Positions 1-64,000 of a stretch of DNA of 64,000 nucleotides are shown one piece after another. The stretch covers positions 2,356,001 to 2,420,000 of the forward strand of contig NZ_CP027706.1 in assembly GCF_003850565.1 (NCBI RefSeq), read 5' to 3'. The notes under the pieces are model-generated. The model worked only from the letters and a program-made list of their open reading frames with translations, had not been told where the DNA came from and ran no database searches. This stretch comes from Pseudomonas sessilinigenes. Its GTDB lineage: Bacteria > Pseudomonadota > Gammaproteobacteria > Pseudomonadales > Pseudomonadaceae. Numbering within the stretch: position 1 is the first letter of the stretch; the number at the start of each line of letters is the position of its first letter. A program made the translations under genes and the position numbers.

Positions 1-791
1 TCGATTTCGAGAAGCGCGAAACCGTCAGGATTCGTGATCGCTATGACGCCAGCGTTCCGACGGTCGTGGGTGCGGTCACTCGCCAAAAACCCGTATTTGT
101 CGAAGATGCCAAGTTCTTGCGCCAGCAAACCAAGCAACCCATAAAGTGGGCCCTGCCAGGCCCGATGACGATGATCGATACGCTTTATGACAGCCACTAT
201 AAAAGCCGCGAGAAACTGGCTTGGGAGTTCGCCAAGATCCTCAATCAAGAGGCCAGGGAGCTGGAGGCTGCTGGCGTCGATATCATCCAGTTCGACGAGC
301 CTGCGTTCAATGTCTTCTTCGACGAGGTGAACGAGTGGGGCGTTGCCACATTAGAGCGGGCTATTGAAGGCCTCAAATGTGAAACAGCGGTACATATCTG
401 CTATGGCTATGGCATAAAAGCCAATACAGACTGGAAAAAGACGCTGGGGTCAGAGTGGCGGCAATATGAAGAAGCCTTCCCCAAGCTGCAGAAATCCAGC
501 ATCGATATAGTCTCGCTGGAGTGCCATAACTCCCATGTGCCAATGGACCTCATTGAGCTCATTCGCGGTAAAAAAGTGATGGTAGGTGCCATCGATGTCG
601 CATCCAACGCTATTGAAACTCCAGAAGAAGTAGCCAATACCCTGAGAAAAGCACTGCAATTCGTCGATGCTGACAAGCTCTATCCTTGCACCAACTGCGG
701 CATGGCGCCTTTATCTCGTGGCGTAGCAAGAGGCAAGCTGAATGCTCTGAGTGCAGGCGCGGAAATCGTCCGTAGGGAACTCTCGAACTAG
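1..791 (+). CDS. MesD-type methionine synthase, 5' end cut by the window
   Basis: The frame is open from base 3 to the TAA-free end at 791, so the N-terminus lies outside the window. About 263 residues are visible. They match the C-terminal catalytic half of the cobalamin-independent methionine synthase (MetE) superfamily, which methylates homocysteine to methionine. The expected zinc ligands are present: an H-x-C pair (HIC), a downstream E-C-H, and a late C-T-N-C motif. The protein resembles the short single-domain MetE relatives of Pseudomonas and Acinetobacter (MesD, normally paired with the DUF1852 protein MesX) more than full-length two-domain MetE, but the missing N-terminus prevents a firm choice. 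A flavin reductase gene follows in the same direction after about 107 bases, compatible with an oxygen- or flavin-dependent variant. The subfamily is inferred; the superfamily is clear. Confidence 0.8.
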   Translation, partial: DFEKRETVRIRDRYDASVPTVVGAVTRQKPVFVEDAKFLRQQTKQPIKWALPGPMTMIDTLYDSHYKSREKLAWEFAKILNQEARELEAAGVDIIQFDEPAFNVFFDEVNEWGVATLERAIEGLKCETAVHICYGYGIKANTDWKKTLGSEWRQYEEAFPKLQKSSIDIVSLECHNSHVPMDLIELIRGKKVMVGAIDVASNAIETPEEVANTLRKALQFVDADKLYPCTNCGMAPLSRGVARGKLNALSAGAEIVRRELSN

Positions 792-898
792 GGCTGAGCT
801 AATGCCGGAAGGAGTGCTCGAGGGGGAGGTTTAGCGGCTGCAAGCCACTTCAGCCCTCCTTGGCACTTTTGAGCTGCACCCAATATTTAGGACCTGCT

Positions 899-1408
899 AT
901 GCCATTCCCCAGTACTGCTATCGAGCCACTGAGCTTTCGCGAGGCGCTCGGGCACTACGCATCCGGTATCACGGTAATTACCTCCCACATCGATGGCGAG
1001 CCGATTGGTTTCACATGCCAGTCGTTCTACAGCGTATCGATGAGTCCGCCGCTGGTGTCATTCAGCGTCATGTCCAACTCGGCCAGCTACCCAAAAATTC
1101 GCCAGGCCGGTCGGTTCGTCGTCAATATCCTCTCAGGTGAACAGGTCAATATTTCCAACCAGTTCGCTCGCCGTGGCACGGACAAATGGCGTGGAGTCCA
1201 ATGGCAGGAGTCACCGCTGGGCAACCCCATCATTGCCGGCAGCCTGCACTGGCTCGATTGTGAAATTCATGCCGAACACGCTGCAGGCGATCACTTGATT
1301 GTGATTGGTGAAGTAAAGGCCTTGAACCTGCAAGAAGCTGCCGCCACGCAGCCATTGCTGTACTTCAAGGGGCAATATTGCAACATCGCCACGCATGACA
1401 CGCTTTGA
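899..1408 (+). CDS. Flavin reductase, DIM6/NTAB (RutF-like) family
   Basis: The protein has 169 residues and fits the FMN-binding split-barrel flavin reductases that supply reduced flavin to a partner oxygenase. Typical landmarks are FREALGHYASGITVIT near the start, the GFTCQSF and SPPLVSFS segments, and a late H-x-x-x-x-x-HLIVIGEV segment. I chose ATG 899 because AGGAC stands about seven bases upstream; an in-frame TTG at 860 would add 13 unlikely residues. It lies just downstream of the methionine synthase, which suggests it provides reduced flavin to the oxygen-linked MesD/MesX reaction. That functional link is inference from position. Confidence 0.85.
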   Translation: MPFPSTAIEPLSFREALGHYASGITVITSHIDGEPIGFTCQSFYSVSMSPPLVSFSVMSNSASYPKIRQAGRFVVNILSGEQVNISNQFARRGTDKWRGVQWQESPLGNPIIAGSLHWLDCEIHAEHAAGDHLIVIGEVKALNLQEAAATQPLLYFKGQYCNIATHDTL

Positions 1409-1523
1409 GCATTGACCCGCGCGGCCCTCTCAATACCTCTAGCGATGTTTGCCCACAGGTTGCCGGAGCACATCATCGTGTTCTGGTTTTTTCATCTGGG
1501 CCAATGTATCCAGGACACCTCTA

Positions 1524-2177
1524 ATGCCAGACTTCAAAAGGCCTCAGTTGAGCCTTCCCAATGGTGCGCAGAAGTTGCTGTTGCACTCTTGCTGCGCTCC
1601 CTGTTCGGGAGAGGTGATGGAGGCGATCACCGCCTCGGGCATCGACTACACCATCTTCTTCTATAACCCGAACATTCATCCTGAACGGGAATACCTATTG
1701 CGCAAGGACGAAAACATTCGCTTTGCCGAAGACCACAACGTGCCGTTCATCGATGCCGACTACGACAAAGACAGCTGGTTCGAACGCGCCAAAGGCATGG
1801 AACATGAACCCGAGCGTGGCGTGCGCTGCACCATGTGCTTCGACATGCGCTTCGAACGCACTGCGCTCTACGCCTATGAAAACAACTTCAGTGTGATTTC
1901 CAGTTCCTTGGGTATCTCGCGCTGGAAAGACATGAAGCAAATCACCGATAGCGGCATCCGCAGCGCGCAAAAGTACCCGGGGATCACCTATTGGGATTAC
2001 AACTGGCGCAAGGGCGGCGGCTCGGCGCGGATGGTCGAAATCAGTAAGCGCGAACGTTTCTACCAGCAAGAGTACTGTGGTTGCATCTACTCACTGCGCG
2101 ACACCAACCACCACCGCAAGGACCAGGGACGAGACATCATCCGCATTGGCGTCAAGTACTACGGGGACGATGAGTGA
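1524..2177 (+). CDS. queH: Epoxyqueuosine reductase QueH
   Basis: The protein has 217 residues and belongs to the QueH (DUF208) family, which reduces epoxyqueuosine to queuosine in the wobble position of GUN-decoding tRNAs and replaces QueG in many bacteria. Metal-binding cysteines are visible: an adjacent pair in SCCAPCSG (about residues 22-28), CTMC in the middle, and CGC near the end. The family motif [10 protein letters not shown] is also present. ATG 1524 is chosen because AGGAC lies about eight bases upstream; the open frame extends further 5' but those residues are not conserved-looking. It is transcribed in the same direction as the methionine synthase pair but is functionally unrelated. 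Confidence 0.9.
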
Positions 2178-2290
2178 TCGAGCCTTCGTTTACGTCGCGA
2201 AGCTTGTTCCCAAGCCTTCAGAAGTCGGAACAGCAAGGCATCTGGTTGGGGTATCAGGCGGCCCGTCCGGTTGACCCCGACAGTTGCGGG

Positions 2291-2351
2291 GTAGCCCAGC
2301 GGCAAAGCTGGTGATGGACTTGCGTCAGTGACGCCTGAGTCACTGGGCTAC
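2291..2351. repeat. Inverted repeat with nested palindrome
   Basis: GTAGCCCAG at 2291-2299 is repeated exactly inverted at 2343-2351, and GCGTCA/TGACGC (2322-2334) forms a near-perfect inner palindrome. It lies about 110 bases past queH. The structure could be a transcript-end stem-loop, but no T-run follows, so an intrinsic terminator is not supported. It also sits close to where base composition drops toward the MFS gene. Confidence 0.45.
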
Positions 2352-2936
2352 TTTGCAGAGGGGAGGTGATCTTAGAGTTTTAGAGTGAAGCGATCTGGCC
2401 TTAATCTACTCAAGGGGAAAATTTTTAATTGCGTGTTTATGTCCATCTCGATGTTTTCCTTTGCCTGGGCAGTGCTGCAATAGCATTTCAGGTTGTTCAT
2501 CGTAGATGGATGGCCGATATGGATATTGAGTATAAGCATGAAATTTTTCGATCCTTGAAGATTTTCCTCGATCCATGCAATAGTCCGCTGCGTTTCACCA
2601 AGCCAACTGCAAGATCCTGAATATGTTCATGGTGTTTCTACTGGATATGTCGGGTAGACGTTTTCTAAGCGTCTAATTGATTCGTTGGCGCTTTAGGTCT
2701 CTCAAGAGATAAGTTGTTCCGGGCGCATGTTTCTTGGTCATCGCCAGATTCTGGGGGTGTAAAAATATTGAAGTATTGGCGATGCCTGGAGAGTGGCGCG
2801 AAATTTCAAATATGCGAAGTTGGCATTGATGGAAGACGCAAGATATATAAAAAACCAAGGAGAATTATTTTAATACTCTGCTGTTGGTTTTTGTGGTTTC
2901 AATGTCAAGCCATTTCATAGCGGGATAATCATGGCG
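2352..2936. other. AT-rich non-coding stretch before the MFS gene
   Basis: No convincing gene is seen here. Short open frames exist, for example around 2429-2620, but lack a ribosome site and look random. The stretch is clearly richer in A/T than the flanking genes. At about 2850-2895 it holds a weak AT-rich inverted repeat, AAAAACCAA paired with TTGGTTTTT. It may carry the promoter of the MFS gene at 2997. Together with the MFS gene it looks like acquired DNA. Confidence 0.4.
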
Positions 2937-2977
2937 CATGAGGTCTGCAGCGGAAAATGGCTGTTGTAGACCTCATG
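2937..2977 (+). promoter_or_regulatory. 10-bp inverted repeat at the MFS translation start
   Basis: CATGAGGTCT (2937-2946) and AGACCTCATG (2968-2977) are perfect inverted copies separated by 21 bases. The repeat ends four bases before the purine-rich ribosome site GGAAAGG (2981-2987) of the MFS gene. It could be an operator for a dyad-binding repressor or a leader hairpin that influences translation. The symmetry is direct observation; the role is inference. Confidence 0.5.
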
Positions 2978-2996
2978 TGGGGAAAGGATATATGGC

Positions 2997-4250
2997 TTGA
3001 ACATTTTCCGAACATACCTTTGTCTTGAAGCATTGATATGGATATACCTCGGCTGCTGGAACGCGACGGTACCTCTTATCATCGTGCAGCGGGGAGGCCT
3101 GCTTGAACTGGCGACCTATGAAACAGTTCTTGCCGTCGCTGCCGTCATTTCCATACTGTTTTTAGCCCCCCGTGTCGAGGGCATGCGGCGAGGTACCGCG
3201 CTCAAAGCCGGTTGCACGATAATTCTGTTGACGGGCATCCTTCGTTACTTTTCTGTTTCTGTTTCATATTCGATCGAGGCTTTAACGATAATTGATATTT
3301 TTGCCGTATCAGCCTTTGGTGTTGTCCAGTCGCTCTTTGGTATATATCCGGCTGAAACAGTAGAGAAGCATCGTATAGAGTATGCATTTCGCATCCGCCG
3401 TATTGTTGTCACTATCAGTCGGGTAGTCGGGCCGTTGTTGGCAGGGGCTGCTATTGGCATTATTTCGTCGCAAGCTGCCCTGCTTTTTTCCTCAGTGCTG
3501 GGTATGGTGGCCCTGGCTTTTGCACTTATGTTGCCCAATGGTGTGGAGCCAAATATGACGCGGGTAAAATCATCTATCGAGCGCGTCCAGGACATGTTTT
3601 TAGGTATCAAACTAAAACTCATTCTTCCGCCGGAACGGTTCTTGACTCTATCTGGTCTCTTACTCTGCCTGGCCATTAGCGCTACGTTGCCCATGCTGGT
3701 TCCGAACCAGATCCATGCACATGATCTTGCTGAAAGCAGTGTCGGTCTATTCAACGCTATATTTGCAGGGGGATCTGTCGCGGGGCTGTTTTGGCTTAGT
3801 CCTTTTATTGCCGGAAAAAAGCATCAGCGCAATAGGTACCTTGCGCTTTGGGCACTGCTGACTGCTTCTCTCAGTGCTTCAGCTCTTTCGGTAGAGGTTT
3901 GGCAGTTGGCTCTGTGCCTCTTTGTTGCAGGGGCTAGTAGTGCATCTATTGCTCTTGTCGGGATGGATAAAAGAACCGTTTCAGTGCCTCCTGGAGTTCG
4001 CATCCGATTGACGGCAGCCACTCTTGTTATCAATCAGCTTGCGAACTCGGCTTCCTATATGCTCATGGGATCTGCAGTAACGCAGTTTGGTATCGGTGGT
4101 TTGCTATGGGCATATGGGATGATCTTCACGGTTGTCTTGTTGTCCTGCGTACTTGCAAGGTCGGTTTGGGGGTTTCTGGAAGATGCCGCGGATGCGGAGC
4201 TTTACTATAAAGACAATCACCCCAAGCTGGATTCCGCCATGCGCGTTTGA
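2997..4250 (+). CDS. MFS transporter, probable drug/efflux type
   Basis: The protein has 417 residues and about 12 hydrophobic segments, as in major facilitator permeases, with a central charged loop near residues 180-205. Overall character resembles DHA3/macrolide-efflux-like MFS proteins, but I see no motif that names a substrate. The start is the TTG at 2997: an in-frame stop lies 30 bases upstream and GGAAAGG precedes it, while the nearby ATG at 2992 reads ATG-GCT-TGA. Codon use is visibly less GC-biased than its neighbours, with many A/T third positions, consistent with horizontal transfer. No regulator or partner gene is adjacent. Confidence 0.8.
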   Translation: MNIFRTYLCLEALIWIYLGCWNATVPLIIVQRGGLLELATYETVLAVAAVISILFLAPRVEGMRRGTALKAGCTIILLTGILRYFSVSVSYSIEALTIIDIFAVSAFGVVQSLFGIYPAETVEKHRIEYAFRIRRIVVTISRVVGPLLAGAAIGIISSQAALLFSSVLGMVALAFALMLPNGVEPNMTRVKSSIERVQDMFLGIKLKLILPPERFLTLSGLLLCLAISATLPMLVPNQIHAHDLAESSVGLFNAIFAGGSVAGLFWLSPFIAGKKHQRNRYLALWALLTASLSASALSVEVWQLALCLFVAGASSASIALVGMDKRTVSVPPGVRIRLTAATLVINQLANSASYMLMGSAVTQFGIGGLLWAYGMIFTVVLLSCVLARSVWGFLEDAADAELYYKDNHPKLDSAMRV

Positions 4251-4429
4251 AGCCAGACTCGCAAGGGAGCCAGCATTGCCTGCCTTTGGAAGAGCTTGCG
4301 GCGCATAGGGTGCCCCACAGCCAATTTCGGTTGAAGGTGGCTAATCACCAGCGACTGCTTCTCGTCGAACGAGGGCGTTCTTCGGTATCCGTGCCCCTGA
4401 GCATGAGCTGCTCCTCCAGGGCATTTCAC

Positions 4430-4591
4430 TCAGCTCTCGGCAGCAGCCTGGGCCTCGCGGGCGGCCTCTTCGGCCAGCTTCAAGCGATCAGCCTTGCAGA
4501 TGTACTTGGGCTTGTTTTTCGGTGCCAGCTTGGCCTTGGCTTTCTTGGCGTGGGCGTCCAACAGTTGCTTGATTTTCTTGCGACGATTCAT
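4430..4591 (-). CDS. Small basic DUF2986 protein
   Basis: This 53-residue protein starts MNRRKKIKQLLDAHAKKAKA and is very rich in lysine, arginine and alanine, matching the short DUF2986 family common in gamma-proteobacteria, whose function is unknown. One pair of features recurs in the family: the basic start, and a KPKYICKADR segment in the middle. AGGTAGAGAAAG precedes the ATG at 4591. The composition suggests binding to nucleic acid or ribosomes, but that is only a guess. It is followed on the same strand by no other gene before the MFS gene's end. Confidence 0.8.
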   Translation of the reverse strand: MNRRKKIKQLLDAHAKKAKAKLAPKNKPKYICKADRLKLAEEAAREAQAAAES

Positions 4592-4674
4592 CTTTCTCTA
4601 CCTGGGGGACAAGCGCGCGGATGATATCAGCTTGAACTGGATCCCCGTACGCGCTTGGGTTGCCGCATGTCGTT

Positions 4675-5334
4675 TCAGCAGCCGGGGCCCTTGAGGCCGG
4701 TGCCGATGGTGACCGCGGTGACCTGGACTTTTTCAAAGGCTTTCTGGGCTGCGGCGGTGTATTTCTGGTCGCAGTTGAAGCGCGTCTCCATCACATAGTC
4801 GTCGCCCTCGGCCTTTTGCATCTGGGTCGCCCATTGGTCGGCGGCGTTGATCGCGGCATCCGAGACCAGCGTCACTTCCAGCAGCACCTCCTTGAAGTCC
4901 ACGGCATGGGGACCTTCCCAGTGTGCATAGACCGACGGGTCAGCGGCATTGCCGCACATGCTCAGGCAGTCGGCGCTGTAGCTCAGGCCGCCGCCGGACG
5001 AGGCCTCGAAGGCGCCCAGGGTCAGGGGTTGGCCGGGGGCTGGGGCATAGGTGCCGACGAACTGGGTCAGGTCGGCCTGGCATTTGGGGCCCAGCTCCAT
5101 GCGCAGGGCGCTGACCTTGCCACCCTCTACCGTGGCAGTGATCTGGCAGCCCTGGACCTTGAACACGTGGGCATTACCGTTGGATTCCCGGGGGATTCCG
5201 GCGATCGATTCGAAGTAGCGCTGGTTGGTGCCCAGCATGTCGCCGGTGAAGACTTCGGCCACGGAGGCGGCGTGGGCCACGTCGAGAGACAGCGCCAGGG
5301 TGGCGGCACAAAGGCTGTAGAGCGCCTTGTTCAT
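4675..5334 (-). CDS. Secreted protein of unknown function
   Basis: The protein has 219 residues with a clear Sec signal peptide (MNKALYSLCAATLALSLDVAHA, cleavage probable after AHA). The mature part has several cysteines (QGCQIT, GPKCQ, DCLSMC, FNCDQ and a terminal C) that could form periplasmic disulfides. I do not recognise a named domain. It sits alone between the DUF2986 gene and the amino-acid ABC operon, with its own upstream gap of about 260 bases. Export to the periplasm is well supported; function is unknown. Confidence 0.75.
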   Translation of the reverse strand: MNKALYSLCAATLALSLDVAHAASVAEVFTGDMLGTNQRYFESIAGIPRESNGNAHVFKVQGCQITATVEGGKVSALRMELGPKCQADLTQFVGTYAPAPGQPLTLGAFEASSGGGLSYSADCLSMCGNAADPSVYAHWEGPHAVDFKEVLLEVTLVSDAAINAADQWATQMQKAEGDDYVMETRFNCDQKYTAAAQKAFEKVQVTAVTIGTGLKGPGC

Positions 5335-5592
5335 GGAAGCATCCTTTCAATTGAGAGACCAAGGCCTGTGGTTATCGGCAGGTGGGTTCGGGTGCGGGAG
5401 TTTAGCAGCGTTACTGTTGGCTAGACACGCCAGGGCGTTGCGATCACTCGGTCCGGGGAGATCCTCACAAGATCCTTCACACAGGCGGGCCCCGGTATGA
5501 GCCCGATAGGTCTTTTAGATCGGCTGGACCTGCGGGTTATCCAGGCTTTGGTAGGTGCTGTCTTCAGCCTGCCGGTGAAGCGATCGGGCGAC

Positions 5593-6360
5593 CTATCGAT
5601 CGTGCAGGTGCTTTTTCAAGAACAGGCGAGTCCGTTCATGGGTCGGGTTCTGCAGGATCTCCCGGGGTGTTCCTTCCTCGACCACCACGCCACCGTCCAT
5701 GAAGATGATCCGGTCGGCGACCTCGCCGGCAAAGCGCATTTCATGGGTGACGATCAGCATGGTCATGTGTTCGGCGGCGAGCTGCTTCATCACCTGGTTG
5801 ACCTCTTCGACCAGCTCCGGGTCCAGGGCCGAGGTCGCTTCGTCAAACAGCATCACCTTGGGGCGCATGGCCAGCGCCCTGGCGATGGCCACCCGTTGTT
5901 TCTGCCCGCCGGACAGGCGCGAGGGGTATTCGTCGAGCTTGTTGGCCAGGCCCACTTTCTCCAGGTACTCCATGGCCAGCTCGCGAGCCAACGGCTTGGT
6001 GAGCCCCTTGAGCTTGATCGGGCCGATGGCGATGTTTTCATGCACGGTCAGGTGCGGGAACAGGTTGAAGTGCTGGAACACCATGCCCATCTGCTGGCGC
6101 ACGCTATTGATGTGCTGCTCGAAGGCTCGGCCTTTCAATGGTCGGTTGACCTGCTCGCCTTCCAGCCAGATCTCGCCGTCGTTAAGTACTTCCAGGTGAT
6201 TGATCGAACGTAGCAGGGTGCTTTTACCGGAGCCGCTGGGACCGATGATGGCGATGATCTGCCCGCGCGAGACCGACAGGTCGATGCCCTTGAGGACTTC
6301 CAGTGCGCCATAGGCCTTGCGTGCCCCCTTGACTTGGATCATGAGCTTTTCTGTGGTCAT
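5593..6360 (-). CDS. Polar amino-acid ABC transporter ATPase
   Basis: The 255-residue cytoplasmic ATPase energises the importer encoded just upstream. Walker A is GPSGSGKST (about residues 40-48), the signature is LSGGQKQR, Walker B is [12 protein letters not shown], and the switch histidine sits in IVTHEM. The length and motif set are those of the GlnQ/HisP (PAAT) family. Its ATG overlaps the TGA of the preceding permease by the usual ATGA, so it is translationally coupled and last in the operon. Substrate is not readable from the ATPase; the fused enzyme at 8691-11738 suggests a hydroxylated amino acid or amine. Confidence 0.95.
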
Positions 6361-7016
6361 CGTGACATCTCTACCCGGGTTTCAAGAAGGTGCAGGCCGG
6401 CTTCCAGAACAAGATTGACGGCGTAATAGATCACCGCGACGGCCAGATAGAATTCGAATGGACTGTAGGTCTCGCTCACCGCGCGCTGGGCGCTGTAGAC
6501 CAGTTCGGCAATGCCGATGATGGACACCAGGGACGTGTCCTTGAGCAGCACGATCAGGTTGTTCCCCAAAGGAGCGATGGTGCTGCGCAGGGCTTGCGGG
6601 ACGGTGATGTAGCGCTGGGTCTGGCTGCGGCTCAGGCCAATGGAGCGCGCGCCTTCGATCTGGCCCGGGTCCACCGACAGTACGCCGGCACGAATGACGT
6701 CGGCGTTGTAGACGGCGAAATGCAGGCTCAGGCCGATGATCCCGGCCATCAATGCCGGGATATCGATCCCCACTTGCACCAGGCCGTAGTAGATGAGGTA
6801 CAGCTGTAGCAGCAGCGGGGTGCCCATGAGCAGCCAGGTCATGAAGCGTATGGGCAGCGATACCAGCCTTGGGGTGTAGAGCACGATCAGGGCGAAGGCG
6901 ATTCCCGCCAGCAGGCTCAAGGCGCTGGAGCTCAGGAACAGGACGACCGTCCACCACAGTCCGGTCGCCAGCAGTTCGGAATAAGGTGTCACGATACTCA
7001 GGTCGAGGCTTGGCAT
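6357..7016 (-). CDS. Polar amino-acid ABC transporter permease (second)
   Basis: This 219-residue inner-membrane protein has about five membrane segments and the HisM/HisQ-type permease domain. The EAA loop is visible as [20 protein letters not shown], the contact site for the ATPase. It is translated from ATG 7016, nine bases after the stop of the first permease, and overlaps the ATPase start. It forms the heterodimeric channel with the permease at 7026-7673. Confidence 0.95.
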
Positions 7017-7025
7017 GGAAAAATC

Positions 7026-7673
7026 TCACTTGGCCGCGAAGCGCTGATCGAGGTGGTCGACCAGCAGCCTCACCGCATAGACCATCACGATGTAAAGCAC
7101 CGCCGATACCATGAAGATCTCGAAGGGTTTATAGGTCGAGCTGATGAATCGCTGCGCGGTATAGGACAGCTCGACCACGGAGATCGTCGACACCAGTGCC
7201 GAGCCCTTGATCAATGCCACGGCATTCACGCCCAGGGGCCGGATCATCAGCTTTGCCGTTTGCGGCAGGGTGATCAGCCAGAGGGTCTGGCCCTTGCTGA
7301 AACCAATGGAGCGAGCGGCTTCGACCTGCCCGGGATCGACGTTGGCGATAGCGCCACGAATGGACTCGGCCATGTAGGCCGCGATGTTCAGGCCCAGGCC
7401 GAGGACCCCGGCCGAGAACGGCTCCAGCTCCAGGCCGATCTGTGGGCCGCCAAAGTAGATGAGGAACAACTGCACCAGGCAGGGCGTGCCGCGAAACACA
7501 CTGATGTAGAGCCTGGCCAGGCAGCGCAGGATGAAGCTGCTGCACAGGCGCGCCGCCACCAGGACGATGGAAACCAGCAAGCCCAGCACCAGTGCCAGCA
7601 GCGACACTTGCACCGTGGTCCATGCGGCCTCGAGAAAGAACGGCAGCGTACGCTGTATGAGAGTCAGGTCCAT
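7026..7673 (-). CDS. Polar amino-acid ABC transporter permease (first)
   Basis: This 215-residue inner-membrane protein also belongs to the HisM/GlnP-type permeases. The EAA loop reads EAARSIGFSKGQTLWLITLPQ over about 20 residues in mid-protein. It follows the binding-protein gene by 63 bases and precedes the second permease by nine bases on the same strand, so the importer has two distinct channel subunits, as in histidine/arginine systems. Confidence 0.95.
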   Translation of the reverse strand: MDLTLIQRTLPFFLEAAWTTVQVSLLALVLGLLVSIVLVAARLCSSFILRCLARLYISVFRGTPCLVQLFLIYFGGPQIGLELEPFSAGVLGLGLNIAAYMAESIRGAIANVDPGQVEAARSIGFSKGQTLWLITLPQTAKLMIRPLGVNAVALIKGSALVSTISVVELSYTAQRFISSTYKPFEIFMVSAVLYIVMVYAVRLLVDHLDQRFAAK

Positions 7674-7736
7674 GGGAAGGCTCGGAAAAGTCAGGTGGAC
7701 GGGCTCGACGCCGGGTCGAGCCAGGTGACAAGGGCG

Positions 7737-8525
7737 TCAGCGAATGTCCTTGCCGATCCACTGCATCGAGATCTTTTCGTAGCTGCCGTCGGCGAGCATG
7801 TTGTCCAGCGCCTTCTGCAGCGCCGCCTTGAGCTCGGGGTTGTTCTTGCGCAGCGCGATGCCCATGCCTTCGATGCCGCCATCGCTGTCCGGGGGCGTGA
7901 TGATGCGTACTTTCTGCCCGGTTTCCTTGACGGCCACCAGCACCGGGACGCTGTCCATCACGATGGCATCGATCCGCCCGGCCTCCAGGTCGACCAGCAT
8001 CTCGGGAAGGCCCTTGTAGGTCTTCACCTTCAGGTTGCCGCGGGCTCGGGCCCATTTGTCGTGGGCGTCGCCCAGCGTGACGCCGACCGTCACATCCTTG
8101 AGCTGGTCCAGGCTGTGGATCGGCGAGTCATCCTTGACCACGATCGTGCGCCCGGCGTGGTAGTAGGGGCCGGCGAAATCCACGGCCTTCAAACGCTCCG
8201 GGGTAATGGTCATGGAGGCGATGATGGCGTCGTATTTCTTGGCCAGCAGCCCGGCAATGATCCCGTCGAATGGCGTGGTGATAATGGTTACCTTCACCCC
8301 CAGCCGTTCAGCCAGGGCCTCGCTGATGGAGGCATCGAAACCGACGATCTGGTTCTGCTCGTTGGCGAAGCTGAAAGGAGAGTATTGACCGCTCATGGCG
8401 ATGCGAATCTCTTTGGCTTCCTGGATCGACTTCAGGTCATCGGCCTGGGCGGCAGTGGAACAGAGCAGTGCTGCGGCGGCCATGGTGGATGCAGCAAGCA
8501 GGCCTTTGAGCGTTCTGGTCAGCAT
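7737..8525 (-). CDS. Periplasmic amino-acid-binding protein
   Basis: This 262-residue cluster-3 solute-binding protein (SBP_bac_3) has a Sec signal peptide ending near AAQA (about residue 28). The mature protein starts the typical KEIRIAMSGQYSPFSF strand, followed by GFDASISEALAERLG, as in ArtJ/HisJ relatives. It captures the ligand for the two permeases downstream. It lies 165 bases after the large fusion enzyme, and the gap holds two stable stem-loops that may raise its mRNA level relative to the enzyme, a usual need for binding proteins. Ligand unknown. Confidence 0.93.
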   Translation of the reverse strand: MLTRTLKGLLAASTMAAAALLCSTAAQADDLKSIQEAKEIRIAMSGQYSPFSFANEQNQIVGFDASISEALAERLGVKVTIITTPFDGIIAGLLAKKYDAIIASMTITPERLKAVDFAGPYYHAGRTIVVKDDSPIHSLDQLKDVTVGVTLGDAHDKWARARGNLKVKTYKGLPEMLVDLEAGRIDAIVMDSVPVLVAVKETGQKVRIITPPDSDGGIEGMGIALRKNNPELKAALQKALDNMLADGSYEKISMQWIGKDIR

Positions 8526-8620
8526 TGGATGGCACCTTTGAAGAATTATTATTTATTGTTGTTGGGCTCTTCACCCAGGCCACGGAAAAAGCTTTGCATA
8601 GGGCACCCCGGAAATCACCA

Positions 8621-8684
8621 GGCAATGTGTCCGCCTGCCGGACACATTGCCGGAGTTGGCCGGCACTATGTCGGCCGCAGTGCC
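8621..8684 (-). repeat. Tandem stem-loops between fusion enzyme and binding protein
   Basis: GGCAATGTGTCCG (8621-8633) pairs perfectly with 8639-8651 across a five-base loop, giving a 13-bp stem. A second stem, GGCACT (8662-8667) with AGTGCC (8679-8684), lies beside it. On the minus transcript both fall between the enzyme stop and the binding-protein gene. No U-run follows, so they fit an RNA-stabilising or partial-attenuation element better than a full terminator. Confidence 0.6.
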
Positions 8685-8690
8685 AGCCTG

Positions 8691-11600
8691 CTATTGCAGC
8701 GCCGCCTTGAAGCTCTCGTCCAGGACCTCGAGCAGGAAGTCGGCGTTCTTCTGGCTGAAGATCATCGATGGGCGCATTTTCAGCACGTTGTCGTAGGGGC
8801 CTTCCGTGCCGATCAGGATGCCGCGCTCGCGAGCGCCATCGGCGACCTTCCTGGCCAGCTCCGTGGCGGGGGCTTTGCTCTTGCGGTCCGTGACCAGCTC
8901 TATGCCCAGGAACAGCCCCAGCCCGCGCACATCGCCAATGGCCTCGTAGCGCTGCTGCAACTTGCCAAAGCCATCGAGCAGGTAGTTGCCAATCGTCAGG
9001 GCATTGAGTTTCAGGTTGTCGCGCTCGATCACCTCCAGGACGCTGAGCCCTACCGCACATGAAACCGGGCTGCCGGCGAAGGTGTTGAAGTACTCCATGC
9101 CATTGTCGAAGCTGTCGGCCAGCTCTCGCGTGGTGACCACCGCGGACAGCGGATGCCCGTTGCCGATGGGTTTGCCCATGGAGACCGCATCGGGCACCAC
9201 CCCTTGGGTTTCGAAGGCCCACCAGTGGCTGCCCACCCGGCCAAAACCGACCTGGACTTCGTCGGCCAGGCACAGGCCGCCTGCGGCACGCACCATGGCA
9301 TAGACTTCGCGCAGATAGTTTTCCGGGAAGAACAGCTGTCCGGCGACACTGGGAATGGACTCCGCCAGAAAGAACGCCGGCGCTCGACCCTGCTTGCGCA
9401 TGCTCTCGATTTGCTCGGCCACGCTTTGCGCGAAACGCTGGCCCAGCTCCTCGAACGGCCAGTCATCGGCGGCGCGGTAAGTATCCGGGACGGTCGCCTC
9501 GAACACGTGTGCGGCGCGGCCTTTGCCAGCCTTGCGCTTGTACTTGTAGGGGCTCAGGTCGATCAGTTCCTGGGTCGTCCCGTGGTAGGCCCAGTCCAGC
9601 ACGATGGCGTCGTTGCGCCCGGTGTGATTGCGCGCCATGCGCAGCATCAGGCTGTTGGCCTCGCTGCCCGAGCAACCGAAGGAGGCGACCGCCAGCCCTT
9701 CAGGCAAGGTGGCGGTGAGCCGCTGGGCATACTCCACGATAGTGTCGTGCAGGTACCGGGTGTTGGTGTTCAGGCGTGACGCCTGGCGCGCCAGCGCTTG
9801 CACCACGTCTGGATGGCTGTGGCCCAGGTGGCAGACGTTGTTGAAGCAGTCCAGGTAGGCCCGGCCGAAGTTATCGATCAACCAGACGCCGTCGCCGCGC
9901 ACGAACTTGATCGGGTCCGAGTAGGAAATCGACAGGTTGGGCAGCAACAGTTCCTTGCGCTTGGCCACGATCTCGGCCTTGGTCCTTCCCTCCTGGCTGT
10001 AGGTTTCCGGGGGAATGCCGGCCAGGGTCGAGGCGTCGGGGAACAGGTCGGCCCACACCTCCAGATAGGCCCGCTCGCCAACACCGATGAACTCGCTGGC
10101 TTGCAGTTGGGTGTCGGTGGACATCTGCAAATGCAGATGGGGCAGCCAGCCACCGTTTTCCGTGTCCGCTCCCATGTGTCCCACCAGTGCGCCGGCCTCC
10201 AGGCGGTCCCCGGGTTTCAGGCGGGCCAGGGCTTCGTGGGCCAGGTGGCCCCACAGGGTGAGGAAGGGCGGGCAGTCTGGTGGCGAGTGTTCGAGCATGA
10301 TCAAGCCGCCATAACCCAGTGGTTCATGTTCGACCTCGACACTGCGCACCACGCCGGCCACCGGGGTGTACAGCGGCGTTCCGGCGGGCATGATCAAGTC
10401 GACCCCCAGGTGGATGATCCGGCGCTGTCCTTCGATGAATCGCGAGACGAAGGCCGGGTCGGTGTAGATGGTCCGTTCTTCGCCCCAGGGCCCGATGCCG
10501 AGCGGGACCTTGTGCTGGGCAGAGAACTCATTCCACCACTGGGTCGCCTCCGCCGGACGCTGGGCGGCCGAGGCGATCGTCATCTCGTGGGAGGCATCGG
10601 CGAACGGAACGATGACCTTGTGCAGGGTGGCCGCCGCGGGCTGGACGATATCCGCGAAGAGCCTGCGGTTTTCCTGGATCCAGCGGCGCACCGCTCCAGC
10701 GCCTTCCATGGCGTCATAGCCACAGGCTTTGCGCAGGATCGCCGTCGCCAGTCGCGGGTTCATCCGATCCATCCTTTCCAGCAGGCGCCAGGCCGGTGCT
10801 TCGCTGATCGCCAGGTAGGGATTGTCCTGGGTCTGTTCCTGCCGCGATGCCGACAAGGTGACGCTGATGACCAGGCGCATGGCGATCAGATTGAACAGCA
10901 CGTCCAGCTCTTGCGGTTGCAGAGGGTAGCGCTCATGGAAACCGGCGGTGAGGGCGGCGGCTGCGCCGATCGGGTCTTCCATGTCGAGAATGGAGTAGGC
11001 GCAGGTGATGGCGACTTCGGCAATCAGCACGGTATGCAGGGCATCGCCAAAGTCGATGATGCCCGAGACCTCCTGCTGATTCTGCGGGGCGACGAGGATG
11101 TTCCAGTCATTGCCATCATTGTGAATGACCTGCGCGCGCAACCGCGAAAGTGCCGGTTGCACCGTGCTTTCGAAGGCATCGATGAAACGCTCCAGGATGG
11201 CCCTTTTCCCAGGGTCCTTGACGAAGTGCAGGCGTGACCTGGAGCGAGCGGCGTGACGCAGGTCCCAGTCCAGGTCCCGCACCGCGCCCGGGTGGATGAA
11301 CCCCTGGAGCGCACGGTCCAGATCGCCGAACGACCGGCCCAGGTTGCGCATCAGCCCGGCTGTGCGCTTGGCTTCGGCCAGTGGGGTGCCGTGCAACCAA
11401 CTGACCAGGCGCACCACATGGGTTTCGCCGCAGGGCGCCACCGCAGAGGCGAGGAATTGACCTGCCAGGCTCTTCTTGAGCACCGGCACGGCCAGCCCGG
11501 GACCGTGGCTGGCAAGGTGGCTGAGGAGGGCCGTTTGCAGTTCGCTCTCGATTCTCGGTTCGGCCGCGTTGACGACCTTCAGGATCCATCCTGCATCGGT

Positions 11601-11738
11601 TTCGGTCTTCAATCGAAAATTGCAATCGCGCTCGCTGTCCAGGGGGGTGGCCGTGCCGATGACATTGAAAAGCTGCTCGGCCAGTTTTTCGGCAGCGCTG
11701 GTGGAGAACGGCGGGGCGGGGTGGCGAAGATCGGTCAT
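8691..11738 (-). CDS. Fusion: APH-type kinase, M23 peptidase-like domain, class-III PLP phospho-lyase/aminotransferase
   Basis: The protein has 1015 residues in three parts. Residues about 1-330 form an aminoglycoside/choline-kinase-like fold with the catalytic HNDGNDWN (H206 region) and IIDFGD metal site. Residues about 410-545 form an M23/LytM-like domain with HxxxD (H443/D447), LWGHL (H498) and HLH (H534/H536), so the zinc ligands are intact, yet no signal peptide is present. Residues about 575-1015 form a class-III aminotransferase fold with ADEVQ (about 825-829) and the PLP lysine in SMGKP (K856). In animals a kinase of the first type and a phospho-lyase of the third act in sequence on hydroxylysine or phosphoethanolamine. 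I therefore infer phosphorylation then ammonia-phosphate elimination of a hydroxy-amine. It heads the ABC operon and faces an Lrp regulator. Confidence 0.9.
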   Translation of the reverse strand: MTDLRHPAPPFSTSAAEKLAEQLFNVIGTATPLDSERDCNFRLKTETDAGWILKVVNAAEPRIESELQTALLSHLASHGPGLAVPVLKKSLAGQFLASAVAPCGETHVVRLVSWLHGTPLAEAKRTAGLMRNLGRSFGDLDRALQGFIHPGAVRDLDWDLRHAARSRSRLHFVKDPGKRAILERFIDAFESTVQPALSRLRAQVIHNDGNDWNILVAPQNQQEVSGIIDFGDALHTVLIAEVAITCAYSILDMEDPIGAAAALTAGFHERYPLQPQELDVLFNLIAMRLVISVTLSASRQEQTQDNPYLAISEAPAWRLLERMDRMNPRLATAILRKACGYDAMEGAGAVRRWIQENRRLFADIVQPAAATLHKVIVPFADASHEMTIASAAQRPAEATQWWNEFSAQHKVPLGIGPWGEERTIYTDPAFVSRFIEGQRRIIHLGVDLIMPAGTPLYTPVAGVVRSVEVEHEPLGYGGLIMLEHSPPDCPPFLTLWGHLAHEALARLKPGDRLEAGALVGHMGADTENGGWLPHLHLQMSTDTQLQASEFIGVGERAYLEVWADLFPDASTLAGIPPETYSQEGRTKAEIVAKRKELLLPNLSISYSDPIKFVRGDGVWLIDNFGRAYLDCFNNVCHLGHSHPDVVQALARQASRLNTNTRYLHDTIVEYAQRLTATLPEGLAVASFGCSGSEANSLMLRMARNHTGRNDAIVLDWAYHGTTQELIDLSPYKYKRKAGKGRAAHVFEATVPDTYRAADDWPFEELGQRFAQSVAEQIESMRKQGRAPAFFLAESIPSVAGQLFFPENYLREVYAMVRAAGGLCLADEVQVGFGRVGSHWWAFETQGVVPDAVSMGKPIGNGHPLSAVVTTRELADSFDNGMEYFNTFAGSPVSCAVGLSVLEVIERDNLKLNALTIGNYLLDGFGKLQQRYEAIGDVRGLGLFLGIELVTDRKSKAPATELARKVADGARERGILIGTEGPYDNVLKMRPSMIFSQKNADFLLEVLDESFKAALQ

Positions 11739-11877
11739 GGCGGCGGTTTTCCAAGTTATTTTTTTCGGTTAGCTTGGCATGCGCGGCCTGGGCGGGCAGT
11801 AGGTATGCGGTCGGCCCCGGCCTGCATATTGTCGGAATCGACCGGCACAAAATCGGTGGAAAACGGGGGAAGTTCCA
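11739..11877. promoter_or_regulatory. Divergent promoter region, fusion enzyme / Lrp regulator
   Basis: These 139 bases separate the two divergent starts. The middle holds an imperfect dyad, TTGTCGG...CCGGCACAA (about 11829-11850), of the loose kind Lrp/AsnC proteins bind. The stretch next to the enzyme start is T-rich. It probably carries both promoters, with autoregulation. The site is a suggestion, not a match to a known consensus. Confidence 0.35.
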
Positions 11878-12318
11878 ATGCGCGACCTGGATGTGAAAGA
11901 TCGAGAAATACTCGAGATCCTGTCTAAAGAAGCGCGGATCGCCCTGAAGGCCCTGGCCGCGAGAATCGGCCTTTCGAGAAGCGCCACCAGCGAGCGGGTC
12001 ATCAACCTTGAGCGCAGCGGCGTGATCAGGGGCTACCGGGCCGATATCGGTGAAATCGATGCCCATGTGATTCGCGCCATCCTGCTGGTGAGCCTCAAGC
12101 GCACGCCGGCCATGGGCTTGCTCGACGTCCTGGCGCAACACTCGCAGGTACGCCGCGTCTCCTCGGTCAGCGGGCAACTCGATCTGGTGATCGAGATCGA
12201 GGCGCGGACCATCGATGACCTGAACCGCGTCCGGGACGCCGTGGCCACTCACGAATCCGTCGAGGACATCACCACGGCGGTCGTCCTGCGTCGCGACATC
12301 GATCGACAAAGCTCCTGA
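11878..12318 (+). CDS. Lrp/AsnC family transcriptional regulator
   Basis: The 146-residue protein has an N-terminal winged helix-turn-helix (LDVKDREILEILSKEARI, then LAARIGLSRSATSERV) and a C-terminal RAM ligand domain (about residues 65-140) with the VSGQLDLVIEIE segment. Such regulators sense amino acids and often control an adjacent divergent catabolic gene. Here it faces the fusion enzyme and ABC importer at 139 bases, so it likely induces them in response to the imported amino acid or amine. Known: family behaviour. Inferred: target and effector. Confidence 0.92.
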   Translation: MRDLDVKDREILEILSKEARIALKALAARIGLSRSATSERVINLERSGVIRGYRADIGEIDAHVIRAILLVSLKRTPAMGLLDVLAQHSQVRRVSSVSGQLDLVIEIEARTIDDLNRVRDAVATHESVEDITTAVVLRRDIDRQSS

Positions 12319-12454
12319 TTCGCCGCGCGGGCCAGATCGGCCGGCAGGTTGCTCTTGCCGCCTGGTCCCGGTTGCCCGGGCTGTGGGGCAGGCCAGTCGC
12401 CTTGCTGCAATTGTGGGCTTTGCGGCCTGTACAATCCTCGCCGGCAAATAATAA

Positions 12455-12473
12455 AATGAGAAGCATTATCATT
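12455..12473 (+). promoter_or_regulatory. Fur box upstream of ECF sigma gene
   Basis: AATGAGAAGCATTATCATT is a good match to the 19-base Fur consensus (repeats of NATWAT). It lies 15 bases before the start of the FecI-like sigma gene, so iron-loaded Fur should repress the sigma/anti-sigma pair and indirectly the receptor. A nearly identical arrangement recurs at 58285-58303. Confidence 0.7.
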
Positions 12474-12487
12474 AATGCGAATCTCCC

Positions 12488-12994
12488 ATGCACGACAACA
12501 GCACTGCCTCGCCCGTCGCCCAGTTGTATGTGAACCATCATGGCTGGCTGCGTGGCTGGCTGCACCGGCGCCTGGGGCACAGTGCCGATGCCGAGGACCT
12601 GGCCCACGACACCTTCATTCGCGTGCTGCGCTCCAAGGAAGACGTGCATGAGTTGCGCCAGCCCATGGCATTTCTCGCCACCATCGCCAACGGCCTGTTG
12701 ATCAACCGCTGGCGGCGCCAGGCGATCGAGCGCGCTTACCTGGAAGCCCTGGCGGCGCGACCGGTGGCCGAGGAACCATCGCCGGAGGAGCGGCACCTGA
12801 TGATCGAGACCCTGCTGGAGCTGGATTCGCTGCTGGTGGGGTTGTCGATGCAGGTGCGGCAGATTTTCTTCCTGTCCCAGCTCGACGGCCTGACCTACCC
12901 GCAGATCGCTGCGCAGTTGAACCTGAGCGTGGCCCAGGTGCAGCGAGCCATGGGCAAGGCCTTCAGAGTCTGCTACGCGAGCCGTTTCGAATGA
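12488..12994 (+). CDS. FecI-family ECF sigma factor
   Basis: The protein has 168 residues. Region 2 holds the DAEDLAHDTFIRVL motif (about residues 30-45) and region 4 the LDGLTYPQIAAQLNLSVAQVQR helix-turn-helix. It is the iron-starvation sigma type that directs transcription of a neighbouring TonB receptor after a signal passes from receptor to FecR. A Fur box lies just upstream, and its stop overlaps the ATG of the anti-sigma gene (ATGA). Confidence 0.93.
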   Translation: MHDNSTASPVAQLYVNHHGWLRGWLHRRLGHSADAEDLAHDTFIRVLRSKEDVHELRQPMAFLATIANGLLINRWRRQAIERAYLEALAARPVAEEPSPEERHLMIETLLELDSLLVGLSMQVRQIFFLSQLDGLTYPQIAAQLNLSVAQVQRAMGKAFRVCYASRFE

Positions 12995-13956
12995 GTGGCA
13001 TGGCGCTCGATCCACGGGTGCGCGACAGCGCCATCGACTGGCTGGTGCGCTCGCAGTCCGGGCTGATGAGCGTTGGCGAGCAACAGGCCCTGGAGCGATG
13101 GCGGCAGGCGAGTGCCGAACATGAACAGGCCTGGCAGCGGGTCAGCAGCCTGCCATTGTTGTTGCAACCGGGCGTGGGGCTGTTGGCCGATGCGACGGCC
13201 CGGCGGACCCTGGAGGCCGCTGGAACCGATCCTCGGCGGCGCCGGCAACTGCTCAAGTGCCTGCTGGCTTTCGGGTTGCTGGGCGGGGTGTCCTGGCAGG
13301 GGGCGGATTCGACCCTGGTGCGCTCGGCCCTGGCCACCTACCGCACAGGTATTGGCGAACGGCGGCGTTGGACCCTGGCCGATGGCAGTGCGCTGTGGCT
13401 GAACACCGCCAGTGCGGTCGACCTGCAGTTCGATTCGCAGCGACGCAACGTGCAACTGATCGAGGGCGAACTGGCGCTGGATGTGCGTGCGCAGGCTCCG
13501 GCCCTGCGACTGTTGACTGCCGATGCGTTGCTCCATGGCCATGGTGCCCATCTGCTGGTACGCCATGATTCCCTGGGGACCCAGGTCACGGTGTTGCGCG
13601 GGCAGGTGCAGGTCGAGGCTCGGCAGCGCCCGGCCTTCCTCAGCCTGGAGGCTGGCTGGCGGGCGCGGGTCGACAGCCGTGGCGTCGGGGTGCCGAGCCC
13701 GGTCGATCCGTCGCTGGCCCAGGCCTGGCTGCGAGGCATCCTGCCGGCCGAACGCATGCGCCTGGACCAATTGCTGGCCGAGTTGTCGCGCTATCGCCCG
13801 GGCATCCTGCGGTGCAGCGAAGCGGTGGCGGCCTTGCGGGTGACCGGCAGTTTCCAGTTGGACGACACCGATGCGGCCCTGGCGCTGCTGGTCCGCACGC
13901 TGCCCGTGCGTATCGAGCGCCGGACCCGCTACTGGGTGACCCTGGTGCCCGCCTGA
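12991..13956 (+). CDS. FecR-family anti-sigma regulator
   Basis: The 321-residue protein has a cytoplasmic N-terminal part (DUF4880-like, with the LVRSQSGLMSVGEQQALERW segment), one membrane segment around residues 85-100, and a periplasmic FecR domain containing GERRRWTLADGSALWLN. It holds the sigma factor inactive until the STN domain of the receptor contacts it. The gene overlaps the sigma gene by four bases and precedes the receptor by about 100 bases. That gap contains a small stem-loop, ACCCACC/GGTGGGT (14013-14032). Confidence 0.92.
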   Translation: MSGMALDPRVRDSAIDWLVRSQSGLMSVGEQQALERWRQASAEHEQAWQRVSSLPLLLQPGVGLLADATARRTLEAAGTDPRRRRQLLKCLLAFGLLGGVSWQGADSTLVRSALATYRTGIGERRRWTLADGSALWLNTASAVDLQFDSQRRNVQLIEGELALDVRAQAPALRLLTADALLHGHGAHLLVRHDSLGTQVTVLRGQVQVEARQRPAFLSLEAGWRARVDSRGVGVPSPVDPSLAQAWLRGILPAERMRLDQLLAELSRYRPGILRCSEAVAALRVTGSFQLDDTDAALALLVRTLPVRIERRTRYWVTLVPA

Positions 13957-14054
13957 AAATATTTTTCTTCTCCTGCGCAGTTTTTGCCGAGCTGGCGGGG
14001 CCTCCAGGTATTACCCACCGGGACAGGTGGGTGCCAACCCCCTAGGAGCCTTGC

Positions 14055-16889
14055 ATGACATTCCCCGCCCGTGCCTTGCGCACCCGCACTCTTGCCCTGC
14101 TTTTTCTCAGCTTGCAGCCACTGGGCAGCGAGCTGGCGTTCGCCGTCGGCGAGCGCCAGTACCAGATCGATGCGGGACCGCTGGATGAGGTCCTGGCGCG
14201 CTTCGGAGCCCAGGCCGGGATCAGCATGGCCGGCAACGCCTTGCTCACCGCAGGCAAGAGCAGCCAAGGCCTGCATGGAGAGTTCACGGCCGAGAACGGC
14301 TTGAACCAGCTGTTGCAAGGTACCGGCCTGGGCTTTCAGCACCAGCCCGGCGGCGGCTACGCCCTGCGCCTGCGCCAGGAGTCGGTGGCCTTGCCGGTGC
14401 AGAAGGTCAAGGGTGAAGACCCGAACCAGGAAGAGGTCTACCGGGCGCCGCGCTCGTCGGTGTACATCTCCAGCGAAGACCTGCAGCGCTTCGGTGTGGT
14501 CTCGGTGGGCGACATGCTCAAGGGCCAGCCTGGCGTGCAAGTAGGCGACAGCCGCAACGGCGGCGGCCTGGACGTGAACATCCGCGGCATCCAGGGCCAG
14601 AGCCGGGTGGCGGTGACGGTGGACGGTTCGCAGCAGGCACTGGATGTCTATCGCGGCTACGCCGGCACCCAGCAGCGCAGCTACATCGATCCCGACCTGA
14701 TCAGCGACGTCAGCATCGACAAGGGCCCGAGCCTGACCTCCAGCGCCATCGGCGGCACGGTGAAAATGCGTACCATCGGCGTCGACGACATCCTGCGCGA
14801 GGGTAAGGATGTCGGCCTGCGCTTGAAGGGCGACCTGTGGAACAACGGCGTCGCCCCCGCCTCGCGGGACGGCCATTCCAGGACCCAGGACCTGTACTCC
14901 GAGCCGCATCAGAGCCGTGGTGGCCTGTTCGGTTCGGAAGCGGAAGCCGGCAGCGCCGCGTTCGCCTATCGTCATGACCTGTTCGACGTAGTGGCCGCTT
15001 ATGCCAAGCGCAACCAGGGCAACTACTTCGCCGGCAAGAAGGGCCAGGACCGCTACCGCGTGTACAACCGCTATGGCGATGAGGAGAGCAGCGTGGCCAA
15101 GACCTACAACGCCGGCGAGGAGGTGCTCAACTCCTCGTCACGGACCGAGTCGTTCCTGCTCAAGACCACCCTGCGCCCGGCGGACGGCCACACCTTCGAG
15201 CTGGGCTATCGCCGCTACGACGGGCGCATTGGCGAAATCATGCCTTCGGACATCTTCCGTTTCGGCACCGGCGGCATCTACCAGTATCCGTTGGGCCAGA
15301 CCAAGATCGACACCTATACCGCGCGCTACAACTACCTGCCCGATAACAACCCATTGGTGGACCTGACCGCCAACGTGTGGATGACCGATGCACAGACCAG
15401 CCAGCTGACTTCGGTGGCAGCGCCGGCCTCCCAGGCCTATCGCTCGGACCGTAGCTGGAGCCGCCAGGCCGACCAGCGCATCGGTGGCGACTTGAACAAC
15501 AGCTCACGGTTCAAGACCGACTACGGCGACTTGAAGCTGGACCTGGGCGGTTCGTTCCAGATCGAGGACCTCAAGCCACAGAAAGGCGTAGCCACCACCC
15601 AGCACGACATCAATGCCAACCGCATGTTGCGCGAAGGTTCGCGGCAGGAGTTCAGCCTCAACGGCAAGCTGGAATACAAGCCTGTGGACAGCCTTACCCT
15701 GTGGGGTGGCGGACGCTACACCTACTACCGCACCAAGGACGAAATTCCCCAGGCCAGTGCCCGCCGCGAGGAGCTCGAGCACAAGTACGTGATGGTTTCC
15801 AAGCCCGGCAACTACGGCTACCTGATGTGGTTCCCCGACCAGAGCGGCCAGTACACCGATGCCACCGACCCGCGGTTGAACAACGGTACGGTGTTCACCA
15901 ATACCAACTTCCCATTCGAAGGCACGCCCTACAACCAGTATGGCGCCACCAGCACCAGCGTCTATGGTGCCCAGGTGGGGGAGGTGGTCACCGGCTACGA
16001 TTACTCCGGCAAGGACCGCAACAGTGGCAGCGCCTTCGCTCCGGCCTTCGGAGTCAACCTGGAAGTGGCGCCCGATACCTTCGTCTATGCCTCCTACACC
16101 CAGGGCATGCGCATGCCGTCGCTGTTCGAGACCAGCCAGGGAGTGCTGCAGACCATGCCGGGCAAGAACCTCAAGCCCGAGCGCTCGAGCAACTGGGAAA
16201 TCGGCGCCAGCACCCTGCGCAAGGACCTGCTGGTGGATGGCGACTCGGCCGCGATCAAGGTCGCCTACTTCAACAACACCATCAAGAACTACATCACCCG
16301 CTACTACGATCCGAGCCCGGGCCTGTGGGGCCTGATGCGCTTCAGCAACACCGACAGCTTCAAGACCAGCGGCCTGGAGCTGCAGACCCGCTACGACGCC
16401 GGTCGGGTGTTCGCCGACCTGTCGTCCACCTACTACCTGAAGACCGAAACCTGCGACTCGCAATTCGCCGCTACGATGCGGGCCACCAGCAACCGCTACC
16501 AGCCAACCGCCGATACCCCGAACTGCACCCCGGGCAGCTTCATGGGTTCCTACACCAACACCCAGAACCCACCGCGGATCGCCGGTAACCTGACCACCGG
16601 CTTGCGCTTCTTCGACCAGAGCCTGACCCTCGGTACCCGCATCACCTATACCTCGGGGCCGACGGTCACCGCCGACAAGCCCTGGCAGACCGGCGCCACC
16701 ACCCCGCAGTTGAACTACCGGGAAGTGGCCCTGGTGGATCTGTTCCTCAACTATCAGTTGCAGGATCACACCAGTTTCAATGTCTCATTGCAGAACCTCA
16801 CCGATCGCTACTACCTCGACCCGCTGGCGCAAAGCTTCATGCCCGCGCCGGGGCGCACGCTGCGGGTGGGGATGCAGACGAAGTTCTAA
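14055..16889 (+). CDS. TonB-dependent receptor with STN signalling domain, heme/hemoglobin-like
   Basis: The 944-residue outer-membrane protein has a signal peptide ending near ELAFA, an STN domain at about residues 35-100 (YQIDAGPLDEVLARFGAQAG), a plug with DMLKGQPGVQV and VNIRGIQGQSRV, and a 22-strand barrel ending in the aromatic residue F. The barrel segment RMPSLFETSQG followed by KNLKPERS resembles the FRAP-PNL region of heme/hemoglobin and lactoferrin receptors (HasR type), so heme or hemophore is a reasonable substrate. A siderophore cannot be excluded. AGGAG at 14043-14047 precedes the ATG. It is the output of the sigma/FecR pair upstream. Confidence 0.88.
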   Translation: MTFPARALRTRTLALLFLSLQPLGSELAFAVGERQYQIDAGPLDEVLARFGAQAGISMAGNALLTAGKSSQGLHGEFTAENGLNQLLQGTGLGFQHQPGGGYALRLRQESVALPVQKVKGEDPNQEEVYRAPRSSVYISSEDLQRFGVVSVGDMLKGQPGVQVGDSRNGGGLDVNIRGIQGQSRVAVTVDGSQQALDVYRGYAGTQQRSYIDPDLISDVSIDKGPSLTSSAIGGTVKMRTIGVDDILREGKDVGLRLKGDLWNNGVAPASRDGHSRTQDLYSEPHQSRGGLFGSEAEAGSAAFAYRHDLFDVVAAYAKRNQGNYFAGKKGQDRYRVYNRYGDEESSVAKTYNAGEEVLNSSSRTESFLLKTTLRPADGHTFELGYRRYDGRIGEIMPSDIFRFGTGGIYQYPLGQTKIDTYTARYNYLPDNNPLVDLTANVWMTDAQTSQLTSVAAPASQAYRSDRSWSRQADQRIGGDLNNSSRFKTDYGDLKLDLGGSFQIEDLKPQKGVATTQHDINANRMLREGSRQEFSLNGKLEYKPVDSLTLWGGGRYTYYRTKDEIPQASARREELEHKYVMVSKPGNYGYLMWFPDQSGQYTDATDPRLNNGTVFTNTNFPFEGTPYNQYGATSTSVYGAQVGEVVTGYDYSGKDRNSGSAFAPAFGVNLEVAPDTFVYASYTQGMRMPSLFETSQGVLQTMPGKNLKPERSSNWEIGASTLRKDLLVDGDSAAIKVAYFNNTIKNYITRYYDPSPGLWGLMRFSNTDSFKTSGLELQTRYDAGRVFADLSSTYYLKTETCDSQFAATMRATSNRYQPTADTPNCTPGSFMGSYTNTQNPPRIAGNLTTGLRFFDQSLTLGTRITYTSGPTVTADKPWQTGATTPQLNYREVALVDLFLNYQLQDHTSFNVSLQNLTDRYYLDPLAQSFMPAPGRTLRVGMQTKF

Positions 16890-16896
16890 GGACGGG

Positions 16897-16932
16897 CAAG
16901 GAGCGCGTCGGCGTGGGCCGATGCGCTCCTTG
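16897..16932 (+). terminator. Stem-loop terminator after TonB receptor
   Basis: CAAGGAGCGCGTCGG (16897-16911) pairs with 16918-16932 over 15 positions with one G-U pair and a six-base loop. It sits seven bases past the receptor stop and before the convergent OsmC gene. The T-run is missing, so termination may rely partly on Rho or serve both strands. Confidence 0.6.
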
Positions 16933-16972
16933 GGAGGGTGAACGAGCCGGAGCCGCTCACTCGACGCGGGGG

Positions 16973-17467
16973 CTAGAAGGCGATTTCAACGGGCGTCCGG
17001 TTCCGGAACAGGTCCATGACCGGGCAAGAGTGGTCAACGCTTTCCTTGAGGGCCATGAGCTCCTCTCTACTCGCCGTGCTATCGAACTTGACCGTCCCGC
17101 GTATGCCGGTGAAGCCGGGGCGGGTTTCATCATCGACCGCGAAGAACCCCCTCAGATCGAGTGTTCCTTCAAGGGTGACGCTGACTTCCTTGAGCGGTAT
17201 CCCGAGGGCGGCCGCATGGAGGTGATAACTGATTTCCTGGCAGGTCGCCAGGGAGGCGAGGGCCATCTCCACGGGGTTGGGCCCCTTGTTCGTTCCCCCC
17301 AGGTTTTGCGGTTCATCGATATCCAGGATGAACTCGCGGATTTTCACCTGGCGATGCAGCGCACCGTCGCCGCTGCTGGTCACCGAGAAAGTCGCCGTGG
17401 CCTTTCCCGGGTTCGCCCTGAAAAAATCCTGGCTCGAGAGAAACAGTGATTTCAGTTGTTCGGACAT
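16973..17467 (-). CDS. OsmC/Ohr-family peroxide-reducing protein
   Basis: This 164-residue protein has the OsmC fold. The first reactive cysteine lies in LASLATCQEIS (about residue 80) and the second in DHSCPVMDLF (about residue 150), the pair used to reduce organic hydroperoxides with a dithiol cofactor. The start is ATG 17467, with AAGGAG five bases upstream; the open frame continues 22 residues further without a ribosome site. It is closest to the YhfA/general OsmC group, not to Ohr. It runs convergent to the receptor. Confidence 0.88.
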   Translation of the reverse strand: MSEQLKSLFLSSQDFFRANPGKATATFSVTSSGDGALHRQVKIREFILDIDEPQNLGGTNKGPNPVEMALASLATCQEISYHLHAAALGIPLKEVSVTLEGTLDLRGFFAVDDETRPGFTGIRGTVKFDSTASREELMALKESVDHSCPVMDLFRNRTPVEIAF

Positions 17468-17542
17468 GCACAGCTCCTTTGTGTTTGCAGGTTCGATGGC
17501 TGGATTTGTAGCGGGTACAGGAGTGTCGTGCAACCCGGATCG

Positions 17543-17956
17543 TCAGGGTCGCAGGCTGCACCGCGCCTCTTCGGCCTGCAGGCGCAGGATCAGCCCCGAC
17601 TGGAACTCGATCACCAGGTGGTGATCGGTGGGGAAGTCGTCGCTGAGGTAGAACTCACTGGTGGCGGCATCCTGCGGCACCACGCCGATGGCGTGCAGGC
17701 AACGATCGTCCTCCGGGCCCCAGGCGCAATCACGGCCATCGGCCGAGAAGTAGCTCACGCCGCTGAAGAGCAGGTCGATCGCCTCGGGCTCCTCGGGAGG
17801 CACCCAGGGTTCTGGCCACCGGCGAAAGTGCAGGGCCAGGGTGCGGCTCGTGATGTCGTACTGGATATGCTCGGCCTGGTAGAAGTTGTGCAGGTCGTGG
17901 GCGCGGCCCTGTACCTGCACTTCGATGTGCCCTAGCGCGAAATCGTGAAATAGCAT
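17543..17956 (-). CDS. Unknown soluble protein, 137 residues
   Basis: The acidic protein has no signal peptide and no membrane segment. It alternates beta-like stretches and ends with the LVIEFQSGLILRLQAEEA segment. I do not recognise a named family; it resembles the small conserved Pseudomonas proteins of unknown role. It sits between OsmC and the TetR gene, same strand, with about 75 bases to OsmC, so the two may be co-transcribed. Confidence 0.65.
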   Translation of the reverse strand: MLFHDFALGHIEVQVQGRAHDLHNFYQAEHIQYDITSRTLALHFRRWPEPWVPPEEPEAIDLLFSGVSYFSADGRDCAWGPEDDRCLHAIGVVPQDAATSEFYLSDDFPTDHHLVIEFQSGLILRLQAEEARCSLRP

Positions 17957-18003
17957 GTTCCGGTCCTTGTTCCGGTAGGCCGCTGGGCGGCCGGGCAGTT
18001 GGC

Positions 18004-18627
18004 TCAGGAACCTGGAATCAGGCCTTCCTCGAGCAGGACCAGGGCGCCGACGATCAGCGCGTGCATGCCCTGGATCAGCTCGGCCTCCATCTCCGCCACT
18101 TCTGCCAGGCGATCAGCCTCCAGTTCCGGCTCTTGGCCTGACACTGCATAGACCGTATCGGCCACGGCGAAGCAGTGGAACGCCACCGTGGCCAGTAACC
18201 AGCGGGCCTGCAGCGGGTCGATGTCGTAGGCCTGGGCGATATGCAACTGGTGCTCGTGGATCTTGTCCAGCATCGGCTGGGTCGCTGCCAGCCGGCGGAT
18301 CATATAGGGCGTCAACCCCGGATGCGCCTTGACGAACTCCCGTGCCGAGGTGGCGAACAGGATCAGGTAGTCCTTGAGGCTGGTGCGCTGCTCGGCATTG
18401 ACCCGGGGGATCTGCCAGCGCTGGAACAGCTCCTCGGCGATCAGGCTCTTGAGCGCATCGAGTCCCGCGATGTGCTTGTACAGCGCCATATGGCTGACGC
18501 CCAGGGCGGCGGCGACGCCGACGAAAGTGATGTTCGACAAGCCGATGCCGATGCCGGCATCGGCGATCCGTTCCCGGGTGATGGTGCGCGGGCGCCCGCG
18601 CGCCGGGGTTTTCTGTGGCGGTTCCAT
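18004..18627 (-). CDS. TetR-family regulator facing the siderophore uptake operon
   Basis: The 207-residue protein has an N-terminal helix-turn-helix (ITRERIADAGIGIGLSNITF then AALGVSHMALYKHI, about residues 15-55) and a helical ligand domain. I chose ATG 18627 because AGGACCTC stands at the right distance; an upstream TTG frame at 18684 would run into the promoter region. It is divergent from the ABC half-transporter genes and a 23-base dyad lies between them, so it likely represses them and itself. The effector could be a siderophore or other small molecule; this is inference. Confidence 0.87.
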   Translation of the reverse strand: MEPPQKTPARGRPRTITRERIADAGIGIGLSNITFVGVAAALGVSHMALYKHIAGLDALKSLIAEELFQRWQIPRVNAEQRTSLKDYLILFATSAREFVKAHPGLTPYMIRRLAATQPMLDKIHEHQLHIAQAYDIDPLQARWLLATVAFHCFAVADTVYAVSGQEPELEADRLAEVAEMEAELIQGMHALIVGALVLLEEGLIPGS

Positions 18628-18685
18628 GGAGAGGTCCTGGCTCGATGAGGCATGACTTTTAGCTGTCTTGTCTGGATTTGGCAAA

Positions 18686-18708
18686 TTAGTTTATAGTCAT
18701 GCAACTAA
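18686..18708. promoter_or_regulatory. Probable TetR operator
   Basis: TTAGTT (18686-18691) and AACTAA (18703-18708) form a dyad with an 11-base spacer in an A/T-rich 23-base element between the divergent TetR and ABC genes. Right after it, ATGATTCTGATTCTCA (18711-18726) has a weak likeness to a Fur box. Size and place fit a TetR operator; assignment is by position. Confidence 0.55.
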
Positions 18709-18822
18709 ATATGATTCTGATTCTCAGATCTATCCATGAGCTACCCCCGGCCAGGGTTTCCGGCTCCGTTTACCGGGGCGGGTGGGGCAGGCCGGTCTTC
18801 GAATGTCTGGAAAACTTCATCT

Positions 18823-20613
18823 ATGAGCACCCACGACGCGACCTCGGCCAACTCCAAGGCCCAGGGTCCGATCAGCCAGGTCTTGACTCCCGTGCGCGGT
18901 CGGCTGATTACGGCGGCCGTCCTGGCCGCCAGCGGATCGATGCTGACCCTGGTCCCCTTGGCGGTTATCGAACGTATCGCCAGGCTGGCCCTGGGCGACG
19001 CCACCCATGTGGCCGGCGATATTGGCTGGCTGCTGCTGGTGGGCGTAGCGAGCCTGTTCTGCGGCATGGCGCTGCTTTGCGCCGGCGAGTTGCAGGCGCA
19101 CCTGGCCGACAACCGCATCACCCATCAATTGCGCCTGGCGATCGTCCAGCGCCTGACCCTGGTGCCGCTGGGCTGGTTCACCGGCCGCGCCTCGGGGGAG
19201 GTCAAGCGGGCGATGCAGGACGACATCGGCACGCTGCACAACCTGACCGCGCATTTCTTCACCACCCTGGGCCGTGCCGGCGGTGCGTTGCTGATCGGGG
19301 TGATCTACCTGTTCGCCATGGACTGGCGCCTGGCGCTGCTCTCGCTGCTGCCGTTTCCCGGGTTCTTCCTGTTCCTGGGGCGGGCCATGAAGTCCAGTGG
19401 CGCCAACATGCAGGAGATCGTCACTGGCCTTGGGCGCATCGACAATGCGGTGGTCGAATTCGTCAACGGCATCCCGGTGATCAAGGCCTTTGGCAGCAGT
19501 GGCCAGGCCCATGTGCGCTACCGCGAGGCGATCGACGCCTTCGCCCAAACCTTCATTGCCTTCACCCGTCCGCTGGTGGCGGCCATGGCCAACGCCAACG
19601 CGATGGTCGCCCCAGTCTCGGTACTGGGGGTGGTGCTGGCCTCCGGTACCTTGTTCGTGAGCCAGGGCTGGGCCGCGCCGCTGGACGTGCTGCCCTTCGC
19701 CCTGGTGACCCCGGGGCTGTGCGCGCCGGTATTGTTGTTGCACTACATCCTCCACGACCTGGGCAGTGCCACCGGCGCGGCCCAGCGGGTGCAGGCCTTG
19801 CTGCAGACCCCAGTGCTGGAACAGCCGGCCCCCGGTGCGGGGCAACAGCCCCAGGGCAATGAGCTGCGCCTGGAGCGGGTGAGCTATGGCTACGACCCCG
19901 AGCATCCGGTGCTGGCGGACATCGACCTGGTGCTCGAACCCGGTACCACCACCGCCATCGTCGGGCCTTCCGGCGCCGGCAAGTCGACCCTGGCGCGGCT
20001 GCTGCTGCGGTTCTTCGACCCCAGCACCGGGCGCATCACCCTGGGGGGTGTCGATCTGCGCCAACTCGACAGCGCCAGCCTCTACCGCCATATCGGCTTC
20101 GTGTTGCAGGACGTGCGCCTGATCCACGCCAGCGTCGGCGAGAACATCGCCCTGGGCAAACCCTCGGCCAGCCGCCAGGAGATCGAAGCGGCCGCGCGCC
20201 TGGCCAATATCCATGAGCAGATCCTGCGCTTGCCACGGGGCTACGACTCGGTGGTGGGCGAGGACGCGCATTTTTCCGGGGGCGAGCAGCAACGCCTGAG
20301 CATCGCCCGAGCCGTACTGCTCGACCCACCGGTGCTGGTGCTCGACGAAGCCACGGCCGCGGCGGATGCCGAAAGCCAGGTGGCGATCCAGGAAGCACTG
20401 GCGCGTTTCTCCCAGGGCCGCACCCTGCTGGTGATCGCCCATCGACTGGACACCGTGATGCACGCCGAGCGCATCGTGGTGCTCGATAACGGCCGTATCC
20501 GCGAACAGGGCCGGCACTCCCAATTGCTCGAGCACGCAGGGCTGTATGCACGGCTCTGGAGGCTCGGTGGCTATGGCGATACCCGCAAGGAACAGGTAGC
20601 ACAACCATGCTGA
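18823..20613 (+). CDS. Exporter-fold ABC half transporter of siderophore uptake (YbtP/IrtA-like)
   Basis: The protein has about 596 residues: a six-helix membrane domain (about 30-310) then an ATPase with Walker A GPSGAGKST, signature FSGGEQQR, Walker B VLVLDEATAAAD and VIAHRLD. The non-canonical FSGGE signature and ATAAAD tail are typical of YbtP/YbtQ and IrtA/IrtB proteins, which have exporter architecture yet import iron-siderophores. No N-terminal siderophore-interacting domain is present, unlike IrtA. ATG 18823 is preferred; ATG 18736 in frame is possible, and neither has a strong ribosome site. It overlaps its partner by seven bases. Confidence 0.87.
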   Translation: MSTHDATSANSKAQGPISQVLTPVRGRLITAAVLAASGSMLTLVPLAVIERIARLALGDATHVAGDIGWLLLVGVASLFCGMALLCAGELQAHLADNRITHQLRLAIVQRLTLVPLGWFTGRASGEVKRAMQDDIGTLHNLTAHFFTTLGRAGGALLIGVIYLFAMDWRLALLSLLPFPGFFLFLGRAMKSSGANMQEIVTGLGRIDNAVVEFVNGIPVIKAFGSSGQAHVRYREAIDAFAQTFIAFTRPLVAAMANANAMVAPVSVLGVVLASGTLFVSQGWAAPLDVLPFALVTPGLCAPVLLLHYILHDLGSATGAAQRVQALLQTPVLEQPAPGAGQQPQGNELRLERVSYGYDPEHPVLADIDLVLEPGTTTAIVGPSGAGKSTLARLLLRFFDPSTGRITLGGVDLRQLDSASLYRHIGFVLQDVRLIHASVGENIALGKPSASRQEIEAAARLANIHEQILRLPRGYDSVVGEDAHFSGGEQQRLSIARAVLLDPPVLVLDEATAAADAESQVAIQEALARFSQGRTLLVIAHRLDTVMHAERIVVLDNGRIREQGRHSQLLEHAGLYARLWRLGGYGDTRKEQVAQPC

Positions 20614-22358
20614 AGACCTTCATCCAACTGCTGGGCGAGGATGTCCCGGTATTGCGTCGCTATGCCTGGATGGCAGTGGGCTATGGCCTGCTCAGCGGCC
20701 TGACCATCACCGCCCTGGTGCCCTTGCTCGGCCACTTGCTGGCCGGCGACACGCAAGCGGCCATCGGTTGGCTGGCGCTGTTGCTGGCCGGTGTGCTGCT
20801 GTGCTGGCTCTGGCGGCGCCGGGTGGAGCGCGCCGGGGTCGCGGTGGGTGTCGCCGTCCTGCAAGGCGTGCGCTTGCGCATGGGCGAGCATATCGCCCGG
20901 CTGCCGGTAGGCTGGTTCACGCCCGAGCACAACGCCCGGCTGGGCCACGTCATCACCCAGGGCATGATGGCCATCGCGCAGTTGCCGGCCCATGTGTTCA
21001 CGCCCCTGATCAGTGCCGCGATGACTCCCTTGGCGATGGTCGTCGCCCTGGGGGTGCTGCACTGGCCGACCGGATTGCTGGCCCTCCTGGCCTTGCCGCT
21101 GCTGGCGCTTGCGGTGTCGTTCTCGACCCGCCTGGGGCGTCGCGCCGATAGCGCTTTCCATGCGCATTTCGCCGACACCAGCCAGCGCATGGTGGAGTTC
21201 GCCCAGGCCCAGTCGGTGCTGCGTGCGTTCAACGGCGAGCAGGGCGGCACGCGCCTGCTGCGCCAGGCCATCGACCAGCAGCGCCAGTCCGCCGGGCGCT
21301 TGATCTACTTGTCGTCGTTATCCTCGGTGCTCAACACCTGGGTGGTCCAGGGCATCTTCGCCGCCTTGCTGGTGAGTGTCGGCCTGTGGCTCGAACGCCT
21401 GTTGGGCCTGGGCCTGGAAACCGGCCCGGCCATCGCCCTGGCGGTGACCCTGGTAGTGGTCAGCCGCTTCGTCGATCCGCTGCTGGAGCTGGCCAGCTAT
21501 GGCGAGACCCTGCGCGGGGCCCTGGGCCAGCTCGAAGAAGCCAGCCGAATCCTCGCCGTGCCGCCTCTGTCCCAGGTCCAGTCGCCCCAGGCGCCGGGCG
21601 ATGCCTCGGTCGAACTGCAAGGCGTGAGCTTCGCCTATGGCCCCGGGCAGCCCGAGGTCCTGCGGGACGTCAGCCTGCGCCTGGCGCCGGGCAGCATGAC
21701 CGCGTTGATCGGCGCGTCGGGTTCGGGCAAGACCTCCCTGGCCAGGCTGATCGCCCGGTTCTTCGAGGTCGACCAGGGCAGCGTACGGGTCGGTGGCGTG
21801 GATGTGCGGCAGATGTCCGAGGCGCAACTGGCCGGCCACATCAGCCAGATCTTCCAGGATTCCTACCTGTTCCAGGGCAGCATTGCCGACAACATCCGCC
21901 TGGGCGACCCCGAGGCCAGTGCCGCCCAGGTCATGGAGGCCGCGCGCCAGGCCGGTGTTGTGGAGATCATCGAACGCCTGGCCCAGGGCATCGACACCCA
22001 GGTGGGCGAGGGCGGGGCGCGCTTGTCGGGAGGCGAGCGCCAGCGCATCGCCATTGCCCGGGCGCTGCTCAAGCAGGCGCCGATCCTCCTGGTGGACGAA
22101 GCCACCGCGGCCCTGGATGCCGAAAACCAGGCGGTCATCGCCCAGGCCCTGGCCAGGTTGCGCGGCCAGTGCACACTGGTGGTCATCGCCCACCAGCTGT
22201 CGACGGTGGCCATGGCCGACCAGATCGTAGTGCTGGAGCAGGGACGGGTGGTGGAGCAGGGAACACCGGATGAGCTGCGTGCCAGACCGGGGTACTACGC
22301 GCGTTTGCTCGACCCGCGTGGCGCTGCCCAGGGCTGGCGGATCGGAGCGTCCCGCTGA
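20607..22358 (+). CDS. Exporter-fold ABC half transporter, partner (YbtQ/IrtB-like)
   Basis: The 583-residue partner has six membrane helices followed by an ATPase with GASGSGKTS, LSGGERQR, ILLVDEATAALD and VIAHQLS. It should form a heterodimer with the upstream half transporter. Overlapping start and stop codons support coupled translation. In this family the dimer brings ferric siderophore, or a stripped form, across the inner membrane, possibly in sequence with a reductase. Because a full FecCD-type importer follows in the same operon, two inner-membrane routes are encoded side by side. Confidence 0.87.
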   Translation: MLKTFIQLLGEDVPVLRRYAWMAVGYGLLSGLTITALVPLLGHLLAGDTQAAIGWLALLLAGVLLCWLWRRRVERAGVAVGVAVLQGVRLRMGEHIARLPVGWFTPEHNARLGHVITQGMMAIAQLPAHVFTPLISAAMTPLAMVVALGVLHWPTGLLALLALPLLALAVSFSTRLGRRADSAFHAHFADTSQRMVEFAQAQSVLRAFNGEQGGTRLLRQAIDQQRQSAGRLIYLSSLSSVLNTWVVQGIFAALLVSVGLWLERLLGLGLETGPAIALAVTLVVVSRFVDPLLELASYGETLRGALGQLEEASRILAVPPLSQVQSPQAPGDASVELQGVSFAYGPGQPEVLRDVSLRLAPGSMTALIGASGSGKTSLARLIARFFEVDQGSVRVGGVDVRQMSEAQLAGHISQIFQDSYLFQGSIADNIRLGDPEASAAQVMEAARQAGVVEIIERLAQGIDTQVGEGGARLSGGERQRIAIARALLKQAPILLVDEATAALDAENQAVIAQALARLRGQCTLVVIAHQLSTVAMADQIVVLEQGRVVEQGTPDELRARPGYYARLLDPRGAAQGWRIGASR

Positions 22359-23299
22359 TGCGTGCCAGCTGGCTGGGGGCCTTCGTCATCCTCTGCTGCG
22401 CCTCGTTGCTGGTGGGCGCCCGGCAGTTCTCCCTGGGGCAGCTGTTGTCCGGGGCCGGCGATGCCTGGCTGACCCTCACCGCCAGCCGCCTGCCACGGTT
22501 GATGGCGCTGGTGCTCAGCGGCGTGGGGCTGGCGGTGTGCGGGGTGATCCTGCAGCACATCGTGCGCAACAAGTTCGTCGAGCCGGCCACCACCGGCGGC
22601 CTGGATGCGGCCAAGCTGGGCATCCTGCTGTCGCTGGTGCTGCTGCCGGGCGCCGGCACCCTGGGGCGCATGCTGTTCGCCCTGGGGGTGTGCTTCGCCG
22701 CGAGCCTGGCCTTCGTCCTGATCATCCGCCGCGTGCCGTTGCGCAGCGCAGCATTGGTGCCGGTGATCGGCCTGATGTACGGCGGCGTGCTGAGCGCACT
22801 CGCCGAGTCCTACGCCTATCGCCATAACGTGCTGCAAAGCATGCAGGGCTGGTTGCTCGGGGACTTCTCCCGGGTGGTCCAGGGCCACTACGAAATCATC
22901 TACCTGATCCTGCCGATCGTGGCCCTGGCCTATCTGTATGCCCAGCGTTTCACCGTGCTCGGCATGGGCGAGGGCATGGCCGCGAGCCTGGGCCTGAATT
23001 ATCCGGCGACGGTGGCCCTGGGGTTGTTGCTGGTGGCCGTGACCGTATCGGCCACGGTGATCACCGTGGGCTCGATTCCCTTCGTCGGCCTGGTGATCCC
23101 GCAGCTGGTCGCCCTGCGCCACGGTGACCAGCTGGGCCGGACCCTGCCGCTGGTGGCCCTGGGCGGCGCATCGCTACTGCTGGTCTGCGACCTGGTGGGG
23201 CGCCTGGTCATCTACCCCTACGAAGTGCCCATCGGCCTGACGGCCGGATGCCTCGGCGGTGTGCTGTTCCTGATCCTGCTGGTACGGGGGCGCCGATGA
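22358..23299 (+). CDS. FecCD-family siderophore permease (first subunit)
   Basis: The 313-residue protein has about nine to ten membrane helices. The family motif appears as SRLPRLMALVLSGVGLAVCG, and the ATPase-contact region as GLNYPATVALGLLL. It is most like the smaller two-subunit permeases of the CeuB/FatD/YclN type rather than FepD. Its ATG overlaps the previous stop (TGATG). It pairs with the next gene to make the channel. Confidence 0.9.
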   Translation: MRASWLGAFVILCCASLLVGARQFSLGQLLSGAGDAWLTLTASRLPRLMALVLSGVGLAVCGVILQHIVRNKFVEPATTGGLDAAKLGILLSLVLLPGAGTLGRMLFALGVCFAASLAFVLIIRRVPLRSAALVPVIGLMYGGVLSALAESYAYRHNVLQSMQGWLLGDFSRVVQGHYEIIYLILPIVALAYLYAQRFTVLGMGEGMAASLGLNYPATVALGLLLVAVTVSATVITVGSIPFVGLVIPQLVALRHGDQLGRTLPLVALGGASLLLVCDLVGRLVIYPYEVPIGLTAGCLGGVLFLILLVRGRR

Positions 23300-24240
23300 A
23301 ACCTTCGCACTATGGGGTGTGGCTTGGGGTGTTCGCCCTGGCGCTGCTGTTCCTGTTGCTGGACTCGGGGCTGGATTTTGCCCAGGTGATCCCCAGGCGC
23401 CTGGTCCGGCTGGGGGCGATGGTGATTGGCGGGGTGTGCGTCGCCTGGTCGTCGATCGCCTTCCAGACCTTGACCTGCAACCGCGTCCTGACCCCGGCGA
23501 TCATGGGCTACGAGGCGGTGTACCTGCTGTTGCAGGCGGTACTGGTGGCGGTGCTGGGCATGTCCGGTCTGCTGGTGCTGGGCGTCCATGGCAACTTCGG
23601 GTTGTCGGTGCTGCTGATGCTGGCCTATTCCTGGGCGCTGCACCGCTGGCTGTTCGGCGATGGCCGGCGCGACCTGTTCTTCCTGCTGCTGGTGGGGCTG
23701 GTGCTGACCATGGTCATCGGTACCTTCACCCAGTTCGTCCAGTACCAGGCCAGCCCTGGGGAGTTCTCCATGCTGCTGGGGTTCAGCCAGGCCTCGTTCA
23801 ACCGGGTGCAGCCCCAGCAGTTGCTGTACGCCGGGCTGCTGGTGGCGGGGCTGTGCCTGGTAGGGCGCAAGACCCTGGCGACCCTCGATGTGCTGGCGCT
23901 GGGGCGCGACCAGGCGATCTCCCTGGGGGTCGACTACCAACGCTGCGTGCGCCTGCAACTGGCGCTGATCGCCGGCCTGGTGGCGGTGTCCACCAGCCTG
24001 CTGGGGCCCGTGGCCTTCATGGGGGTATTCGTGGCGAACATCGCCTATGCCCTGGCCGGGACCTTCCGCCACCGGGTCACGCTGCCCCTGGGCTGCGCCA
24101 TCGCCGTGGGCCTGTTCCTGCTCGCCCAGCTGCTGGTCGAGCACCTGTTCAACTACAAGACCACCGTGGGCCTGCTGGTCAACCTGTTGTGTGGCGCTTA
24201 CTTCCTGGCCCTGATGCTGCGTACCCGAGGAGCTGCATGA
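23296..24240 (+). CDS. FecCD-family siderophore permease (second subunit)
   Basis: The 314-residue membrane protein resembles CeuC/FatC/YclO. Visible marks are IPRRLVRLGAMVIGGVCVAW, the CNRVLTPAIMGYEAVYLL segment typical of this half, and SLGVDYQRCVRLQL facing the ATPase. Start ATG 23296 overlaps the previous stop (ATGA); an earlier GTG frame is unlikely. It makes the transmembrane channel with the preceding subunit. Confidence 0.9.
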   Translation: MKPSHYGVWLGVFALALLFLLLDSGLDFAQVIPRRLVRLGAMVIGGVCVAWSSIAFQTLTCNRVLTPAIMGYEAVYLLLQAVLVAVLGMSGLLVLGVHGNFGLSVLLMLAYSWALHRWLFGDGRRDLFFLLLVGLVLTMVIGTFTQFVQYQASPGEFSMLLGFSQASFNRVQPQQLLYAGLLVAGLCLVGRKTLATLDVLALGRDQAISLGVDYQRCVRLQLALIAGLVAVSTSLLGPVAFMGVFVANIAYALAGTFRHRVTLPLGCAIAVGLFLLAQLLVEHLFNYKTTVGLLVNLLCGAYFLALMLRTRGAA

Positions 24241-25013
24241 TCACCGTCCACGACCTTCACAAGAGCTACGGCGCCAAGACGGTACTGCACGAGGTCAACG
24301 TGCAGTTCCCGGCCCGCCGCCTGACCTCGCTGATCGGTCCCAACGGCGCGGGCAAGTCGACCCTGCTGATGATGATCGCGCGGCTGCTGGAACCGACTCG
24401 CGGCAGCATCCTGGTGGCGGGCCGCGATACCCGTGGCATGGCCATCGGCGACTACGCCCGCACGGTGGCCACCCTGCGCCAGGCGCCGGACTTCAACCTG
24501 CGCCTGACGGTCGAGGAACTGGTGGCCTTCGGGCGCTTTCCCTACAGCCGTGGCGCCCTGACCCGGGCCGACCAGCAGGCGATCGACGAGGCCATTGCCT
24601 TCCTCTCGCTGCAGGAGTTGCGCGCGGCCTTTCTCGATGAGCTCAGCGGTGGCCAGCGGCAGATGGCGTTCCTGGCCATGACCATCGCCCAGCAGACCGA
24701 CTACCTGCTGCTGGACGAGCCGCTGAACAACCTCGACATCAAGCATGCGGTGCAGATCATGCGCGCCCTGCGCCGACTGTGCGACGAGCAGGGGCGCACG
24801 GTGGTGCTGGTGGTGCACGACATCAACTTCGCCGCCAACTACTCGGACCACATCGTGGCGATGAAAAAGGGCGCCGTGCACGCCGCCGGCAGCGTCGCCC
24901 AGGTGCTGACCGAAGAGCGGCTGCGAGAGCTCTACGGGCTGGATTTCAGCATCAGCCATGACGCCCGCGGCTACCTGTGCAACTACTTCAACCCCGCAAG
25001 AGAACTGAAATGA
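24237..25013 (+). CDS. Siderophore ABC transporter ATPase
   Basis: The 258-residue FepC-like ATPase has Walker A GPNGAGKST, signature LSGGQRQM, Walker B YLLLDEPLNNLD and switch VVHDIN. It is closest in shape to CeuD/FatE/YclP. Its ATG overlaps the stop of the second permease. It drives the two permeases above. Confidence 0.93.
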   Translation: MITVHDLHKSYGAKTVLHEVNVQFPARRLTSLIGPNGAGKSTLLMMIARLLEPTRGSILVAGRDTRGMAIGDYARTVATLRQAPDFNLRLTVEELVAFGRFPYSRGALTRADQQAIDEAIAFLSLQELRAAFLDELSGGQRQMAFLAMTIAQQTDYLLLDEPLNNLDIKHAVQIMRALRRLCDEQGRTVVLVVHDINFAANYSDHIVAMKKGAVHAAGSVAQVLTEERLRELYGLDFSISHDARGYLCNYFNPARELK

Positions 25014-26011
25014 CCCGACATCACGCAAGCAGGTATGGGACGTTGGCCCTGTTGGTGGCCGCGATCCTGGCCGGGCAGGGCTGCCAGGATAAAACCGCCA
25101 CCTCGCCCGCGACGGGCCAGGCTCCGGCTGCTGCCAACCAGGCTCCGGCGTATACCCCGGTCACGGTCCGGCACCAGCTGGGCACCACGCTGGTGGAGCG
25201 ACTGCCCCAGCGCACGGTGGCCCTGGACATGAACGAAGTGGATTTCCTCGACCAGCTGGGCATTCCCGTGGCCGGCATGCCCAAGGATTTCATCCCGCAC
25301 TTCCTGGCCCGGTACAAGCAGGCGGTCCAGGTCGAGGACCTGGGGGCGATCGTCCAGCCCAACCTGGAGCGGATCTACGCCGTCAAGCCGGACCTGATCC
25401 TGATCACCTCGCTGCAGGCCAGTCACTACCAGGAGCTGAGCGCAATCGCGCCCACAGTGCATTTCGATGTGGATTACCGCGACAGCCAGGGCCGGCATAT
25501 CGAGGTCATCAAGGAGCACCTGGCGAGCCTCGGCGAGATCTTCGGCAAGCAGCAACAGGCCCGGGAGCAGGCCGCGCAACTGGAGGCCAGGGTGCAGCAG
25601 GCCCGGCAGGTCACGGCAGGTCGCCCTGAGCGCGCCCTGATCGTGCTGCATAACAACGGCGCCTTCAGCTCCTTCGGCGCGCATTCGCGCTATGGCTTCA
25701 TCTTCGATGCCCTGGGTGTGAAACCGGCCAGCCCCGAGGGCGAGACCGGCCTGCATGGCCAGCCGATCTCCAGCGAATTCATCCAGCAGGCCAACCCCGA
25801 CATCCTCTACGTGGTGGACCGCACCGCCGTGATGGAAGGGCGCCCGGCCCTGGATGCCCAGAGCCTGGACAACCCGCTGCTGCGCCAGACCAACGCGTGG
25901 AAGAACGGCCGTGTGGTCTTTGCCGATGCCCAGGCCTGGTACGTCACCGCCGCCAGCCCGACCTCGGTGAAGCTGATGATCGACGACGTCATCAAGGGTT
26001 ATCAGCCCTGA
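25010..26011 (+). CDS. Siderophore-binding periplasmic protein
   Basis: The 333-residue protein has an N-terminal hydrophobic segment and a cysteine in AGQGCQDK (about residue 25), so it may be a lipoprotein, although Leu is missing at -3 of the lipobox. The following proline/alanine-rich linker leads into a class-III periplasmic binding fold with LDMNEVDFLDQLGIPVAG. That segment, and the later GPxx-like SSFGAHSRYGFIFDALG, match CeuE/FatB/YclQ proteins that bind catecholate or mixed siderophores. Start ATG 25010 overlaps the ATPase stop by ATGA. Confidence 0.9.
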   Translation: MTRHHASRYGTLALLVAAILAGQGCQDKTATSPATGQAPAAANQAPAYTPVTVRHQLGTTLVERLPQRTVALDMNEVDFLDQLGIPVAGMPKDFIPHFLARYKQAVQVEDLGAIVQPNLERIYAVKPDLILITSLQASHYQELSAIAPTVHFDVDYRDSQGRHIEVIKEHLASLGEIFGKQQQAREQAAQLEARVQQARQVTAGRPERALIVLHNNGAFSSFGAHSRYGFIFDALGVKPASPEGETGLHGQPISSEFIQQANPDILYVVDRTAVMEGRPALDAQSLDNPLLRQTNAWKNGRVVFADAQAWYVTAASPTSVKLMIDDVIKGYQP

Positions 26012-26016
26012 CTTCG

Positions 26017-26074
26017 AGCTAAGGGCTGTTCGCGGTATTTGCGTGGTAGCAAGTGATTATCAACAGCCTTAGCT
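26017..26074 (+). repeat. Long inverted repeat between binding protein and TonB receptor
   Basis: AGCTAAGGGCTGTT (26017-26030) pairs with AACAGCCTTAGCT (26062-26074), a 13-bp stem with one bulged G and a 31-base loop. It begins five bases after the binding-protein stop and lies before the receptor. It could attenuate read-through so that receptor and transporter are expressed at different levels; no T-run is present. Confidence 0.55.
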
Positions 26075-26139
26075 CTTGCATTCGAATCAAGCCAACTAAT
26101 CAAAAAAACACTGCCTTCTCACTTCAACGGAGCTGTAGC

Positions 26140-28368
26140 GTGACTCACCGTCATTCTTTCCATCGCAATGCACACCTTTCCCAGGCGTTGGTCGCCAAAC
26201 CCCTGGCCGTCGGCGTCCACCGCGGGCTGGCAGGGCTGGCCCTGGGGGTCCTGGCCACGCTGGCGGCGCCGGCGGGCGCAGAGGTTCGCGAGCCGGCCGA
26301 AGCGACCCAGGACCGGGCACTGGCGTTGCCCGCCACCACGATCCAGGGCGAAGCCGTCTCCAGCCTGCCACCGGCCTACGCGGGGGAGCAGGTGGCCTCG
26401 GGGGGCAAGCTTGGCTTGCTGGGCAACAAGGACTTCATGGAGACCCCGTTCAGCACCATCAGCTACACCGAGAAATACATCGAGGACCGCCAGGCCAAGA
26501 GCATCACCGATGTGATTGCCGCCACCGATCCGGCAGTGTTCAGCAACGGCTTGACCGGCACCTTTAGCGAGAACTACTCGATTCGCGGCTTCTCCTCGGA
26601 CATCAGCGACGTGACCGTCGACGGGCTGTTCGGCATGGCACCGTTCTATCGCGTGTCCCCTGAAATGTACGAACGCATCGAAGTACTCAAGGGCCCCTCG
26701 GCGTTGCTCAACGGCATGCCGCCAGGCGGCTCGGTGGGCGGCACGGTCAACCTGGTGCCCAAGCGTGCTGGCAACGAACCGCTGACACGCCTGACCGGCA
26801 GCTACATGTCCGACTCGCAGCTCGGGGGGCACCTGGACATGGGCCGGCGCTTTGGCCAGGACCAACAGTTCGGCGTGCGTTTCAACGGTGTCCACCGCGA
26901 AGGCGATGCGGCCACCGACCACCAGAAGCAGAAAGCCGACCTGGCGTCATTGGCCCTGGACTGGCGGGGCGAACGCGCACGGTTGTCCCTTGACCTGTAC
27001 GACGCCGACCAGCGCATCACTGGCCAGAACCGTGGGATGGGCCTGGCTGCCGGGGTTGCGGTGCCCAGGCCGCCCAAGGCCGGTTCGCTGCTCAACCCCG
27101 ACTGGGCGACGGTGGAAAGCAAGGACAAGGGCGCGATCCTGCGTGGCGAGTTCGACCTCAGTGAACAACTGACCGCCTATGCCGCGGTAGGCAGCAGCAA
27201 GAGCGACTACGCCTACAACGGCGCCATGATCGCCACGGTGATCAACGATGCCGGCGACCTGCGCAGCAGCATGGGCCAGTTGAAGTTCCAGGTGCGCAAG
27301 GTCTCGGCACAAACCGGCCTCAAGGGCCAGTTCCAGACGGGCGAGATCAAGCACCAGTGGTCGTTGAACGCTACCCAGTACTCGGACAAGAAGAAGGATT
27401 GGGGGCGTCGCTCGGTGCCCGGTGCCGACTGGACCACCAATATCTACCACCCGACCTGGGGTCCCAAGGCGCCCACCAGCTGGCCGCTGATCATGCACAG
27501 CGAGAGCCGCCTGCGCAGCTACGGCGTGGCCGATACCTTGTCGGTGCTGGACGATCGCCTGCAACTGACCCTGGGCGTGCGCCGCCAGGAGGTGCTCAGC
27601 GATACCTTCAGCGTCAGCACCGGCAAGCGCACCTCGCGCTATGACGAAAGCGCCACCACCCCGGCGGCCGCGGTGCTGTTCAAGGCCACCGACGACCTGT
27701 CGCTGTATGCCAACTACATCGAGGGCCTGAGCAAAGGCGGCATGGCGCCGCTGACCGCCGCCAACGCCGGCGCGATCTTCGCGCCCTACAAGACCAAGCA
27801 GAAGGAAGTCGGCCTGAAGCTCGACCTGGGCTCCTTCACCCATACCCTGGCGTTGTACGAGATCACCCGTCCCGGCAGCTACACCGATCCGGCCACCAAC
27901 ATCTACTCCATGGGGGGCGAACAGCGTAACCGCGGGGTGGAGTGGGGCTTCTTCGGGGCGCCGCTGGACGACGTGCGGCTGATGGGCGGCGTCGCCCATG
28001 TCGACCCCAAGCTGACCAAGACCGAGGGTGGCCGCAACGACGGCAAGAACGCCACTGGCTATCCCGAACTGCAAGGCAAGCTCGGCGTGGAATGGGATAC
28101 CCCGGTGCTGCAGGGCCTGACGCTGACCGCCAACGCCACGGCGCTGTCCAAGCAGTACATCAGCGCCGACAACCAGCAGTCGATTCCCGGCTACACCCTG
28201 TTCGACGTGGGCGCCCGCTACGCCACCCAGGTCGCCAACCGCCCGGTGACCCTGCGGGGCAACGTCAGCAACCTCACCAACAAGGCCTACTGGGGAATGC
28301 CGCTGACCACCAGCCTGGGCCTGGGTGCGCCACGCACCTTCGAGCTGTCCGCCTCGGTGGATTTTTGA
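26140..28368 (+). CDS. TonB-dependent siderophore receptor of the ABC operon
   Basis: The 742-residue outer-membrane receptor has a signal peptide ending near APAGA, no STN domain, a plug with YSIRGFSSDISDVTVDG and VLKGPSALLNGMPPGG, and a barrel closing with ELSASVDF. The plug motif is that of FhuA/FepA-like siderophore receptors of the ferrichrome/catecholate group. GTG 26140 is chosen because GGAG lies eight bases upstream; the open frame extends 29 residues earlier but those are not signal-like. Being downstream of the ABC genes, it supplies their ligand. Confidence 0.88.
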   Translation: MTHRHSFHRNAHLSQALVAKPLAVGVHRGLAGLALGVLATLAAPAGAEVREPAEATQDRALALPATTIQGEAVSSLPPAYAGEQVASGGKLGLLGNKDFMETPFSTISYTEKYIEDRQAKSITDVIAATDPAVFSNGLTGTFSENYSIRGFSSDISDVTVDGLFGMAPFYRVSPEMYERIEVLKGPSALLNGMPPGGSVGGTVNLVPKRAGNEPLTRLTGSYMSDSQLGGHLDMGRRFGQDQQFGVRFNGVHREGDAATDHQKQKADLASLALDWRGERARLSLDLYDADQRITGQNRGMGLAAGVAVPRPPKAGSLLNPDWATVESKDKGAILRGEFDLSEQLTAYAAVGSSKSDYAYNGAMIATVINDAGDLRSSMGQLKFQVRKVSAQTGLKGQFQTGEIKHQWSLNATQYSDKKKDWGRRSVPGADWTTNIYHPTWGPKAPTSWPLIMHSESRLRSYGVADTLSVLDDRLQLTLGVRRQEVLSDTFSVSTGKRTSRYDESATTPAAAVLFKATDDLSLYANYIEGLSKGGMAPLTAANAGAIFAPYKTKQKEVGLKLDLGSFTHTLALYEITRPGSYTDPATNIYSMGGEQRNRGVEWGFFGAPLDDVRLMGGVAHVDPKLTKTEGGRNDGKNATGYPELQGKLGVEWDTPVLQGLTLTANATALSKQYISADNQQSIPGYTLFDVGARYATQVANRPVTLRGNVSNLTNKAYWGMPLTTSLGLGAPRTFELSASVDF

Positions 28369-28386
28369 AACCCTAGCCCATGAGCG

Positions 28387-28417
28387 TCCACGGGCAGGCA
28401 CTGGGCCTGCCCGTGGA
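28387..28417. terminator. Perfect 12-bp stem-loop after TonB receptor
   Basis: TCCACGGGCAGG (28387-28398) pairs exactly with 28406-28417 over a seven-base loop. It lies 18 bases past the receptor stop and before the convergent glyoxalase-fold gene. It probably ends the operon from one or both sides, although a T-run is missing. Confidence 0.65.
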
Positions 28418-28452
28418 GCGGATCGTTTGCGCTCTGGATGATCGGCGCAGGA

Positions 28453-28980
28453 TCAGCCCTGGCAGAAGCGGATGCGATTGCCGAAGGGGTCGTAGACTTC
28501 CAGGGTCTTGCCCCAGTCTTCTTCGACGATATCGGGGCGGCCGTAGCCGTAGCGCTTGGCTTGCAGTTCATCGCGCAGTTGTTCGATGTTGTGCATCGGC
28601 ACGAAAATCGTCGCCCCGGGGCTGGCATCGCCATGGTGCTCGGACAGATGCAGTTGCAGGCCATTGCGGCTGATGCCCAGGTACAGCGGCAGGTCGGCTT
28701 CGAAGCGGTGTTCGAACTCCACGGCGAACCCGAGGAAATCGAGGTAGAACTCGCGAGCCTTGGTTTCGTCGAACATCCGCAGGATCGGGATGGCCTTGTC
28801 GAAGCTGATTCCCTGGGGTTGCTCCTGGGGCAGGGCTGCGGCGGCGGTGTTCCAGTCCTTGTAGCCCAGTTGCCGGGCCACGCTTTCCAGCGCGGTGGCG
28901 TGGCTGATCGACTGGTCGTGGGCGGCGAGCGCGGTGCGCAGGCGCTTGGCCATTTGCTTGGCGTATTCGAGAGTGATCAT
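28453..28980 (-). CDS. Glyoxalase/bleomycin-resistance-fold protein with helical N-terminus
   Basis: The 175-residue protein has an N-terminal helical part (about 1-55, with the SHATALESVARQLGYKDWNT segment) fused to a VOC fold beginning AIPILRMFDETKAREFYLDFLGF. The C-terminal VYDPFGNRIRF is a typical last strand. Some relatives are annotated as bleomycin-resistance or lyase proteins, but most have no proven substrate. Single gene on the minus strand, convergent to the siderophore operon. Confidence 0.85.
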   Translation of the reverse strand: MITLEYAKQMAKRLRTALAAHDQSISHATALESVARQLGYKDWNTAAAALPQEQPQGISFDKAIPILRMFDETKAREFYLDFLGFAVEFEHRFEADLPLYLGISRNGLQLHLSEHHGDASPGATIFVPMHNIEQLRDELQAKRYGYGRPDIVEEDWGKTLEVYDPFGNRIRFCQG

Positions 28981-29162
28981 CGTTGCTCCTGTTCGCCGAG
29001 GTGCAGGGGTGCTCGCATTGCCGGGCCTCGACTGTCAAGAGTGACGACAGGGTAGGGGGACAGCGATGCTTTCACCATTCCTTGCGGATGCGAGCGGCAG
29101 GTAGCATCGACCTGGGCCGATGATACACAGCGGGTTTTACCAGTGAAAGCAGCGCTGCAGAC

Positions 29163-29858
29163 TCAGGCCAGCAGCTCGCTGATCCAGCGGGCCTTGCGCT
29201 GGGTGTCCTGGAGTTTCTCCTCGGGCACCGCCTGCTGAGCCCGGGCGAAGTGGGCCAGGATCTTGTGCTTCTGGCGCAACTTGCGCTGCCACTTGGCCAG
29301 GAATGCCGGGCTGCGCTCCTGCATCTGCAGCGGGCCGAAGTACAGCTGCTCGGCGCTGTAGCTTGGGCTGGCGCCGCGCTCGGCGACGATGATCTCGTAG
29401 TCGAAGCGGTTCTCGCGCAGCACCTCTTCGAAAAGGATGGCGTAGCCGTTGTCCATCAGCCATTGACGCAGCGGTTGTTCGCCGCCGTTGGGCTGCATGA
29501 CCAGGCGCTCGCGGCCATTGAGGCGTGCCTTGCCGGTCTCAAGGATGTCGCGGATGGTCTCGCCACCCATGCCGCAGAAGCTGATGGCGGTGATCCCGTC
29601 CCCCGGCTCGATTGCCGCCAGGCCGTTGGCCAGGCGCACGCTGATGCGTTGGCCGAAACCACTGGCACGAGCGCTGCGTTGGGCCGAGTGGAAGGGCGTC
29701 AGTGCCACCTCGCCAGCCACTGCCCTCTCGATGGCGCCACGGCTCAGCAACGCCAGCGGCAGGTAGCCGTGGTCCGAGCCGATATCGGCCAGGCGCGCCC
29801 CGGCTGGCACCTGGGCCGCGACGCGCTCCAGGCGCATGGACAAGGTTTGTTGGTTCAA
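29163..29858 (-). CDS. TrmK-like tRNA (adenine-N1) methyltransferase
   Basis: The 231-residue protein has an SAM motif, LADIGSDHGYLPLALL (about residues 22-37), and CGMGGETI, which together mark the TrmK/YqfN family (m1A22 in Bacillus tRNA). The start is TTG 29858, reading MNQQTLSMRLERVA; an internal ATG at 29837 is possible. Role in Pseudomonas is unproven; tRNA methylation is inferred from family membership. It lies next to the OsmC-YcaO gene, so a small translation-modification neighbourhood is possible. Confidence 0.85.
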   Translation of the reverse strand: MNQQTLSMRLERVAAQVPAGARLADIGSDHGYLPLALLSRGAIERAVAGEVALTPFHSAQRSARASGFGQRISVRLANGLAAIEPGDGITAISFCGMGGETIRDILETGKARLNGRERLVMQPNGGEQPLRQWLMDNGYAILFEEVLRENRFDYEIIVAERGASPSYSAEQLYFGPLQMQERSPAFLAKWQRKLRQKHKILAHFARAQQAVPEEKLQDTQRKARWISELLA

Positions 29859-29885
29859 CTGCCGATGCTCATTCTGACACTGCCC

Positions 29886-32090
29886 TCAGCTGGCCAGGCC
29901 AGCCATCCTGGCCCGTGCCGCGTGCAGCTTCTTGTAGCTGTCGATCAACCGCAGGTGCCGGTCCAGGCCCTCCAGTTGCATGCTGGTAGGCGTCAGGCCA
30001 TGGAAGCGCACGCGGCCCTGTACCGAACCGATCACCGCGTCCATCCGCTCGTTGCCGAACATGCGGCGCAAGTTGGCTTCGTAGTCCGCCAGCTCCAGCT
30101 CGTCGTCCAGTTGCACTTCCAGCACCGCGTTCATGGCCTGGTAGAACAGGCCGCGCTCGACGGTGTTGTCGTTGTACTGCAGGAACATCTCCACCAGTTC
30201 CTTGGCCGGGTCGAACTGGCCCAGGGCCACGTGGATCAGCAGCTTCAGCTCGAGGATGGTCAACTGGCCCCAGGCGGTGTTGTCGTCGAACTCGATGCCG
30301 ATCAGGGTGGTGATGTCGGTGTAGTCGTCCAGCTCGCTTTGCTCCAGGCGCTCCACCAGGTCGCGCAGGCCGTCTTCGTCCAGGCTGTGCAGGTTGAGGA
30401 TGTCTTCGCGGAAGAACAGCGCCTTGTTGGTGTTGTCCCAGATCAGGTCGTCCACCGGGTAGATTTCCGAGTAGTCCGGCACCAGGATCCGGCAGGCGGT
30501 GGCGCCCAGATGCTCATACACCGCCATGTAGCTTTCCTTGCCCAGGCCTTCGAGGATGCCGAACAGGGTCGCGGCTTCCTCGGCGTTGGAGTCGGCGCCC
30601 TGGCTGGAGAAGTCCCACTCGACGAACTCGAAGTCGGCCTTGGCGCTGAAGAAGCGCCACGAGACCACGCCGCTGGAGTCGATGAAGTGCTCGACGAAGT
30701 TGTTCGGCTCCATCAGCGCCTGGCTCTCGAAGGTCGGCTGCGGCAGGTCGTTCAGGCCCTCGAAGCTGCGGCCCTGGAGCAGTTCGGTGAGGCTGCGTTC
30801 CAGCGCCACTTCGAGGCTCGGGTGGGCGCCGAAGGAGGCGAACACACCACCGGTGCGCGGGTTCATCAGGGTCACGCACATCACCGGGAATTCACCGCCC
30901 AGGGAAGCGTCCTTGACCAACACCGGGAAGCCTTGCTCCTCCAGGCCCTGGATACCCGCCAGGATGCCCGGGTACTTGGCCAGCACTTCCTGGGGCACGT
31001 CCGGCAGGGCGAGTTCGCCTTCGAGGATCTCGCGCTTGACCGCCCGTTCGAAGATTTCCGACAGGCACTGCACCTGGGCCTCGGCCAGGGTGTTGCCGGC
31101 GCTCATGCCATTGGAGAGGTAGAGGTTCTCGATCAGGTTGGAGGGGAAGTACACCACTTCGCCATCGGACTGGCGCACGAAGGGCAGCGAGCAGATGCCG
31201 CGCTCGATGTTGCCGGAGTTGGTGTCGTACAGGTGCGAGCCGCGCAGCTCGCCGTCGGGGTTGTAGATCCCGAGGCAGTACTCGTCGAGGATTTCCTTGG
31301 GCAGGGCATCCTTGCGCCCTGGCTGGAACCAGCGCTCGTCGGGGTAGTGGACGAACTCGGCGTTGGCGATCTCCTGGCCCCAGAACTGGTCGTTGTAGAA
31401 GAAGTTGCAGTTCAGGCGCTCGATGAATTCGCCCAGGGCCGAGGCCAGGGCGCTTTCCTTGGTCGAGCCCTTGCCGTTGGTGAAGCACATCGGCGACTGC
31501 GCGTCGCGGATATGCAGCGACCAGACGTTGGGCACGATGTTGCGCCAGGAGGCGATCTCGATCTTCATCCCCAGGCCCGCGAGGATCGCCGACATGTTGG
31601 CGATGGTCTGCTCCAGCGGCAGGTCCTTGCCGGGGATGCGGGTGCTGGTGCCGGCATCCAGGCTCGGCATCAACAGGGCCTGGGCATCGGCGTCCAGGTT
31701 CTCCACTTCCTCGATCACGAACTCGGGGCCGGTCTGCACCACCTTCTTCACCGTGCAGCGATCGATGGAGCGCAGGATGCCCTGGCGATCCTTCTCGGAG
31801 ATGTCCGCCGGCAGCTCGACCTGGATCTTGAAGATCTGGTTGTAGCGGTTTTCCGGATCGACGATGTTGTTCTGCGACAGGCGGATGTTGTCGGTGGGGA
31901 TGTCGCGGGTCTGGCAGTACAGCTTCACGAAGTAGGCGGCGCACAGCGCCGAGGAAGCCAGGAAATAGTCGAACGGACCCGGTGCCGAACCGTCGCCCTT
32001 GTAGCGGATCGGCTGGTCGGCCACCACCGTGAAGTCATCGAACTTGGCTTCAAGTCGGAGGTTGTCGAGAAAGTTGACCTTGATTTCCAT
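29886..32090 (-). CDS. ycaO: OsmC-YcaO fusion protein
   Basis: The 734-residue protein starts with an OsmC-like domain (about 1-140), followed by a YcaO ATP-dependent domain with KGSTKESALASALGEFIER and SAGNTLAEAQVQCLSEIFER, the two acidic motifs that bind ATP-magnesium. A helical C-terminal tail follows. E. coli YcaO lacks this OsmC part and assists RimO-dependent thiomethylation of ribosomal protein S12. In RiPP pathways YcaO makes thiazolines, but no precursor peptide or partner enzymes are seen nearby, so a housekeeping role is more likely. It starts at ATG 32090. Confidence 0.9.
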   Translation of the reverse strand: MEIKVNFLDNLRLEAKFDDFTVVADQPIRYKGDGSAPGPFDYFLASSALCAAYFVKLYCQTRDIPTDNIRLSQNNIVDPENRYNQIFKIQVELPADISEKDRQGILRSIDRCTVKKVVQTGPEFVIEEVENLDADAQALLMPSLDAGTSTRIPGKDLPLEQTIANMSAILAGLGMKIEIASWRNIVPNVWSLHIRDAQSPMCFTNGKGSTKESALASALGEFIERLNCNFFYNDQFWGQEIANAEFVHYPDERWFQPGRKDALPKEILDEYCLGIYNPDGELRGSHLYDTNSGNIERGICSLPFVRQSDGEVVYFPSNLIENLYLSNGMSAGNTLAEAQVQCLSEIFERAVKREILEGELALPDVPQEVLAKYPGILAGIQGLEEQGFPVLVKDASLGGEFPVMCVTLMNPRTGGVFASFGAHPSLEVALERSLTELLQGRSFEGLNDLPQPTFESQALMEPNNFVEHFIDSSGVVSWRFFSAKADFEFVEWDFSSQGADSNAEEAATLFGILEGLGKESYMAVYEHLGATACRILVPDYSEIYPVDDLIWDNTNKALFFREDILNLHSLDEDGLRDLVERLEQSELDDYTDITTLIGIEFDDNTAWGQLTILELKLLIHVALGQFDPAKELVEMFLQYNDNTVERGLFYQAMNAVLEVQLDDELELADYEANLRRMFGNERMDAVIGSVQGRVRFHGLTPTSMQLEGLDRHLRLIDSYKKLHAARARMAGLAS

Positions 32091-32201
32091 GGGGGGCTAC
32101 CAGAATAACGAGCAAGACGAAAAGGCCGCCATTATCCGGTTTTTCACCCGGAAGTCTTGCGCTTTTGCGCCATGGCCGCCGACCGGTCCAGGCTGTCGCG
32201 T

Positions 32202-32729
32202 TCAGCCCGGCAGGCGGGGTGGCAGCGTCTTGAGCCAGCTGTCGATGTCCTGCACGCCTCGCAGATGAATCACCGGCACCTGGGGCGCCACGGCCTGGCG
32301 GACCTGTTCGATGCCCGGGCGATTGTGCTGGTCGAAGTGCCACACGAAACCCAGGAACTTGAGGAACTCCAGGTTCAGTTGCTCGCGGCAACCTGCCGGC
32401 AGGTCGGCGCGTGGACGGTTGCGCAGGCTGCGCATGAACACCCGGCGCAGGCAGGTGGTGCGCGGGGTGTCGAGCCAGATCACCAGCTCGGCGCGGGGCA
32501 GGCGCAGGTCGAAGGTGCGCCGCGAGTAATTGCCTTCGCAGATCCAGGCATCCGTGGCGACGGCCTCGCGGACCCGGCTGCGGAATACCTCGGTATCGGC
32601 CTCGACCCAGCCGGGCTCCCAGAACAGCCGGTCCAGGTGCACCACCGGCACTGCCAGACGGCGTCCCAGTTCACGGGCCAGGGTGGATTTGCCACTCCCG
32701 GCGTTGCCCAGTATCACGATGCGCTGCAT
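32202..32729 (-). CDS. Small P-loop kinase, adenylate kinase-like
   Basis: The 175-residue protein begins MQRIVILGNAGSGKSTLARELG, a Walker A with GNAGSGKST. Similar proteins are annotated as topology modulation protein FlaR-like or AAA family adenylate kinase-like enzymes. It has HLDRLFWEPGW and CEGNYSRR, both typical of this group, and R-rich lid segments. Substrate unknown. ATG 32729 is preferred over an upstream open frame. It is on the same strand as OsmC-YcaO, 111 bases upstream of its stop... that is, it precedes no obvious operon partner. Confidence 0.8.
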   Translation of the reverse strand: MQRIVILGNAGSGKSTLARELGRRLAVPVVHLDRLFWEPGWVEADTEVFRSRVREAVATDAWICEGNYSRRTFDLRLPRAELVIWLDTPRTTCLRRVFMRSLRNRPRADLPAGCREQLNLEFLKFLGFVWHFDQHNRPGIEQVRQAVAPQVPVIHLRGVQDIDSWLKTLPPRLPG

Positions 32730-32796
32730 TGGCCGGCCCTGCTGGAAAAAAGCCGCGCAGTCTAGCACCGGCTCCCGGGGCCGGGCAGCGTGGCGT

Positions 32797-33687
32797 TCAA
32801 GGGTGAGCGTCGGCGAACAGGCTCAGGACAAAATCGCGCACATGGACCAGCCGTGGATTGCGCATCGAGGTCTTGTTCCAGACCAGGTACAGCTCGTTGC
32901 TGGGCGCCTCCTCGAGCGGAGTCAGGGACACCAGGCGGCCGGCTTCCAGCGCTTCGCGGCACTGGTAGTCGGGCAGTACGCTCCAGCCCTGTCCCTGCAC
33001 GACCAGGTCCTGGATGATCCGCAGGTCGGCAATGGTCAGCGCGGCCTGCAGGGTTGGCGCGAACTGGAACAGCGCCGTCCACACCGGGCGGATCAGCGGC
33101 AGGTCTTCATCGTAGGCCAGCAGTGGCAGTTGCCCCAGTTCCTCGGCCGAGGGGCGCGGCCCCAGTTTCCTGGCCAGCTCCGGGGCCAGAACCAAGAGGA
33201 ATCGTTCGGTCAGCAGCCGGGCGAAACCGTGGGCATGCTCGTCCGGCAGGGACGCGGTGATCGCCAGGTCGGCGGTCGAGTTGTCCAGCAGGCTGTAGAT
33301 GCGTTCGCGATTGCCGGTGTGCAGGCGGATCTGCAGGCCCTGGTCCAGCAGGGGCGCCAGGCCCGCGGCGATCTTGCCGTGGATGAAATCCGAGGGCCCG
33401 GCGATGTGCACGGTGCCGCTCATCTCATCGCCGAGGCGATAGGACGCCATGCGCATTTCCAGGCCGTCCAGCATCGGCCCGATGGCCCGCGCCAGTTCGT
33501 CCGCCGCTTCGGTCGCGGTCACGCCGCGTGAGCGTCGCACGAACAGCGGCTTGCCGACGAAGGCCTCCAGCGCCTGGATGTGCAGCGATGCGCCAGGCTG
33601 GGTCATGCCCAGGGCCTGGGCCGCACGCGAGAACGATTGCAGGCGATAGGCCTCGATGAAGGTACGCAGGTGGTCCAGATGGCTCAT
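32797..33687 (-). CDS. LysR-family regulator, divergent to MFS transporter
   Basis: The 296-residue protein has an N-terminal winged helix (HLDHLRTFIEAYRLQSFSRAAQALGMTQP) and a C-terminal substrate-binding domain. ATG 33687 is used; the longer open frame upstream lies within the promoter. It faces the MFS gene across 244 bases, so it probably regulates this exporter and itself. The intergenic region is A/T-rich near 33820-33870 and likely holds the binding site. Confidence 0.9.
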   Translation of the reverse strand: MSHLDHLRTFIEAYRLQSFSRAAQALGMTQPGASLHIQALEAFVGKPLFVRRSRGVTATEAADELARAIGPMLDGLEMRMASYRLGDEMSGTVHIAGPSDFIHGKIAAGLAPLLDQGLQIRLHTGNRERIYSLLDNSTADLAITASLPDEHAHGFARLLTERFLLVLAPELARKLGPRPSAEELGQLPLLAYDEDLPLIRPVWTALFQFAPTLQAALTIADLRIIQDLVVQGQGWSVLPDYQCREALEAGRLVSLTPLEEAPSNELYLVWNKTSMRNPRLVHVRDFVLSLFADAHP

Positions 33688-33931
33688 GAAACGGTATCGC
33701 GCCGCAGTGGGCGCCCTCGCGAAGTGTTCCTGGGGTTGAGCAACAAGCGCCCGGCGAGGGTATCCATCGCCGACCAAGGGCTTGCCAGCATAGGGCCAAG
33801 CCCGGCTTGAGCTATAAAAATATTTTGGTAAAGGTCAATAAAGGATAATTTCTCGTATCTGTAACGCCTCTCTACGATCCGCCGCATGCACGGCCACGAG
33901 CCGGCCCAACCAGTGTTTCGAGAGAGCTTCC

Positions 33932-35125
33932 ATGCCATTCATCGTCTATATCTTCACCCTCAGTGCCTTTGCCCTGGGCCTTGCTGAATTCGTGCCCATC
34001 GGCCTGGCTGACGTTATTGCCCGGGACCTGGGCGTGAATGTCGAGCAGGCCGGTGGTGCGGTTTCCCTGTACGCCCTGGGCGCGACGTTCGCCGCACCAA
34101 TCTTCAGTGCCCTGACCGCTGGATGGTCGCGCAGGCACGCCCTGTTGGTGACCGTGCTGGTGTTCTGTGCCGGCAGCCTGGTTGCCGCGTTCGCCAACAG
34201 CCTGGCGTTGCTACTGGTCGCGCGCTTCGTCGCCGGCATGGGCCATGGCCTGTTCCTGGCCGTGGCCTCCAGCACCGCAGCACGCCTGGTCGGCCCCGGG
34301 CAAGCGGGGCGCGCGGTGGCCGTGGTCTTCGCCGGTTTCACCCTCGCCATGGCGATCGGTGTGCCCATTGGCACCTACCTGGGCAGCTTGCTGTCCTGGC
34401 GTCCGGTGCTGGGGGCGATTGCCGCATTCGGTGCATTGGGTTTCCTTGGCTTGTTGCTGGGCATGCGGGAGCCGGCCAGGGTCGCGGGGCAACAGCGCGA
34501 GTCTGCGGGCCAGGCCCTCAAGGCGATCCTGCATCCAGCGTTACTGACGGCGGCGCTGGTGACCGTGCTCGGTTACGCCGGTTCGTTCAGCGCCTATACG
34601 TACATTGCGCCGCTGCTGACCGAAGTGACGCAGATCAGCTCCACGACGCTTGGCCTCTTCATGTTGGCCTATGGCGTGCTGGCTGCGGTCGGCAACTGGC
34701 TTGGCGGCCGTTTGACCGACGGCCTCGGGGTCAACCGCGCCAGTGCCATCGTGCTCGCCGGCATTGCCGCCTGCACGCTGGGCATGTGGGGCCTGGCAAC
34801 GTTTGCGGGGGCCATGTTCGTGCTGGTGGCCTTGCTCGGGTTGTTCACCTATGCGGCGGTGCCGGCGCTACAGGCCCGCTTGATCGGGGTCGCCGAACGG
34901 CATGCGCCCCATGCCCAGGGCGTAGCGGCCGGGCTGAATATCGCCGGCTTCAATGCGGGGATCGCCTTGGGCGCCTGGCTGGGAGGTATCACCATCGGCC
35001 AGGCGGGCATCGCCTGGATGGGGCTCAGCGGGGCCATCGTCGCGATGCTCGGGCTGGGCCTGCTGGGGCTGTTGCTGGTGAACAGCCCCGACAGCGGTTA
35101 TCGCCGTGTCACCACGGGGGAGTGA
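33932..35125 (+). CDS. MFS transporter, AraJ-like efflux family
   Basis: The 397-residue membrane protein has 12 segments and begins FIVYIFTLSAFALGLAEFVPIGL, the DHA1/AraJ signature. Loop motif WSRRHALL is the family's R-x-x-R region. Relatives export sugars, drugs or amino acids; no substrate can be assigned. It is the likely target of the divergent LysR protein. Confidence 0.9.
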   Translation: MPFIVYIFTLSAFALGLAEFVPIGLADVIARDLGVNVEQAGGAVSLYALGATFAAPIFSALTAGWSRRHALLVTVLVFCAGSLVAAFANSLALLLVARFVAGMGHGLFLAVASSTAARLVGPGQAGRAVAVVFAGFTLAMAIGVPIGTYLGSLLSWRPVLGAIAAFGALGFLGLLLGMREPARVAGQQRESAGQALKAILHPALLTAALVTVLGYAGSFSAYTYIAPLLTEVTQISSTTLGLFMLAYGVLAAVGNWLGGRLTDGLGVNRASAIVLAGIAACTLGMWGLATFAGAMFVLVALLGLFTYAAVPALQARLIGVAERHAPHAQGVAAGLNIAGFNAGIALGAWLGGITIGQAGIAWMGLSGAIVAMLGLGLLGLLLVNSPDSGYRRVTTGE

Positions 35126-35218
35126 GGTCAGGCGTGGGGCCCATGGCGCCGGGCCGCAGCGCGCCCCGGATCGGTCCGCGGCCCGGCTGCTCCAGCGCTC
35201 GGATGCCCCAGGGGCGGG

Positions 35219-36445
35219 TCAGCCCACCAGGGCTTTGCCGAAGATCTGCCGCGCGATGACCATGCGCTGGATCTCGTTGGTGCCTTCATAGATCTCGCTG
35301 ATCTTGTTGTCGCGATAGATCTCCTCGACCTTGTAGTGGCTGCCGTCCTGCGCCAGCTCGCGCAGGAAGCCGTAGCCACCGAAAATCTGCACGGCATCGC
35401 GAGCCATGTCGCCGGCCGCTTCGGTGGCATAGTACTTGGCCATGGCCGCTTCGGGCTCCGGAAACTCGTTGCCCAGGTCCATGCGCAGGGCCGCCTTGAT
35501 ATAGAGGTTGCGGGCGTTCTCGATGTGCGTCGCGCGCTCGGCCATGCGGAACTGCCAGTGCTGGAAGGCCCCCAGTTTCTTGCCGAATGCCTCGCGGCTG
35601 CGCAGGTGTCCGGTGGAGTGGTCGAATGCCGACTGGGCCATGCCCACGCCGGTAGCGGCGATGCCGATGCGGCCGTAGGTCAGGGTCGACAGGGCCACCC
35701 GCAGCCCCTGGTTGGGCTCGCCGATGCGCCGTTCCAGGGGCACTTCCACATCCTGCAAGTGCACGTCGGCCGTCAGTTGTCCACGATTGCCCATCTTGCG
35801 ATCGGGCTTGCCGATGCGTACGCCCGGTTGGTCGGTCTCCACCACCAGCTCCACCATGCCGTCCTCTTCGCTACGGCACAGCACCACGATGAAGTCGGCG
35901 ACCGGCGAGTTGGTGATGAAGCGCTTGTGTCCATTGACGATGTAGCGATCGCCCTCGAGCCGGGCGCTGGTGGCCACGGCCTTGGGTGACAGGTCGGTGC
36001 TGGCCAGGGGCTCGGTGGTGGCGAAGGCGCCGATCTTGTCGCCGTTGATCAAAGGGCGCAGATAGCGTTCGCGGATGAAGTCGCTGCCTCGCTCCAGGGT
36101 GCGTCCGGCGAGGATGCAATGCACGTCGAAGATCGCCGCGATCGAATTGCTGTGGTAGGCCAGCTCTTCGCAGGCCGTGGCCGTGGCCAGCACCCGGTGC
36201 TCCAGGCCAAGCCCGCCATCCTGGGTCAGGAAAGGGATGCGGAAGATGCCGTGGCGCGCCATGGCATCGAAGACGTCCCGGGGAAAGTTGGCCACGCTCT
36301 CGTCTCGGTGAGCGATTTCGTAGGCCCGTGGGGCGACGAATTCGTCGGCGAATGCCCGGACTTCCCGGCGGATCTCAAGCACTGCGGTGGAGGACATCAG
36401 GTCGTGGTAGAGCTCATCGGCCATGCGTTTGGGAAGGGTTGCCAT
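35219..36445 (-). CDS. Acyl-CoA dehydrogenase
   Basis: The 408-residue flavoenzyme has the dehydrogenase layout: helical start, beta domain with ATTEPLASTDLS, and helical end with GGYGFLREL and IYEGTNEIQR, whose glutamate (about residue 387) is the expected catalytic base. It oxidises an acyl-CoA to the enoyl-CoA and passes electrons to ETF. Start ATG 36445 has GAGG upstream; a longer open frame reading through 37159 is an artefact overlapping the next gene. It is the last gene of the block with DUF1329, DUF1302, RND and YCF48 genes. Confidence 0.93.
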   Translation of the reverse strand: MATLPKRMADELYHDLMSSTAVLEIRREVRAFADEFVAPRAYEIAHRDESVANFPRDVFDAMARHGIFRIPFLTQDGGLGLEHRVLATATACEELAYHSNSIAAIFDVHCILAGRTLERGSDFIRERYLRPLINGDKIGAFATTEPLASTDLSPKAVATSARLEGDRYIVNGHKRFITNSPVADFIVVLCRSEEDGMVELVVETDQPGVRIGKPDRKMGNRGQLTADVHLQDVEVPLERRIGEPNQGLRVALSTLTYGRIGIAATGVGMAQSAFDHSTGHLRSREAFGKKLGAFQHWQFRMAERATHIENARNLYIKAALRMDLGNEFPEPEAAMAKYYATEAAGDMARDAVQIFGGYGFLRELAQDGSHYKVEEIYRDNKISEIYEGTNEIQRMVIARQIFGKALVG

Positions 36446-36612
36446 TTTTACCTCTGTACCAACATTGTCGGGGTTGACTGTCTTGGCCTCCGCCGGCGCT
36501 GCCCCGGTTGGGGCCGCCCTGGGTGATGCCGCTTGCTGTGGGGGCCGTCCAGGGCTGTAGATCGCCTGGCCGGGACGCTCCCCAGGTCCTGTAAAAAACT
36601 GCCTTGGGGGGT

Positions 36613-37134
36613 TCAAGCCCCTGCGCCCTGGGACTCTGAGGGGGCCTGGGCGCCGAGGGTGACGCCGTTGTACTTGAGGAAGAACGCGTCGGCCCGCTGG
36701 GCGATGTCCGAGTAACGACCGGCGATCGCCAGTTGCATCATTTCCACCTGCAGTACCTCTTGCTCGACCATGTAGTCCAGGAATGCCCGGGCCTCGACAG
36801 GCCCGGCCTGGCGCAGTTTGCGCAGCCAGTCGACGTAATCGATGGTGCCCTTGTGGAAGACCCTGACCAGGGCTCCGAGCAGCACCTTGGGGGTCGATGA
36901 AATCAGCCAGGCCTTGAGCCGGGTCATGGCGGCGGGCGTGGCATCGAGCCCCCAGTGACGGGCCGCCGCCCCGTAGCGATCGGCGTTGAAGAGTTCCAGG
37001 TCCCAGTAGGTTTTCCAGAACACCTGGCTCTTGTCGCCTTCCAGGCGCTCGCACAGGCGCCGGACGGTGATCAGGGCGAAGGCGCGGTTGGCCAACTCCC
37101 GAGCGAAATCGTGAATGAATGCTTCGGATGCCAT
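36613..37134 (-). CDS. Unknown helical protein in the RND/DUF1302 block
   Basis: The 173-residue protein appears almost wholly alpha-helical, with EQEVLQVEMMQLAIAGR in the C-terminal third and a short disordered tail. No signal peptide or membrane segment is visible. I do not recognise the family. It lies between the acyl-CoA dehydrogenase and YCF48 genes on one strand, so it is probably part of the same transcription unit and may carry or tether the hydrophobic substrate; this is a guess. Confidence 0.7.
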   Translation of the reverse strand: MASEAFIHDFARELANRAFALITVRRLCERLEGDKSQVFWKTYWDLELFNADRYGAAARHWGLDATPAAMTRLKAWLISSTPKVLLGALVRVFHKGTIDYVDWLRKLRQAGPVEARAFLDYMVEQEVLQVEMMQLAIAGRYSDIAQRADAFFLKYNGVTLGAQAPSESQGAGA

Positions 37135-37174
37135 GGTGACTCTCCAGTTGGATGCTCAAGTAAAAGGGGCAGGG

Positions 37175-38110
37175 TTAATGGGTGAGCACGCCGGCCGGCC
37201 CGAACAGCAGCAACTGGCCGTTGGCACCAGGGGCCAGGGCCGAGAGGTTCAGGCGCTGTTCCTGGCGGGTGACGCGAAAGTGTTCGAGGTCCTGCTCGGC
37301 GACCGCGATCAGGCCGCCATTGCCCACCAGGGCCACGCGACCGTCGGCCAGTTGGGTGATCGCTGTGATCGACTCTTGGCTGGGGTTGTCCAGCGCGCGC
37401 CACTGCGTACCCGACGGGTCGCCGAGCAGCACCCGGCCGCTCATGCCTGCCAGCAATACCCGGCCATCGCGCAAGCCGAGCCCGCTCCAGAGCGAGCCGC
37501 TGGCACCGGTGTCCAGTGCCTGCCAGGTACTGCCATGGTCGCTGGAACGGTAGGCGTTGCCGGCTTCGGCGGCGATGAACAGGCCCGCCTGGCCGGAGGC
37601 GAAGATCTGGTTCAGGTGTCGGTCGTTGCCTTCCTCGCCGACTTGCAGGCGTTGCCAGCTCTGCCCGCCGTCCTGGGTCTGCGCGGCGTAGCCGTAGGCA
37701 CCGACGACGATGCCGTGCCGGGCATTCTCGAACCATACAGAGAGCAGCACCGGTTGTTGTTCCAGGTCGGGCAGGCGGGTCCAGGTCTCGCCGGCATCGT
37801 CGGTGTGCAGCAACAGTCCGGCGTGGCCCACCGCCCAGCCCTGGCGCGGGTCGATGAAGCTCAGGGCGGTGAGCAAGCCATCCACCGGCACGCTTCGCGC
37901 CTGGTGCCAGGCTTGGCCATCGTCGGAGAGGATCACCACGCCATGGTCGCCAACGGCCACCAGGCGTTGGCCGGCCTTGGCCACCGCCACCAGGGAGGCG
38001 TGCTGTGGATTGTCCAGGGGGCTGGCGGGCATCTGGGCCGCCCATGGCTGGTCGCCGAAGGCCAGGCCCAGGAGCAGCAGGGGCAGGCTCAGCAAGCGGA
38101 TTGCAGGCAT
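37175..38110 (-). CDS. YCF48/BNR beta-propeller protein, exported
   Basis: The 311-residue protein has a signal peptide ending near QPWAAQ and repeated propeller blades of the YCF48 type, such as LSFIDPRQGWAVGHAGLLLHTDDAGETWTR cut into repeats with GETW/GQSW/GSTW turns. The plant and cyanobacterial relative HCF136/YCF48 assists photosystem assembly; in proteobacteria its copies usually sit next to RND/MMPL genes, as here. It probably acts as an assembly or scaffold partner of the transporter. ATG 38110 has GAGGAG eight bases upstream. Confidence 0.88.
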   Translation of the reverse strand: MPAIRLLSLPLLLLGLAFGDQPWAAQMPASPLDNPQHASLVAVAKAGQRLVAVGDHGVVILSDDGQAWHQARSVPVDGLLTALSFIDPRQGWAVGHAGLLLHTDDAGETWTRLPDLEQQPVLLSVWFENARHGIVVGAYGYAAQTQDGGQSWQRLQVGEEGNDRHLNQIFASGQAGLFIAAEAGNAYRSSDHGSTWQALDTGASGSLWSGLGLRDGRVLLAGMSGRVLLGDPSGTQWRALDNPSQESITAITQLADGRVALVGNGGLIAVAEQDLEHFRVTRQEQRLNLSALAPGANGQLLLFGPAGVLTH

Positions 38111-38126
38111 CGGGGGTTCTCCTCTT

Positions 38127-40487
38127 TCAGTGCGCAATCAGGGGCGCACGGATCGGCCCCCGTCGTGGAACCAGGGTTTCCAGGACCACCGCCAATGCCG
38201 GTAGCAGGGTGATTGCCATGAGCATGTTGGCCATGAACATGAAGGTCAGCAGCAGGCCCATGTCGGCCTGGAACTTCAGGGCCGAGAACGACCAGGTGGC
38301 GACTCCCACGGACAGCGTCAGGGCCGTGAACACCGTGGCCACGCCCACTTCGCGCAGGGCGTGCTGGAACGCGCTGACGATGTCCCGGCCCTGGGCGAGA
38401 TGCATCTGCAGGCGGTTGTAGATGTAGAACGCGTAATCCACGCCGACGCCGACCGCCAGTACCATCACTGGCAGGGTGGCCACGGTCAGGCCGATATCCA
38501 GCGCCTTCATGAACCAGTAGCCGAGGAAGGTGGCCAGGGTCAGTGGCAGGCAGCAGGCCAGCATCGCCCGCCAATCGCGATAGACCAGGAACACCAGCAG
38601 CACGATGGTCAGGTAGACATAGAGCATCATCGGCAGCTCGGAAGACTCCACCACCTCGTTGGTGGCGGCCTGCACGCCAGCGTTGCCGCTGGCCAGGCGC
38701 ACGGTGACCCCGGCCATGGGGTACTGCTCGCGGTAGTCCTCTACGGCCCGCACCACCCGTTTGAGAGTACTGGCCTTGTGATCGGCCAGGTACAGGTTGA
38801 TTGGCAGCAGGGTGCAGTCGGCGTTGTACAGGCGCAGGGCCTCGGGCACCTGGCGCACGGCCTCGCCCAGCGACAGCTCGTCCGCGGGCAGCGCGGCCCA
38901 TTTGGGATTGCCTTCGTTGACGCCGGAGGCCGCGAGTTTGGTCATGCCTGGCAGCGATTGCGCCGAGAGCACCCCGGGTACGTTGCCCAGGTACCAGGTC
39001 AGGCGATCCACGTAGGTCATCGTCTCGTGCTGGTAGCAGCCACCCGCCGGGGTCTCCACGGCGACGGTGAACAGGTCCAGGCCGAGGGCGAAGTGCCCGA
39101 CCACGCTTTGCACGTCCAGGTTGTAGCGCGAGTCGGCGTGCAGCTCCGGGGCCCCCGGCAGCACATGGCCGATATGCCGGCCCTGGCTCTGCCAGACCGC
39201 CACGGCCAGGAGCACCAGGCACAGCAGGGTGGCGATGAACGCATTGCGAGGTTCAGCGATCCGCCCCAGTTTCACCATGGTGTCGTCGCGCCAGGCCCGC
39301 AGCTTTTCCAGGCGGGCCACATAGGCACGATCGAAGCTGAAGTAGCTGGCCAGCAGCGGCAGCATGATCAGGTTGGTGACGATCTTGTAGGCCACGCCTA
39401 CCGAGGCCGTGATGGCCAGCTCGCGGATCATCGGGATAGGCACCAGCACCAGGGTCGCGAAACCGACGAAGGCGGTGATCAGGGCCAGGGTGCCGGGAAT
39501 CATCAGGCCCCGGAAGCTGCTGCGCGCAGCGCCCATGCCAGTGGCCCCGGCGCAGATTTCCTTGGCGATGAAATTGACCTGCTGCACCCCATGGGAGACG
39601 CCGATGGCGAACACCAGGAACGGCACCAGGATCGCCAGTGGGTCGAGGCCGAAGCCCAGTAGCGTCAAGGTGCCGAACTGCCAGACCACCGACACCAGCG
39701 AGCACAGCAACGGCAGCAGGGTCAGCACCCAGGAGCGGGTGTACCAGTACACCGCCAGGGCGGTGAGGACGAAGGCCAGGCCGAAGAACTCCACCACGCT
39801 CTTGGCTCCGGCGCCGATATCGCCCATCTGCTTGGCAAAGCCGATGATCTGGATGTCGTAGTCGGCGTCGGCGTACTGGCTGCGCACCTGGTCTTCCAGG
39901 CGCTGGCTGAACTCCAGGTAGTTCAGTCTCGCGCCGGTTTGCGGGTCCGGGTCGGCCAGTTCGGCCACTACCATGGCCCCTGACTGATCGTTGGCCACCA
40001 GGCTGCCGATGAAACCGCCAATGATGGTGCGCTCGCGGATACCAGCGATCGCCTGTTCGTCCAGGGTGCCGACGGTGACATCGCCACCGACCACGTCCTC
40101 GGCCTTCATGCCTTGCTCGGTGATTTGTACCGCGCGGATGTTCGGGGTCCACAGCGAGGTCACGCTGCGTCGGTCGATCCCGGGCAGGAAGAACAGGGTC
40201 TGGGTCAAGTCGTACAGGCGGGTCAGCGCCTGCTTGTTCCAGATATCGCCGTGCCTGGCGTGCAGCACCACGATGACCCGGTTGGCGCCGAACAGCACAT
40301 CGCGGTACTGGTTGAAGGTCTTGATGAAGGCATGTTGTTGCGGCAACTGCTTGTCAAAGCCTGCCGACATCTCCAGGCGAGAAGCGAAAGAGCCCATGAC
40401 CAGGGTGATCACCGCCAGCACGGCGAGGGTAGCCAGGCGGTGGCGGAAGAAGAAACGCTCAAGTGTCGACACCAAAAAAGCCAGCAT
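38127..40487 (-). CDS. RND/MMPL-superfamily transporter
   Basis: The 786-residue inner-membrane protein has twelve helices in the RND arrangement: one helix, a large periplasmic loop, five helices, then the repeat. Landmarks are LPVMVLAVGVGVDYAFYIYN in the second half and IAILVPFLVFAIGVSHGVQQ in the first. It is the MMPL/HpnN-like single-protein type without MFP or OMF partners nearby. Relatives move lipids, hopanoids or hydrophobic acids. It starts at ATG 40487 and ends just before the YCF48 gene (16-base gap). With the DUF1302 barrel and the DUF1329 protein it could form a transenvelope path. Confidence 0.9.
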   Translation of the reverse strand: MLAFLVSTLERFFFRHRLATLAVLAVITLVMGSFASRLEMSAGFDKQLPQQHAFIKTFNQYRDVLFGANRVIVVLHARHGDIWNKQALTRLYDLTQTLFFLPGIDRRSVTSLWTPNIRAVQITEQGMKAEDVVGGDVTVGTLDEQAIAGIRERTIIGGFIGSLVANDQSGAMVVAELADPDPQTGARLNYLEFSQRLEDQVRSQYADADYDIQIIGFAKQMGDIGAGAKSVVEFFGLAFVLTALAVYWYTRSWVLTLLPLLCSLVSVVWQFGTLTLLGFGLDPLAILVPFLVFAIGVSHGVQQVNFIAKEICAGATGMGAARSSFRGLMIPGTLALITAFVGFATLVLVPIPMIRELAITASVGVAYKIVTNLIMLPLLASYFSFDRAYVARLEKLRAWRDDTMVKLGRIAEPRNAFIATLLCLVLLAVAVWQSQGRHIGHVLPGAPELHADSRYNLDVQSVVGHFALGLDLFTVAVETPAGGCYQHETMTYVDRLTWYLGNVPGVLSAQSLPGMTKLAASGVNEGNPKWAALPADELSLGEAVRQVPEALRLYNADCTLLPINLYLADHKASTLKRVVRAVEDYREQYPMAGVTVRLASGNAGVQAATNEVVESSELPMMLYVYLTIVLLVFLVYRDWRAMLACCLPLTLATFLGYWFMKALDIGLTVATLPVMVLAVGVGVDYAFYIYNRLQMHLAQGRDIVSAFQHALREVGVATVFTALTLSVGVATWSFSALKFQADMGLLLTFMFMANMLMAITLLPALAVVLETLVPRRGPIRAPLIAH

Positions 40488-40569
40488 GGAATGCCTCGAT
40501 ACAGCGCAGCCCGCCAGTGGCGACCGGTGCGGCAAGCCGCTCCCGGACCCTTGGCGAGCCGGGGCCGGG

Positions 40570-42417
40570 TCAGAACGAGTAGGAAATATTGCCGCTGAGG
40601 AAATCACGGTCGGCCATCAGGTTATTGGCGCCGCCGCCCCAGAACTGCACCCATTGCACGCCGCCTTTCCAACGGTCGCGGTAGTTGAACAGCAGTGCCG
40701 TGCTCAGCGACCTGCGCCCCTCGATGAAGGGCGAGGCGTTGGGGGTGGTGCCGTGGACGTCATGGCTGAAATCCAACTGTGGCGTGACGGTGATGCCGCT
40801 GCCGAACAGGTCCGGGTAGTTGATCCCGAACTCGGTCACGTAGCCCCAGGAGGTCTTGTCCGGTATCGAGTAGTCCGGCAGGGCGTAGGGAACCTTGCCG
40901 GAGGTATCCAGGCCCGGATAGTGAGTGACCACCGCTTCGGCCAGGATGAAGGCGTCGGATGCACCCAGCGTGGCGGGAATGAAGCCCAGGGGGTCGTTGC
41001 CCGAGAAGTTGTAGATGGCGTTGATGTCGGCCTGCCACTTGCGTTCGTTGACGAAGCCCTTGCTCACCCCGGTATCGAACACGCTGTACTTGTTGTACGC
41101 GCCGCTGAAGGCCTGGCCGAAGGGCACGGTGGGGTCGATGGCGACGCTGTCCTGAGGGCGGAACGACAGCTCGCCGGCCACGGCTACGGGGCCGGCCATG
41201 GTGCTCATCGAGATGCCGAACAGGTCTTTGTCCTGGCCGTAGTTGATGAAGTAGTTGTCCACCACCAGGTTGTCGGGGTTGTTGCGGGCGGTGTAGCCAA
41301 CGAATGGCAGCTTGTCGTGGTAGCGCTGGTAGAAGAAGCCGAACTCGGTGGCGATACTCTCTGCGGTCCAGCGCAGTGCCACGCCGTATTGGCCGCCATC
41401 GCCCGGCTTGCGCTCGCCGGCATAAGGCACCGCCAGGCCCGCTGCCACCAGTTGCGCGGTGCCCAGGCCGGTGTTCAGAGGATCGCCGCAGCGTCCCGTG
41501 GGCGTGCCAGCGCAGGCCCCGGGGCTCAACCCCTCGAGATAGTGGGTGGGGTAGTAGATCGCGCGGCGCCCTTCGCCCACCACGTCGGTGGTGGAGAAGT
41601 AGGTGCCGACCGGGTCCACGTCATAGGCATTCCACTTGAACTGATAGTAGGCCTCCAGGTTCAGCGTCTCGGTCAGGCCGATATTGAACGAGGCCATCGG
41701 TGCCGGAATGAACACTTCCTTGAGCTGGGTGCCGGGGGTGTGGAACTTGGGCAGGCTCAGGGCGTTGATCTGGTTGATGCCGCCGGACATGAAGATCTCC
41801 GAGCCCCAACTGATCACCTGGTTGCCGAGCTTGGCCTTGGCCGGCATGTCGGCGATGTCGAAGCTCTTGGCCAGCCACAGGTCCAGCAGGTCGAAGCGCT
41901 CGGTGGCATCGCGCTTGGCCGTGTGCTCCAGGTCGGTGCGCCGGGTATCGTCCATCTTGAAGTCCCGGGCCCAGGCCACGCGCCCGAGCGCGCTCCAGCC
42001 ATCGCCGAACTTCAGGCTCAGCTCATGGGTGCCCTTGACGACCTGGGAATATACATCGTGCTTGCGATAGTTCAGGTCGCCATCGTCGGAGTTGGAGAAG
42101 TTGATATCGGCATTGGCATAGCCGTTGCCGCGTCCGAGGTTGTAGTAGCGGCCCAGCTCGTTGTCGATGCCGTTGTTGCAACCACCGTTATCGCCGCCCA
42201 GCTGGCGGCATGCGGGGGATTGCAGGCGGCTGGCAAAACCATAGGAGAGCGTGGAGTCGAAGCTGCCTGACAGGCCGTCCGCGCTGCCGAAGAGGACGGC
42301 GTGGCTGGCCGGTATCCAGGCCAGGTTGGAAGCCACGGTCATGGTCAGGACCAGGGTCTTGCGCGAGCAGAGGCTTGGCTTGGGCACCGAGTCGCCGCCT
42401 TTTTTATACTTGTGCAT
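40570..42417 (-). CDS. DUF1302 outer-membrane barrel-like protein
   Basis: The 615-residue protein has a signal peptide (about 1-40, ending SHA) and a beta-rich mature part ending ISYSF, with the C-terminal aromatic residue typical of outer-membrane barrels. It matches the DUF1302 family, always next to DUF1329 in Pseudomonas. ATG 42417 is chosen. Exact substrate unknown, but related pairs occur in gene sets for long-chain, sterol-like or alkane-type compounds. It lies between the DUF1329 gene and the RND gene. Confidence 0.88.
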   Translation of the reverse strand: MHKYKKGGDSVPKPSLCSRKTLVLTMTVASNLAWIPASHAVLFGSADGLSGSFDSTLSYGFASRLQSPACRQLGGDNGGCNNGIDNELGRYYNLGRGNGYANADINFSNSDDGDLNYRKHDVYSQVVKGTHELSLKFGDGWSALGRVAWARDFKMDDTRRTDLEHTAKRDATERFDLLDLWLAKSFDIADMPAKAKLGNQVISWGSEIFMSGGINQINALSLPKFHTPGTQLKEVFIPAPMASFNIGLTETLNLEAYYQFKWNAYDVDPVGTYFSTTDVVGEGRRAIYYPTHYLEGLSPGACAGTPTGRCGDPLNTGLGTAQLVAAGLAVPYAGERKPGDGGQYGVALRWTAESIATEFGFFYQRYHDKLPFVGYTARNNPDNLVVDNYFINYGQDKDLFGISMSTMAGPVAVAGELSFRPQDSVAIDPTVPFGQAFSGAYNKYSVFDTGVSKGFVNERKWQADINAIYNFSGNDPLGFIPATLGASDAFILAEAVVTHYPGLDTSGKVPYALPDYSIPDKTSWGYVTEFGINYPDLFGSGITVTPQLDFSHDVHGTTPNASPFIEGRRSLSTALLFNYRDRWKGGVQWVQFWGGGANNLMADRDFLSGNISYSF

Positions 42418-42436
42418 GGCGTTTTCCCCGGGTCGA

Positions 42437-43798
42437 TCAACGTTCGCCGCGACGGCGCAGTTCGTTGGAGTTGAACATCTTGTCGTTGACCCGGCCTTCC
42501 TGGCCGGCGGTGAGATCCAGCACCTGGCCTTCCTGGGTGAAGCCATCGGCAATGTAGCGCCGGGCAATCAGGTCGTAGCTCAGGTATTCGAAACTGGTGC
42601 AGGCCTGGATTTCGGGAGCGGCCCACAGGCTGCCTTCCTGGACGCGCCAGAGGTTGCCCTTGGCGTCGTACATGTCGACGTGCAACAGGCTCCAGCTGTC
42701 TTCGTCGAAGAAGAACACGCGCTTGGCGAAGGAGTGGCGCTTGTCGGCCTTGACGGTGGCCTCGACCACCCAGACCCGGTGCTTCTCGTAGCGCTGCACA
42801 TCGCGGTTGAGGTAGTCCTGGCCGATCAGTTGCTCGTACTTGTTGGCCTTGTCGACCAGCTTGTAGGAGTTGTACGGCACGATCATTTCCTGCTTGCCCA
42901 GCAACTTGAAGTCGTAGCGATCCAGCGCTCCGGTGAACATGTTGATCTGGTCGACGAAGTACAGGTTGTCGGAGCCGGCGATCGGGTTGTCATAGGCAAA
43001 GGACGGTGCCTGGCGTACACGCCGCTGGCCGGGGAAATAGATCCATGAGCTCTGTACCTTGTCGAGGAAGGCATGCACCAGGTACATCTCCCCGGCCCTG
43101 GACGACGGCGATAGCACGTCATACAGCAGCTTGGCCTCGATGCCGTCGGTGTCGCCCGGTGCTTTCACCGCGGCATTGTTGTAGGGGTAGTACTCGTAGG
43201 CCCACTGCCGGACCTCGGAGAGGGCCGCATTCTTTTCGCGCAGCAGGAACGAGATCTGCGCTCGACGTCCCTTGGCCATGTAGCGCAGCTTGTAGTTCCA
43301 CATGGCTTCGATGCCGTTCTGCGGAATCGGGAACGGTACCGCTGCTCCCGCGGCCTGCTCCAGGCGCCAGCCATCGCTGCCAATGCGTGCCTGGCCGGCG
43401 AATGTGCGGGTGCGCTCGGCCACTTCGGCCGGGATCGGGCAACTGCGCCGGGTCGGATAGACGTCCAGGCGGTAGCCTGGGTAGGCCTTGATCAGGGCCG
43501 CTTGACCTGCGGGCAGCAGTTGCAGGTACTGGGCCAGGTTGCGCGAGTCGATGGAGTACAGCGGTTTGTCACTGGCGTAAGGATTGCCATGGCCGGCCGA
43601 CCAGCCGGTGGGAGCCTGGGTCAGGCCTCCGGTCCAGGCCGGGATGCTGCCGTCGGCATTGCCGGCTTTCTCGGCCCCGATGGGGGTCAGTCGATTGCCC
43701 AGCTGGCTCAGGTCGGCCGCGGGGGCAGCCTGTGCCTGGACAGTACCGAGCAGCGCCAACAGCGCGCCGCCCAACAGCGAAAGCGAAGGGTGTGTCAT
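42437..43798 (-). CDS. DUF1329 periplasmic protein
   Basis: The 453-residue protein has a clear signal peptide (about 1-25, ending QAQA) and a soluble beta-rich mature region. It matches DUF1329, whose members are related to the lipoprotein carriers LolA/LolB in fold, so it may shuttle a hydrophobic ligand across the periplasm. It is first in its unit and starts at ATG 43798 with AGGAG upstream. The 20-base gap to DUF1302 supports coupled expression. Confidence 0.88.
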   Translation of the reverse strand: MTHPSLSLLGGALLALLGTVQAQAAPAADLSQLGNRLTPIGAEKAGNADGSIPAWTGGLTQAPTGWSAGHGNPYASDKPLYSIDSRNLAQYLQLLPAGQAALIKAYPGYRLDVYPTRRSCPIPAEVAERTRTFAGQARIGSDGWRLEQAAGAAVPFPIPQNGIEAMWNYKLRYMAKGRRAQISFLLREKNAALSEVRQWAYEYYPYNNAAVKAPGDTDGIEAKLLYDVLSPSSRAGEMYLVHAFLDKVQSSWIYFPGQRRVRQAPSFAYDNPIAGSDNLYFVDQINMFTGALDRYDFKLLGKQEMIVPYNSYKLVDKANKYEQLIGQDYLNRDVQRYEKHRVWVVEATVKADKRHSFAKRVFFFDEDSWSLLHVDMYDAKGNLWRVQEGSLWAAPEIQACTSFEYLSYDLIARRYIADGFTQEGQVLDLTAGQEGRVNDKMFNSNELRRRGER

Positions 43799-44306
43799 GA
43801 ACTTCTCCTGGGGAGCTTTTTGTGTTTATCGGGAAGCAGTTCGAAGTGACTCGCAAGGGTAGGGGTGACGCTGTTCCGCATTGCACGGAAGTGGTTCGCC
43901 GGCAGGGCTGTGGTACGCACCGTACCCATGCCCCGGTCGTGTCGCGCAAGCCGCAGCGCGTTCCGGCAAATGGCTCGACGCCCCGCAGTAGAGTCTGCTC
44001 GCAGTCATCTACTCACCCTCTTTATTGGTTTTTTTGGTGGTGCGCATGCAGGCGGTCCGGGAGGCGATGGAGACTGGCTAGTGCGGCTCGCCTGCCAGGT
44101 CAAGTTATACAAAAGCGCTTGGGGCGGCTTGGCCGCAGAGGCCAGGGCAGTTGCCATCTGGTGCCAGCCTGGTTGTCGGTGCGCTAGGGGGGAGGGAACG
44201 TGGCGCAGGCGGTGTTCGATGTCGAGGTCGAGGTCGAGGTCGAGCCCAGGGATGCTCGCTGCGCCGGGATATCAATACGTGCTGGCAACCCATGGGGCGC
44301 TGGCGT
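43799..44306. other. 508-base gap upstream of the DUF1329 unit
   Basis: No gene is convincing here. A 60-codon open frame on the minus strand (43826-44008) has a ribosome-like GAGGGTGAG before its ATG but looks non-coding. The gap should contain the DUF1329-unit promoter and the target of the AraC-type regulator. A T-rich tract, TTTATTGGTTTTTTTGG, lies at about 44022-44038. Confidence 0.4.
44221..44244. repeat. (GTCGAG)4 short tandem repeat
   Basis: Four exact copies of GTCGAG stand head to tail, followed by CCC. It lies between the AraC-type gene and the DUF1329 gene, in non-coding sequence. Copy number could vary by slippage and change spacing of a nearby site, but no promoter was identified to support this. 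Confidence 0.7.
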
Positions 44307-45275
44307 TCAAGGTGCCGGCAGGCTGGCGCCATCGCGCCACTGGGCTGGGGTCTGGCCCACCTGGGTCTTGAACAGGCGGATGAAGAAACTTACGTTTTCG
44401 TAGCCGACTTCATAGGCGATGGCCTTGACCGGCAGGCCGCTGGACAGCAGCAGTTTCTTGGCCTTGTCGACCCGCACCCTCTGCACGTAGAGGTTGGGCG
44501 GCAAGTGGGTCGCCAACTGGAAGCGGCGCTTGAGGGTCCGCTCGCTCAGGCCGGCTTCACGAGCCAGGCTCGCGATGCTGATGGCTTGCCGGTGATGGTT
44601 CTCGATCCAGTCCTGGACCTTGAGTACCACTGGGTCGCGATGATTGCGATGCCCCGGCAGGATCGGGCTCAGGCGCTCGGGCATCGAGACCAGCAGGTGG
44701 GTTGCGCACAGTTGAGCGAAGCGGTCGCCCTGGTCCTGGGCGAGCATTTCCAGCAAGGCGTCGAAGCCGCCCCCCAGCGAGCCGCTGCTCCAGATGCCCT
44801 GCGCCTGGGTGAAGGATGAATGGGCCACGAAGGTGCAGTCCGGATAGCGTTTGTTCAGGAGCCGGGTATAGGCCCAGTGGGTGGCCAGGAGCATGTCCCG
44901 GCCCAGCCCGGCCGCCGCCACATGACAGGCGCCGGTGGTCATCGCCAGGACCCGCGCGCCACGGGCCTTGCACTGGGCCAGCCAGGCCAGGGCCCGGGCA
45001 TCCGGAGCAAAGCCGGCGGCCAGGCGCGGGCCTTCGATGGGCGGAATCACGATCAGCTGGCAGTCGTCGGCCGCCTCCAGCGCGGCATCCGGGTGAATGG
45101 CATGGCCACTGGCAGCCTGGACCGGGCCGCCATCGATCGACAGCACCCTGGCCCGATAACCCTGGGGGACCCCGAGGTGCTGTTCCAGCAGTGCGACGAT
45201 GCGAAAGAAGTCCGTGGCCGAGAACACGCCCATGGCCCAGCAGCCGTCATAAGCCAGAATCGCTACCTCGTTCAT
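44307..45275 (-). CDS. GlxA-like AraC-family regulator
   Basis: The 322-residue protein has an N-terminal DJ-1/PfpI-like domain with the cysteine in TTGACHVAAAG (about residue 110) and a C-terminal double helix-turn-helix (LAREAGLSERTLKRRF, then VKAIAYEVGYENVSFFIRLF). Start ATG 45275 has a G-rich upstream site. The type controls catabolism of amines or quaternary ammonium compounds in other Pseudomonas, but here it lies just upstream of the RND/DUF1302/DUF1329 unit on the same strand and is a reasonable activator of it. Confidence 0.9.
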   Translation of the reverse strand: MNEVAILAYDGCWAMGVFSATDFFRIVALLEQHLGVPQGYRARVLSIDGGPVQAASGHAIHPDAALEAADDCQLIVIPPIEGPRLAAGFAPDARALAWLAQCKARGARVLAMTTGACHVAAAGLGRDMLLATHWAYTRLLNKRYPDCTFVAHSSFTQAQGIWSSGSLGGGFDALLEMLAQDQGDRFAQLCATHLLVSMPERLSPILPGHRNHRDPVVLKVQDWIENHHRQAISIASLAREAGLSERTLKRRFQLATHLPPNLYVQRVRVDKAKKLLLSSGLPVKAIAYEVGYENVSFFIRLFKTQVGQTPAQWRDGASLPAP

Positions 45276-45391
45276 GCATCCCCCCATGGCCTGATCGGAC
45301 TATCGATCGGCCCTTTAGAACACCGATCGGGAACAATCGCAAGACTAGGATGGGCGGCATCGTTGAACAGGCCCATGGCCAGGAGCAAGGG

Positions 45392-45775
45392 ATGCAAGCA
45401 ACCAGTACGGGACAGGTGGATCGCTTTGCCGATCTGCTCGGGGTCGAATACCAGCAGGCCAGTTTCGAGCAGGCGGTCTGCCGGCTACGGCTGGGCGAAG
45501 CGCATCGCAACGCCTTGGGCGGCATTCACGGCGGCCTGGTGTTCTCCTTGGCCGACATTGCTTTCGCCGCTGCGTGCAATGCCGCGAATGCGCTGTACAT
45601 CGGCTTGCAAGCCGAGATCCGCTACATGGCCAGGGTCCAGGGCGAGGAGTTGATGGCCTGCGCCACCCTGGTGGGCAGCACGAAGAACATCGCCCATTAC
45701 CAGGTCATGGTCACGGACAGCCAGGAGCGGCGCATTGCCCTGTTCAGTGCCACCGCCTATCGCCTCGGCCAGTGA
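45392..45775 (+). CDS. PaaI-like hotdog thioesterase
   Basis: The 127-residue protein has the hotdog helix with RNALGGIHGGLVFSLADIAF, the PaaI/thioesterase motif carrying the catalytic Asp. It likely releases CoA from an aromatic or hydroxyacyl-CoA. GGAG nine bases before the ATG decides the start; a long open frame on the same strand continues 5' but overlaps the AraC gene. It lies divergent from that regulator. Confidence 0.88.
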   Translation: MQATSTGQVDRFADLLGVEYQQASFEQAVCRLRLGEAHRNALGGIHGGLVFSLADIAFAAACNAANALYIGLQAEIRYMARVQGEELMACATLVGSTKNIAHYQVMVTDSQERRIALFSATAYRLGQ

Positions 45776-45835
45776 CCCTGGGGCAAGATGCGCCCGGAAT
45801 GCCCGGCCTTTCATTCACTGTCGCGGAGCATGTGC

Positions 45836-46618
45836 ATGCCTTCTGTTTCTACCCGGCAACACTGGATCGACACCCCGAGGGGGCAGCTGTTTGCCCAATG
45901 CTGGAACCCGGGCCGGGAGCAAGGCGTACCCCTGGTGCTGTTGCATGACTCCCTGGGGTGCGTGAGTTTGTGGCGGGACTTCCCCGAGCGCCTGGCCCTG
46001 GCCAGTGGGCGCCGAGTGGTGGCCTATGACCGCCTGGGCTTCGGCCGTTCGGCGGCTCGCAGCGGTTTGCCGCCTACCTGTTTCGTCGAGGACGAGGCGC
46101 AGGGTGATTTCCAGGCCGTGTGCCACACCCTGGGGATCGAGCGCTTCGTGGTCTTTGGCCATAGCGTCGGTGGTGGCATGGCCATTGGTTGCGCGGCGGC
46201 CCACCCACAGGGCTGCGAGGCGGTGATCAGTGAGTCGGCCCAGGCTTTCGTCGAGCAGCGGACCCGCGACGGTATCCGCCAGGCGCAGCGTCAGTTCGCC
46301 GAGCCCGGGCAGTTGCAGCGATTGCACAAATACCATGGCGACAAGGCGACGTGGGTCCTGCGGGCCTGGACCGACACCTGGCTGGACGCTGCCTTCGGCC
46401 ACTGGACCCTGGACCCGCAGTTGGCCCGGGTGCAGTGCCCGCTGTTGGTGTTGCATGGCGATTGCGACGAATACGGTTCGTTGTTGCACCCTGAGCGTAT
46501 CGCCGCTGGGACCGGCGGCCCGGCGTGGGTGCATGTCTTTGCCGGGTGTGGCCATGTTCCCCACCGGGAAAATCCGCATGGCGTTCTGGAGCAGGTGCTA
46601 GGGTTCCTGTCGCGCTGA
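45836..46618 (+). CDS. Alpha/beta hydrolase
   Basis: The 260-residue soluble enzyme has the nucleophile elbow GHSVGGG (Ser near residue 105), an acidic residue in LHGDCDEYG, and the late H in GCGHVPHRE, so the triad is complete. Substrate unknown. ATG 45836 is chosen because GGAG is seven bases upstream; another ATG two codons earlier is too close to it. It follows the thioesterase by 60 bases, so both may act in one ester or thioester pathway. Confidence 0.88.
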   Translation: MPSVSTRQHWIDTPRGQLFAQCWNPGREQGVPLVLLHDSLGCVSLWRDFPERLALASGRRVVAYDRLGFGRSAARSGLPPTCFVEDEAQGDFQAVCHTLGIERFVVFGHSVGGGMAIGCAAAHPQGCEAVISESAQAFVEQRTRDGIRQAQRQFAEPGQLQRLHKYHGDKATWVLRAWTDTWLDAAFGHWTLDPQLARVQCPLLVLHGDCDEYGSLLHPERIAAGTGGPAWVHVFAGCGHVPHRENPHGVLEQVLGFLSR

Positions 46619-46811
46619 GGCCGGGCCTGGGTCAAGGCGCTGTTGCTGATCGACCGCCCGCTGGCCCATGGGCCGTTAATCGCCATGTGCCAGTATCTTG
46701 TGGCGGGTGAAAACCTGCTTATATGATTCGCGCGCCCAATCACCCGGAGTCGACAGGTTCTGCGCCACCGGCCTCGGGCTCTTTCACTGGTTCTACAGGG
46801 ATGTTCTAGCG

Positions 46812-47666
46812 ATGAAGATCGACAACAAGGCAGGTTTGCCCAAGCCCGGCCGCCTGGGGCGGGCGTTGGCCGCTCTGACGTTGGCCACGGCGGCGTTCGC
46901 GGCGCCATTGGCCGTCTATGCCAAGGACCCTTTGATCCCGCCTGGCGCGGTGCTGGCGGTGATCAACAACGTCCAGATCGATGACCAGGCCGAAACCTTC
47001 GAACTGGAAGATGGCGTGGTGTCCAACTTCTGGTATGGCCGCGAGATCGACCTGGGCGGCAAGCACTATTACGCGACGTTCTCCTGGTTCACTCGCGACC
47101 GCGCGGCCCGTGAAGGTGAGGACTTCATCGCCCCGGACGTCAAGGTCCGGCTGGCGGACGCGACCTTCGAACTGGCTCGCCCGGGTCAGAAGCAGCCTTA
47201 CGATATTCGCAGCATCGAGCGCAAGATCGGCTTCTTCGGCGCCCGCGAGCAGCCCGAGGAAGTGGACACCAGCCGCCAGGCCCTGGAGTACCGCACCAAC
47301 GATGGCCGCCTGGTGCTGGCGGTGCCCACGGCCACCTTCGACAGCGGCTATGGCATCAGCGGTTATGCCGTGTTCGTGTTCAACCCGAACAAGACCCCGG
47401 AGGAGGACGGCTGGGTCTGGAGCTACCTGGGCCAGGTCTTCAGCGGCGAGGACAACTCGGCGGCCTGCGACGACGGCACGGTGATCCCCTGCATCGCCAA
47501 CCAGGGCGAGCTGAATTTCGTGGCGGCCCAAGGGCCGATGCCGCGCTTGCTGGTCAAGTTCAGCGGCACCACCTCTGCGGGCGACACCCAGACCCGCAAG
47601 ATGGGGGATGCCGATGACGTCAGCTACGTCTTCGATGGCAAGCAGGTGCAGTATGTCCGCCAGTGA
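46812..47666 (+). CDS. Exported protein of unknown function
   Basis: The 284-residue protein has a signal peptide, probably cut after VYA (about residue 37). The mature part is beta-rich and acidic, with two cysteines (ACDDG and IPCIAN) that might bond. No family is recognised. It stands between the hydrolase and the barstar-like gene, both on the plus strand. Confidence 0.7.
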   Translation: MKIDNKAGLPKPGRLGRALAALTLATAAFAAPLAVYAKDPLIPPGAVLAVINNVQIDDQAETFELEDGVVSNFWYGREIDLGGKHYYATFSWFTRDRAAREGEDFIAPDVKVRLADATFELARPGQKQPYDIRSIERKIGFFGAREQPEEVDTSRQALEYRTNDGRLVLAVPTATFDSGYGISGYAVFVFNPNKTPEEDGWVWSYLGQVFSGEDNSAACDDGTVIPCIANQGELNFVAAQGPMPRLLVKFSGTTSAGDTQTRKMGDADDVSYVFDGKQVQYVRQ

Positions 47667-47696
47667 TCGGTGCGGGTGCCTGAATCCAGGAGCCGC

Positions 47697-47990
47697 TTGG
47701 AGGTGACTGGTTTGCAGCGCTTGGACATCGATTTGAGCGCGGTGGGCAGTTCGGCCGAACTGCACATCCTGTTGCGCGACGCCCTGGGGTTTCCCGCTTG
47801 GTACGGCTGCAACTGGGATGCGTTCTGGGACGCGATCACCGGGCTGGTGGAGATGCCACGGCAATTGTCGTTCCACGGCGGGTCGGCATTGAGCCAGCGC
47901 TTGCCCGACGATGCGCGGTTGCTGGCCCAGTGCCTGGAGCACCTGCGCGCGGAGTACCCGCAGTGGGCGCCGCAGGTGAAATGGCTTTGA
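47697..47990 (+). CDS. Barstar-like protein
   Basis: The protein has about 97 residues with the barstar family layout: a first strand with a QRLDIDLSAVGSSAELH segment, then ALGFPAWYGCNWDAFWDAITG. It is likely a small inhibitor of an unknown ribonuclease or acts in another capacity; no barnase-like gene is next to it. The start is uncertain: TTG 47697 has AGGAG four bases upstream, while GTG 47703 and GTG 47670 are alternatives. Confidence 0.8.
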   Translation: MEVTGLQRLDIDLSAVGSSAELHILLRDALGFPAWYGCNWDAFWDAITGLVEMPRQLSFHGGSALSQRLPDDARLLAQCLEHLRAEYPQWAPQVKWL

Positions 47991-48021
47991 AAGGGCGATT
48001 TACTAATCCGTGTCCTTGCTC

Positions 48022-48027
48022 TATAAA
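48022..48027 (+). promoter_or_regulatory. Candidate -10 element of the valS-like gene
   Basis: TATAAA at 48022-48027, about 55 bases before the leader start, is the only TATAAT-like hexamer in the 75-base gap. TTACTA at about 48000 is a poor -35. Weak support. Confidence 0.3.
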
Positions 48028-48037
48028 TCGGCCTTGC

Positions 48038-48057
48038 GGCGCGCACCACTGCGCGCC
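48038..48057 (+). repeat. Stem-loop in the valS-like leader
   Basis: GGCGCGC (48038-48044) pairs exactly with GCGCGCC (48051-48057) over a six-base loop, a strong GC stem. It ends about 14 bases before AGGAGG, the ribosome site of the eight-codon leader, so it could affect translation or transcription. Confidence 0.55.
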
Positions 48058-48065
48058 ATCTGCCG

Positions 48066-50621
48066 ATGACAGGAGGAAGCTATGTCACCGTTAAACGTGA
48101 AAGCCTGACGATTTGCCCCACCCCCTCGCTTGAACATCTCGAGACACGCTGGTCCCAGCGCTGGCTCGAAGAAGGCACCTACGCCTTCGACCGCAATGCC
48201 CCACGGGACGCGGTCTATTCCATCGACACACCGCCACCCACGGCCTCCGGCTCGCTGCACGTCGGCCATGTGTTCAGCTACACCCACACCGATATCATCG
48301 CCCGCTTCCAGCGCATGTGCGGCAAGACTGTGTTCTATCCCATGGGTTGGGATGACAACGGCCTGCCCACCGAACGGCGCGTGGAGAACTACTACGGCGT
48401 GCGCTGCGATCCGGATGCCACGTACCAACCGCAGTTCCAGCCGCCGACTACGGTAGCCCGGCGCCGCAGCGAGTATGTCGCGATCAGCCGGCGCAATTTC
48501 GTCGAGCTGTGCCATCGCCTGACCGCCATCGATGAGCAGGCCTTTCGCAACCTGTTCGTGCAGCTGGGGTTGTCGGTGGACTGGGGGCTGACCTACGCCA
48601 CCATCGATGAGCGGGCGCAGCGGGTCAGCCAGCGCGCGCTCTTGCGCAACTACCAGCGTGGCGAGCTCTACAGCCAGCAGGCGCCATGCCTGTGGGACGT
48701 AACCTTCCAGACCGCCGTGGCCCAGGCCGAGCTTGAGGATCGCGAGCAGCCGGGCGCCTGGCACGACCTGGTGTTCCGGGGCGACGGGGGCCAGGCGCTG
48801 CGCATCGCCACCACGCGTCCGGAGTTGCTGGCGGCCTGCGTGGCGCTGGTGGCGCACCCCGACGATCCACGCTACCAGGGGCAGTTCGGGCAGGCGTTGC
48901 GCTCGCCGCTGTTCGAGGTGCCGGTGCCGTTGCTCGCCCACCCGCTGGCCGATCCGCAGAAGGGCACGGGGCTGGCGATGGTCTGCACCTTCGGCGACCT
49001 GACGGACGTGCTCTGGTGGCGTGAATTGCAGCTGCCGACCCGTTGCATCATCGGCCGCGACGGTCGCTTGCTGGCGCAGGCGCCTGAGTGGCTGGCCGAT
49101 CCCGCCGGACGCCAGGCCTATGCCGCACTGGCCGGTTGCAGCCTGACCCAGGCGCGCCAGCGGTTGTTGCCACTGTTGCACGGGTGCGGCGGTCTGCTCG
49201 GCGTGCCACGGCCGATCCGCCATGCCGTGAAGTTCTTCGAGAAAGGTGACCAGCCGCTGGAGATCGTCGCCACCCGCCAGTGGTACTTGCGCAATGGCGG
49301 ACGCGATGCCGAGCTGCGCCAGCAACTGCTGGAGCGGGGCCGCGCCCTGGCCTGGCACCCGCCATTCATGCGCAGCCGCTACGAGCATTGGGTCGGCGGC
49401 CTCAATGGCGACTGGCTGATCAGCCGGCAACGGATCTTCGGCGTGCCGCTGCCGTTCTGGTACCCCCTGGATGCCCGGGGCGAACCGGACCATGACCGGC
49501 CGATCGCGGCCAGCGAAGACTCGCTGCCGGTGGACCCGACCCTGGACACCCCGCCGGGTTACGAGCCGGACCAGCGCGGCCAGCCCCATGGTTTCATCGG
49601 CGAGCGGGACATCATGGATACCTGGGCCACCAGCTCCCTGAGCCCGCAGATTGCCGCGGGCTGGGAGGAGGGCGATGGCCTGTTCGAGCAGGTCTTTCCC
49701 ATGGACCTGCGGCCCCAGGGCCACGACATCATCCGCACCTGGCTGTTCTCGACCCTGGTTCGCAGTCACTTCGAGCAGGCCGCCGTGCCCTGGCGCCATG
49801 TGGCGCTGTCGGGCTGGATCCTCGATCCGGACCGCAAGAAGATGTCCAAGTCCCGGGGCAATGTGGTCACCCCCCTGGCGCTGCTGGAGCAGTACGGCAG
49901 CGACGCGGTGCGCTACTGGGCGGCCCTGGGGCGGCCGGGCAGCGATACTGCCTTCGAAGAGCAGCAGATGAAGATCGGCCGGCGCCTGGCGCTCAAGCTG
50001 TTCAACGTCTCGAAGCTGGTGTTCGGCTTGCCCGGCGACCCCGCCGGGCCGGTGTCCCAGGCGCTGGACCAGGCCATGCTGCAACGCCTGGGAAGTGTCG
50101 CCGGCCAGGCCCGGCAGGCATTGGAAAGCTACGACTACAGCGCTGCCCTGGTACGCATCGAGGGATTCTTCTGGTGGTTCTGCGATGACTACGTCGAGCT
50201 GGTCAAGCGCCGCGCCTATCGGCCCGAAGGGCACTCGGCGCGCAACGCCCTGGCCCGAGCCTTGAGCAGCCTGCAGCGGCTGTTCGCGCCGTTCCTGCCT
50301 TTCGTTTGCGAAGAGGTCTGGCGTTGCTGGCAGCCGGATTCGGTGCACCGTGCGTCCTGGCCCGAGGCCTGTGTGGCAGAGGCTGAGGTGGAGTCGTTGC
50401 TGGAGGCGGTCAGTGCGACGCTGGCGGCGATCCGCAAGGCCAAGTCCGATGCCCGGCAATCGATGAAGGCGCCGGTCGCGCGGGTCGAGCTGGTGGACCA
50501 GGCGCCGTCCCTGGAGCGCTTGCAGGAGGCCCGCCAGGACCTGCTGGAAGCGGGCCAGGTGGCGCACTTGCTGTTCATCGAAGGCCCCGAGCGGCAGGTG
50601 CGGGTCTGGTTGCAGGCTTGA
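48066..50621 (+). CDS. Valyl-tRNA synthetase, short actinobacterial-like second type
   Basis: The protein has about 851 residues and all class-I landmarks: HIGH-like GSLHVGH (about residues 62-68), an editing domain, and KMSKS (592-596). It charges tRNA-Val. The sequence DTPPPTASGSLHVGHVFSYT and the GWDDNGLPTERR run resemble the short actinobacterial/archaeal type, not the longer (about 948 residues) usual Pseudomonas ValS. A second, acquired synthetase is therefore likely, often a resistance device. The start is unclear: ATG 48066 has no ribosome site. CTG 48105 overlaps the leader TGA in a coupled arrangement. Confidence 0.9.
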   Translation: MTGGSYVTVKRESLTICPTPSLEHLETRWSQRWLEEGTYAFDRNAPRDAVYSIDTPPPTASGSLHVGHVFSYTHTDIIARFQRMCGKTVFYPMGWDDNGLPTERRVENYYGVRCDPDATYQPQFQPPTTVARRRSEYVAISRRNFVELCHRLTAIDEQAFRNLFVQLGLSVDWGLTYATIDERAQRVSQRALLRNYQRGELYSQQAPCLWDVTFQTAVAQAELEDREQPGAWHDLVFRGDGGQALRIATTRPELLAACVALVAHPDDPRYQGQFGQALRSPLFEVPVPLLAHPLADPQKGTGLAMVCTFGDLTDVLWWRELQLPTRCIIGRDGRLLAQAPEWLADPAGRQAYAALAGCSLTQARQRLLPLLHGCGGLLGVPRPIRHAVKFFEKGDQPLEIVATRQWYLRNGGRDAELRQQLLERGRALAWHPPFMRSRYEHWVGGLNGDWLISRQRIFGVPLPFWYPLDARGEPDHDRPIAASEDSLPVDPTLDTPPGYEPDQRGQPHGFIGERDIMDTWATSSLSPQIAAGWEEGDGLFEQVFPMDLRPQGHDIIRTWLFSTLVRSHFEQAAVPWRHVALSGWILDPDRKKMSKSRGNVVTPLALLEQYGSDAVRYWAALGRPGSDTAFEEQQMKIGRRLALKLFNVSKLVFGLPGDPAGPVSQALDQAMLQRLGSVAGQARQALESYDYSAALVRIEGFFWWFCDDYVELVKRRAYRPEGHSARNALARALSSLQRLFAPFLPFVCEEVWRCWQPDSVHRASWPEACVAEAEVESLLEAVSATLAAIRKAKSDARQSMKAPVARVELVDQAPSLERLQEARQDLLEAGQVAHLLFIEGPERQVRVWLQA
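48082..48108 (+). CDS. Possible eight-codon leader peptide (MSPLNVKA)
   Basis: The best Shine-Dalgarno in this area, AGGAGG (48071-48076), is five bases before ATG 48082. That frame reads MSPLNVKA and stops at TGA 48106-48108, overlapping the beginning of the synthetase in another frame. It contains one valine codon. It may be a translated leader that couples or senses valine supply, or the site of a sequence error. Too short to judge by family. Confidence 0.45.
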   Translation: MSPLNVKA

Positions 50622-50636
50622 CCATGCAGCGCATCC

Positions 50637-50678
50637 CGCCCGCCGACGCGAATCTGCGTCGGCGGGCGGTTTATTTTC
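50637..50678 (+). terminator. Strong intrinsic terminator after valS-like gene
   Basis: CGCCCGCCGACGC (50637-50649) pairs exactly with 50656-50668 over a six-base loop, followed by GTTTATTTT. It is the clearest Rho-independent terminator of the window and sets off the synthetase as a single-gene unit. Confidence 0.9.
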
Positions 50679-50735
50679 CCCGGTCGATGCTGCCACTATG
50701 TTCGCCCGTATCAGTGCCTGCCAAGGGAAGCTTCA

Positions 50736-51575
50736 GTGAATATCCAAGACAACCCGCAAGACTACAGGGACCTCAAGCGCGCCGTGGGCCTCTTGGAGTC
50801 GCCATCGTTGACGGCACGCCTGTCGGGCTTGCTGGGCTCGCCCATCGAGGGTGCGGTCAAGGCCTTGCCGGCGGTGGTGTCGCAGAAGATCAACGGCGCG
50901 GTGGTGGCCGCACTGCACAGTTCCGCCGATGCGGCCTTGTGGAGCCTGGACAACCAGCCGAAGAAACAGGCCTCGCCGCGCTTGCACAAGTTGTATGCGG
51001 CCGCGTCCGGGGCCTTGGGGGGCGCCTTCGGTTTTGCTTCGCTGTTCGTCGAGCTGCCGGTGTCCACCACCATCATGATGCGCTCGGTGGCCGATGTGGC
51101 GCGCAGCGAGGGGTTCGACCTGACGGACTTCGCCACCAAGCAGGCGTGCATCGAAGTGTTCGCCATGGGCGGCAACAGCGAGGCCGACGATGCCAGCGAA
51201 ACCGGTTACTACCTGACCCGCAGCTTCACCACCCAGGCCATGCAGCAACTCTCCAAGGAACTGGCCGCCATCGCCGCCAAGCAGGGCTCCAGTGCCATCA
51301 GCCGGATGTCGCCGGGGCAGGCGGGCAAGTGGCTGGCGGTGCTGATCGAAAAGGTCGCGGCGCGCTATGGCGTGACCATCTCCAGCAAGTTCGCGGCCCA
51401 GGCCGTGCCGGTGATCGGAGCCGTCACCGGCGCCACCATCAATACCCTGTTCACCGACTTCTACCAGGACATGGCCCGTGGGCATTTCATCGTCAAGCGC
51501 CTGGAGCAGCAATACGGTTTCGAGCCGATCAAGGCGGCCTATGCCGAGCTCAAGGGCAAGCGGTTGGTGGGCTGA
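50736..51575 (+). CDS. EcsC-family protein
   Basis: The 279-residue protein has the EcsC domain: SASGALGGAFGFASLFVELPVSTTIMMRSVADVA in overlapping hydrophobic pieces, and late IGAVTGATINTLFTDFYQDMARGHF. EcsC members associate with membranes; function is not settled in Pseudomonas. Start is GTG 50736 with AAGGGAAG upstream. Single plus-strand gene after the terminator. Confidence 0.85.
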   Translation: MNIQDNPQDYRDLKRAVGLLESPSLTARLSGLLGSPIEGAVKALPAVVSQKINGAVVAALHSSADAALWSLDNQPKKQASPRLHKLYAAASGALGGAFGFASLFVELPVSTTIMMRSVADVARSEGFDLTDFATKQACIEVFAMGGNSEADDASETGYYLTRSFTTQAMQQLSKELAAIAAKQGSSAISRMSPGQAGKWLAVLIEKVAARYGVTISSKFAAQAVPVIGAVTGATINTLFTDFYQDMARGHFIVKRLEQQYGFEPIKAAYAELKGKRLVG

Positions 51576-51759
51576 TGCCCAGGTGCTGCTGGTGGTGGAA
51601 CCCTGGCATGGAAGATTCGACCGACGGACATGTGCAAGCGACAGCCCGCTGTGGTGGCGCTTATTGAGGCCTGGCGCCGCCCCGAGAGGGGCTGGGGCGC
51701 CGCTATCCAGTGGGAGGAGGTCCGTGGGGCTGTCGCTAGCGCTACTCAAGACCCTACGG

Positions 51760-52056
51760 TTACTGCCCGGCTGCCAGCCGCTGTATCGAGCGGACTCCGG
51801 CCTGCATTTTCTCAACGGCCGAGGCATTGGCTGAGTGCACCTGGATCCGTGGCGGGCGAAAACCCTGCAAGGCCACGGCTTCCTCGATCCACAGGATCAC
51901 GTCGTAGCCAGTGCCGCGTTCGTCGTCGCCCAGGTCGTGGTCGAGGCTGATTTCACTGACGCCACCGGCCTTGAGCAAGGCAATGACTTCGTCCGGCCAG
52001 TAGGCCCGCACCCAGCCTTCGGGCGTCTGGCGTTCATCGTCGAGGTAGATTTTCAT
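51760..52056 (-). CDS. Cyclic-phosphate-processing receiver-like protein (cREC)
   Basis: The 98-residue protein begins MKIYLDDERQTP and has SLDHDLGDDERGTGYDV, the receiver-like acidic pocket of the cREC (cyclic-phosphate processing) group, predicted to act with RNA repair or nucleotide signals. It lacks any output domain. Neighbours are short unknown genes. Confidence 0.8.
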   Translation of the reverse strand: MKIYLDDERQTPEGWVRAYWPDEVIALLKAGGVSEISLDHDLGDDERGTGYDVILWIEEAVALQGFRPPRIQVHSANASAVEKMQAGVRSIQRLAAGQ

Positions 52057-52079
52057 CGGGCAGGGTGTCTCGGCTGGTT

Positions 52080-52445
52080 TCAGGTAGGGGGCGTTGCGTT
52101 GACGTGCAGTACCAGGTTCAAGCAGTCATTGCCGAAAGCAGGTACATGACCCTGGCACCGGTCGATGAAGAACATCGCTCCCGGGGGTGTTTCCTGGGGC
52201 ATCGAAAAGTGTGTCCAAAGGCGGTTCTTGGTGGCCTGGGTAAAATGGATGTACAGGCTGTCCCCTTCGATGCGAATACTGTCCTGGTGTCCACCGCAGT
52301 GCAGGATCAGGCTGACGAGTTGCGCAGGTTCGGGCTCCAGGGCAAAAGCCTGACGGCAGTCTTTGCGAATGGCGCGGGCTATGGCATTGAACTCGCCAGG
52401 ACTGCCGTAGAGATGCAGCTCCTGGTCGATCAGTCTGGTGAACAC
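52080..52445 (-). CDS. Unknown small protein
   Basis: The protein has 121-124 residues and no signal peptide. It shows beta-rich segments such as QLVSLILHCGGHQDS and DSLYIHFTQATKNR. No family is recognised; an immunity-protein type is possible but not shown. GTG 52445 follows AAGGA at a fair distance, while ATG 52454 has no room for a ribosome site. It lies 24 bases upstream of the cREC gene on the same strand. Confidence 0.6.
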   Translation of the reverse strand: MFTRLIDQELHLYGSPGEFNAIARAIRKDCRQAFALEPEPAQLVSLILHCGGHQDSIRIEGDSLYIHFTQATKNRLWTHFSMPQETPPGAMFFIDRCQGHVPAFGNDCLNLVLHVNATPPT

Positions 52446-52609
52446 GGCAAGCATCCTTGGAGGGGGCGGGTTTTATAGCGGTTCCAGGTCACGCAAGCCA
52501 AGGGTATTTGCAGCCTATGCAGGGTGGCACCGTGCGGTGGATCGGTGTAGAAGCATCCCGGGGCAACGCCCCCAGTCTTTGATCGAAACCACTGCCAGGA
52601 AGGTCTGCC

Positions 52610-53251
52610 TTGTCCAACGCCAATCCCATCACCCACGTCGCTTTCGAAGCGGACCAGCTCTGTCTCGGCTGGGCCGATGGCTTGCTGCTGCGCCAATCCC
52701 TCGGGCGTTATGGCCGCTTGCAAAAAGCCTCGGCGCAGCAGCGCCAGGCCTGGCGGATTGCGCCCCAGGGCAGCTCGGTGCTGTGGCCCGGGTTGGGTGA
52801 GCAGGGGCTGGTGATCGAGGGCGCCGACTGGATCTGGGAGCATGTGTGCGAGCAGTCCATGGCGCGCCTGCAGGCGCTGGATTGGGACCTGGAGCGTCTG
52901 CCTGAACGGGACCAGGCCATCGTCGCCCTGTGGCGCCTGGAGGCAGATGGCTACAACGGTGGTTTCCTGCAGTTCTTCTGCAACTGGGGCGAGCGCAGCT
53001 ACCAGTTGGCCCTGGACGCACTCCAGGCGTTGGGTGCGACCCGGGCCAGGGCGGTGGTGGAACGCCAGCGGCAGACGATCGGCGATCTGCAGGCCCATCC
53101 GCCGTTGGAGCGCCTGTGGGATATTCCCGAGCGGCTCAGCGATGAGCAGCATGAGCTGATCAGTGGCGAACTGGACGAGCAATTGTGGACGGCGCTGGAA
53201 GAAGTGCCGGCACTGGCGGCCAGCCATTTCTACCCGCCGGCCTGCGAATGA
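52610..53251 (+). CDS. DUF2442-DMP19-like fusion protein
   Basis: The 213-residue protein pairs an N-terminal DUF2442-like part (FEADQLCLGWADGLLLRQSL, about 10-60) with a C-terminal DMP19/DUF4375-like part (DGYNGGFLQFFCNWGE, about 115-130). DUF2442 occurs near toxin-like genes and DMP19 is a DNA-mimic antagonist in Neisseria, so a protective or regulatory role is possible; this is inference from weak family likeness. Start TTG 52610 has AGGAAGG upstream. Confidence 0.65.
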   Translation: MSNANPITHVAFEADQLCLGWADGLLLRQSLGRYGRLQKASAQQRQAWRIAPQGSSVLWPGLGEQGLVIEGADWIWEHVCEQSMARLQALDWDLERLPERDQAIVALWRLEADGYNGGFLQFFCNWGERSYQLALDALQALGATRARAVVERQRQTIGDLQAHPPLERLWDIPERLSDEQHELISGELDEQLWTALEEVPALAASHFYPPACE

Positions 53252-53658
53252 GTGCGGTAGTGGCCCAGGACGATGGGCTGCAATTGTCCATCGTCGCCAA
53301 GGAGGGCAGCGTCTGCCCGTTGCTTGACGTTGGCCTGCGGGGCAGCGGCTTCCAGGCCCATATTCATATCGTCCACGAACCCCTGGAGGGCTGTGTCGGG
53401 TTGGCCGAGTTTTTTCTGCAAGCGGCGCAAGCGTTGCCTGAGGAGCCGTTGCAATGGCGCTCGGCGTGCCTTGACCTGGCCTTGCAAGTGACGGCCGACG
53501 CCGACTGGCGGCCGTTGCTGATGCTCAAGGTCAGCCTGTGGTCGACCGCGGATGACGCCAGCGACTGGCACGTCAACGCCTCGCTGCTGCTCAGCCCGGA
53601 GCAACTGCGAAGGTTCGCCGGGGAGGTCCTGGCCGAGGTGTCGGTGCCCATGCTCTAA
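53248..53658 (+). CDS. Unknown small protein, coupled
   Basis: The 136-residue protein lacks a signal peptide and has acidic beta-like stretches. Its ATG overlaps the stop of the DUF2442-DMP19 gene (ATGA) and its stop overlaps the start of the NUDIX gene (TAATG). No family is recognised; the tight coupling implies co-function. Confidence 0.65.
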   Translation: MSAVVAQDDGLQLSIVAKEGSVCPLLDVGLRGSGFQAHIHIVHEPLEGCVGLAEFFLQAAQALPEEPLQWRSACLDLALQVTADADWRPLLMLKVSLWSTADDASDWHVNASLLLSPEQLRRFAGEVLAEVSVPML

Positions 53659-54140
53659 TGCCGCGCTTTTTCCCCCGGCAAACGGATTTTCCCATGGCTG
53701 AACCGCGTATCCGCGCCCTGGCGCTTTGTGTCTTCCATCACCAGGGCAAGATCCTGGTCCATCAGTTCGACGACCCCCATCAGCAGCAGACGGTGTTCCG
53801 CCCGGTGGGTGGCGGCATCGAGTTCGGCGAGCGCAGCGACCAGGCCATCCGCCGTGAGGTGGAGGAAGAACTCGGCCTGTCCATCAGCCAGTTGCGCCTG
53901 CTGGGTACCCTGGAGAATCTGTTTACCTACCTGGGCCAGCCCGGGCACGAAATCGTCCAGGTGTATGACGCACGCTTCGACGATGCCAGTGTCTACTCCC
54001 GCGACCAGTTGCACGGCGAAGAAACCGACGGCATGGGCTTTACCGTCAGCTGGCACGACAGTTCGAGCTTCGGCCCGCAAGCGCCCCTGGTGCCCCAGGG
54101 GCTGGAGCAGTTGCTCAAGCAGGCCGGCTTGCTCGACTGA
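53658..54140 (+). CDS. NUDIX hydrolase
   Basis: The 160-residue protein has the NUDIX box GGGIEFGERSDQAIRREV-EEELG (about residues 51-73), complete with REVEEE. It hydrolyses nucleoside diphosphate-linked compounds. Start ATG 53658 overlaps the preceding stop; ATG 53694 in frame is a possible internal start, closer to the usual family length. Confidence 0.9.
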   Translation: MPRFFPRQTDFPMAEPRIRALALCVFHHQGKILVHQFDDPHQQQTVFRPVGGGIEFGERSDQAIRREVEEELGLSISQLRLLGTLENLFTYLGQPGHEIVQVYDARFDDASVYSRDQLHGEETDGMGFTVSWHDSSSFGPQAPLVPQGLEQLLKQAGLLD

Positions 54141-54159
54141 GTGCAGCGAGGCCGCGACA

Positions 54160-54191
54160 GGCCCTGCCGGATGTCATTGTCCGACAGGGCC
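54160..54191. terminator. Stem-loop between NUDIX and TonB receptor genes
   Basis: GGCCCTGCCGGA (54160-54171) pairs with TCCGACAGGGCC (54180-54191) with one mismatch and an eight-base loop. It lies between two convergent genes and probably ends both transcripts. The T-runs are weak. Confidence 0.6.
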
Positions 54192-54197
54192 AAGGGC

Positions 54198-56630
54198 CTA
54201 GAAGTCCCAGCGGGTGCTGAGCATGAAGTTACGCGGTTCACCGTAGGCGGCCGAGTTATAGAAACCGACGTTGGTGTAGTAGGACTTGTCGAAGATATTG
54301 TTGACGTTCAGGGTCGCCGAGAGGCTGTCGGTGATCTGGTAGCGGGTCATCAGGTCCACCAGCCAGTAGGATGACTGGGTGATGTCCTGGTTGCGGTCCA
54401 GCGGCTTGTTGTAGATCGAGTACCAGCCTTTGCTCTGCCAGCGCAGGCCGCCGCCGACGGTCAACTTGTCCAGGTCGCCCTTGAGCTTGTAGGTGGTGTA
54501 CAGGTTGACCTGGTCCTCGGGTTCGAAGGTGGAGAGCTTGTCGCCTTTGTCATCGCGCACCACCTTGTGGGTGTAGCCGGCCTGGACCTGCCAGCCCGGG
54601 CTCAACTCACCGGAAATCTCCGCCTCGTAGCCCTTGGTAACCGCCTTGGACCCCTTGTAGGCATAGTTGCTCGGGGTGGGGGTCAGGTTGTTGTAGGCGT
54701 CGTCGGAGATCGGCCGGTTGTTCTCGCGTATCTCGAAGTAGGCCAGGCTGCTGTTCAACCGGCCTTCGAAGAATTCTCCCTTCAGGCCCAGCTCGTAGTT
54801 CTGGCCTTCATCCGGCTCCAAAAGCTTCTGGTCCCTGTCCTTGTTGAAGCTTTCCTGGGGCATGAAGATATCGGTGTAGCTGGCGTATGCCGAGAAGTTC
54901 TCGTTGAGGTCATAGATGATCCCGGCATAGGGGACGAAGCGTCCGCTTTCCCGGTACGACGGGGTCAGGCCGGTCTGGTGATAGTTGACCACGCGCCCGC
55001 CGAGGATGACGTTCAGGTCGTCCAACAGGTTCAGGCGGGTGGTCAGGTAGGCGCCAGTCTGGCGCGTGGTGTCATCGGTAATCTGCGCCGGAGCCTGCCA
55101 GATGGGGCGGGACAGGTGGCCCTTCCAGTTGTAGAAATCCACCTTGTTGCCCTGGGGCCAGACCGGCGCCCAATAACCTTTGCCTTGCCAGCGTGACGTG
55201 CTGATCGAACCGCCCAGCACCAGCTCATGGTCGCGCCCGAACAGGCTGAACGGCCCGCTGGCATAGAGATCGGCGGAGGTGCTCTTGGTTTCGCCGGTGT
55301 ACTTCTGGCCGTTGATCTCCGCGCTGCCATCGGCCTGGGGCTGGTCGAACTGGATCGAGCCCAGCTCGGCATGGTAGCTGTTGATCTTGTGGTCCAGCTG
55401 CAGCTTGGTGACCCAGCCATCGCCCAGGTCGTGCTCGAGCATGGCGAAGGCGGTGCGTGTGTACTGCTCCCAAGCGCTCCAGGTCGTACCGTTGTTGTAG
55501 GAGCGCGACATCTTGTTGATGCTGCCGTTGGAATTGACCAGCGGGAAGGTGCCGGACCAACTGGAGCCCTTGGGAATGTTGTCCTGCATGTCGGCGCCCA
55601 CGGTCAGCATCGTATCCGGGGACAGGTCGAATTCGAGGATGCCGTAGTAGGTTCCGGTCTTGCGCGAGTAGTGGTCCAAAAACGACTGCTTGTCCTGGTA
55701 GGCGGCCACGGCACGACCACGGACATTACCGCTGTCGGTCAACGGGCCGCTGACATCCACCTCGCTGCGATAGTTGTCCCAGGAGCCTGCGCCCAGGGTG
55801 GCGTGCCCCTTGAACTCGGCGGTGGGTTTCTTGCGTACCAAGTTGATGGTGGCGCCGAGGGAGCCGGCGCCGGTCAGCAGGCCGGTGGCGCCCTTGAGCA
55901 CTTCGACCCGGTCGTAGATCGCCATGTCGCTCAGGGTGTTGCCCGCCGAGTAGGCGACATTGCGTGAGGTGGAGGGAATGCCGTCGTACTGGAAGTTGTT
56001 GATCGAGAAACCGCGGGCGTAGTAGTTGGTCCGGTCGGTGTCGTAGGCCGATACGGTGATGCCCGGGGTGTGGCGCATCACGTCGTCGACGTTGTTGAGG
56101 TTGAAGTCTTCCATGTGCTGGCGGGTGATGACGCTCACCGATTGCGGGGTCTGGCGGGGGCTCAACACCAGCCGGGTGGCGGTGGCTAGGGTGCCTGGGG
56201 TATAGGAGCCGGAGCCCTCGGTCACGGTGCCCAGTTGGTTGCTGATGATCTGGGTCGCACCCAGTTCCACGCTCTTCTCCACCGCGGGCAGGCGGGTCAG
56301 CAGGACGGCATTGAGGCCATTGCGCTCGAAGCCCAGGCCGGTGCCCTCCAGCACCTTGGCCAGTGCCTGTTCGGCGCTCATCCTGCCGCTGACTCCAGGG
56401 GACTGGATGCCTTGGGCCATCGGCGAGGAATAGGCAATCTGCAACCCGCTCTGGGTGCTCAGTTGGTCCAGGGCCTCGGCCAGGGGTTGCCTGGCGATGG
56501 AGAAACTATGCAGGTTCGACTCTTGCTTGCTGAGGGCGCTGGCGGGTTCGACAGCTGCTGCGTGCCCGCAGGCCAGGCAGATGGCTAGCGCCAGGATGCT
56601 GCGGGCGGGGATGTGGGATGAGAAGTGCAT
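54198..56630 (-). CDS. TonB-dependent siderophore receptor with STN domain (FpvA/FoxA-like)
   Basis: The 810-residue outer-membrane protein has a signal peptide ending AAA, an STN domain (about 40-110: SIARQPLAEALDQLSTQSGLQI), a plug with TPGITVSAYDTDR and YARGFSINNFQYDG, and a barrel ending STRWDF. The plug motif is that of the siderophore receptors FpvA/FoxA/FecA-like. Its STN domain and the upstream FecR/sigma pair make a complete surface-signalling set. ATG 56630 is chosen. Confidence 0.9.
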   Translation of the reverse strand: MHFSSHIPARSILALAICLACGHAAAVEPASALSKQESNLHSFSIARQPLAEALDQLSTQSGLQIAYSSPMAQGIQSPGVSGRMSAEQALAKVLEGTGLGFERNGLNAVLLTRLPAVEKSVELGATQIISNQLGTVTEGSGSYTPGTLATATRLVLSPRQTPQSVSVITRQHMEDFNLNNVDDVMRHTPGITVSAYDTDRTNYYARGFSINNFQYDGIPSTSRNVAYSAGNTLSDMAIYDRVEVLKGATGLLTGAGSLGATINLVRKKPTAEFKGHATLGAGSWDNYRSEVDVSGPLTDSGNVRGRAVAAYQDKQSFLDHYSRKTGTYYGILEFDLSPDTMLTVGADMQDNIPKGSSWSGTFPLVNSNGSINKMSRSYNNGTTWSAWEQYTRTAFAMLEHDLGDGWVTKLQLDHKINSYHAELGSIQFDQPQADGSAEINGQKYTGETKSTSADLYASGPFSLFGRDHELVLGGSISTSRWQGKGYWAPVWPQGNKVDFYNWKGHLSRPIWQAPAQITDDTTRQTGAYLTTRLNLLDDLNVILGGRVVNYHQTGLTPSYRESGRFVPYAGIIYDLNENFSAYASYTDIFMPQESFNKDRDQKLLEPDEGQNYELGLKGEFFEGRLNSSLAYFEIRENNRPISDDAYNNLTPTPSNYAYKGSKAVTKGYEAEISGELSPGWQVQAGYTHKVVRDDKGDKLSTFEPEDQVNLYTTYKLKGDLDKLTVGGGLRWQSKGWYSIYNKPLDRNQDITQSSYWLVDLMTRYQITDSLSATLNVNNIFDKSYYTNVGFYNSAAYGEPRNFMLSTRWDF

Positions 56631-56731
56631 GGAAGTCCCGTACGAAATAGGAATGATTTGCAAAAGCAAACACCCTGACGGGTTGTCCCGGACAAAGCCG
56701 TAAAACTTTTTTCTCGCCTGCCTTGGGTATG

Positions 56732-57703
56732 TCAGCGGATCACCAGGATGCCACCTGGCAGGCGGGTGAACTCGGTCCCCGTGACCTTGCTCAAGGCCTG
56801 GACGACCGCTTGCGGATCGTCGAGCCGGTAGTTGCCGCTGACCTGCTGCTGGGCGGCGGCATCGTTGAACAACAGGATCGGTGCCCGGTAGTAGCGCCGC
56901 AGCTCGTCCAGCACCTGGGCCAGTGGCATGTCCTGGAACGACAAGCGACCGTTGAGCCAGGCCATCTGCCGTTCACTGCCTTGCAGGTGCAAGGCCTGCA
57001 GGTGCCGGTCTTCCAGCCGTTGCCAGTTGCCGGCCTGCAACAGGCTCTGTTCGCCGTCGTCGCTGGCCAGGCGCACCCGGCCTTCACGCACCGCCACCGT
57101 GACGGCCTCGTCATGACGATTGACGCTCAAGCGCGTGCCGACCACGGTGACCGTGGCGTCGCCGGCGTCGATGATCATGGGCCGGGAAGGATCGTGAAAG
57201 GCTTCGACATACAGCTCGCCGCGCAGCAGGCGGATGCGCCTGTGGTCGCCGTCGAACGCGGTGCTGATAGCGCTATGGCTGCCCAGGACGACATGGGAGC
57301 CGTCGGCCAGGTCGAATGCCTGCAACTGGCCCATTCCGGCCAGGTGATCGGCTTGCAAACGCATTGGCAAGTCGCTGATCCAACCCGCGCCGAGCATCAG
57401 CAACAAGGCTGCGGCTGCCGCCAGCCAGCGGCCAGTGGCGGGTTTGCGGCGTACCGGGAGCGGCGCGGGAGGCAGCTCCAGATCCAGCGCCAGATGCTCC
57501 AGGGCCTGCTCGAAGGCGGTGGATTCCCACAGTGCTTGCAATGCCTCATAGGCCGCAGCGTGTCGTGGATCGGCGTTGCGCCATTGTTCGAAGCGCTGGC
57601 GCAGCAGTGGGTTGCCGGCCACCGCCTCGCGCTGGGCGAACCAGTCGCTGGCCTGTTCTCGCACCGCATCGCAGGGCAGGGCGTTGCTTGGGTGTTCAGT
57701 CAT
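56732..57703 (-). CDS. FecR-family anti-sigma regulator
   Basis: The 323-residue protein has a cytoplasmic N-terminus (ASDWFAQREAVAGNPLLRQRFEQW), one membrane segment near residue 95 (LAAAAALLLMLGAGWI), and a periplasmic FecR domain with GQLQAFDLADGSHVVL. It overlaps the sigma gene by eight bases and precedes the receptor by about 100 bases. It senses the receptor's STN domain. Confidence 0.92.
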   Translation of the reverse strand: MTEHPSNALPCDAVREQASDWFAQREAVAGNPLLRQRFEQWRNADPRHAAAYEALQALWESTAFEQALEHLALDLELPPAPLPVRRKPATGRWLAAAAALLLMLGAGWISDLPMRLQADHLAGMGQLQAFDLADGSHVVLGSHSAISTAFDGDHRRIRLLRGELYVEAFHDPSRPMIIDAGDATVTVVGTRLSVNRHDEAVTVAVREGRVRLASDDGEQSLLQAGNWQRLEDRHLQALHLQGSERQMAWLNGRLSFQDMPLAQVLDELRRYYRAPILLFNDAAAQQQVSGNYRLDDPQAVVQALSKVTGTEFTRLPGGILVIR

Positions 57704-58229
57704 CGGGGTCGTGCCGGTCGGTGGCCTTGAGGCAGGCGTTGAGTGCATGGCGCAGGTCCTTTTCCACCGTGCTCAGGGAGACCTGCAGGCGCTGGGCGAT
57801 CTCGCCTTGGGAAAGGCCGTGCAGTTTATGCAAAACCAGGATTTGTTGCTGGCGCTTAGGCAGGGTGGCCAGTACCTGCTGCAGCAATTGCAGCTGCTGC
57901 TGGCCCTGTACGTGGCTATCGGGACCCGGCGCGGCGGTTGGAACCTGGTTGATCTGGTGATCGTCGCCCAGCTGGTATTCGAAACGGCGCTTGCTGCGTT
58001 GGCTACGCAGATGATCGAAGGCCAGGTACTGGGCCGTCTGGTAGAGAAACGGTTGCAGATGCTCGATGGAGCGAGTGTTCAAGGCCTTGGCCACCCGCAA
58101 GTAGGCTTCCTGGGCCAGGTCTTCGGCCAGGCTGGAACAGCCGACCACGCGCGACAGCATGCGGATCAATGCACCGCGCTGGGCGACGAACAGCGTGCTG
58201 AGTCGTTGTTGGTTGTCTCCGGTCACCAT
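57696..58229 (-). CDS. FecI-family ECF sigma factor
   Basis: The 177-residue sigma factor has region 2 (AEDLAQEAYLRVAKAL) and region 4 (LHGLSQGEIAQRLQVSLSTVEKDLRHAL). A Fur box lies 56 bases upstream of the ATG. It should direct transcription of the downstream receptor in response to the FecR signal. Confidence 0.93.
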   Translation of the reverse strand: MVTGDNQQRLSTLFVAQRGALIRMLSRVVGCSSLAEDLAQEAYLRVAKALNTRSIEHLQPFLYQTAQYLAFDHLRSQRSKRRFEYQLGDDHQINQVPTAAPGPDSHVQGQQQLQLLQQVLATLPKRQQQILVLHKLHGLSQGEIAQRLQVSLSTVEKDLRHALNACLKATDRHDPDD

Positions 58230-58284
58230 CGCCCATGGTCCTCGCTACGCCGATGCGGTACCAGCGTGAATGGGCGGCTATTTT

Positions 58285-58303
58285 AATGAGAATCCGTATC
58301 ATT
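58285..58303 (-). promoter_or_regulatory. Fur box upstream of the second ECF sigma gene
   Basis: AATGATACGGATTCTCATT (minus strand) shares most positions with the Fur consensus and is symmetrical at the ends. It lies 56 bases before the sigma start. The same role as the box at 12455-12473 is inferred. Confidence 0.65.
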
Positions 58304-58478
58304 ACCAGTGGCTAATCCAGTCATGCTCAAGGTTTTTGTCGTGCTGGCATCCAGTGGTTGACGCTGGGCTGGCCGCGGAATGTTTTACTCGCTCGATGGT
58401 CGATTCAGCATGGCTCCCGCCGACTTGCCAGCAGCGCGATGGGGCGGGGTGGTTAAGGTTCACCAGGACGAATCGATC

Positions 58479-59099
58479 ATGCATCTGATTGCCAGGATCA
58501 TCTGTTTTTGCTTGCTGCCCTTGACTGTTTCAGCCTGGGCGGCCGAGTCGCCGGCGGTCCAGGCCGCTGCCGAGGACAAGGCCCAGGCCCTGGAGCAGAA
58601 GGCCGCGGACAAGCAAAGCCCGAAGACCGCGCCCGAGGCCGCTCCCCTGAGCAAGAGCGAAGCCCAGGCCGTCGATCCGGCGGGCCAGGCACCTCTGGAC
58701 GATGCCCTGACTTGCCTGTCGCGGACCCTCTATTGGGAAGCCAAGGGCGGTGAGACCGAGGACATGGAGGCGGTGGCCGATGTGGTGCTCAATCGCCTGG
58801 GCCACGAGGGGTTTCCCGGGACGGTGTGCGAGGTGGTCAAGCAGGGTTCGCAGAAGAGCCCTTGCCAATTCTCCTGGTGGTGCGATGGCCGTCCGGACCA
58901 GGTGGAAGAAGAGCAGCGCTACAGCGTTGCCAAGGAGATTGCCCGCAAGGCCTTGAACCAGCAGCTCAAGGACCGCACCGGCGGTGCGCTGTACTTTCAC
59001 GATCGCAGTGCTTCGCCGGATTGGGCCCGGACTTACATCAAGACCGTCGAGATCGGCAGCTTCCTGTTCTACCGGCCCAAGGATGTGGCGGCCCGCTAG
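58479..59099 (+). CDS. SleB-like cell-wall hydrolase
   Basis: The 206-residue protein has a signal peptide ending AWA, an alanine/lysine-rich linker (about 22-70), and a Hydrolase_2/SleB domain with LYWEAKGGETEDMEAVADVVLNR. The catalytic Glu in LYWEA is present. It likely cuts peptidoglycan in the periplasm. ATG 58479 is preceded by AGGACG. It is divergent from the sigma gene across a Fur box. Confidence 0.85.
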   Translation: MHLIARIICFCLLPLTVSAWAAESPAVQAAAEDKAQALEQKAADKQSPKTAPEAAPLSKSEAQAVDPAGQAPLDDALTCLSRTLYWEAKGGETEDMEAVADVVLNRLGHEGFPGTVCEVVKQGSQKSPCQFSWWCDGRPDQVEEEQRYSVAKEIARKALNQQLKDRTGGALYFHDRSASPDWARTYIKTVEIGSFLFYRPKDVAAR

Positions 59100-59108
59100 C
59101 GCACGGCG

Positions 59109-59450
59109 CTAGGGCGTTGGCAGGTGCTGGCGCTGCCAGCGCTTGGCCAGTGCCCCCAGGCGCTGGCCGACGGACTGCTCGAAGGCTTTCCCATGCACCC
59201 GCTCCAGCAGCCTTGTGCAGAGCCCGTGGTCGAGGGGAAACCCTTGTTCCAGCCACTGGGCCGCACACCGTGGCCAGTAGGGCGAGCCGGAGTCCAGGGC
59301 GGTGAGCAGCAGTTCGCGCAGCGATAGCGGCTCGGGCAGCGGTGCATCGATCCTCAGTTCGGCCACTGCGCCGGGCAGGTCGGCCATGACCCTGGCCCAG
59401 GGACGTTCCAGCAGCGGCAGCAGCCAGACATAGCTGAACTCCCGGGTCAT
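59109..59450 (-). CDS. Unknown small protein, coupled to GFA gene
   Basis: The 113-residue protein starts MTREFSYVWLLPLLERPWAR; it seems helical, with LLLTALDSGSPYWPRCAAQW. No family is recognised. Its ATG overlaps the stop of the upstream GFA gene (ATGA). Confidence 0.65.
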   Translation of the reverse strand: MTREFSYVWLLPLLERPWARVMADLPGAVAELRIDAPLPEPLSLRELLLTALDSGSPYWPRCAAQWLEQGFPLDHGLCTRLLERVHGKAFEQSVGQRLGALAKRWQRQHLPTP

Positions 59451-59854
59451 GGCTGCTGGGGGAATTGATCGGTGATGGTGTGCCAGTCGGCTTTCGTGGC
59501 CACGCAGTGGTGCTTCTGCCGTGGCGCGGTGAAGGCGGTGTCCAGGGTGGCGATGGCGATCGACAGCCAATCGGCGAACTGGCCCCCGGCGTTGTGCCAG
59601 AACAGTGAAGAGCCGCATCGCCCACAGAACTGGCGCAGTACCCCGGGCGAGGACTCGTAGGCCTTGAGCGCAGCGCCTGGGTCGTCGATGGCGAGATGGG
59701 CGCGCAGGGTGCTGGCGTAGGTGGCGAAGGCGGCCCCATGGCCCTTGCGACACTTGCGGCAATGGCAGTGGGTGACGGCCTTGAGTTCGCCGTGGACCTG
59801 GTAGGTCACGGCGCCACACAGGCAACTGCCTTGATGGGGGTTCTGCATGTTCAT
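59447..59854 (-). CDS. GFA-family protein (CENP-V/GFA domain)
   Basis: The 135-residue protein has the zinc-binding CENP-V/GFA fold: GSCLCGAVTYQV, CHCRKC and QFCGRCGSSLFW supply the cysteines. The named relative is a glutathione-dependent formaldehyde-activating enzyme, but most homologues have other or unknown roles. ATG 59854 or ATG 59848 may start it. Its end overlaps the next gene. Confidence 0.88.
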   Translation of the reverse strand: MNMQNPHQGSCLCGAVTYQVHGELKAVTHCHCRKCRKGHGAAFATYASTLRAHLAIDDPGAALKAYESSPGVLRQFCGRCGSSLFWHNAGGQFADWLSIAIATLDTAFTAPRQKHHCVATKADWHTITDQFPQQP

Positions 59855-60122
59855 CTCTTGCTTGAAGGGGAAGGGCCTTGGGGCGGTATTGTCATCGCAG
59901 GCAAGGTCTTGCTGGAGCTCGTTGCCTGGCAGTCCCCGCGTCGTGGGGAGCGACATAGTGATCCAGGCACTCCATCGCCTCAATCCCCTCGCTCCATTCT
60001 GGTTTCGGTGTGCCGTGGGGCGCTGCTCCAGTTTCAAGGCAGGTCCAGGCATTCTAACCGGGCTCACTGACGGATAACCTGTAGGCATCGGTCGCAGGCT
60101 CAGGGTGAAGGGAGGGACAAAC

Positions 60123-60584
60123 ATGCAGGGACTGGAACATCGCATTCCGCCACCGGCGATCGCGCTGCTGTGCGCGCTGCTCATGGGGCTTGTGGCCTGG
60201 GGGACGCCGGGGTTGGAGCTGGGCCGCGGATTACGCCTGGCCTTGGCCTTGCCGTTGGTGTGTGTCGGCGTAGGGGTGGCGCTTGCTGGCGTGGTGTCGT
60301 TTCGCCGGGCCAGGACCACGGTCAATCCGCTCAAGCCGGGGAACGCCTCGGCGCTGGTCACTTCGGGCATCTATCGCTATACCCGCAATCCGATGTACGC
60401 AGGCTTCGCCCTGTGCCTGCTGGCCTGGGGCCTGTACCTGGCCAACCCCCTGGCGCTGTTGGGCGTGCCAGGGTTTGTGCTGTACATGAACCGCTGGCAG
60501 ATCGGCCCCGAGGAGCGTGCCCTGGGGCAGTTGTTCGGTAGCGATTTCACGGCCTACCAGCAGCAGGTGCGCCGCTGGCTGTGA
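60123..60584 (+). CDS. Isoprenylcysteine carboxyl methyltransferase-like protein
   Basis: The 153-residue membrane protein has four hydrophobic helices and the ICMT/PEMT motif SGIYRYTRNPMYAGF (about residues 84-98), followed by a late EE in GPEERAL. It methylates a membrane-near substrate of unknown identity. Start ATG 60123 has GGGAGGG six bases upstream. Confidence 0.85.
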   Translation: MQGLEHRIPPPAIALLCALLMGLVAWGTPGLELGRGLRLALALPLVCVGVGVALAGVVSFRRARTTVNPLKPGNASALVTSGIYRYTRNPMYAGFALCLLAWGLYLANPLALLGVPGFVLYMNRWQIGPEERALGQLFGSDFTAYQQQVRRWL

Positions 60585-60603
60585 ACGGGTGTGCAGGGTG
60601 GGT

Positions 60604-61038
60604 TCAGGCGGCCTGGACCTGCAGGTGCAACTGGCCATCGGTTTCCCGGGCCAGCCCGCTGGCCAGGAACAACGGCACCAGGCGCTGGTGCAGTTGTGGT
60701 TCGACGAACTCCTTGACCGTGGCCAGTTCCAGTTCGCCAGGCACCAGCAGCTCGGCCTTGGTGTAGGACAGCCAGGCCTTCTTCAAGGCTTGCAGCACAT
60801 CGCTACCGGCGGTGGAGGCAAAGCGGCGGCTGGCCACCTGGCCGGAAAACTCGAAGCTGTGGCGGTATTCGTAGCCACTCTCGTCGCCCTGGCTGGCCAC
60901 GCAGCGGCCGCAGGCACAGGGACCGTCGGCGAAGGCGGCGCGCAGGTAGGCGTTGAACTCGACGATGGGCTTGAGGGCCAGGCGCTTGTCGACTTCGAAC
61001 AGGTCCCCGGTCATTGTTGCTTCACTGCTCAAGGTCAT
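60604..61038 (-). CDS. Unknown protein with CxCxxC motif
   Basis: The 144-residue protein is soluble, with CACGRC (about residue 40), which might bind metal, and a helical C-terminal part. I do not recognise the family. ATG 61038 is the working start; ATG 61047 and ATG 61014 are alternatives, none with a good ribosome site. Confidence 0.65.
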   Translation of the reverse strand: MTLSSEATMTGDLFEVDKRLALKPIVEFNAYLRAAFADGPCACGRCVASQGDESGYEYRHSFEFSGQVASRRFASTAGSDVLQALKKAWLSYTKAELLVPGELELATVKEFVEPQLHQRLVPLFLASGLARETDGQLHLQVQAA

Positions 61039-61211
61039 TTTCCTCATTGGCTGGCGGTGTATTTCTCAAGGGGCGCACCATAACAGCACGATCGGCGCAC
61101 GGGTACCTTTGTCACCGGTCGGTAGCGTCGAACCCGGCCTGGCCACCTGCTAGGCTGCAAGCCTTGTGATCAACGTGCGCCCAGGCGCACCCCGAGCCTG
61201 AGAGGAAGCCT

Positions 61212-61745
61212 ATGTCGATCCATGCTGTGACCGTCACCTGTTTCGCCCAGATGCTGCATACCCTGGAGACCCTGCTGGCCAAGGGCGAGGAACATGCCCG
61301 GAAGCTGGGTTTCGACCCGCAGAACCTGCTGGATGCGCGCCTGGCCCCGGATATGTACGATCTGGCGGCGCAGGTGCGTTTTACCTGTACCCAGGCCCGG
61401 GAAGCGGTGGAGCGCCTGAGCGGCCAATCGGTCAGCACACTGCCGACGCCGGCCAACATGGCCGAGGCCAAGGCACTGATCCGCCAGACCGTGGCGTTTC
61501 TCGCCGATGCCGATGGTCGATTGATCGATGACAGCGGTGCGCGGGCCGTGGCTATCGAACTGCCCAACGCCATCGCCTTCGACATGACTGGTGAGGAGTA
61601 CGCACGTAACTGGGCCACGCCACAGTTCTATTTCCACCTGGTCACCGCCTACAACATCCTGCGCCACAACGGTGTGCCGCTGGGCAAGGCCGAGTACGCG
61701 CAACACATGCTCGCCTACCTGCGCCAGGCCCCGGTCGCCGGCTGA
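61212..61745 (+). CDS. DUF1993 protein
   Basis: The 177-residue protein matches DUF1993 (DinB-like helical bundle): HTLETLLAKGEEHARKLGFDP near the start and FYFHLVTAYNILRHNGVPLGK near the end, with a conserved Y-H-L-x-x-Y pattern. Function unknown. Start ATG 61212 has AGAGGAAG upstream. Confidence 0.85.
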   Translation: MSIHAVTVTCFAQMLHTLETLLAKGEEHARKLGFDPQNLLDARLAPDMYDLAAQVRFTCTQAREAVERLSGQSVSTLPTPANMAEAKALIRQTVAFLADADGRLIDDSGARAVAIELPNAIAFDMTGEEYARNWATPQFYFHLVTAYNILRHNGVPLGKAEYAQHMLAYLRQAPVAG

Positions 61746-61765
61746 GCCGTGACCTTGGCCAGTGC

Positions 61766-62398
61766 CTACAGTGCCGGGCGCTGCAACTGCACCCATTCCT
61801 GCACCGCCGGGCGCTGCCATTGGTGCTGGGCGTAGTCCACCAGGTTCGCCGGTACCGGGTCGCCGTTAAGCACCAGGCGGTTGAGCATCAGCGCCAGGTC
61901 GACATCGGCGATGGACCAGGTGTCGAACAGGTACTGGCGCCCGTCCTCCAGCAGCGCTTGCGCCGCATCGATCAGCTTGGCCGCGGCCACCTGGGCCTGG
62001 GCCGACAAAGGCTCGCCGCGCTGGCCGTAGAACACCACCAGGGTCGAGCGCTCCTGGCGGATCGGCAGCAGGTCGCTGCGCAGCCAGGCCTGTACCTGGC
62101 GGGCCTTGGCCCGTTGGCGTGGCGTCTTGGGATAGACCGGGACCTGGGGGAACAGCTCTTCCAGGTATTCGGTGATGGCCGAGGATTCGGACAGCGCGAA
62201 CCCTTCATGGATCAGCGTCGGTACCCGTTGGGTCTGGGACAGCCGGGCATAGTCCTGGCTGCGGTTCTGTTCGGCGTCGAGGTCCAGCGGGAGCATTTCG
62301 AAATCGATGCCTTTCTCCCGTAGCGCCACGAATACGGACATGGCATAGGGGCTGGTGAACTGGGCATCGACGTACAGGCGCGGGCGGGAAGCGGTCAC
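61766..62398 (-). CDS. yfcF: Glutathione S-transferase, YfcF-like
   Basis: The 210-residue protein has an N-terminal thioredoxin fold with LYVDAQFTSPYAMSVFVALREKG and a QRVPTLIHEGFALSESSAI glutathione-binding segment, followed by an all-helical C-terminal domain ending QRPAVQEWV. The pattern is that of YfcF. The start is GTG 62398, with GGAG eight bases upstream. It is convergent to DUF1993. Confidence 0.88.
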   Translation of the reverse strand: MTASRPRLYVDAQFTSPYAMSVFVALREKGIDFEMLPLDLDAEQNRSQDYARLSQTQRVPTLIHEGFALSESSAITEYLEELFPQVPVYPKTPRQRAKARQVQAWLRSDLLPIRQERSTLVVFYGQRGEPLSAQAQVAAAKLIDAAQALLEDGRQYLFDTWSIADVDLALMLNRLVLNGDPVPANLVDYAQHQWQRPAVQEWVQLQRPAL

Positions 62399-62617
62399 GG
62401 CATGATCTCCAATGGGGGTGCGGACACGCTAAGAGATCCCGGGCGAGAAATACAATGCACGATTTTCATGGGCCTATTCTTCGCTGGAATACTGCGCCGA
62501 GCGCCAGCTTGCCGATACGCGAGCTGGCGGTACGCCCCCATTGCCGGATGGCCCTTGCGCAGCCGGCAGCGTGCAGGGGATGGGCGCTCCACGTGTCGGT
62601 GCGCAGCGCTTGCCTGG

Positions 62618-63577
62618 CTAGATGTCCCGGCCCAGAAAGCTCTCGCGATCCACGGGTTTGTCCTTCGCTCGGGCCAGGCGCTTGAACACGCGGCCGTCGA
62701 TGGCCACCAGGCCCAGGGTGATCAGGGTCATGCCCAGCAGGTGCTTGGCGTGCAGGTGTTCGCCCAGGACCAGGGCGCCCAGCACGATGGCGCTGACCGG
62801 AATCAGGAACGTCACCAGCATCAGGTTGGTGGCGCCGGCGCTGGCCAGAATGCGGAAGAACAGCACGTAGGCCAGGGCCGTGGACAACAGGGCAATGCCC
62901 AGCAAGGCGGCCCACACCGGCAGGCTCGGCAGGGCCAGGGTCCAGGGTCGGTCCACCAGCAATGCCAGGGGCATCAGCAACAGGCTGGAGGCGCAGACCT
63001 GTCCGGTGGCGCTGGGCAGCGGAGCAATGCCCATGGCCTTGAAGCGCCGGCCGAAGATTCCGGCCAGGGCATAGGACAACGCTGCCCCCAGCACGGCCAA
63101 CTGGGCGCCCGACTGCTCACCGAGGCCGGCCAGGGCATCGGTGCCAATCATGATCGCCACGCCGATGAACCCCACCGTGACACCGGCCAGCTTGTTGCCG
63201 GTGAGTTTTTCATCGGCGGTCAGCAGGTGGGCCACCAGAACTGCGAACAGGGGCGTGGTGGCATTGAGGATCGCCGCCAGGCTGCTGGCGATGTGGGTCT
63301 GGCCCCAGACGATCAGGCTGAAGGGCACCAGGTTGTTCAGCAATCCCATGCCGAGGAACGCTTGCCACGCCTGGCGGTCGGTGGGCAGTTTCAGGCCCGT
63401 GATCCGCAGCACTGCCAGCAGGGCAAGGGCCGCCAGGCACAGGCGCAGCAGGACGATGGTCAAGGGCGGCAGCTCCTTGACGGCGATACCGATGAAAAAG
63501 AACGAACCGCCCCACAGGACGGACAGCACCAGCAACTGGCCCCATTGCGAGGCGCCCATGACATTCTGCTTGGTCAT
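62618..63577 (-). CDS. EamA/DMT-superfamily exporter
   Basis: The 319-residue membrane protein has ten helices in two EamA repeats; the first begins LSVLWGGSFFFIGIAVKELPPL. Relatives export amino acids or metabolites. ATG 63577 has GGAG upstream at nine bases. It is divergent from the LysR gene at 63733, a frequent regulator/exporter pair. Confidence 0.9.
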   Translation of the reverse strand: MTKQNVMGASQWGQLLVLSVLWGGSFFFIGIAVKELPPLTIVLLRLCLAALALLAVLRITGLKLPTDRQAWQAFLGMGLLNNLVPFSLIVWGQTHIASSLAAILNATTPLFAVLVAHLLTADEKLTGNKLAGVTVGFIGVAIMIGTDALAGLGEQSGAQLAVLGAALSYALAGIFGRRFKAMGIAPLPSATGQVCASSLLLMPLALLVDRPWTLALPSLPVWAALLGIALLSTALAYVLFFRILASAGATNLMLVTFLIPVSAIVLGALVLGEHLHAKHLLGMTLITLGLVAIDGRVFKRLARAKDKPVDRESFLGRDI

Positions 63578-63732
63578 GCCTGTAGCTCCCGTTTGCCGAT
63601 CGATGATTGAGTCTTGCTCGGATTTTTCGTCGAGTGCTTGTACTTGATATCGTGCTGAGGCCAATTATTCTGGGAGCTTCCAGTCGCTGACAAACCAGTA
63701 TTTTTCGCTGAATGATTAAGGAGGGCTAAATC

Positions 63733-64000
63733 ATGAGCATGGAGTTGCCGTCCCTCGTCGCGTTACGTGCATTCGAAGCCACGGCGCGCCACCTGAGTGT
63801 GACCCTGGCGGCTGGCGAGCTGCACGTCACTCCCGGTGCGGTGAGCCTGCAGATCAAGGAACTGGAAGCGGCCCTGGGCGTGACGCTGTTCGTGCGTCGG
63901 CCCCGGCGGTTGCTCCTGACCGCTTCCGGCGAAGAGTACTTCGCCACCTTGCGAACGGCGTTTCGCATGATCCGCGAAGCCACTGTCGAGCTGGTGGGGC
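63733..64000 (+). CDS. LysR-family regulator, 3' end cut by the window
   Basis: The first 89 residues show the winged helix: LPSLVALRAFEATARHLSVTLAAGEL and VTPGAVSLQIKELEAALG. The start resembles GcvA-type LysR regulators. The remainder lies outside the window. It faces the EamA exporter across 155 bases, so it likely controls that gene. Confidence 0.9.
   Translation, partial: MSMELPSLVALRAFEATARHLSVTLAAGELHVTPGAVSLQIKELEAALGVTLFVRRPRRLLLTASGEEYFATLRTAFRMIREATVELVG

Follow-up and report, generated by a model that had tools for sequence, protein, structure and literature searches.

A conserved four-part envelope cassette in Pseudomonas sessilinigenes and its probable tie to primary-amine breakdown

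What might a run of seven co-oriented genes carry across the cell envelope of Pseudomonas sessilinigenes? An earlier note had placed the seven, with named families, on one strand. In the window (the whole 64-kb stretch of DNA that was analysed), all seven do lie on the minus strand, and Pfam matches agree with the families, the 173-aa protein being without one. The features are as follows.

44307..45275, minus strand: GATase1/DJ-1-AraC regulator (PF12833, PF01965)
44125..44168, minus strand: 44-bp direct-repeat operator upstream of the cassette (weight matrix 41.1 bits)
44104..44109, minus strand: -10-like hexamer, spaced from the operator about as at most other sites (downstream sequences of 23 sites, by eye)
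42437..43798, minus strand: DUF1329 protein (PF07044, E 7.6e-130; LolA_like PF17131, E 2.9e-13)
40570..42417, minus strand: DUF1302 protein (PF06980, E 7.6e-143)
38127..40487, minus strand: RND/MMPL transporter, HAE3-like, inner-membrane (PF03176)
37175..38110, minus strand: YCF48-type (PSII_BNR) beta-propeller (PF14870)
36613..37134, minus strand: 173-aa protein, predicted ferritin-like helical bundle, no evident signal peptide
35219..36445, minus strand: acyl-CoA dehydrogenase, 408 aa (PF00441, PF02770, PF02771; region scanned 35219-36367)

The core four genes (DUF1329, DUF1302, RND and YCF48) are separated by gaps of 19, 82 and 16 bp. The YCF48 gene is followed after 40 bp by the 173-aa gene and that, after 167 bp, by the acyl-CoA dehydrogenase gene, which is taken as 35219-36445; an open reading frame reaching 37159 reflects listing from an upstream TTG start. 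Pfam searches detect no MFP or OMF among the seven genes, as had been claimed, so the cluster lacks the linked MFP and OMF of an HAE1 tripartite pump.

The order of the core four is far beyond chance. Among 44 related loci, collected with the RND protein alone as query, 42 keep the order DUF1329-DUF1302-RND-YCF48 on the same strand, and the remaining two (L036, L043) are interrupted by contig ends. L044 and L045 belong to the same genome, and genome-level counts on these loci span 42 genomes, with L027 left out. The earlier note had proposed looking for the same order in other genomes, and for the core it is there. The note had also counted the AraC gene as part of the system. That gene is present on the same strand, ending about 0.5 kb upstream of DUF1329, but its matches in the loci of other genomes are just 28-29% identical (own locus aside). 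Because it is not conserved beside other cassettes, it is set aside as the cassette regulator.

An AlphaFold2 model of the DUF1329 protein (pLDDT 85.8) has a LolA-type fold by structure comparison, which places it in the LolA-like carrier superfamily. With the PF17131 match and a signal peptide judged by eye, it is probably an exported LolA-like carrier. Both the signal peptide and the LolA/LolB-like relation had been foreseen, and a fold unrelated to lipid carriers, named in advance as contrary evidence, is not what the model displays. The DUF1302 family assignment likewise stands, and the protein is a probable outer-membrane beta-barrel by analogy with family members described in PMC6394551 and PMC10866462 (these and the other PMC sources are cited here from excerpts). 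The YCF48-type propeller is probably exported, as also proposed, given its PF14870 match and a signal peptide judged by eye. The RND protein matches TIGR00921 (HAE3) with E 2.9e-46 and 157.9 bits, below the cut-off of 351.9. The hopanoid transporter HpnN belongs to the same broad RND branch (HAE3) but is a different protein: its model TIGR03480, which has a cut-off of 751.85, gives 44.2 bits, and the P. sessilinigenes RND has three partner proteins. Residues S298, H299, D684 and Y685 of the RND protein are invariant in 54/54 aligned relatives. The cluster contains a real four-part envelope cassette, whose transport function is predicted from sequence.

DUF1302 and DUF1329 are still named as domains of unknown function, and related systems have been read variously as serving terpene efflux or tolerance, growth on Tween 20 or, by conjecture, benzene transport. 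The combination had been called known in outline, and three systems bear this out. AmeABCD of Castellaniella defragrans comprises a DUF1302 outer-membrane protein, a DUF1329 LolA-superfamily protein, a COG4447 periplasmic protein and an HAE3 RND pump, and its composition and organisation are conserved in its lineage (PMC6394551). The same component set (DUF1302, DUF1329, YCF48/COG4447-type and RND in one cassette) is found here. The order differs, being DUF1302-DUF1329-COG4447-RND in AmeABCD by its letters and accession order, and AmeABCD is linked to monoterpene genes, whereas the P. sessilinigenes cassette type is linked to amine-oxidising enzymes and a shared operator (see below); the two are likened by composition and not by a common tree. 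In Pseudomonas putida, PP_0765/PP_0766 and PP_2018/PP_2019 supply proteins of the DUF1302 and DUF1329 families, an efflux-type transporter and a protein of the periplasm. On Tween 20 none of the four is dispensable, and co-folding suggested a new transport system; by locus numbers they form two separate pairs instead of one cassette, and the excerpt mentions no amine link (PMC10866462). The 'Nanopod' cluster of a benzene-degrading Desulfobacterota strain shares porin-like, DUF1329, YCF48-related and MMPL proteins, which were suggested to form a transmembrane complex for benzene; it differs in extra genes (universal stress protein) and in the proposed substrate (PMC13101534). The same source refers to a DUF1329 mutant of Delftia with a defect on phenanthrene. 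The wider kin is thus connected with benzene and, by way of this DUF1329 gene, also with phenanthrene. A DUF1302-DUF1329 pair also occurs in a Zoogloea phenol-hydroxylase cluster, for which the excerpt names no amine enzyme (PMC7012976).

The neighbours of the cassette point to amines. An amine-oxidising enzyme lies within 10 kb, measured from start of match to start of match, in 41 of the 44 loci, and the other three loci are truncated. The linked enzyme is a TTQ amine dehydrogenase in 28 loci, a quinohemoprotein amine dehydrogenase in 10 and a flavin amine oxidase only in three (two from one genome), the last class having been named after the neighbours were seen and PF01593 being a broad family. 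Genes for qhp alpha, qhp beta and a radical-SAM protein lie near the cassette in 10/44 loci. In an RND tree built solely from the cassette loci gathered in this analysis, the quinohemoprotein and flavin labels need two changes each while the transporter stays, and the RND of the window is nested inside the TTQ-linked clade.

Co-occurrence across genomes agrees. In a genus sample of 348 genomes, PF02975 is found in 13/15 genomes with an RND ortholog of at least 83% and in 42/333 others (Fisher 8.5e-10, Fisher values here treating related genomes as independent). High-scoring PF02975 matches (at least 180 bits, a line drawn after the scores were seen) occur in 14 genomes, 13 of which have the cassette. 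The two cassette genomes of the 15 that lack PF02975 (G129, G228) have flavin amine oxidases adjoining their cassettes, and one genome, G293, has the same TTQ cluster (L062) without a near-identical RND. In a Zoogloea family sample of 249 genomes, an amine dehydrogenase lies within 7 kb in all 20 genomes with an RND of at least 76%. With an RND of at least 61%, one is present somewhere in the genome in 33/33 cases, against 28/216 of the others, a count that left out 8 weak rows (below 30 bits) of 50. Linkage and co-occurrence counts are not independent, because the genomes behind the 44 loci are partly the same as those in the two samples (for example, G042 = L008 and G728 = L017).

At 50-60%, only 10/26 RND copies show the amine linkage. 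Four Pseudomonas cassettes at 57-58% have no TTQ or quinohemoprotein genes within 18-19 kb; three have DAO-type FAD oxidase matches (32-35%), one also has a PF01593 flavin oxidase (L068), and one of the four has two PhyH dioxygenases. The cassette type in general is therefore not bound to amine dehydrogenases. The closest relatives nearly always lie beside amine-oxidising enzymes, and the cassette is therefore most likely the transport arm of primary-amine breakdown, an amine branch of the AmeABCD type for hydrophobic amines or their aldehydes, a reading favoured here with modest confidence.

In P. sessilinigenes itself, the enzyme genes do not adjoin the cassette. A tblastn search (1e-6) finds no amine dehydrogenase genes within the 64-kb window, and the TTQ cluster of the genome (L050) lies at about 3.24 Mb on the contig, 0.85 Mb from the cassette. 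Its heavy chain scores 168.6 bits against aromatic amine dehydrogenase and 101.5 against methylamine dehydrogenase, and both light-chain tryptophans that we take to be the TTQ residues are aligned. A PF08992 (quinohemoprotein) profile search of the genome gave no match, but controls were equally silent. We know of no description of the transport cassette as part of TTQ amine dehydrogenase clusters. The content of heavy chain, MauE, MauD and light chain is that of TTQ aromatic or aralkylamine dehydrogenase clusters (PDB 2h3x, 2agl), with the difference that L050 stands outside the window and apart from the cassette.

The two distant sites share an operator. Trained on 14 sites from other genomes, with neither P. 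sessilinigenes site among them, a weight matrix scores 41.1 bits upstream of the cassette, where the runner-up in the window reaches 10.7 and the maximum over 60 random 64-kb sequences is 18.6. Upstream of the TTQ operon (L050:5989), the same matrix scores 43.5 bits, with a runner-up of 8.1. By these scores, the TTQ enzyme operon and the cassette have the same operator at their promoters, and the two probably belong to one regulon. The operator word first emerged from a comparison of L050 with sequences among which was the cassette region, so both sites had a part in its discovery; the weight-matrix test is firmer than the initial scan, whose null was 8 shuffles. Above 18.6 bits, the operator is missing in 3/15 Pseudomonas loci (L011, L016, L044), in L063, L064 and L070, and in the 29 non-Pseudomonas loci. 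The regulator that binds it would be of AraC type.

TTQ and quinohemoprotein amine dehydrogenases work in the periplasm. A point against the amine reading is that aromatic amine dehydrogenases have many known substrates that dissolve fairly well in water. To our knowledge, no transport system has been assigned to periplasmic amine-oxidising enzymes. Among the papers listed in literature searches, which covered few subscription papers, titles and abstract openings named no amine dehydrogenase link to DUF1302, DUF1329 or this RND type. The quinohemoprotein enzyme is described as periplasmic, and its operon is named qhpABCDEFGR only, without RND, DUF1302 or DUF1329 genes in the excerpt (PMC7876137). 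Another source gives quinohemoprotein amine dehydrogenase genes and RND counts separately, with no link drawn in its excerpt (PMC3644233).

The favoured reading draws on computed results: a conserved gene order, amine-oxidising enzymes that are linked to the cassette and co-occur with it, the shared operator and the LolA-like fold. From these we infer transport, its substrate and direction, the operator-binding regulator and the CoA route. The place of the 173-aa and acyl-CoA dehydrogenase genes behind the enzyme block in L006 and L009 also speaks for it. The DUF1302 barrel, LolA-like DUF1329 carrier, YCF48 propeller and HAE3-like RND would move a hydrophobic amine or aldehyde across or out of envelope layers. 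The periplasmic TTQ enzyme, encoded 0.85 Mb away, would convert the amine to aldehyde and ammonia, passing electrons to cytochrome c, and the resulting acid, activated to a CoA ester, would be the substrate of the acyl-CoA dehydrogenase of the cluster. One AraC-type regulator may govern both operons through the common operator. We lean slightly to inward amine delivery. Linkage with amine enzymes is not the same as transport.

A stronger form, rated a little short of an even chance, has the cassette devoted to conveying hydrophobic primary amines or their aldehydes for periplasmic amine oxidation, kept while the oxidising enzyme was swapped (TTQ, CTQ, perhaps flavin), with the shared operator holding the tie after the genes separated. 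If so, these enzymes would have their first transport system known to us, and DUF1302 and DUF1329 would gain a defined substrate class. The strict, countable tie to amine-oxidising enzymes and the shared operator name a substrate class and an inducer for testing, and suggest an overlooked transport side of periplasmic amine oxidation.

Alternatively, the cassette may pump outward and so guard against hydrophobic aldehydes or amines that are toxic to the cell, whether these arise in the periplasm or are encountered there, a role like the one proposed for AmeABCD with monoterpenes. A strain deleted for AmeABCD tolerates monoterpenes less well and shows a higher net influx of Nile Red (PMC6394551). 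Most of the RND relatives of solved structure that a sequence search finds bear the name of an efflux pump or exporter, and the unrelated enzymes that pair with the cassette have an aldehyde product in common. However, amine delivery fits the linkage equally well, and P. putida requires its counterparts to metabolise Tween 20, where lost uptake seems a simpler cause than toxicity (PMC10866462). Outward protection is judged somewhat unlikely.

Quite improbable is a broad-range system, serving lipids, terpenes, hydrocarbons or long-chain acids, with amine enzymes as incidental neighbours. It is close to the earlier note, which saw a full path for a lipid, terpene or long-chain acid; the four-part envelope cassette, its order and its LolA-like carrier survive from that proposal, but the substrate is more likely an amine or its aldehyde. 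Such a system would suit the known relatives, which have been associated with monoterpenes and Tween 20 and perhaps also with benzene and phenanthrene (PMC6394551, PMC10866462, PMC13101534), and the four cassettes at 57-58%. Linkage in 41/44 loci and 20/20 genomes, the enzyme swaps on the tree and the shared operator are nevertheless hard to call incidental. Very improbable is that the cassette carries no small molecule and instead assists the formation of the dehydrogenase, either in cofactor synthesis or in export. This would explain the close linkage to the enzyme genes, but cofactor and maturation are not the same across the enzymes (MauD/MauE for TTQ, radical SAM QhpD for quinohemoprotein, flavin for the third), so a single maturation role for all is unlikely, and terpenes and Tween 20 are what related cassettes serve (PMC6394551, PMC10866462).

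For the 173-aa protein, neither Pfam nor NCBIfam yields a match at E 0.01, and PDB sequences include no relative below E 0.16. Canonical ferritin-like di-iron ligands are ExxH pairs; a 25-row alignment contains no invariant or nearly invariant His, and by this alignment the canonical ligands are lacking. In the aligned sequence, E47/N50 and E126/Q129 have the spacing of ExxH. The protein is present in 9/44 related loci. In L006 and L009, its gene is followed by the acyl-CoA dehydrogenase gene (90% and 88% identical), downstream of the amine-dehydrogenase enzyme block.

All seven genes of the cluster proposed in the earlier note are confirmed in the window, which occupies G000:C1:2356001-2420000 of the single 6.90-Mb contig of its genome. 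The DUF1329-DUF1302-RND-YCF48 core has intergenic gaps of 16-82 bp and is followed by a 173-aa gene and then an acyl-CoA dehydrogenase gene; approximately 0.5 kb upstream of the core is a GATase1-AraC gene. A search of GTDB species genomes with the RND protein as sole query returned 44 loci in Pseudomonas, Zoogloea, Azoarcus, Aromatoleum, and relatives, with the best RND relatives in Pseudomonas. The same gene order, sought in other genomes, is conserved: the four core genes stand on one strand in one order at 42 of the 44 loci, and the remaining two (L036 and L043) end at contig ends. The cassette is uncommon, since the RND protein is found at E ≤ 1e-250 in only 3 of 369 sampled genomes of the class, its own included. 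At Zoogloea/Azoarcus-type loci, a TerB-family gene (PF05099; L028:13368-13847 and 20 other loci) directly follows YCF48 and mostly precedes an aldehyde dehydrogenase gene.

The four-part cassette itself is not new, because three similar systems are already known. Its components match the four of Castellaniella defragrans AmeABCD, which raises monoterpene tolerance (PMC6394551), and those of Pseudomonas putida PP_0765, PP_0766, PP_2018, and PP_2019, which are required on Tween 20 and for which co-folding suggested a new transport system (PMC10866462). For a 'Nanopod' cluster (DUF1329, YCF48-related, and MMPL proteins), benzene movement has been suggested (PMC13101534). The window cassette is a variant of the AmeABCD kind, set apart by its partner, operator, and gene order. 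Its genome carries three additional DUF1329 genes and, at 2.98 and 5.22 Mb, two RND relatives of 41% identity. Other parts of the genome (L051, L052, L053, and L055) contain paralogs arranged as DUF1302-DUF1329 pairs, as a DUF1302-DUF1329-YCF48-RND set, and as a YCF48-RND pair; these may correspond to the genes that P. putida requires on Tween 20.

Most probably, the cassette serves as the transport arm of amine oxidation in the periplasm. The earlier note was right about the transport machine; the substrate it guessed, a lipid, terpene, or long-chain acid, is not favored by the evidence. All-against-all locus comparison, with families named by Pfam and NCBIfam, identified recurrent neighbors. 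Those of the TTQ amine dehydrogenase type are a heavy chain (PF06433), MauE (PF07291), a light chain (PF02975), and a MauD-like protein (TIGR02661, 184.7 bits versus a cut-off of 188.6). Scores for TIGR02658 and TIGR02659, the equivalogs for methylamine dehydrogenase, are below their cut-offs, as expected for an enzyme of the aromatic-amine type. Neighbors of the quinohemoprotein amine dehydrogenase type are its alpha and beta subunits and its radical-SAM maturase (TIGR03908, TIGR03907, and TIGR03906, in that order). A TTQ enzyme is present at 28 of the 44 loci, one of which also has a flavin amine oxidase, and a quinohemoprotein enzyme at 10. The flavin amine oxidase (PF01593), with a TAT-type start by eye, stands alone at three (L044 and L045 belong to one genome). 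None of the three kinds is found at L011, L036, or L043, where the sequence covers 16.6 kb (<1 kb upstream of DUF1329), 3.9 kb, and 12.0 kb, respectively; close relatives of L011 (L063 and L064) have TTQ genes ∼10-12 kb from the RND gene. Of the 42 source genomes covered, 41 have PF02975 or PF09098 at some position, and neither was found in that of L043 (G753).

Genome samples also link transporter and enzyme. Among 348 Pseudomonas genomes, 15 have the RND protein at ≥83% identity, 55 have PF02975, and 13 have both (Fisher 8.5e-10, a value that is too strong because kinship is ignored). In 11 of the 13, the two lie on one contig within 12 kb; they are on separate contigs in genome G251 and 0.85 Mb apart in the window's own. 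PF02975 falls into two score classes, and with the line drawn at ≥180 bits after the scores were seen, the cassette is present in 13 of 14 high-class genomes and 0 of 41 low-class-only genomes. The latter have only a second, lower-scoring light-chain type. In the family of Zoogloea (249 genomes), an amine dehydrogenase (12 TTQ, 8 quinohemoprotein) lies within 7 kb of every one of the 20 RND copies with ≥76% identity. Of the 13 copies at 61-75%, 10 are linked within 15 kb, and the genomes of the other three carry the enzyme on a different contig. The 26 copies at 50-60% divide into 10 that are linked, 12 whose genomes have an amine dehydrogenase elsewhere, and 4 whose genomes have none. Conversely, an RND copy lies within 15 kb of 25/28 TTQ and 15/42 quinohemoprotein copies.

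The two parts share a predicted operator. In relatives, the cassette and the enzyme block are each preceded by a 44-bp direct repeat of two half-sites, 22 bp apart, which by eye is followed at nearly fixed spacing by a -10-like hexamer. Scanning with a weight matrix built from 14 such sites of other genomes gives a single strong hit in the window and another (43.5 bits, next best 8.1) at the TTQ cluster of the same genome:

44125-44168, minus strand: strong operator site, 41.1 bits (next best 10.7)
L050:3228-10136: own-genome TTQ cluster (DAO-type FAD oxidase, arabinose-binding-domain AraC, heavy chain, MauE, MauD, light chain, cytochromes)

The maximum across 60 random 64-kb sequences is 18.6 bits. 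Above this value, 12 of 15 Pseudomonas loci have at least one site and 10 have two or more; none is found at Pseudomonas loci L011, L016, and L044 or at any of 29 loci from other genera. Nine of the 15 Pseudomonas loci contributed training sites; none came from L005 (two sites) or from L069 and L062, which belong to other genomes. The operator also precedes the flavin amine oxidase at L015, L045, and L065 (33.5 bits), L015 and L065 apparently being one contig. Judging from the position of its gene, the AraC protein with the arabinose-binding domain is the inferred operator-binding factor. Genome G293 has the same TTQ cluster as the window's genome (L062), with an operator of 39.0 bits, but a near-identical RND protein was not found there.

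The own-genome TTQ cluster looks complete, and its heavy chain resembles aromatic amine dehydrogenase more closely than it does methylamine dehydrogenase. L006 and L009 carry the cassette first, then the TTQ block, the 173-aa gene, and an acyl-CoA dehydrogenase gene whose identity to that of the window is 90 and 88%, respectively; in L006, an opposite-strand regulator lies between the last two genes. The window's cluster is of this type minus the enzyme block.

In a maximum-likelihood phylogeny of 54 RND proteins, the window protein branches within a starred set (98/87) of Pseudomonas copies linked to TTQ genes. The 'quinohemoprotein' and 'flavin amine oxidase' labels each require two changes; therefore, the enzyme was replaced but the transporter retained. 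The two paralogs in the window's genome lie outside the TTQ-linked clade, as do four cassettes (57-58%) from other Pseudomonas genomes (L066, L067, L068, and L071), the latter perhaps a branch with a different substrate. No TTQ or quinohemoprotein genes lie near these four; L068 has both a DAO-type oxidase and a flavin oxidase of PF01593, L071 a DAO-type oxidase, and L067 two PhyH dioxygenases.

Elsewhere in the window, two sigma factor/FecR/TonB-receptor sets (12488-16889 and 54198-58229) have secretin-like N-termini by eye, and the ABC and permease genes located at 18736-24240 point to nearby uptake of iron or heme. A 734-aa protein (29886-32090) begins OsmC-like and continues with a YcaO-like body, as judged by eye, and an exported-looking 322-aa ORF (46698-47666) has no Pfam/NCBIfam match at E 0.01.
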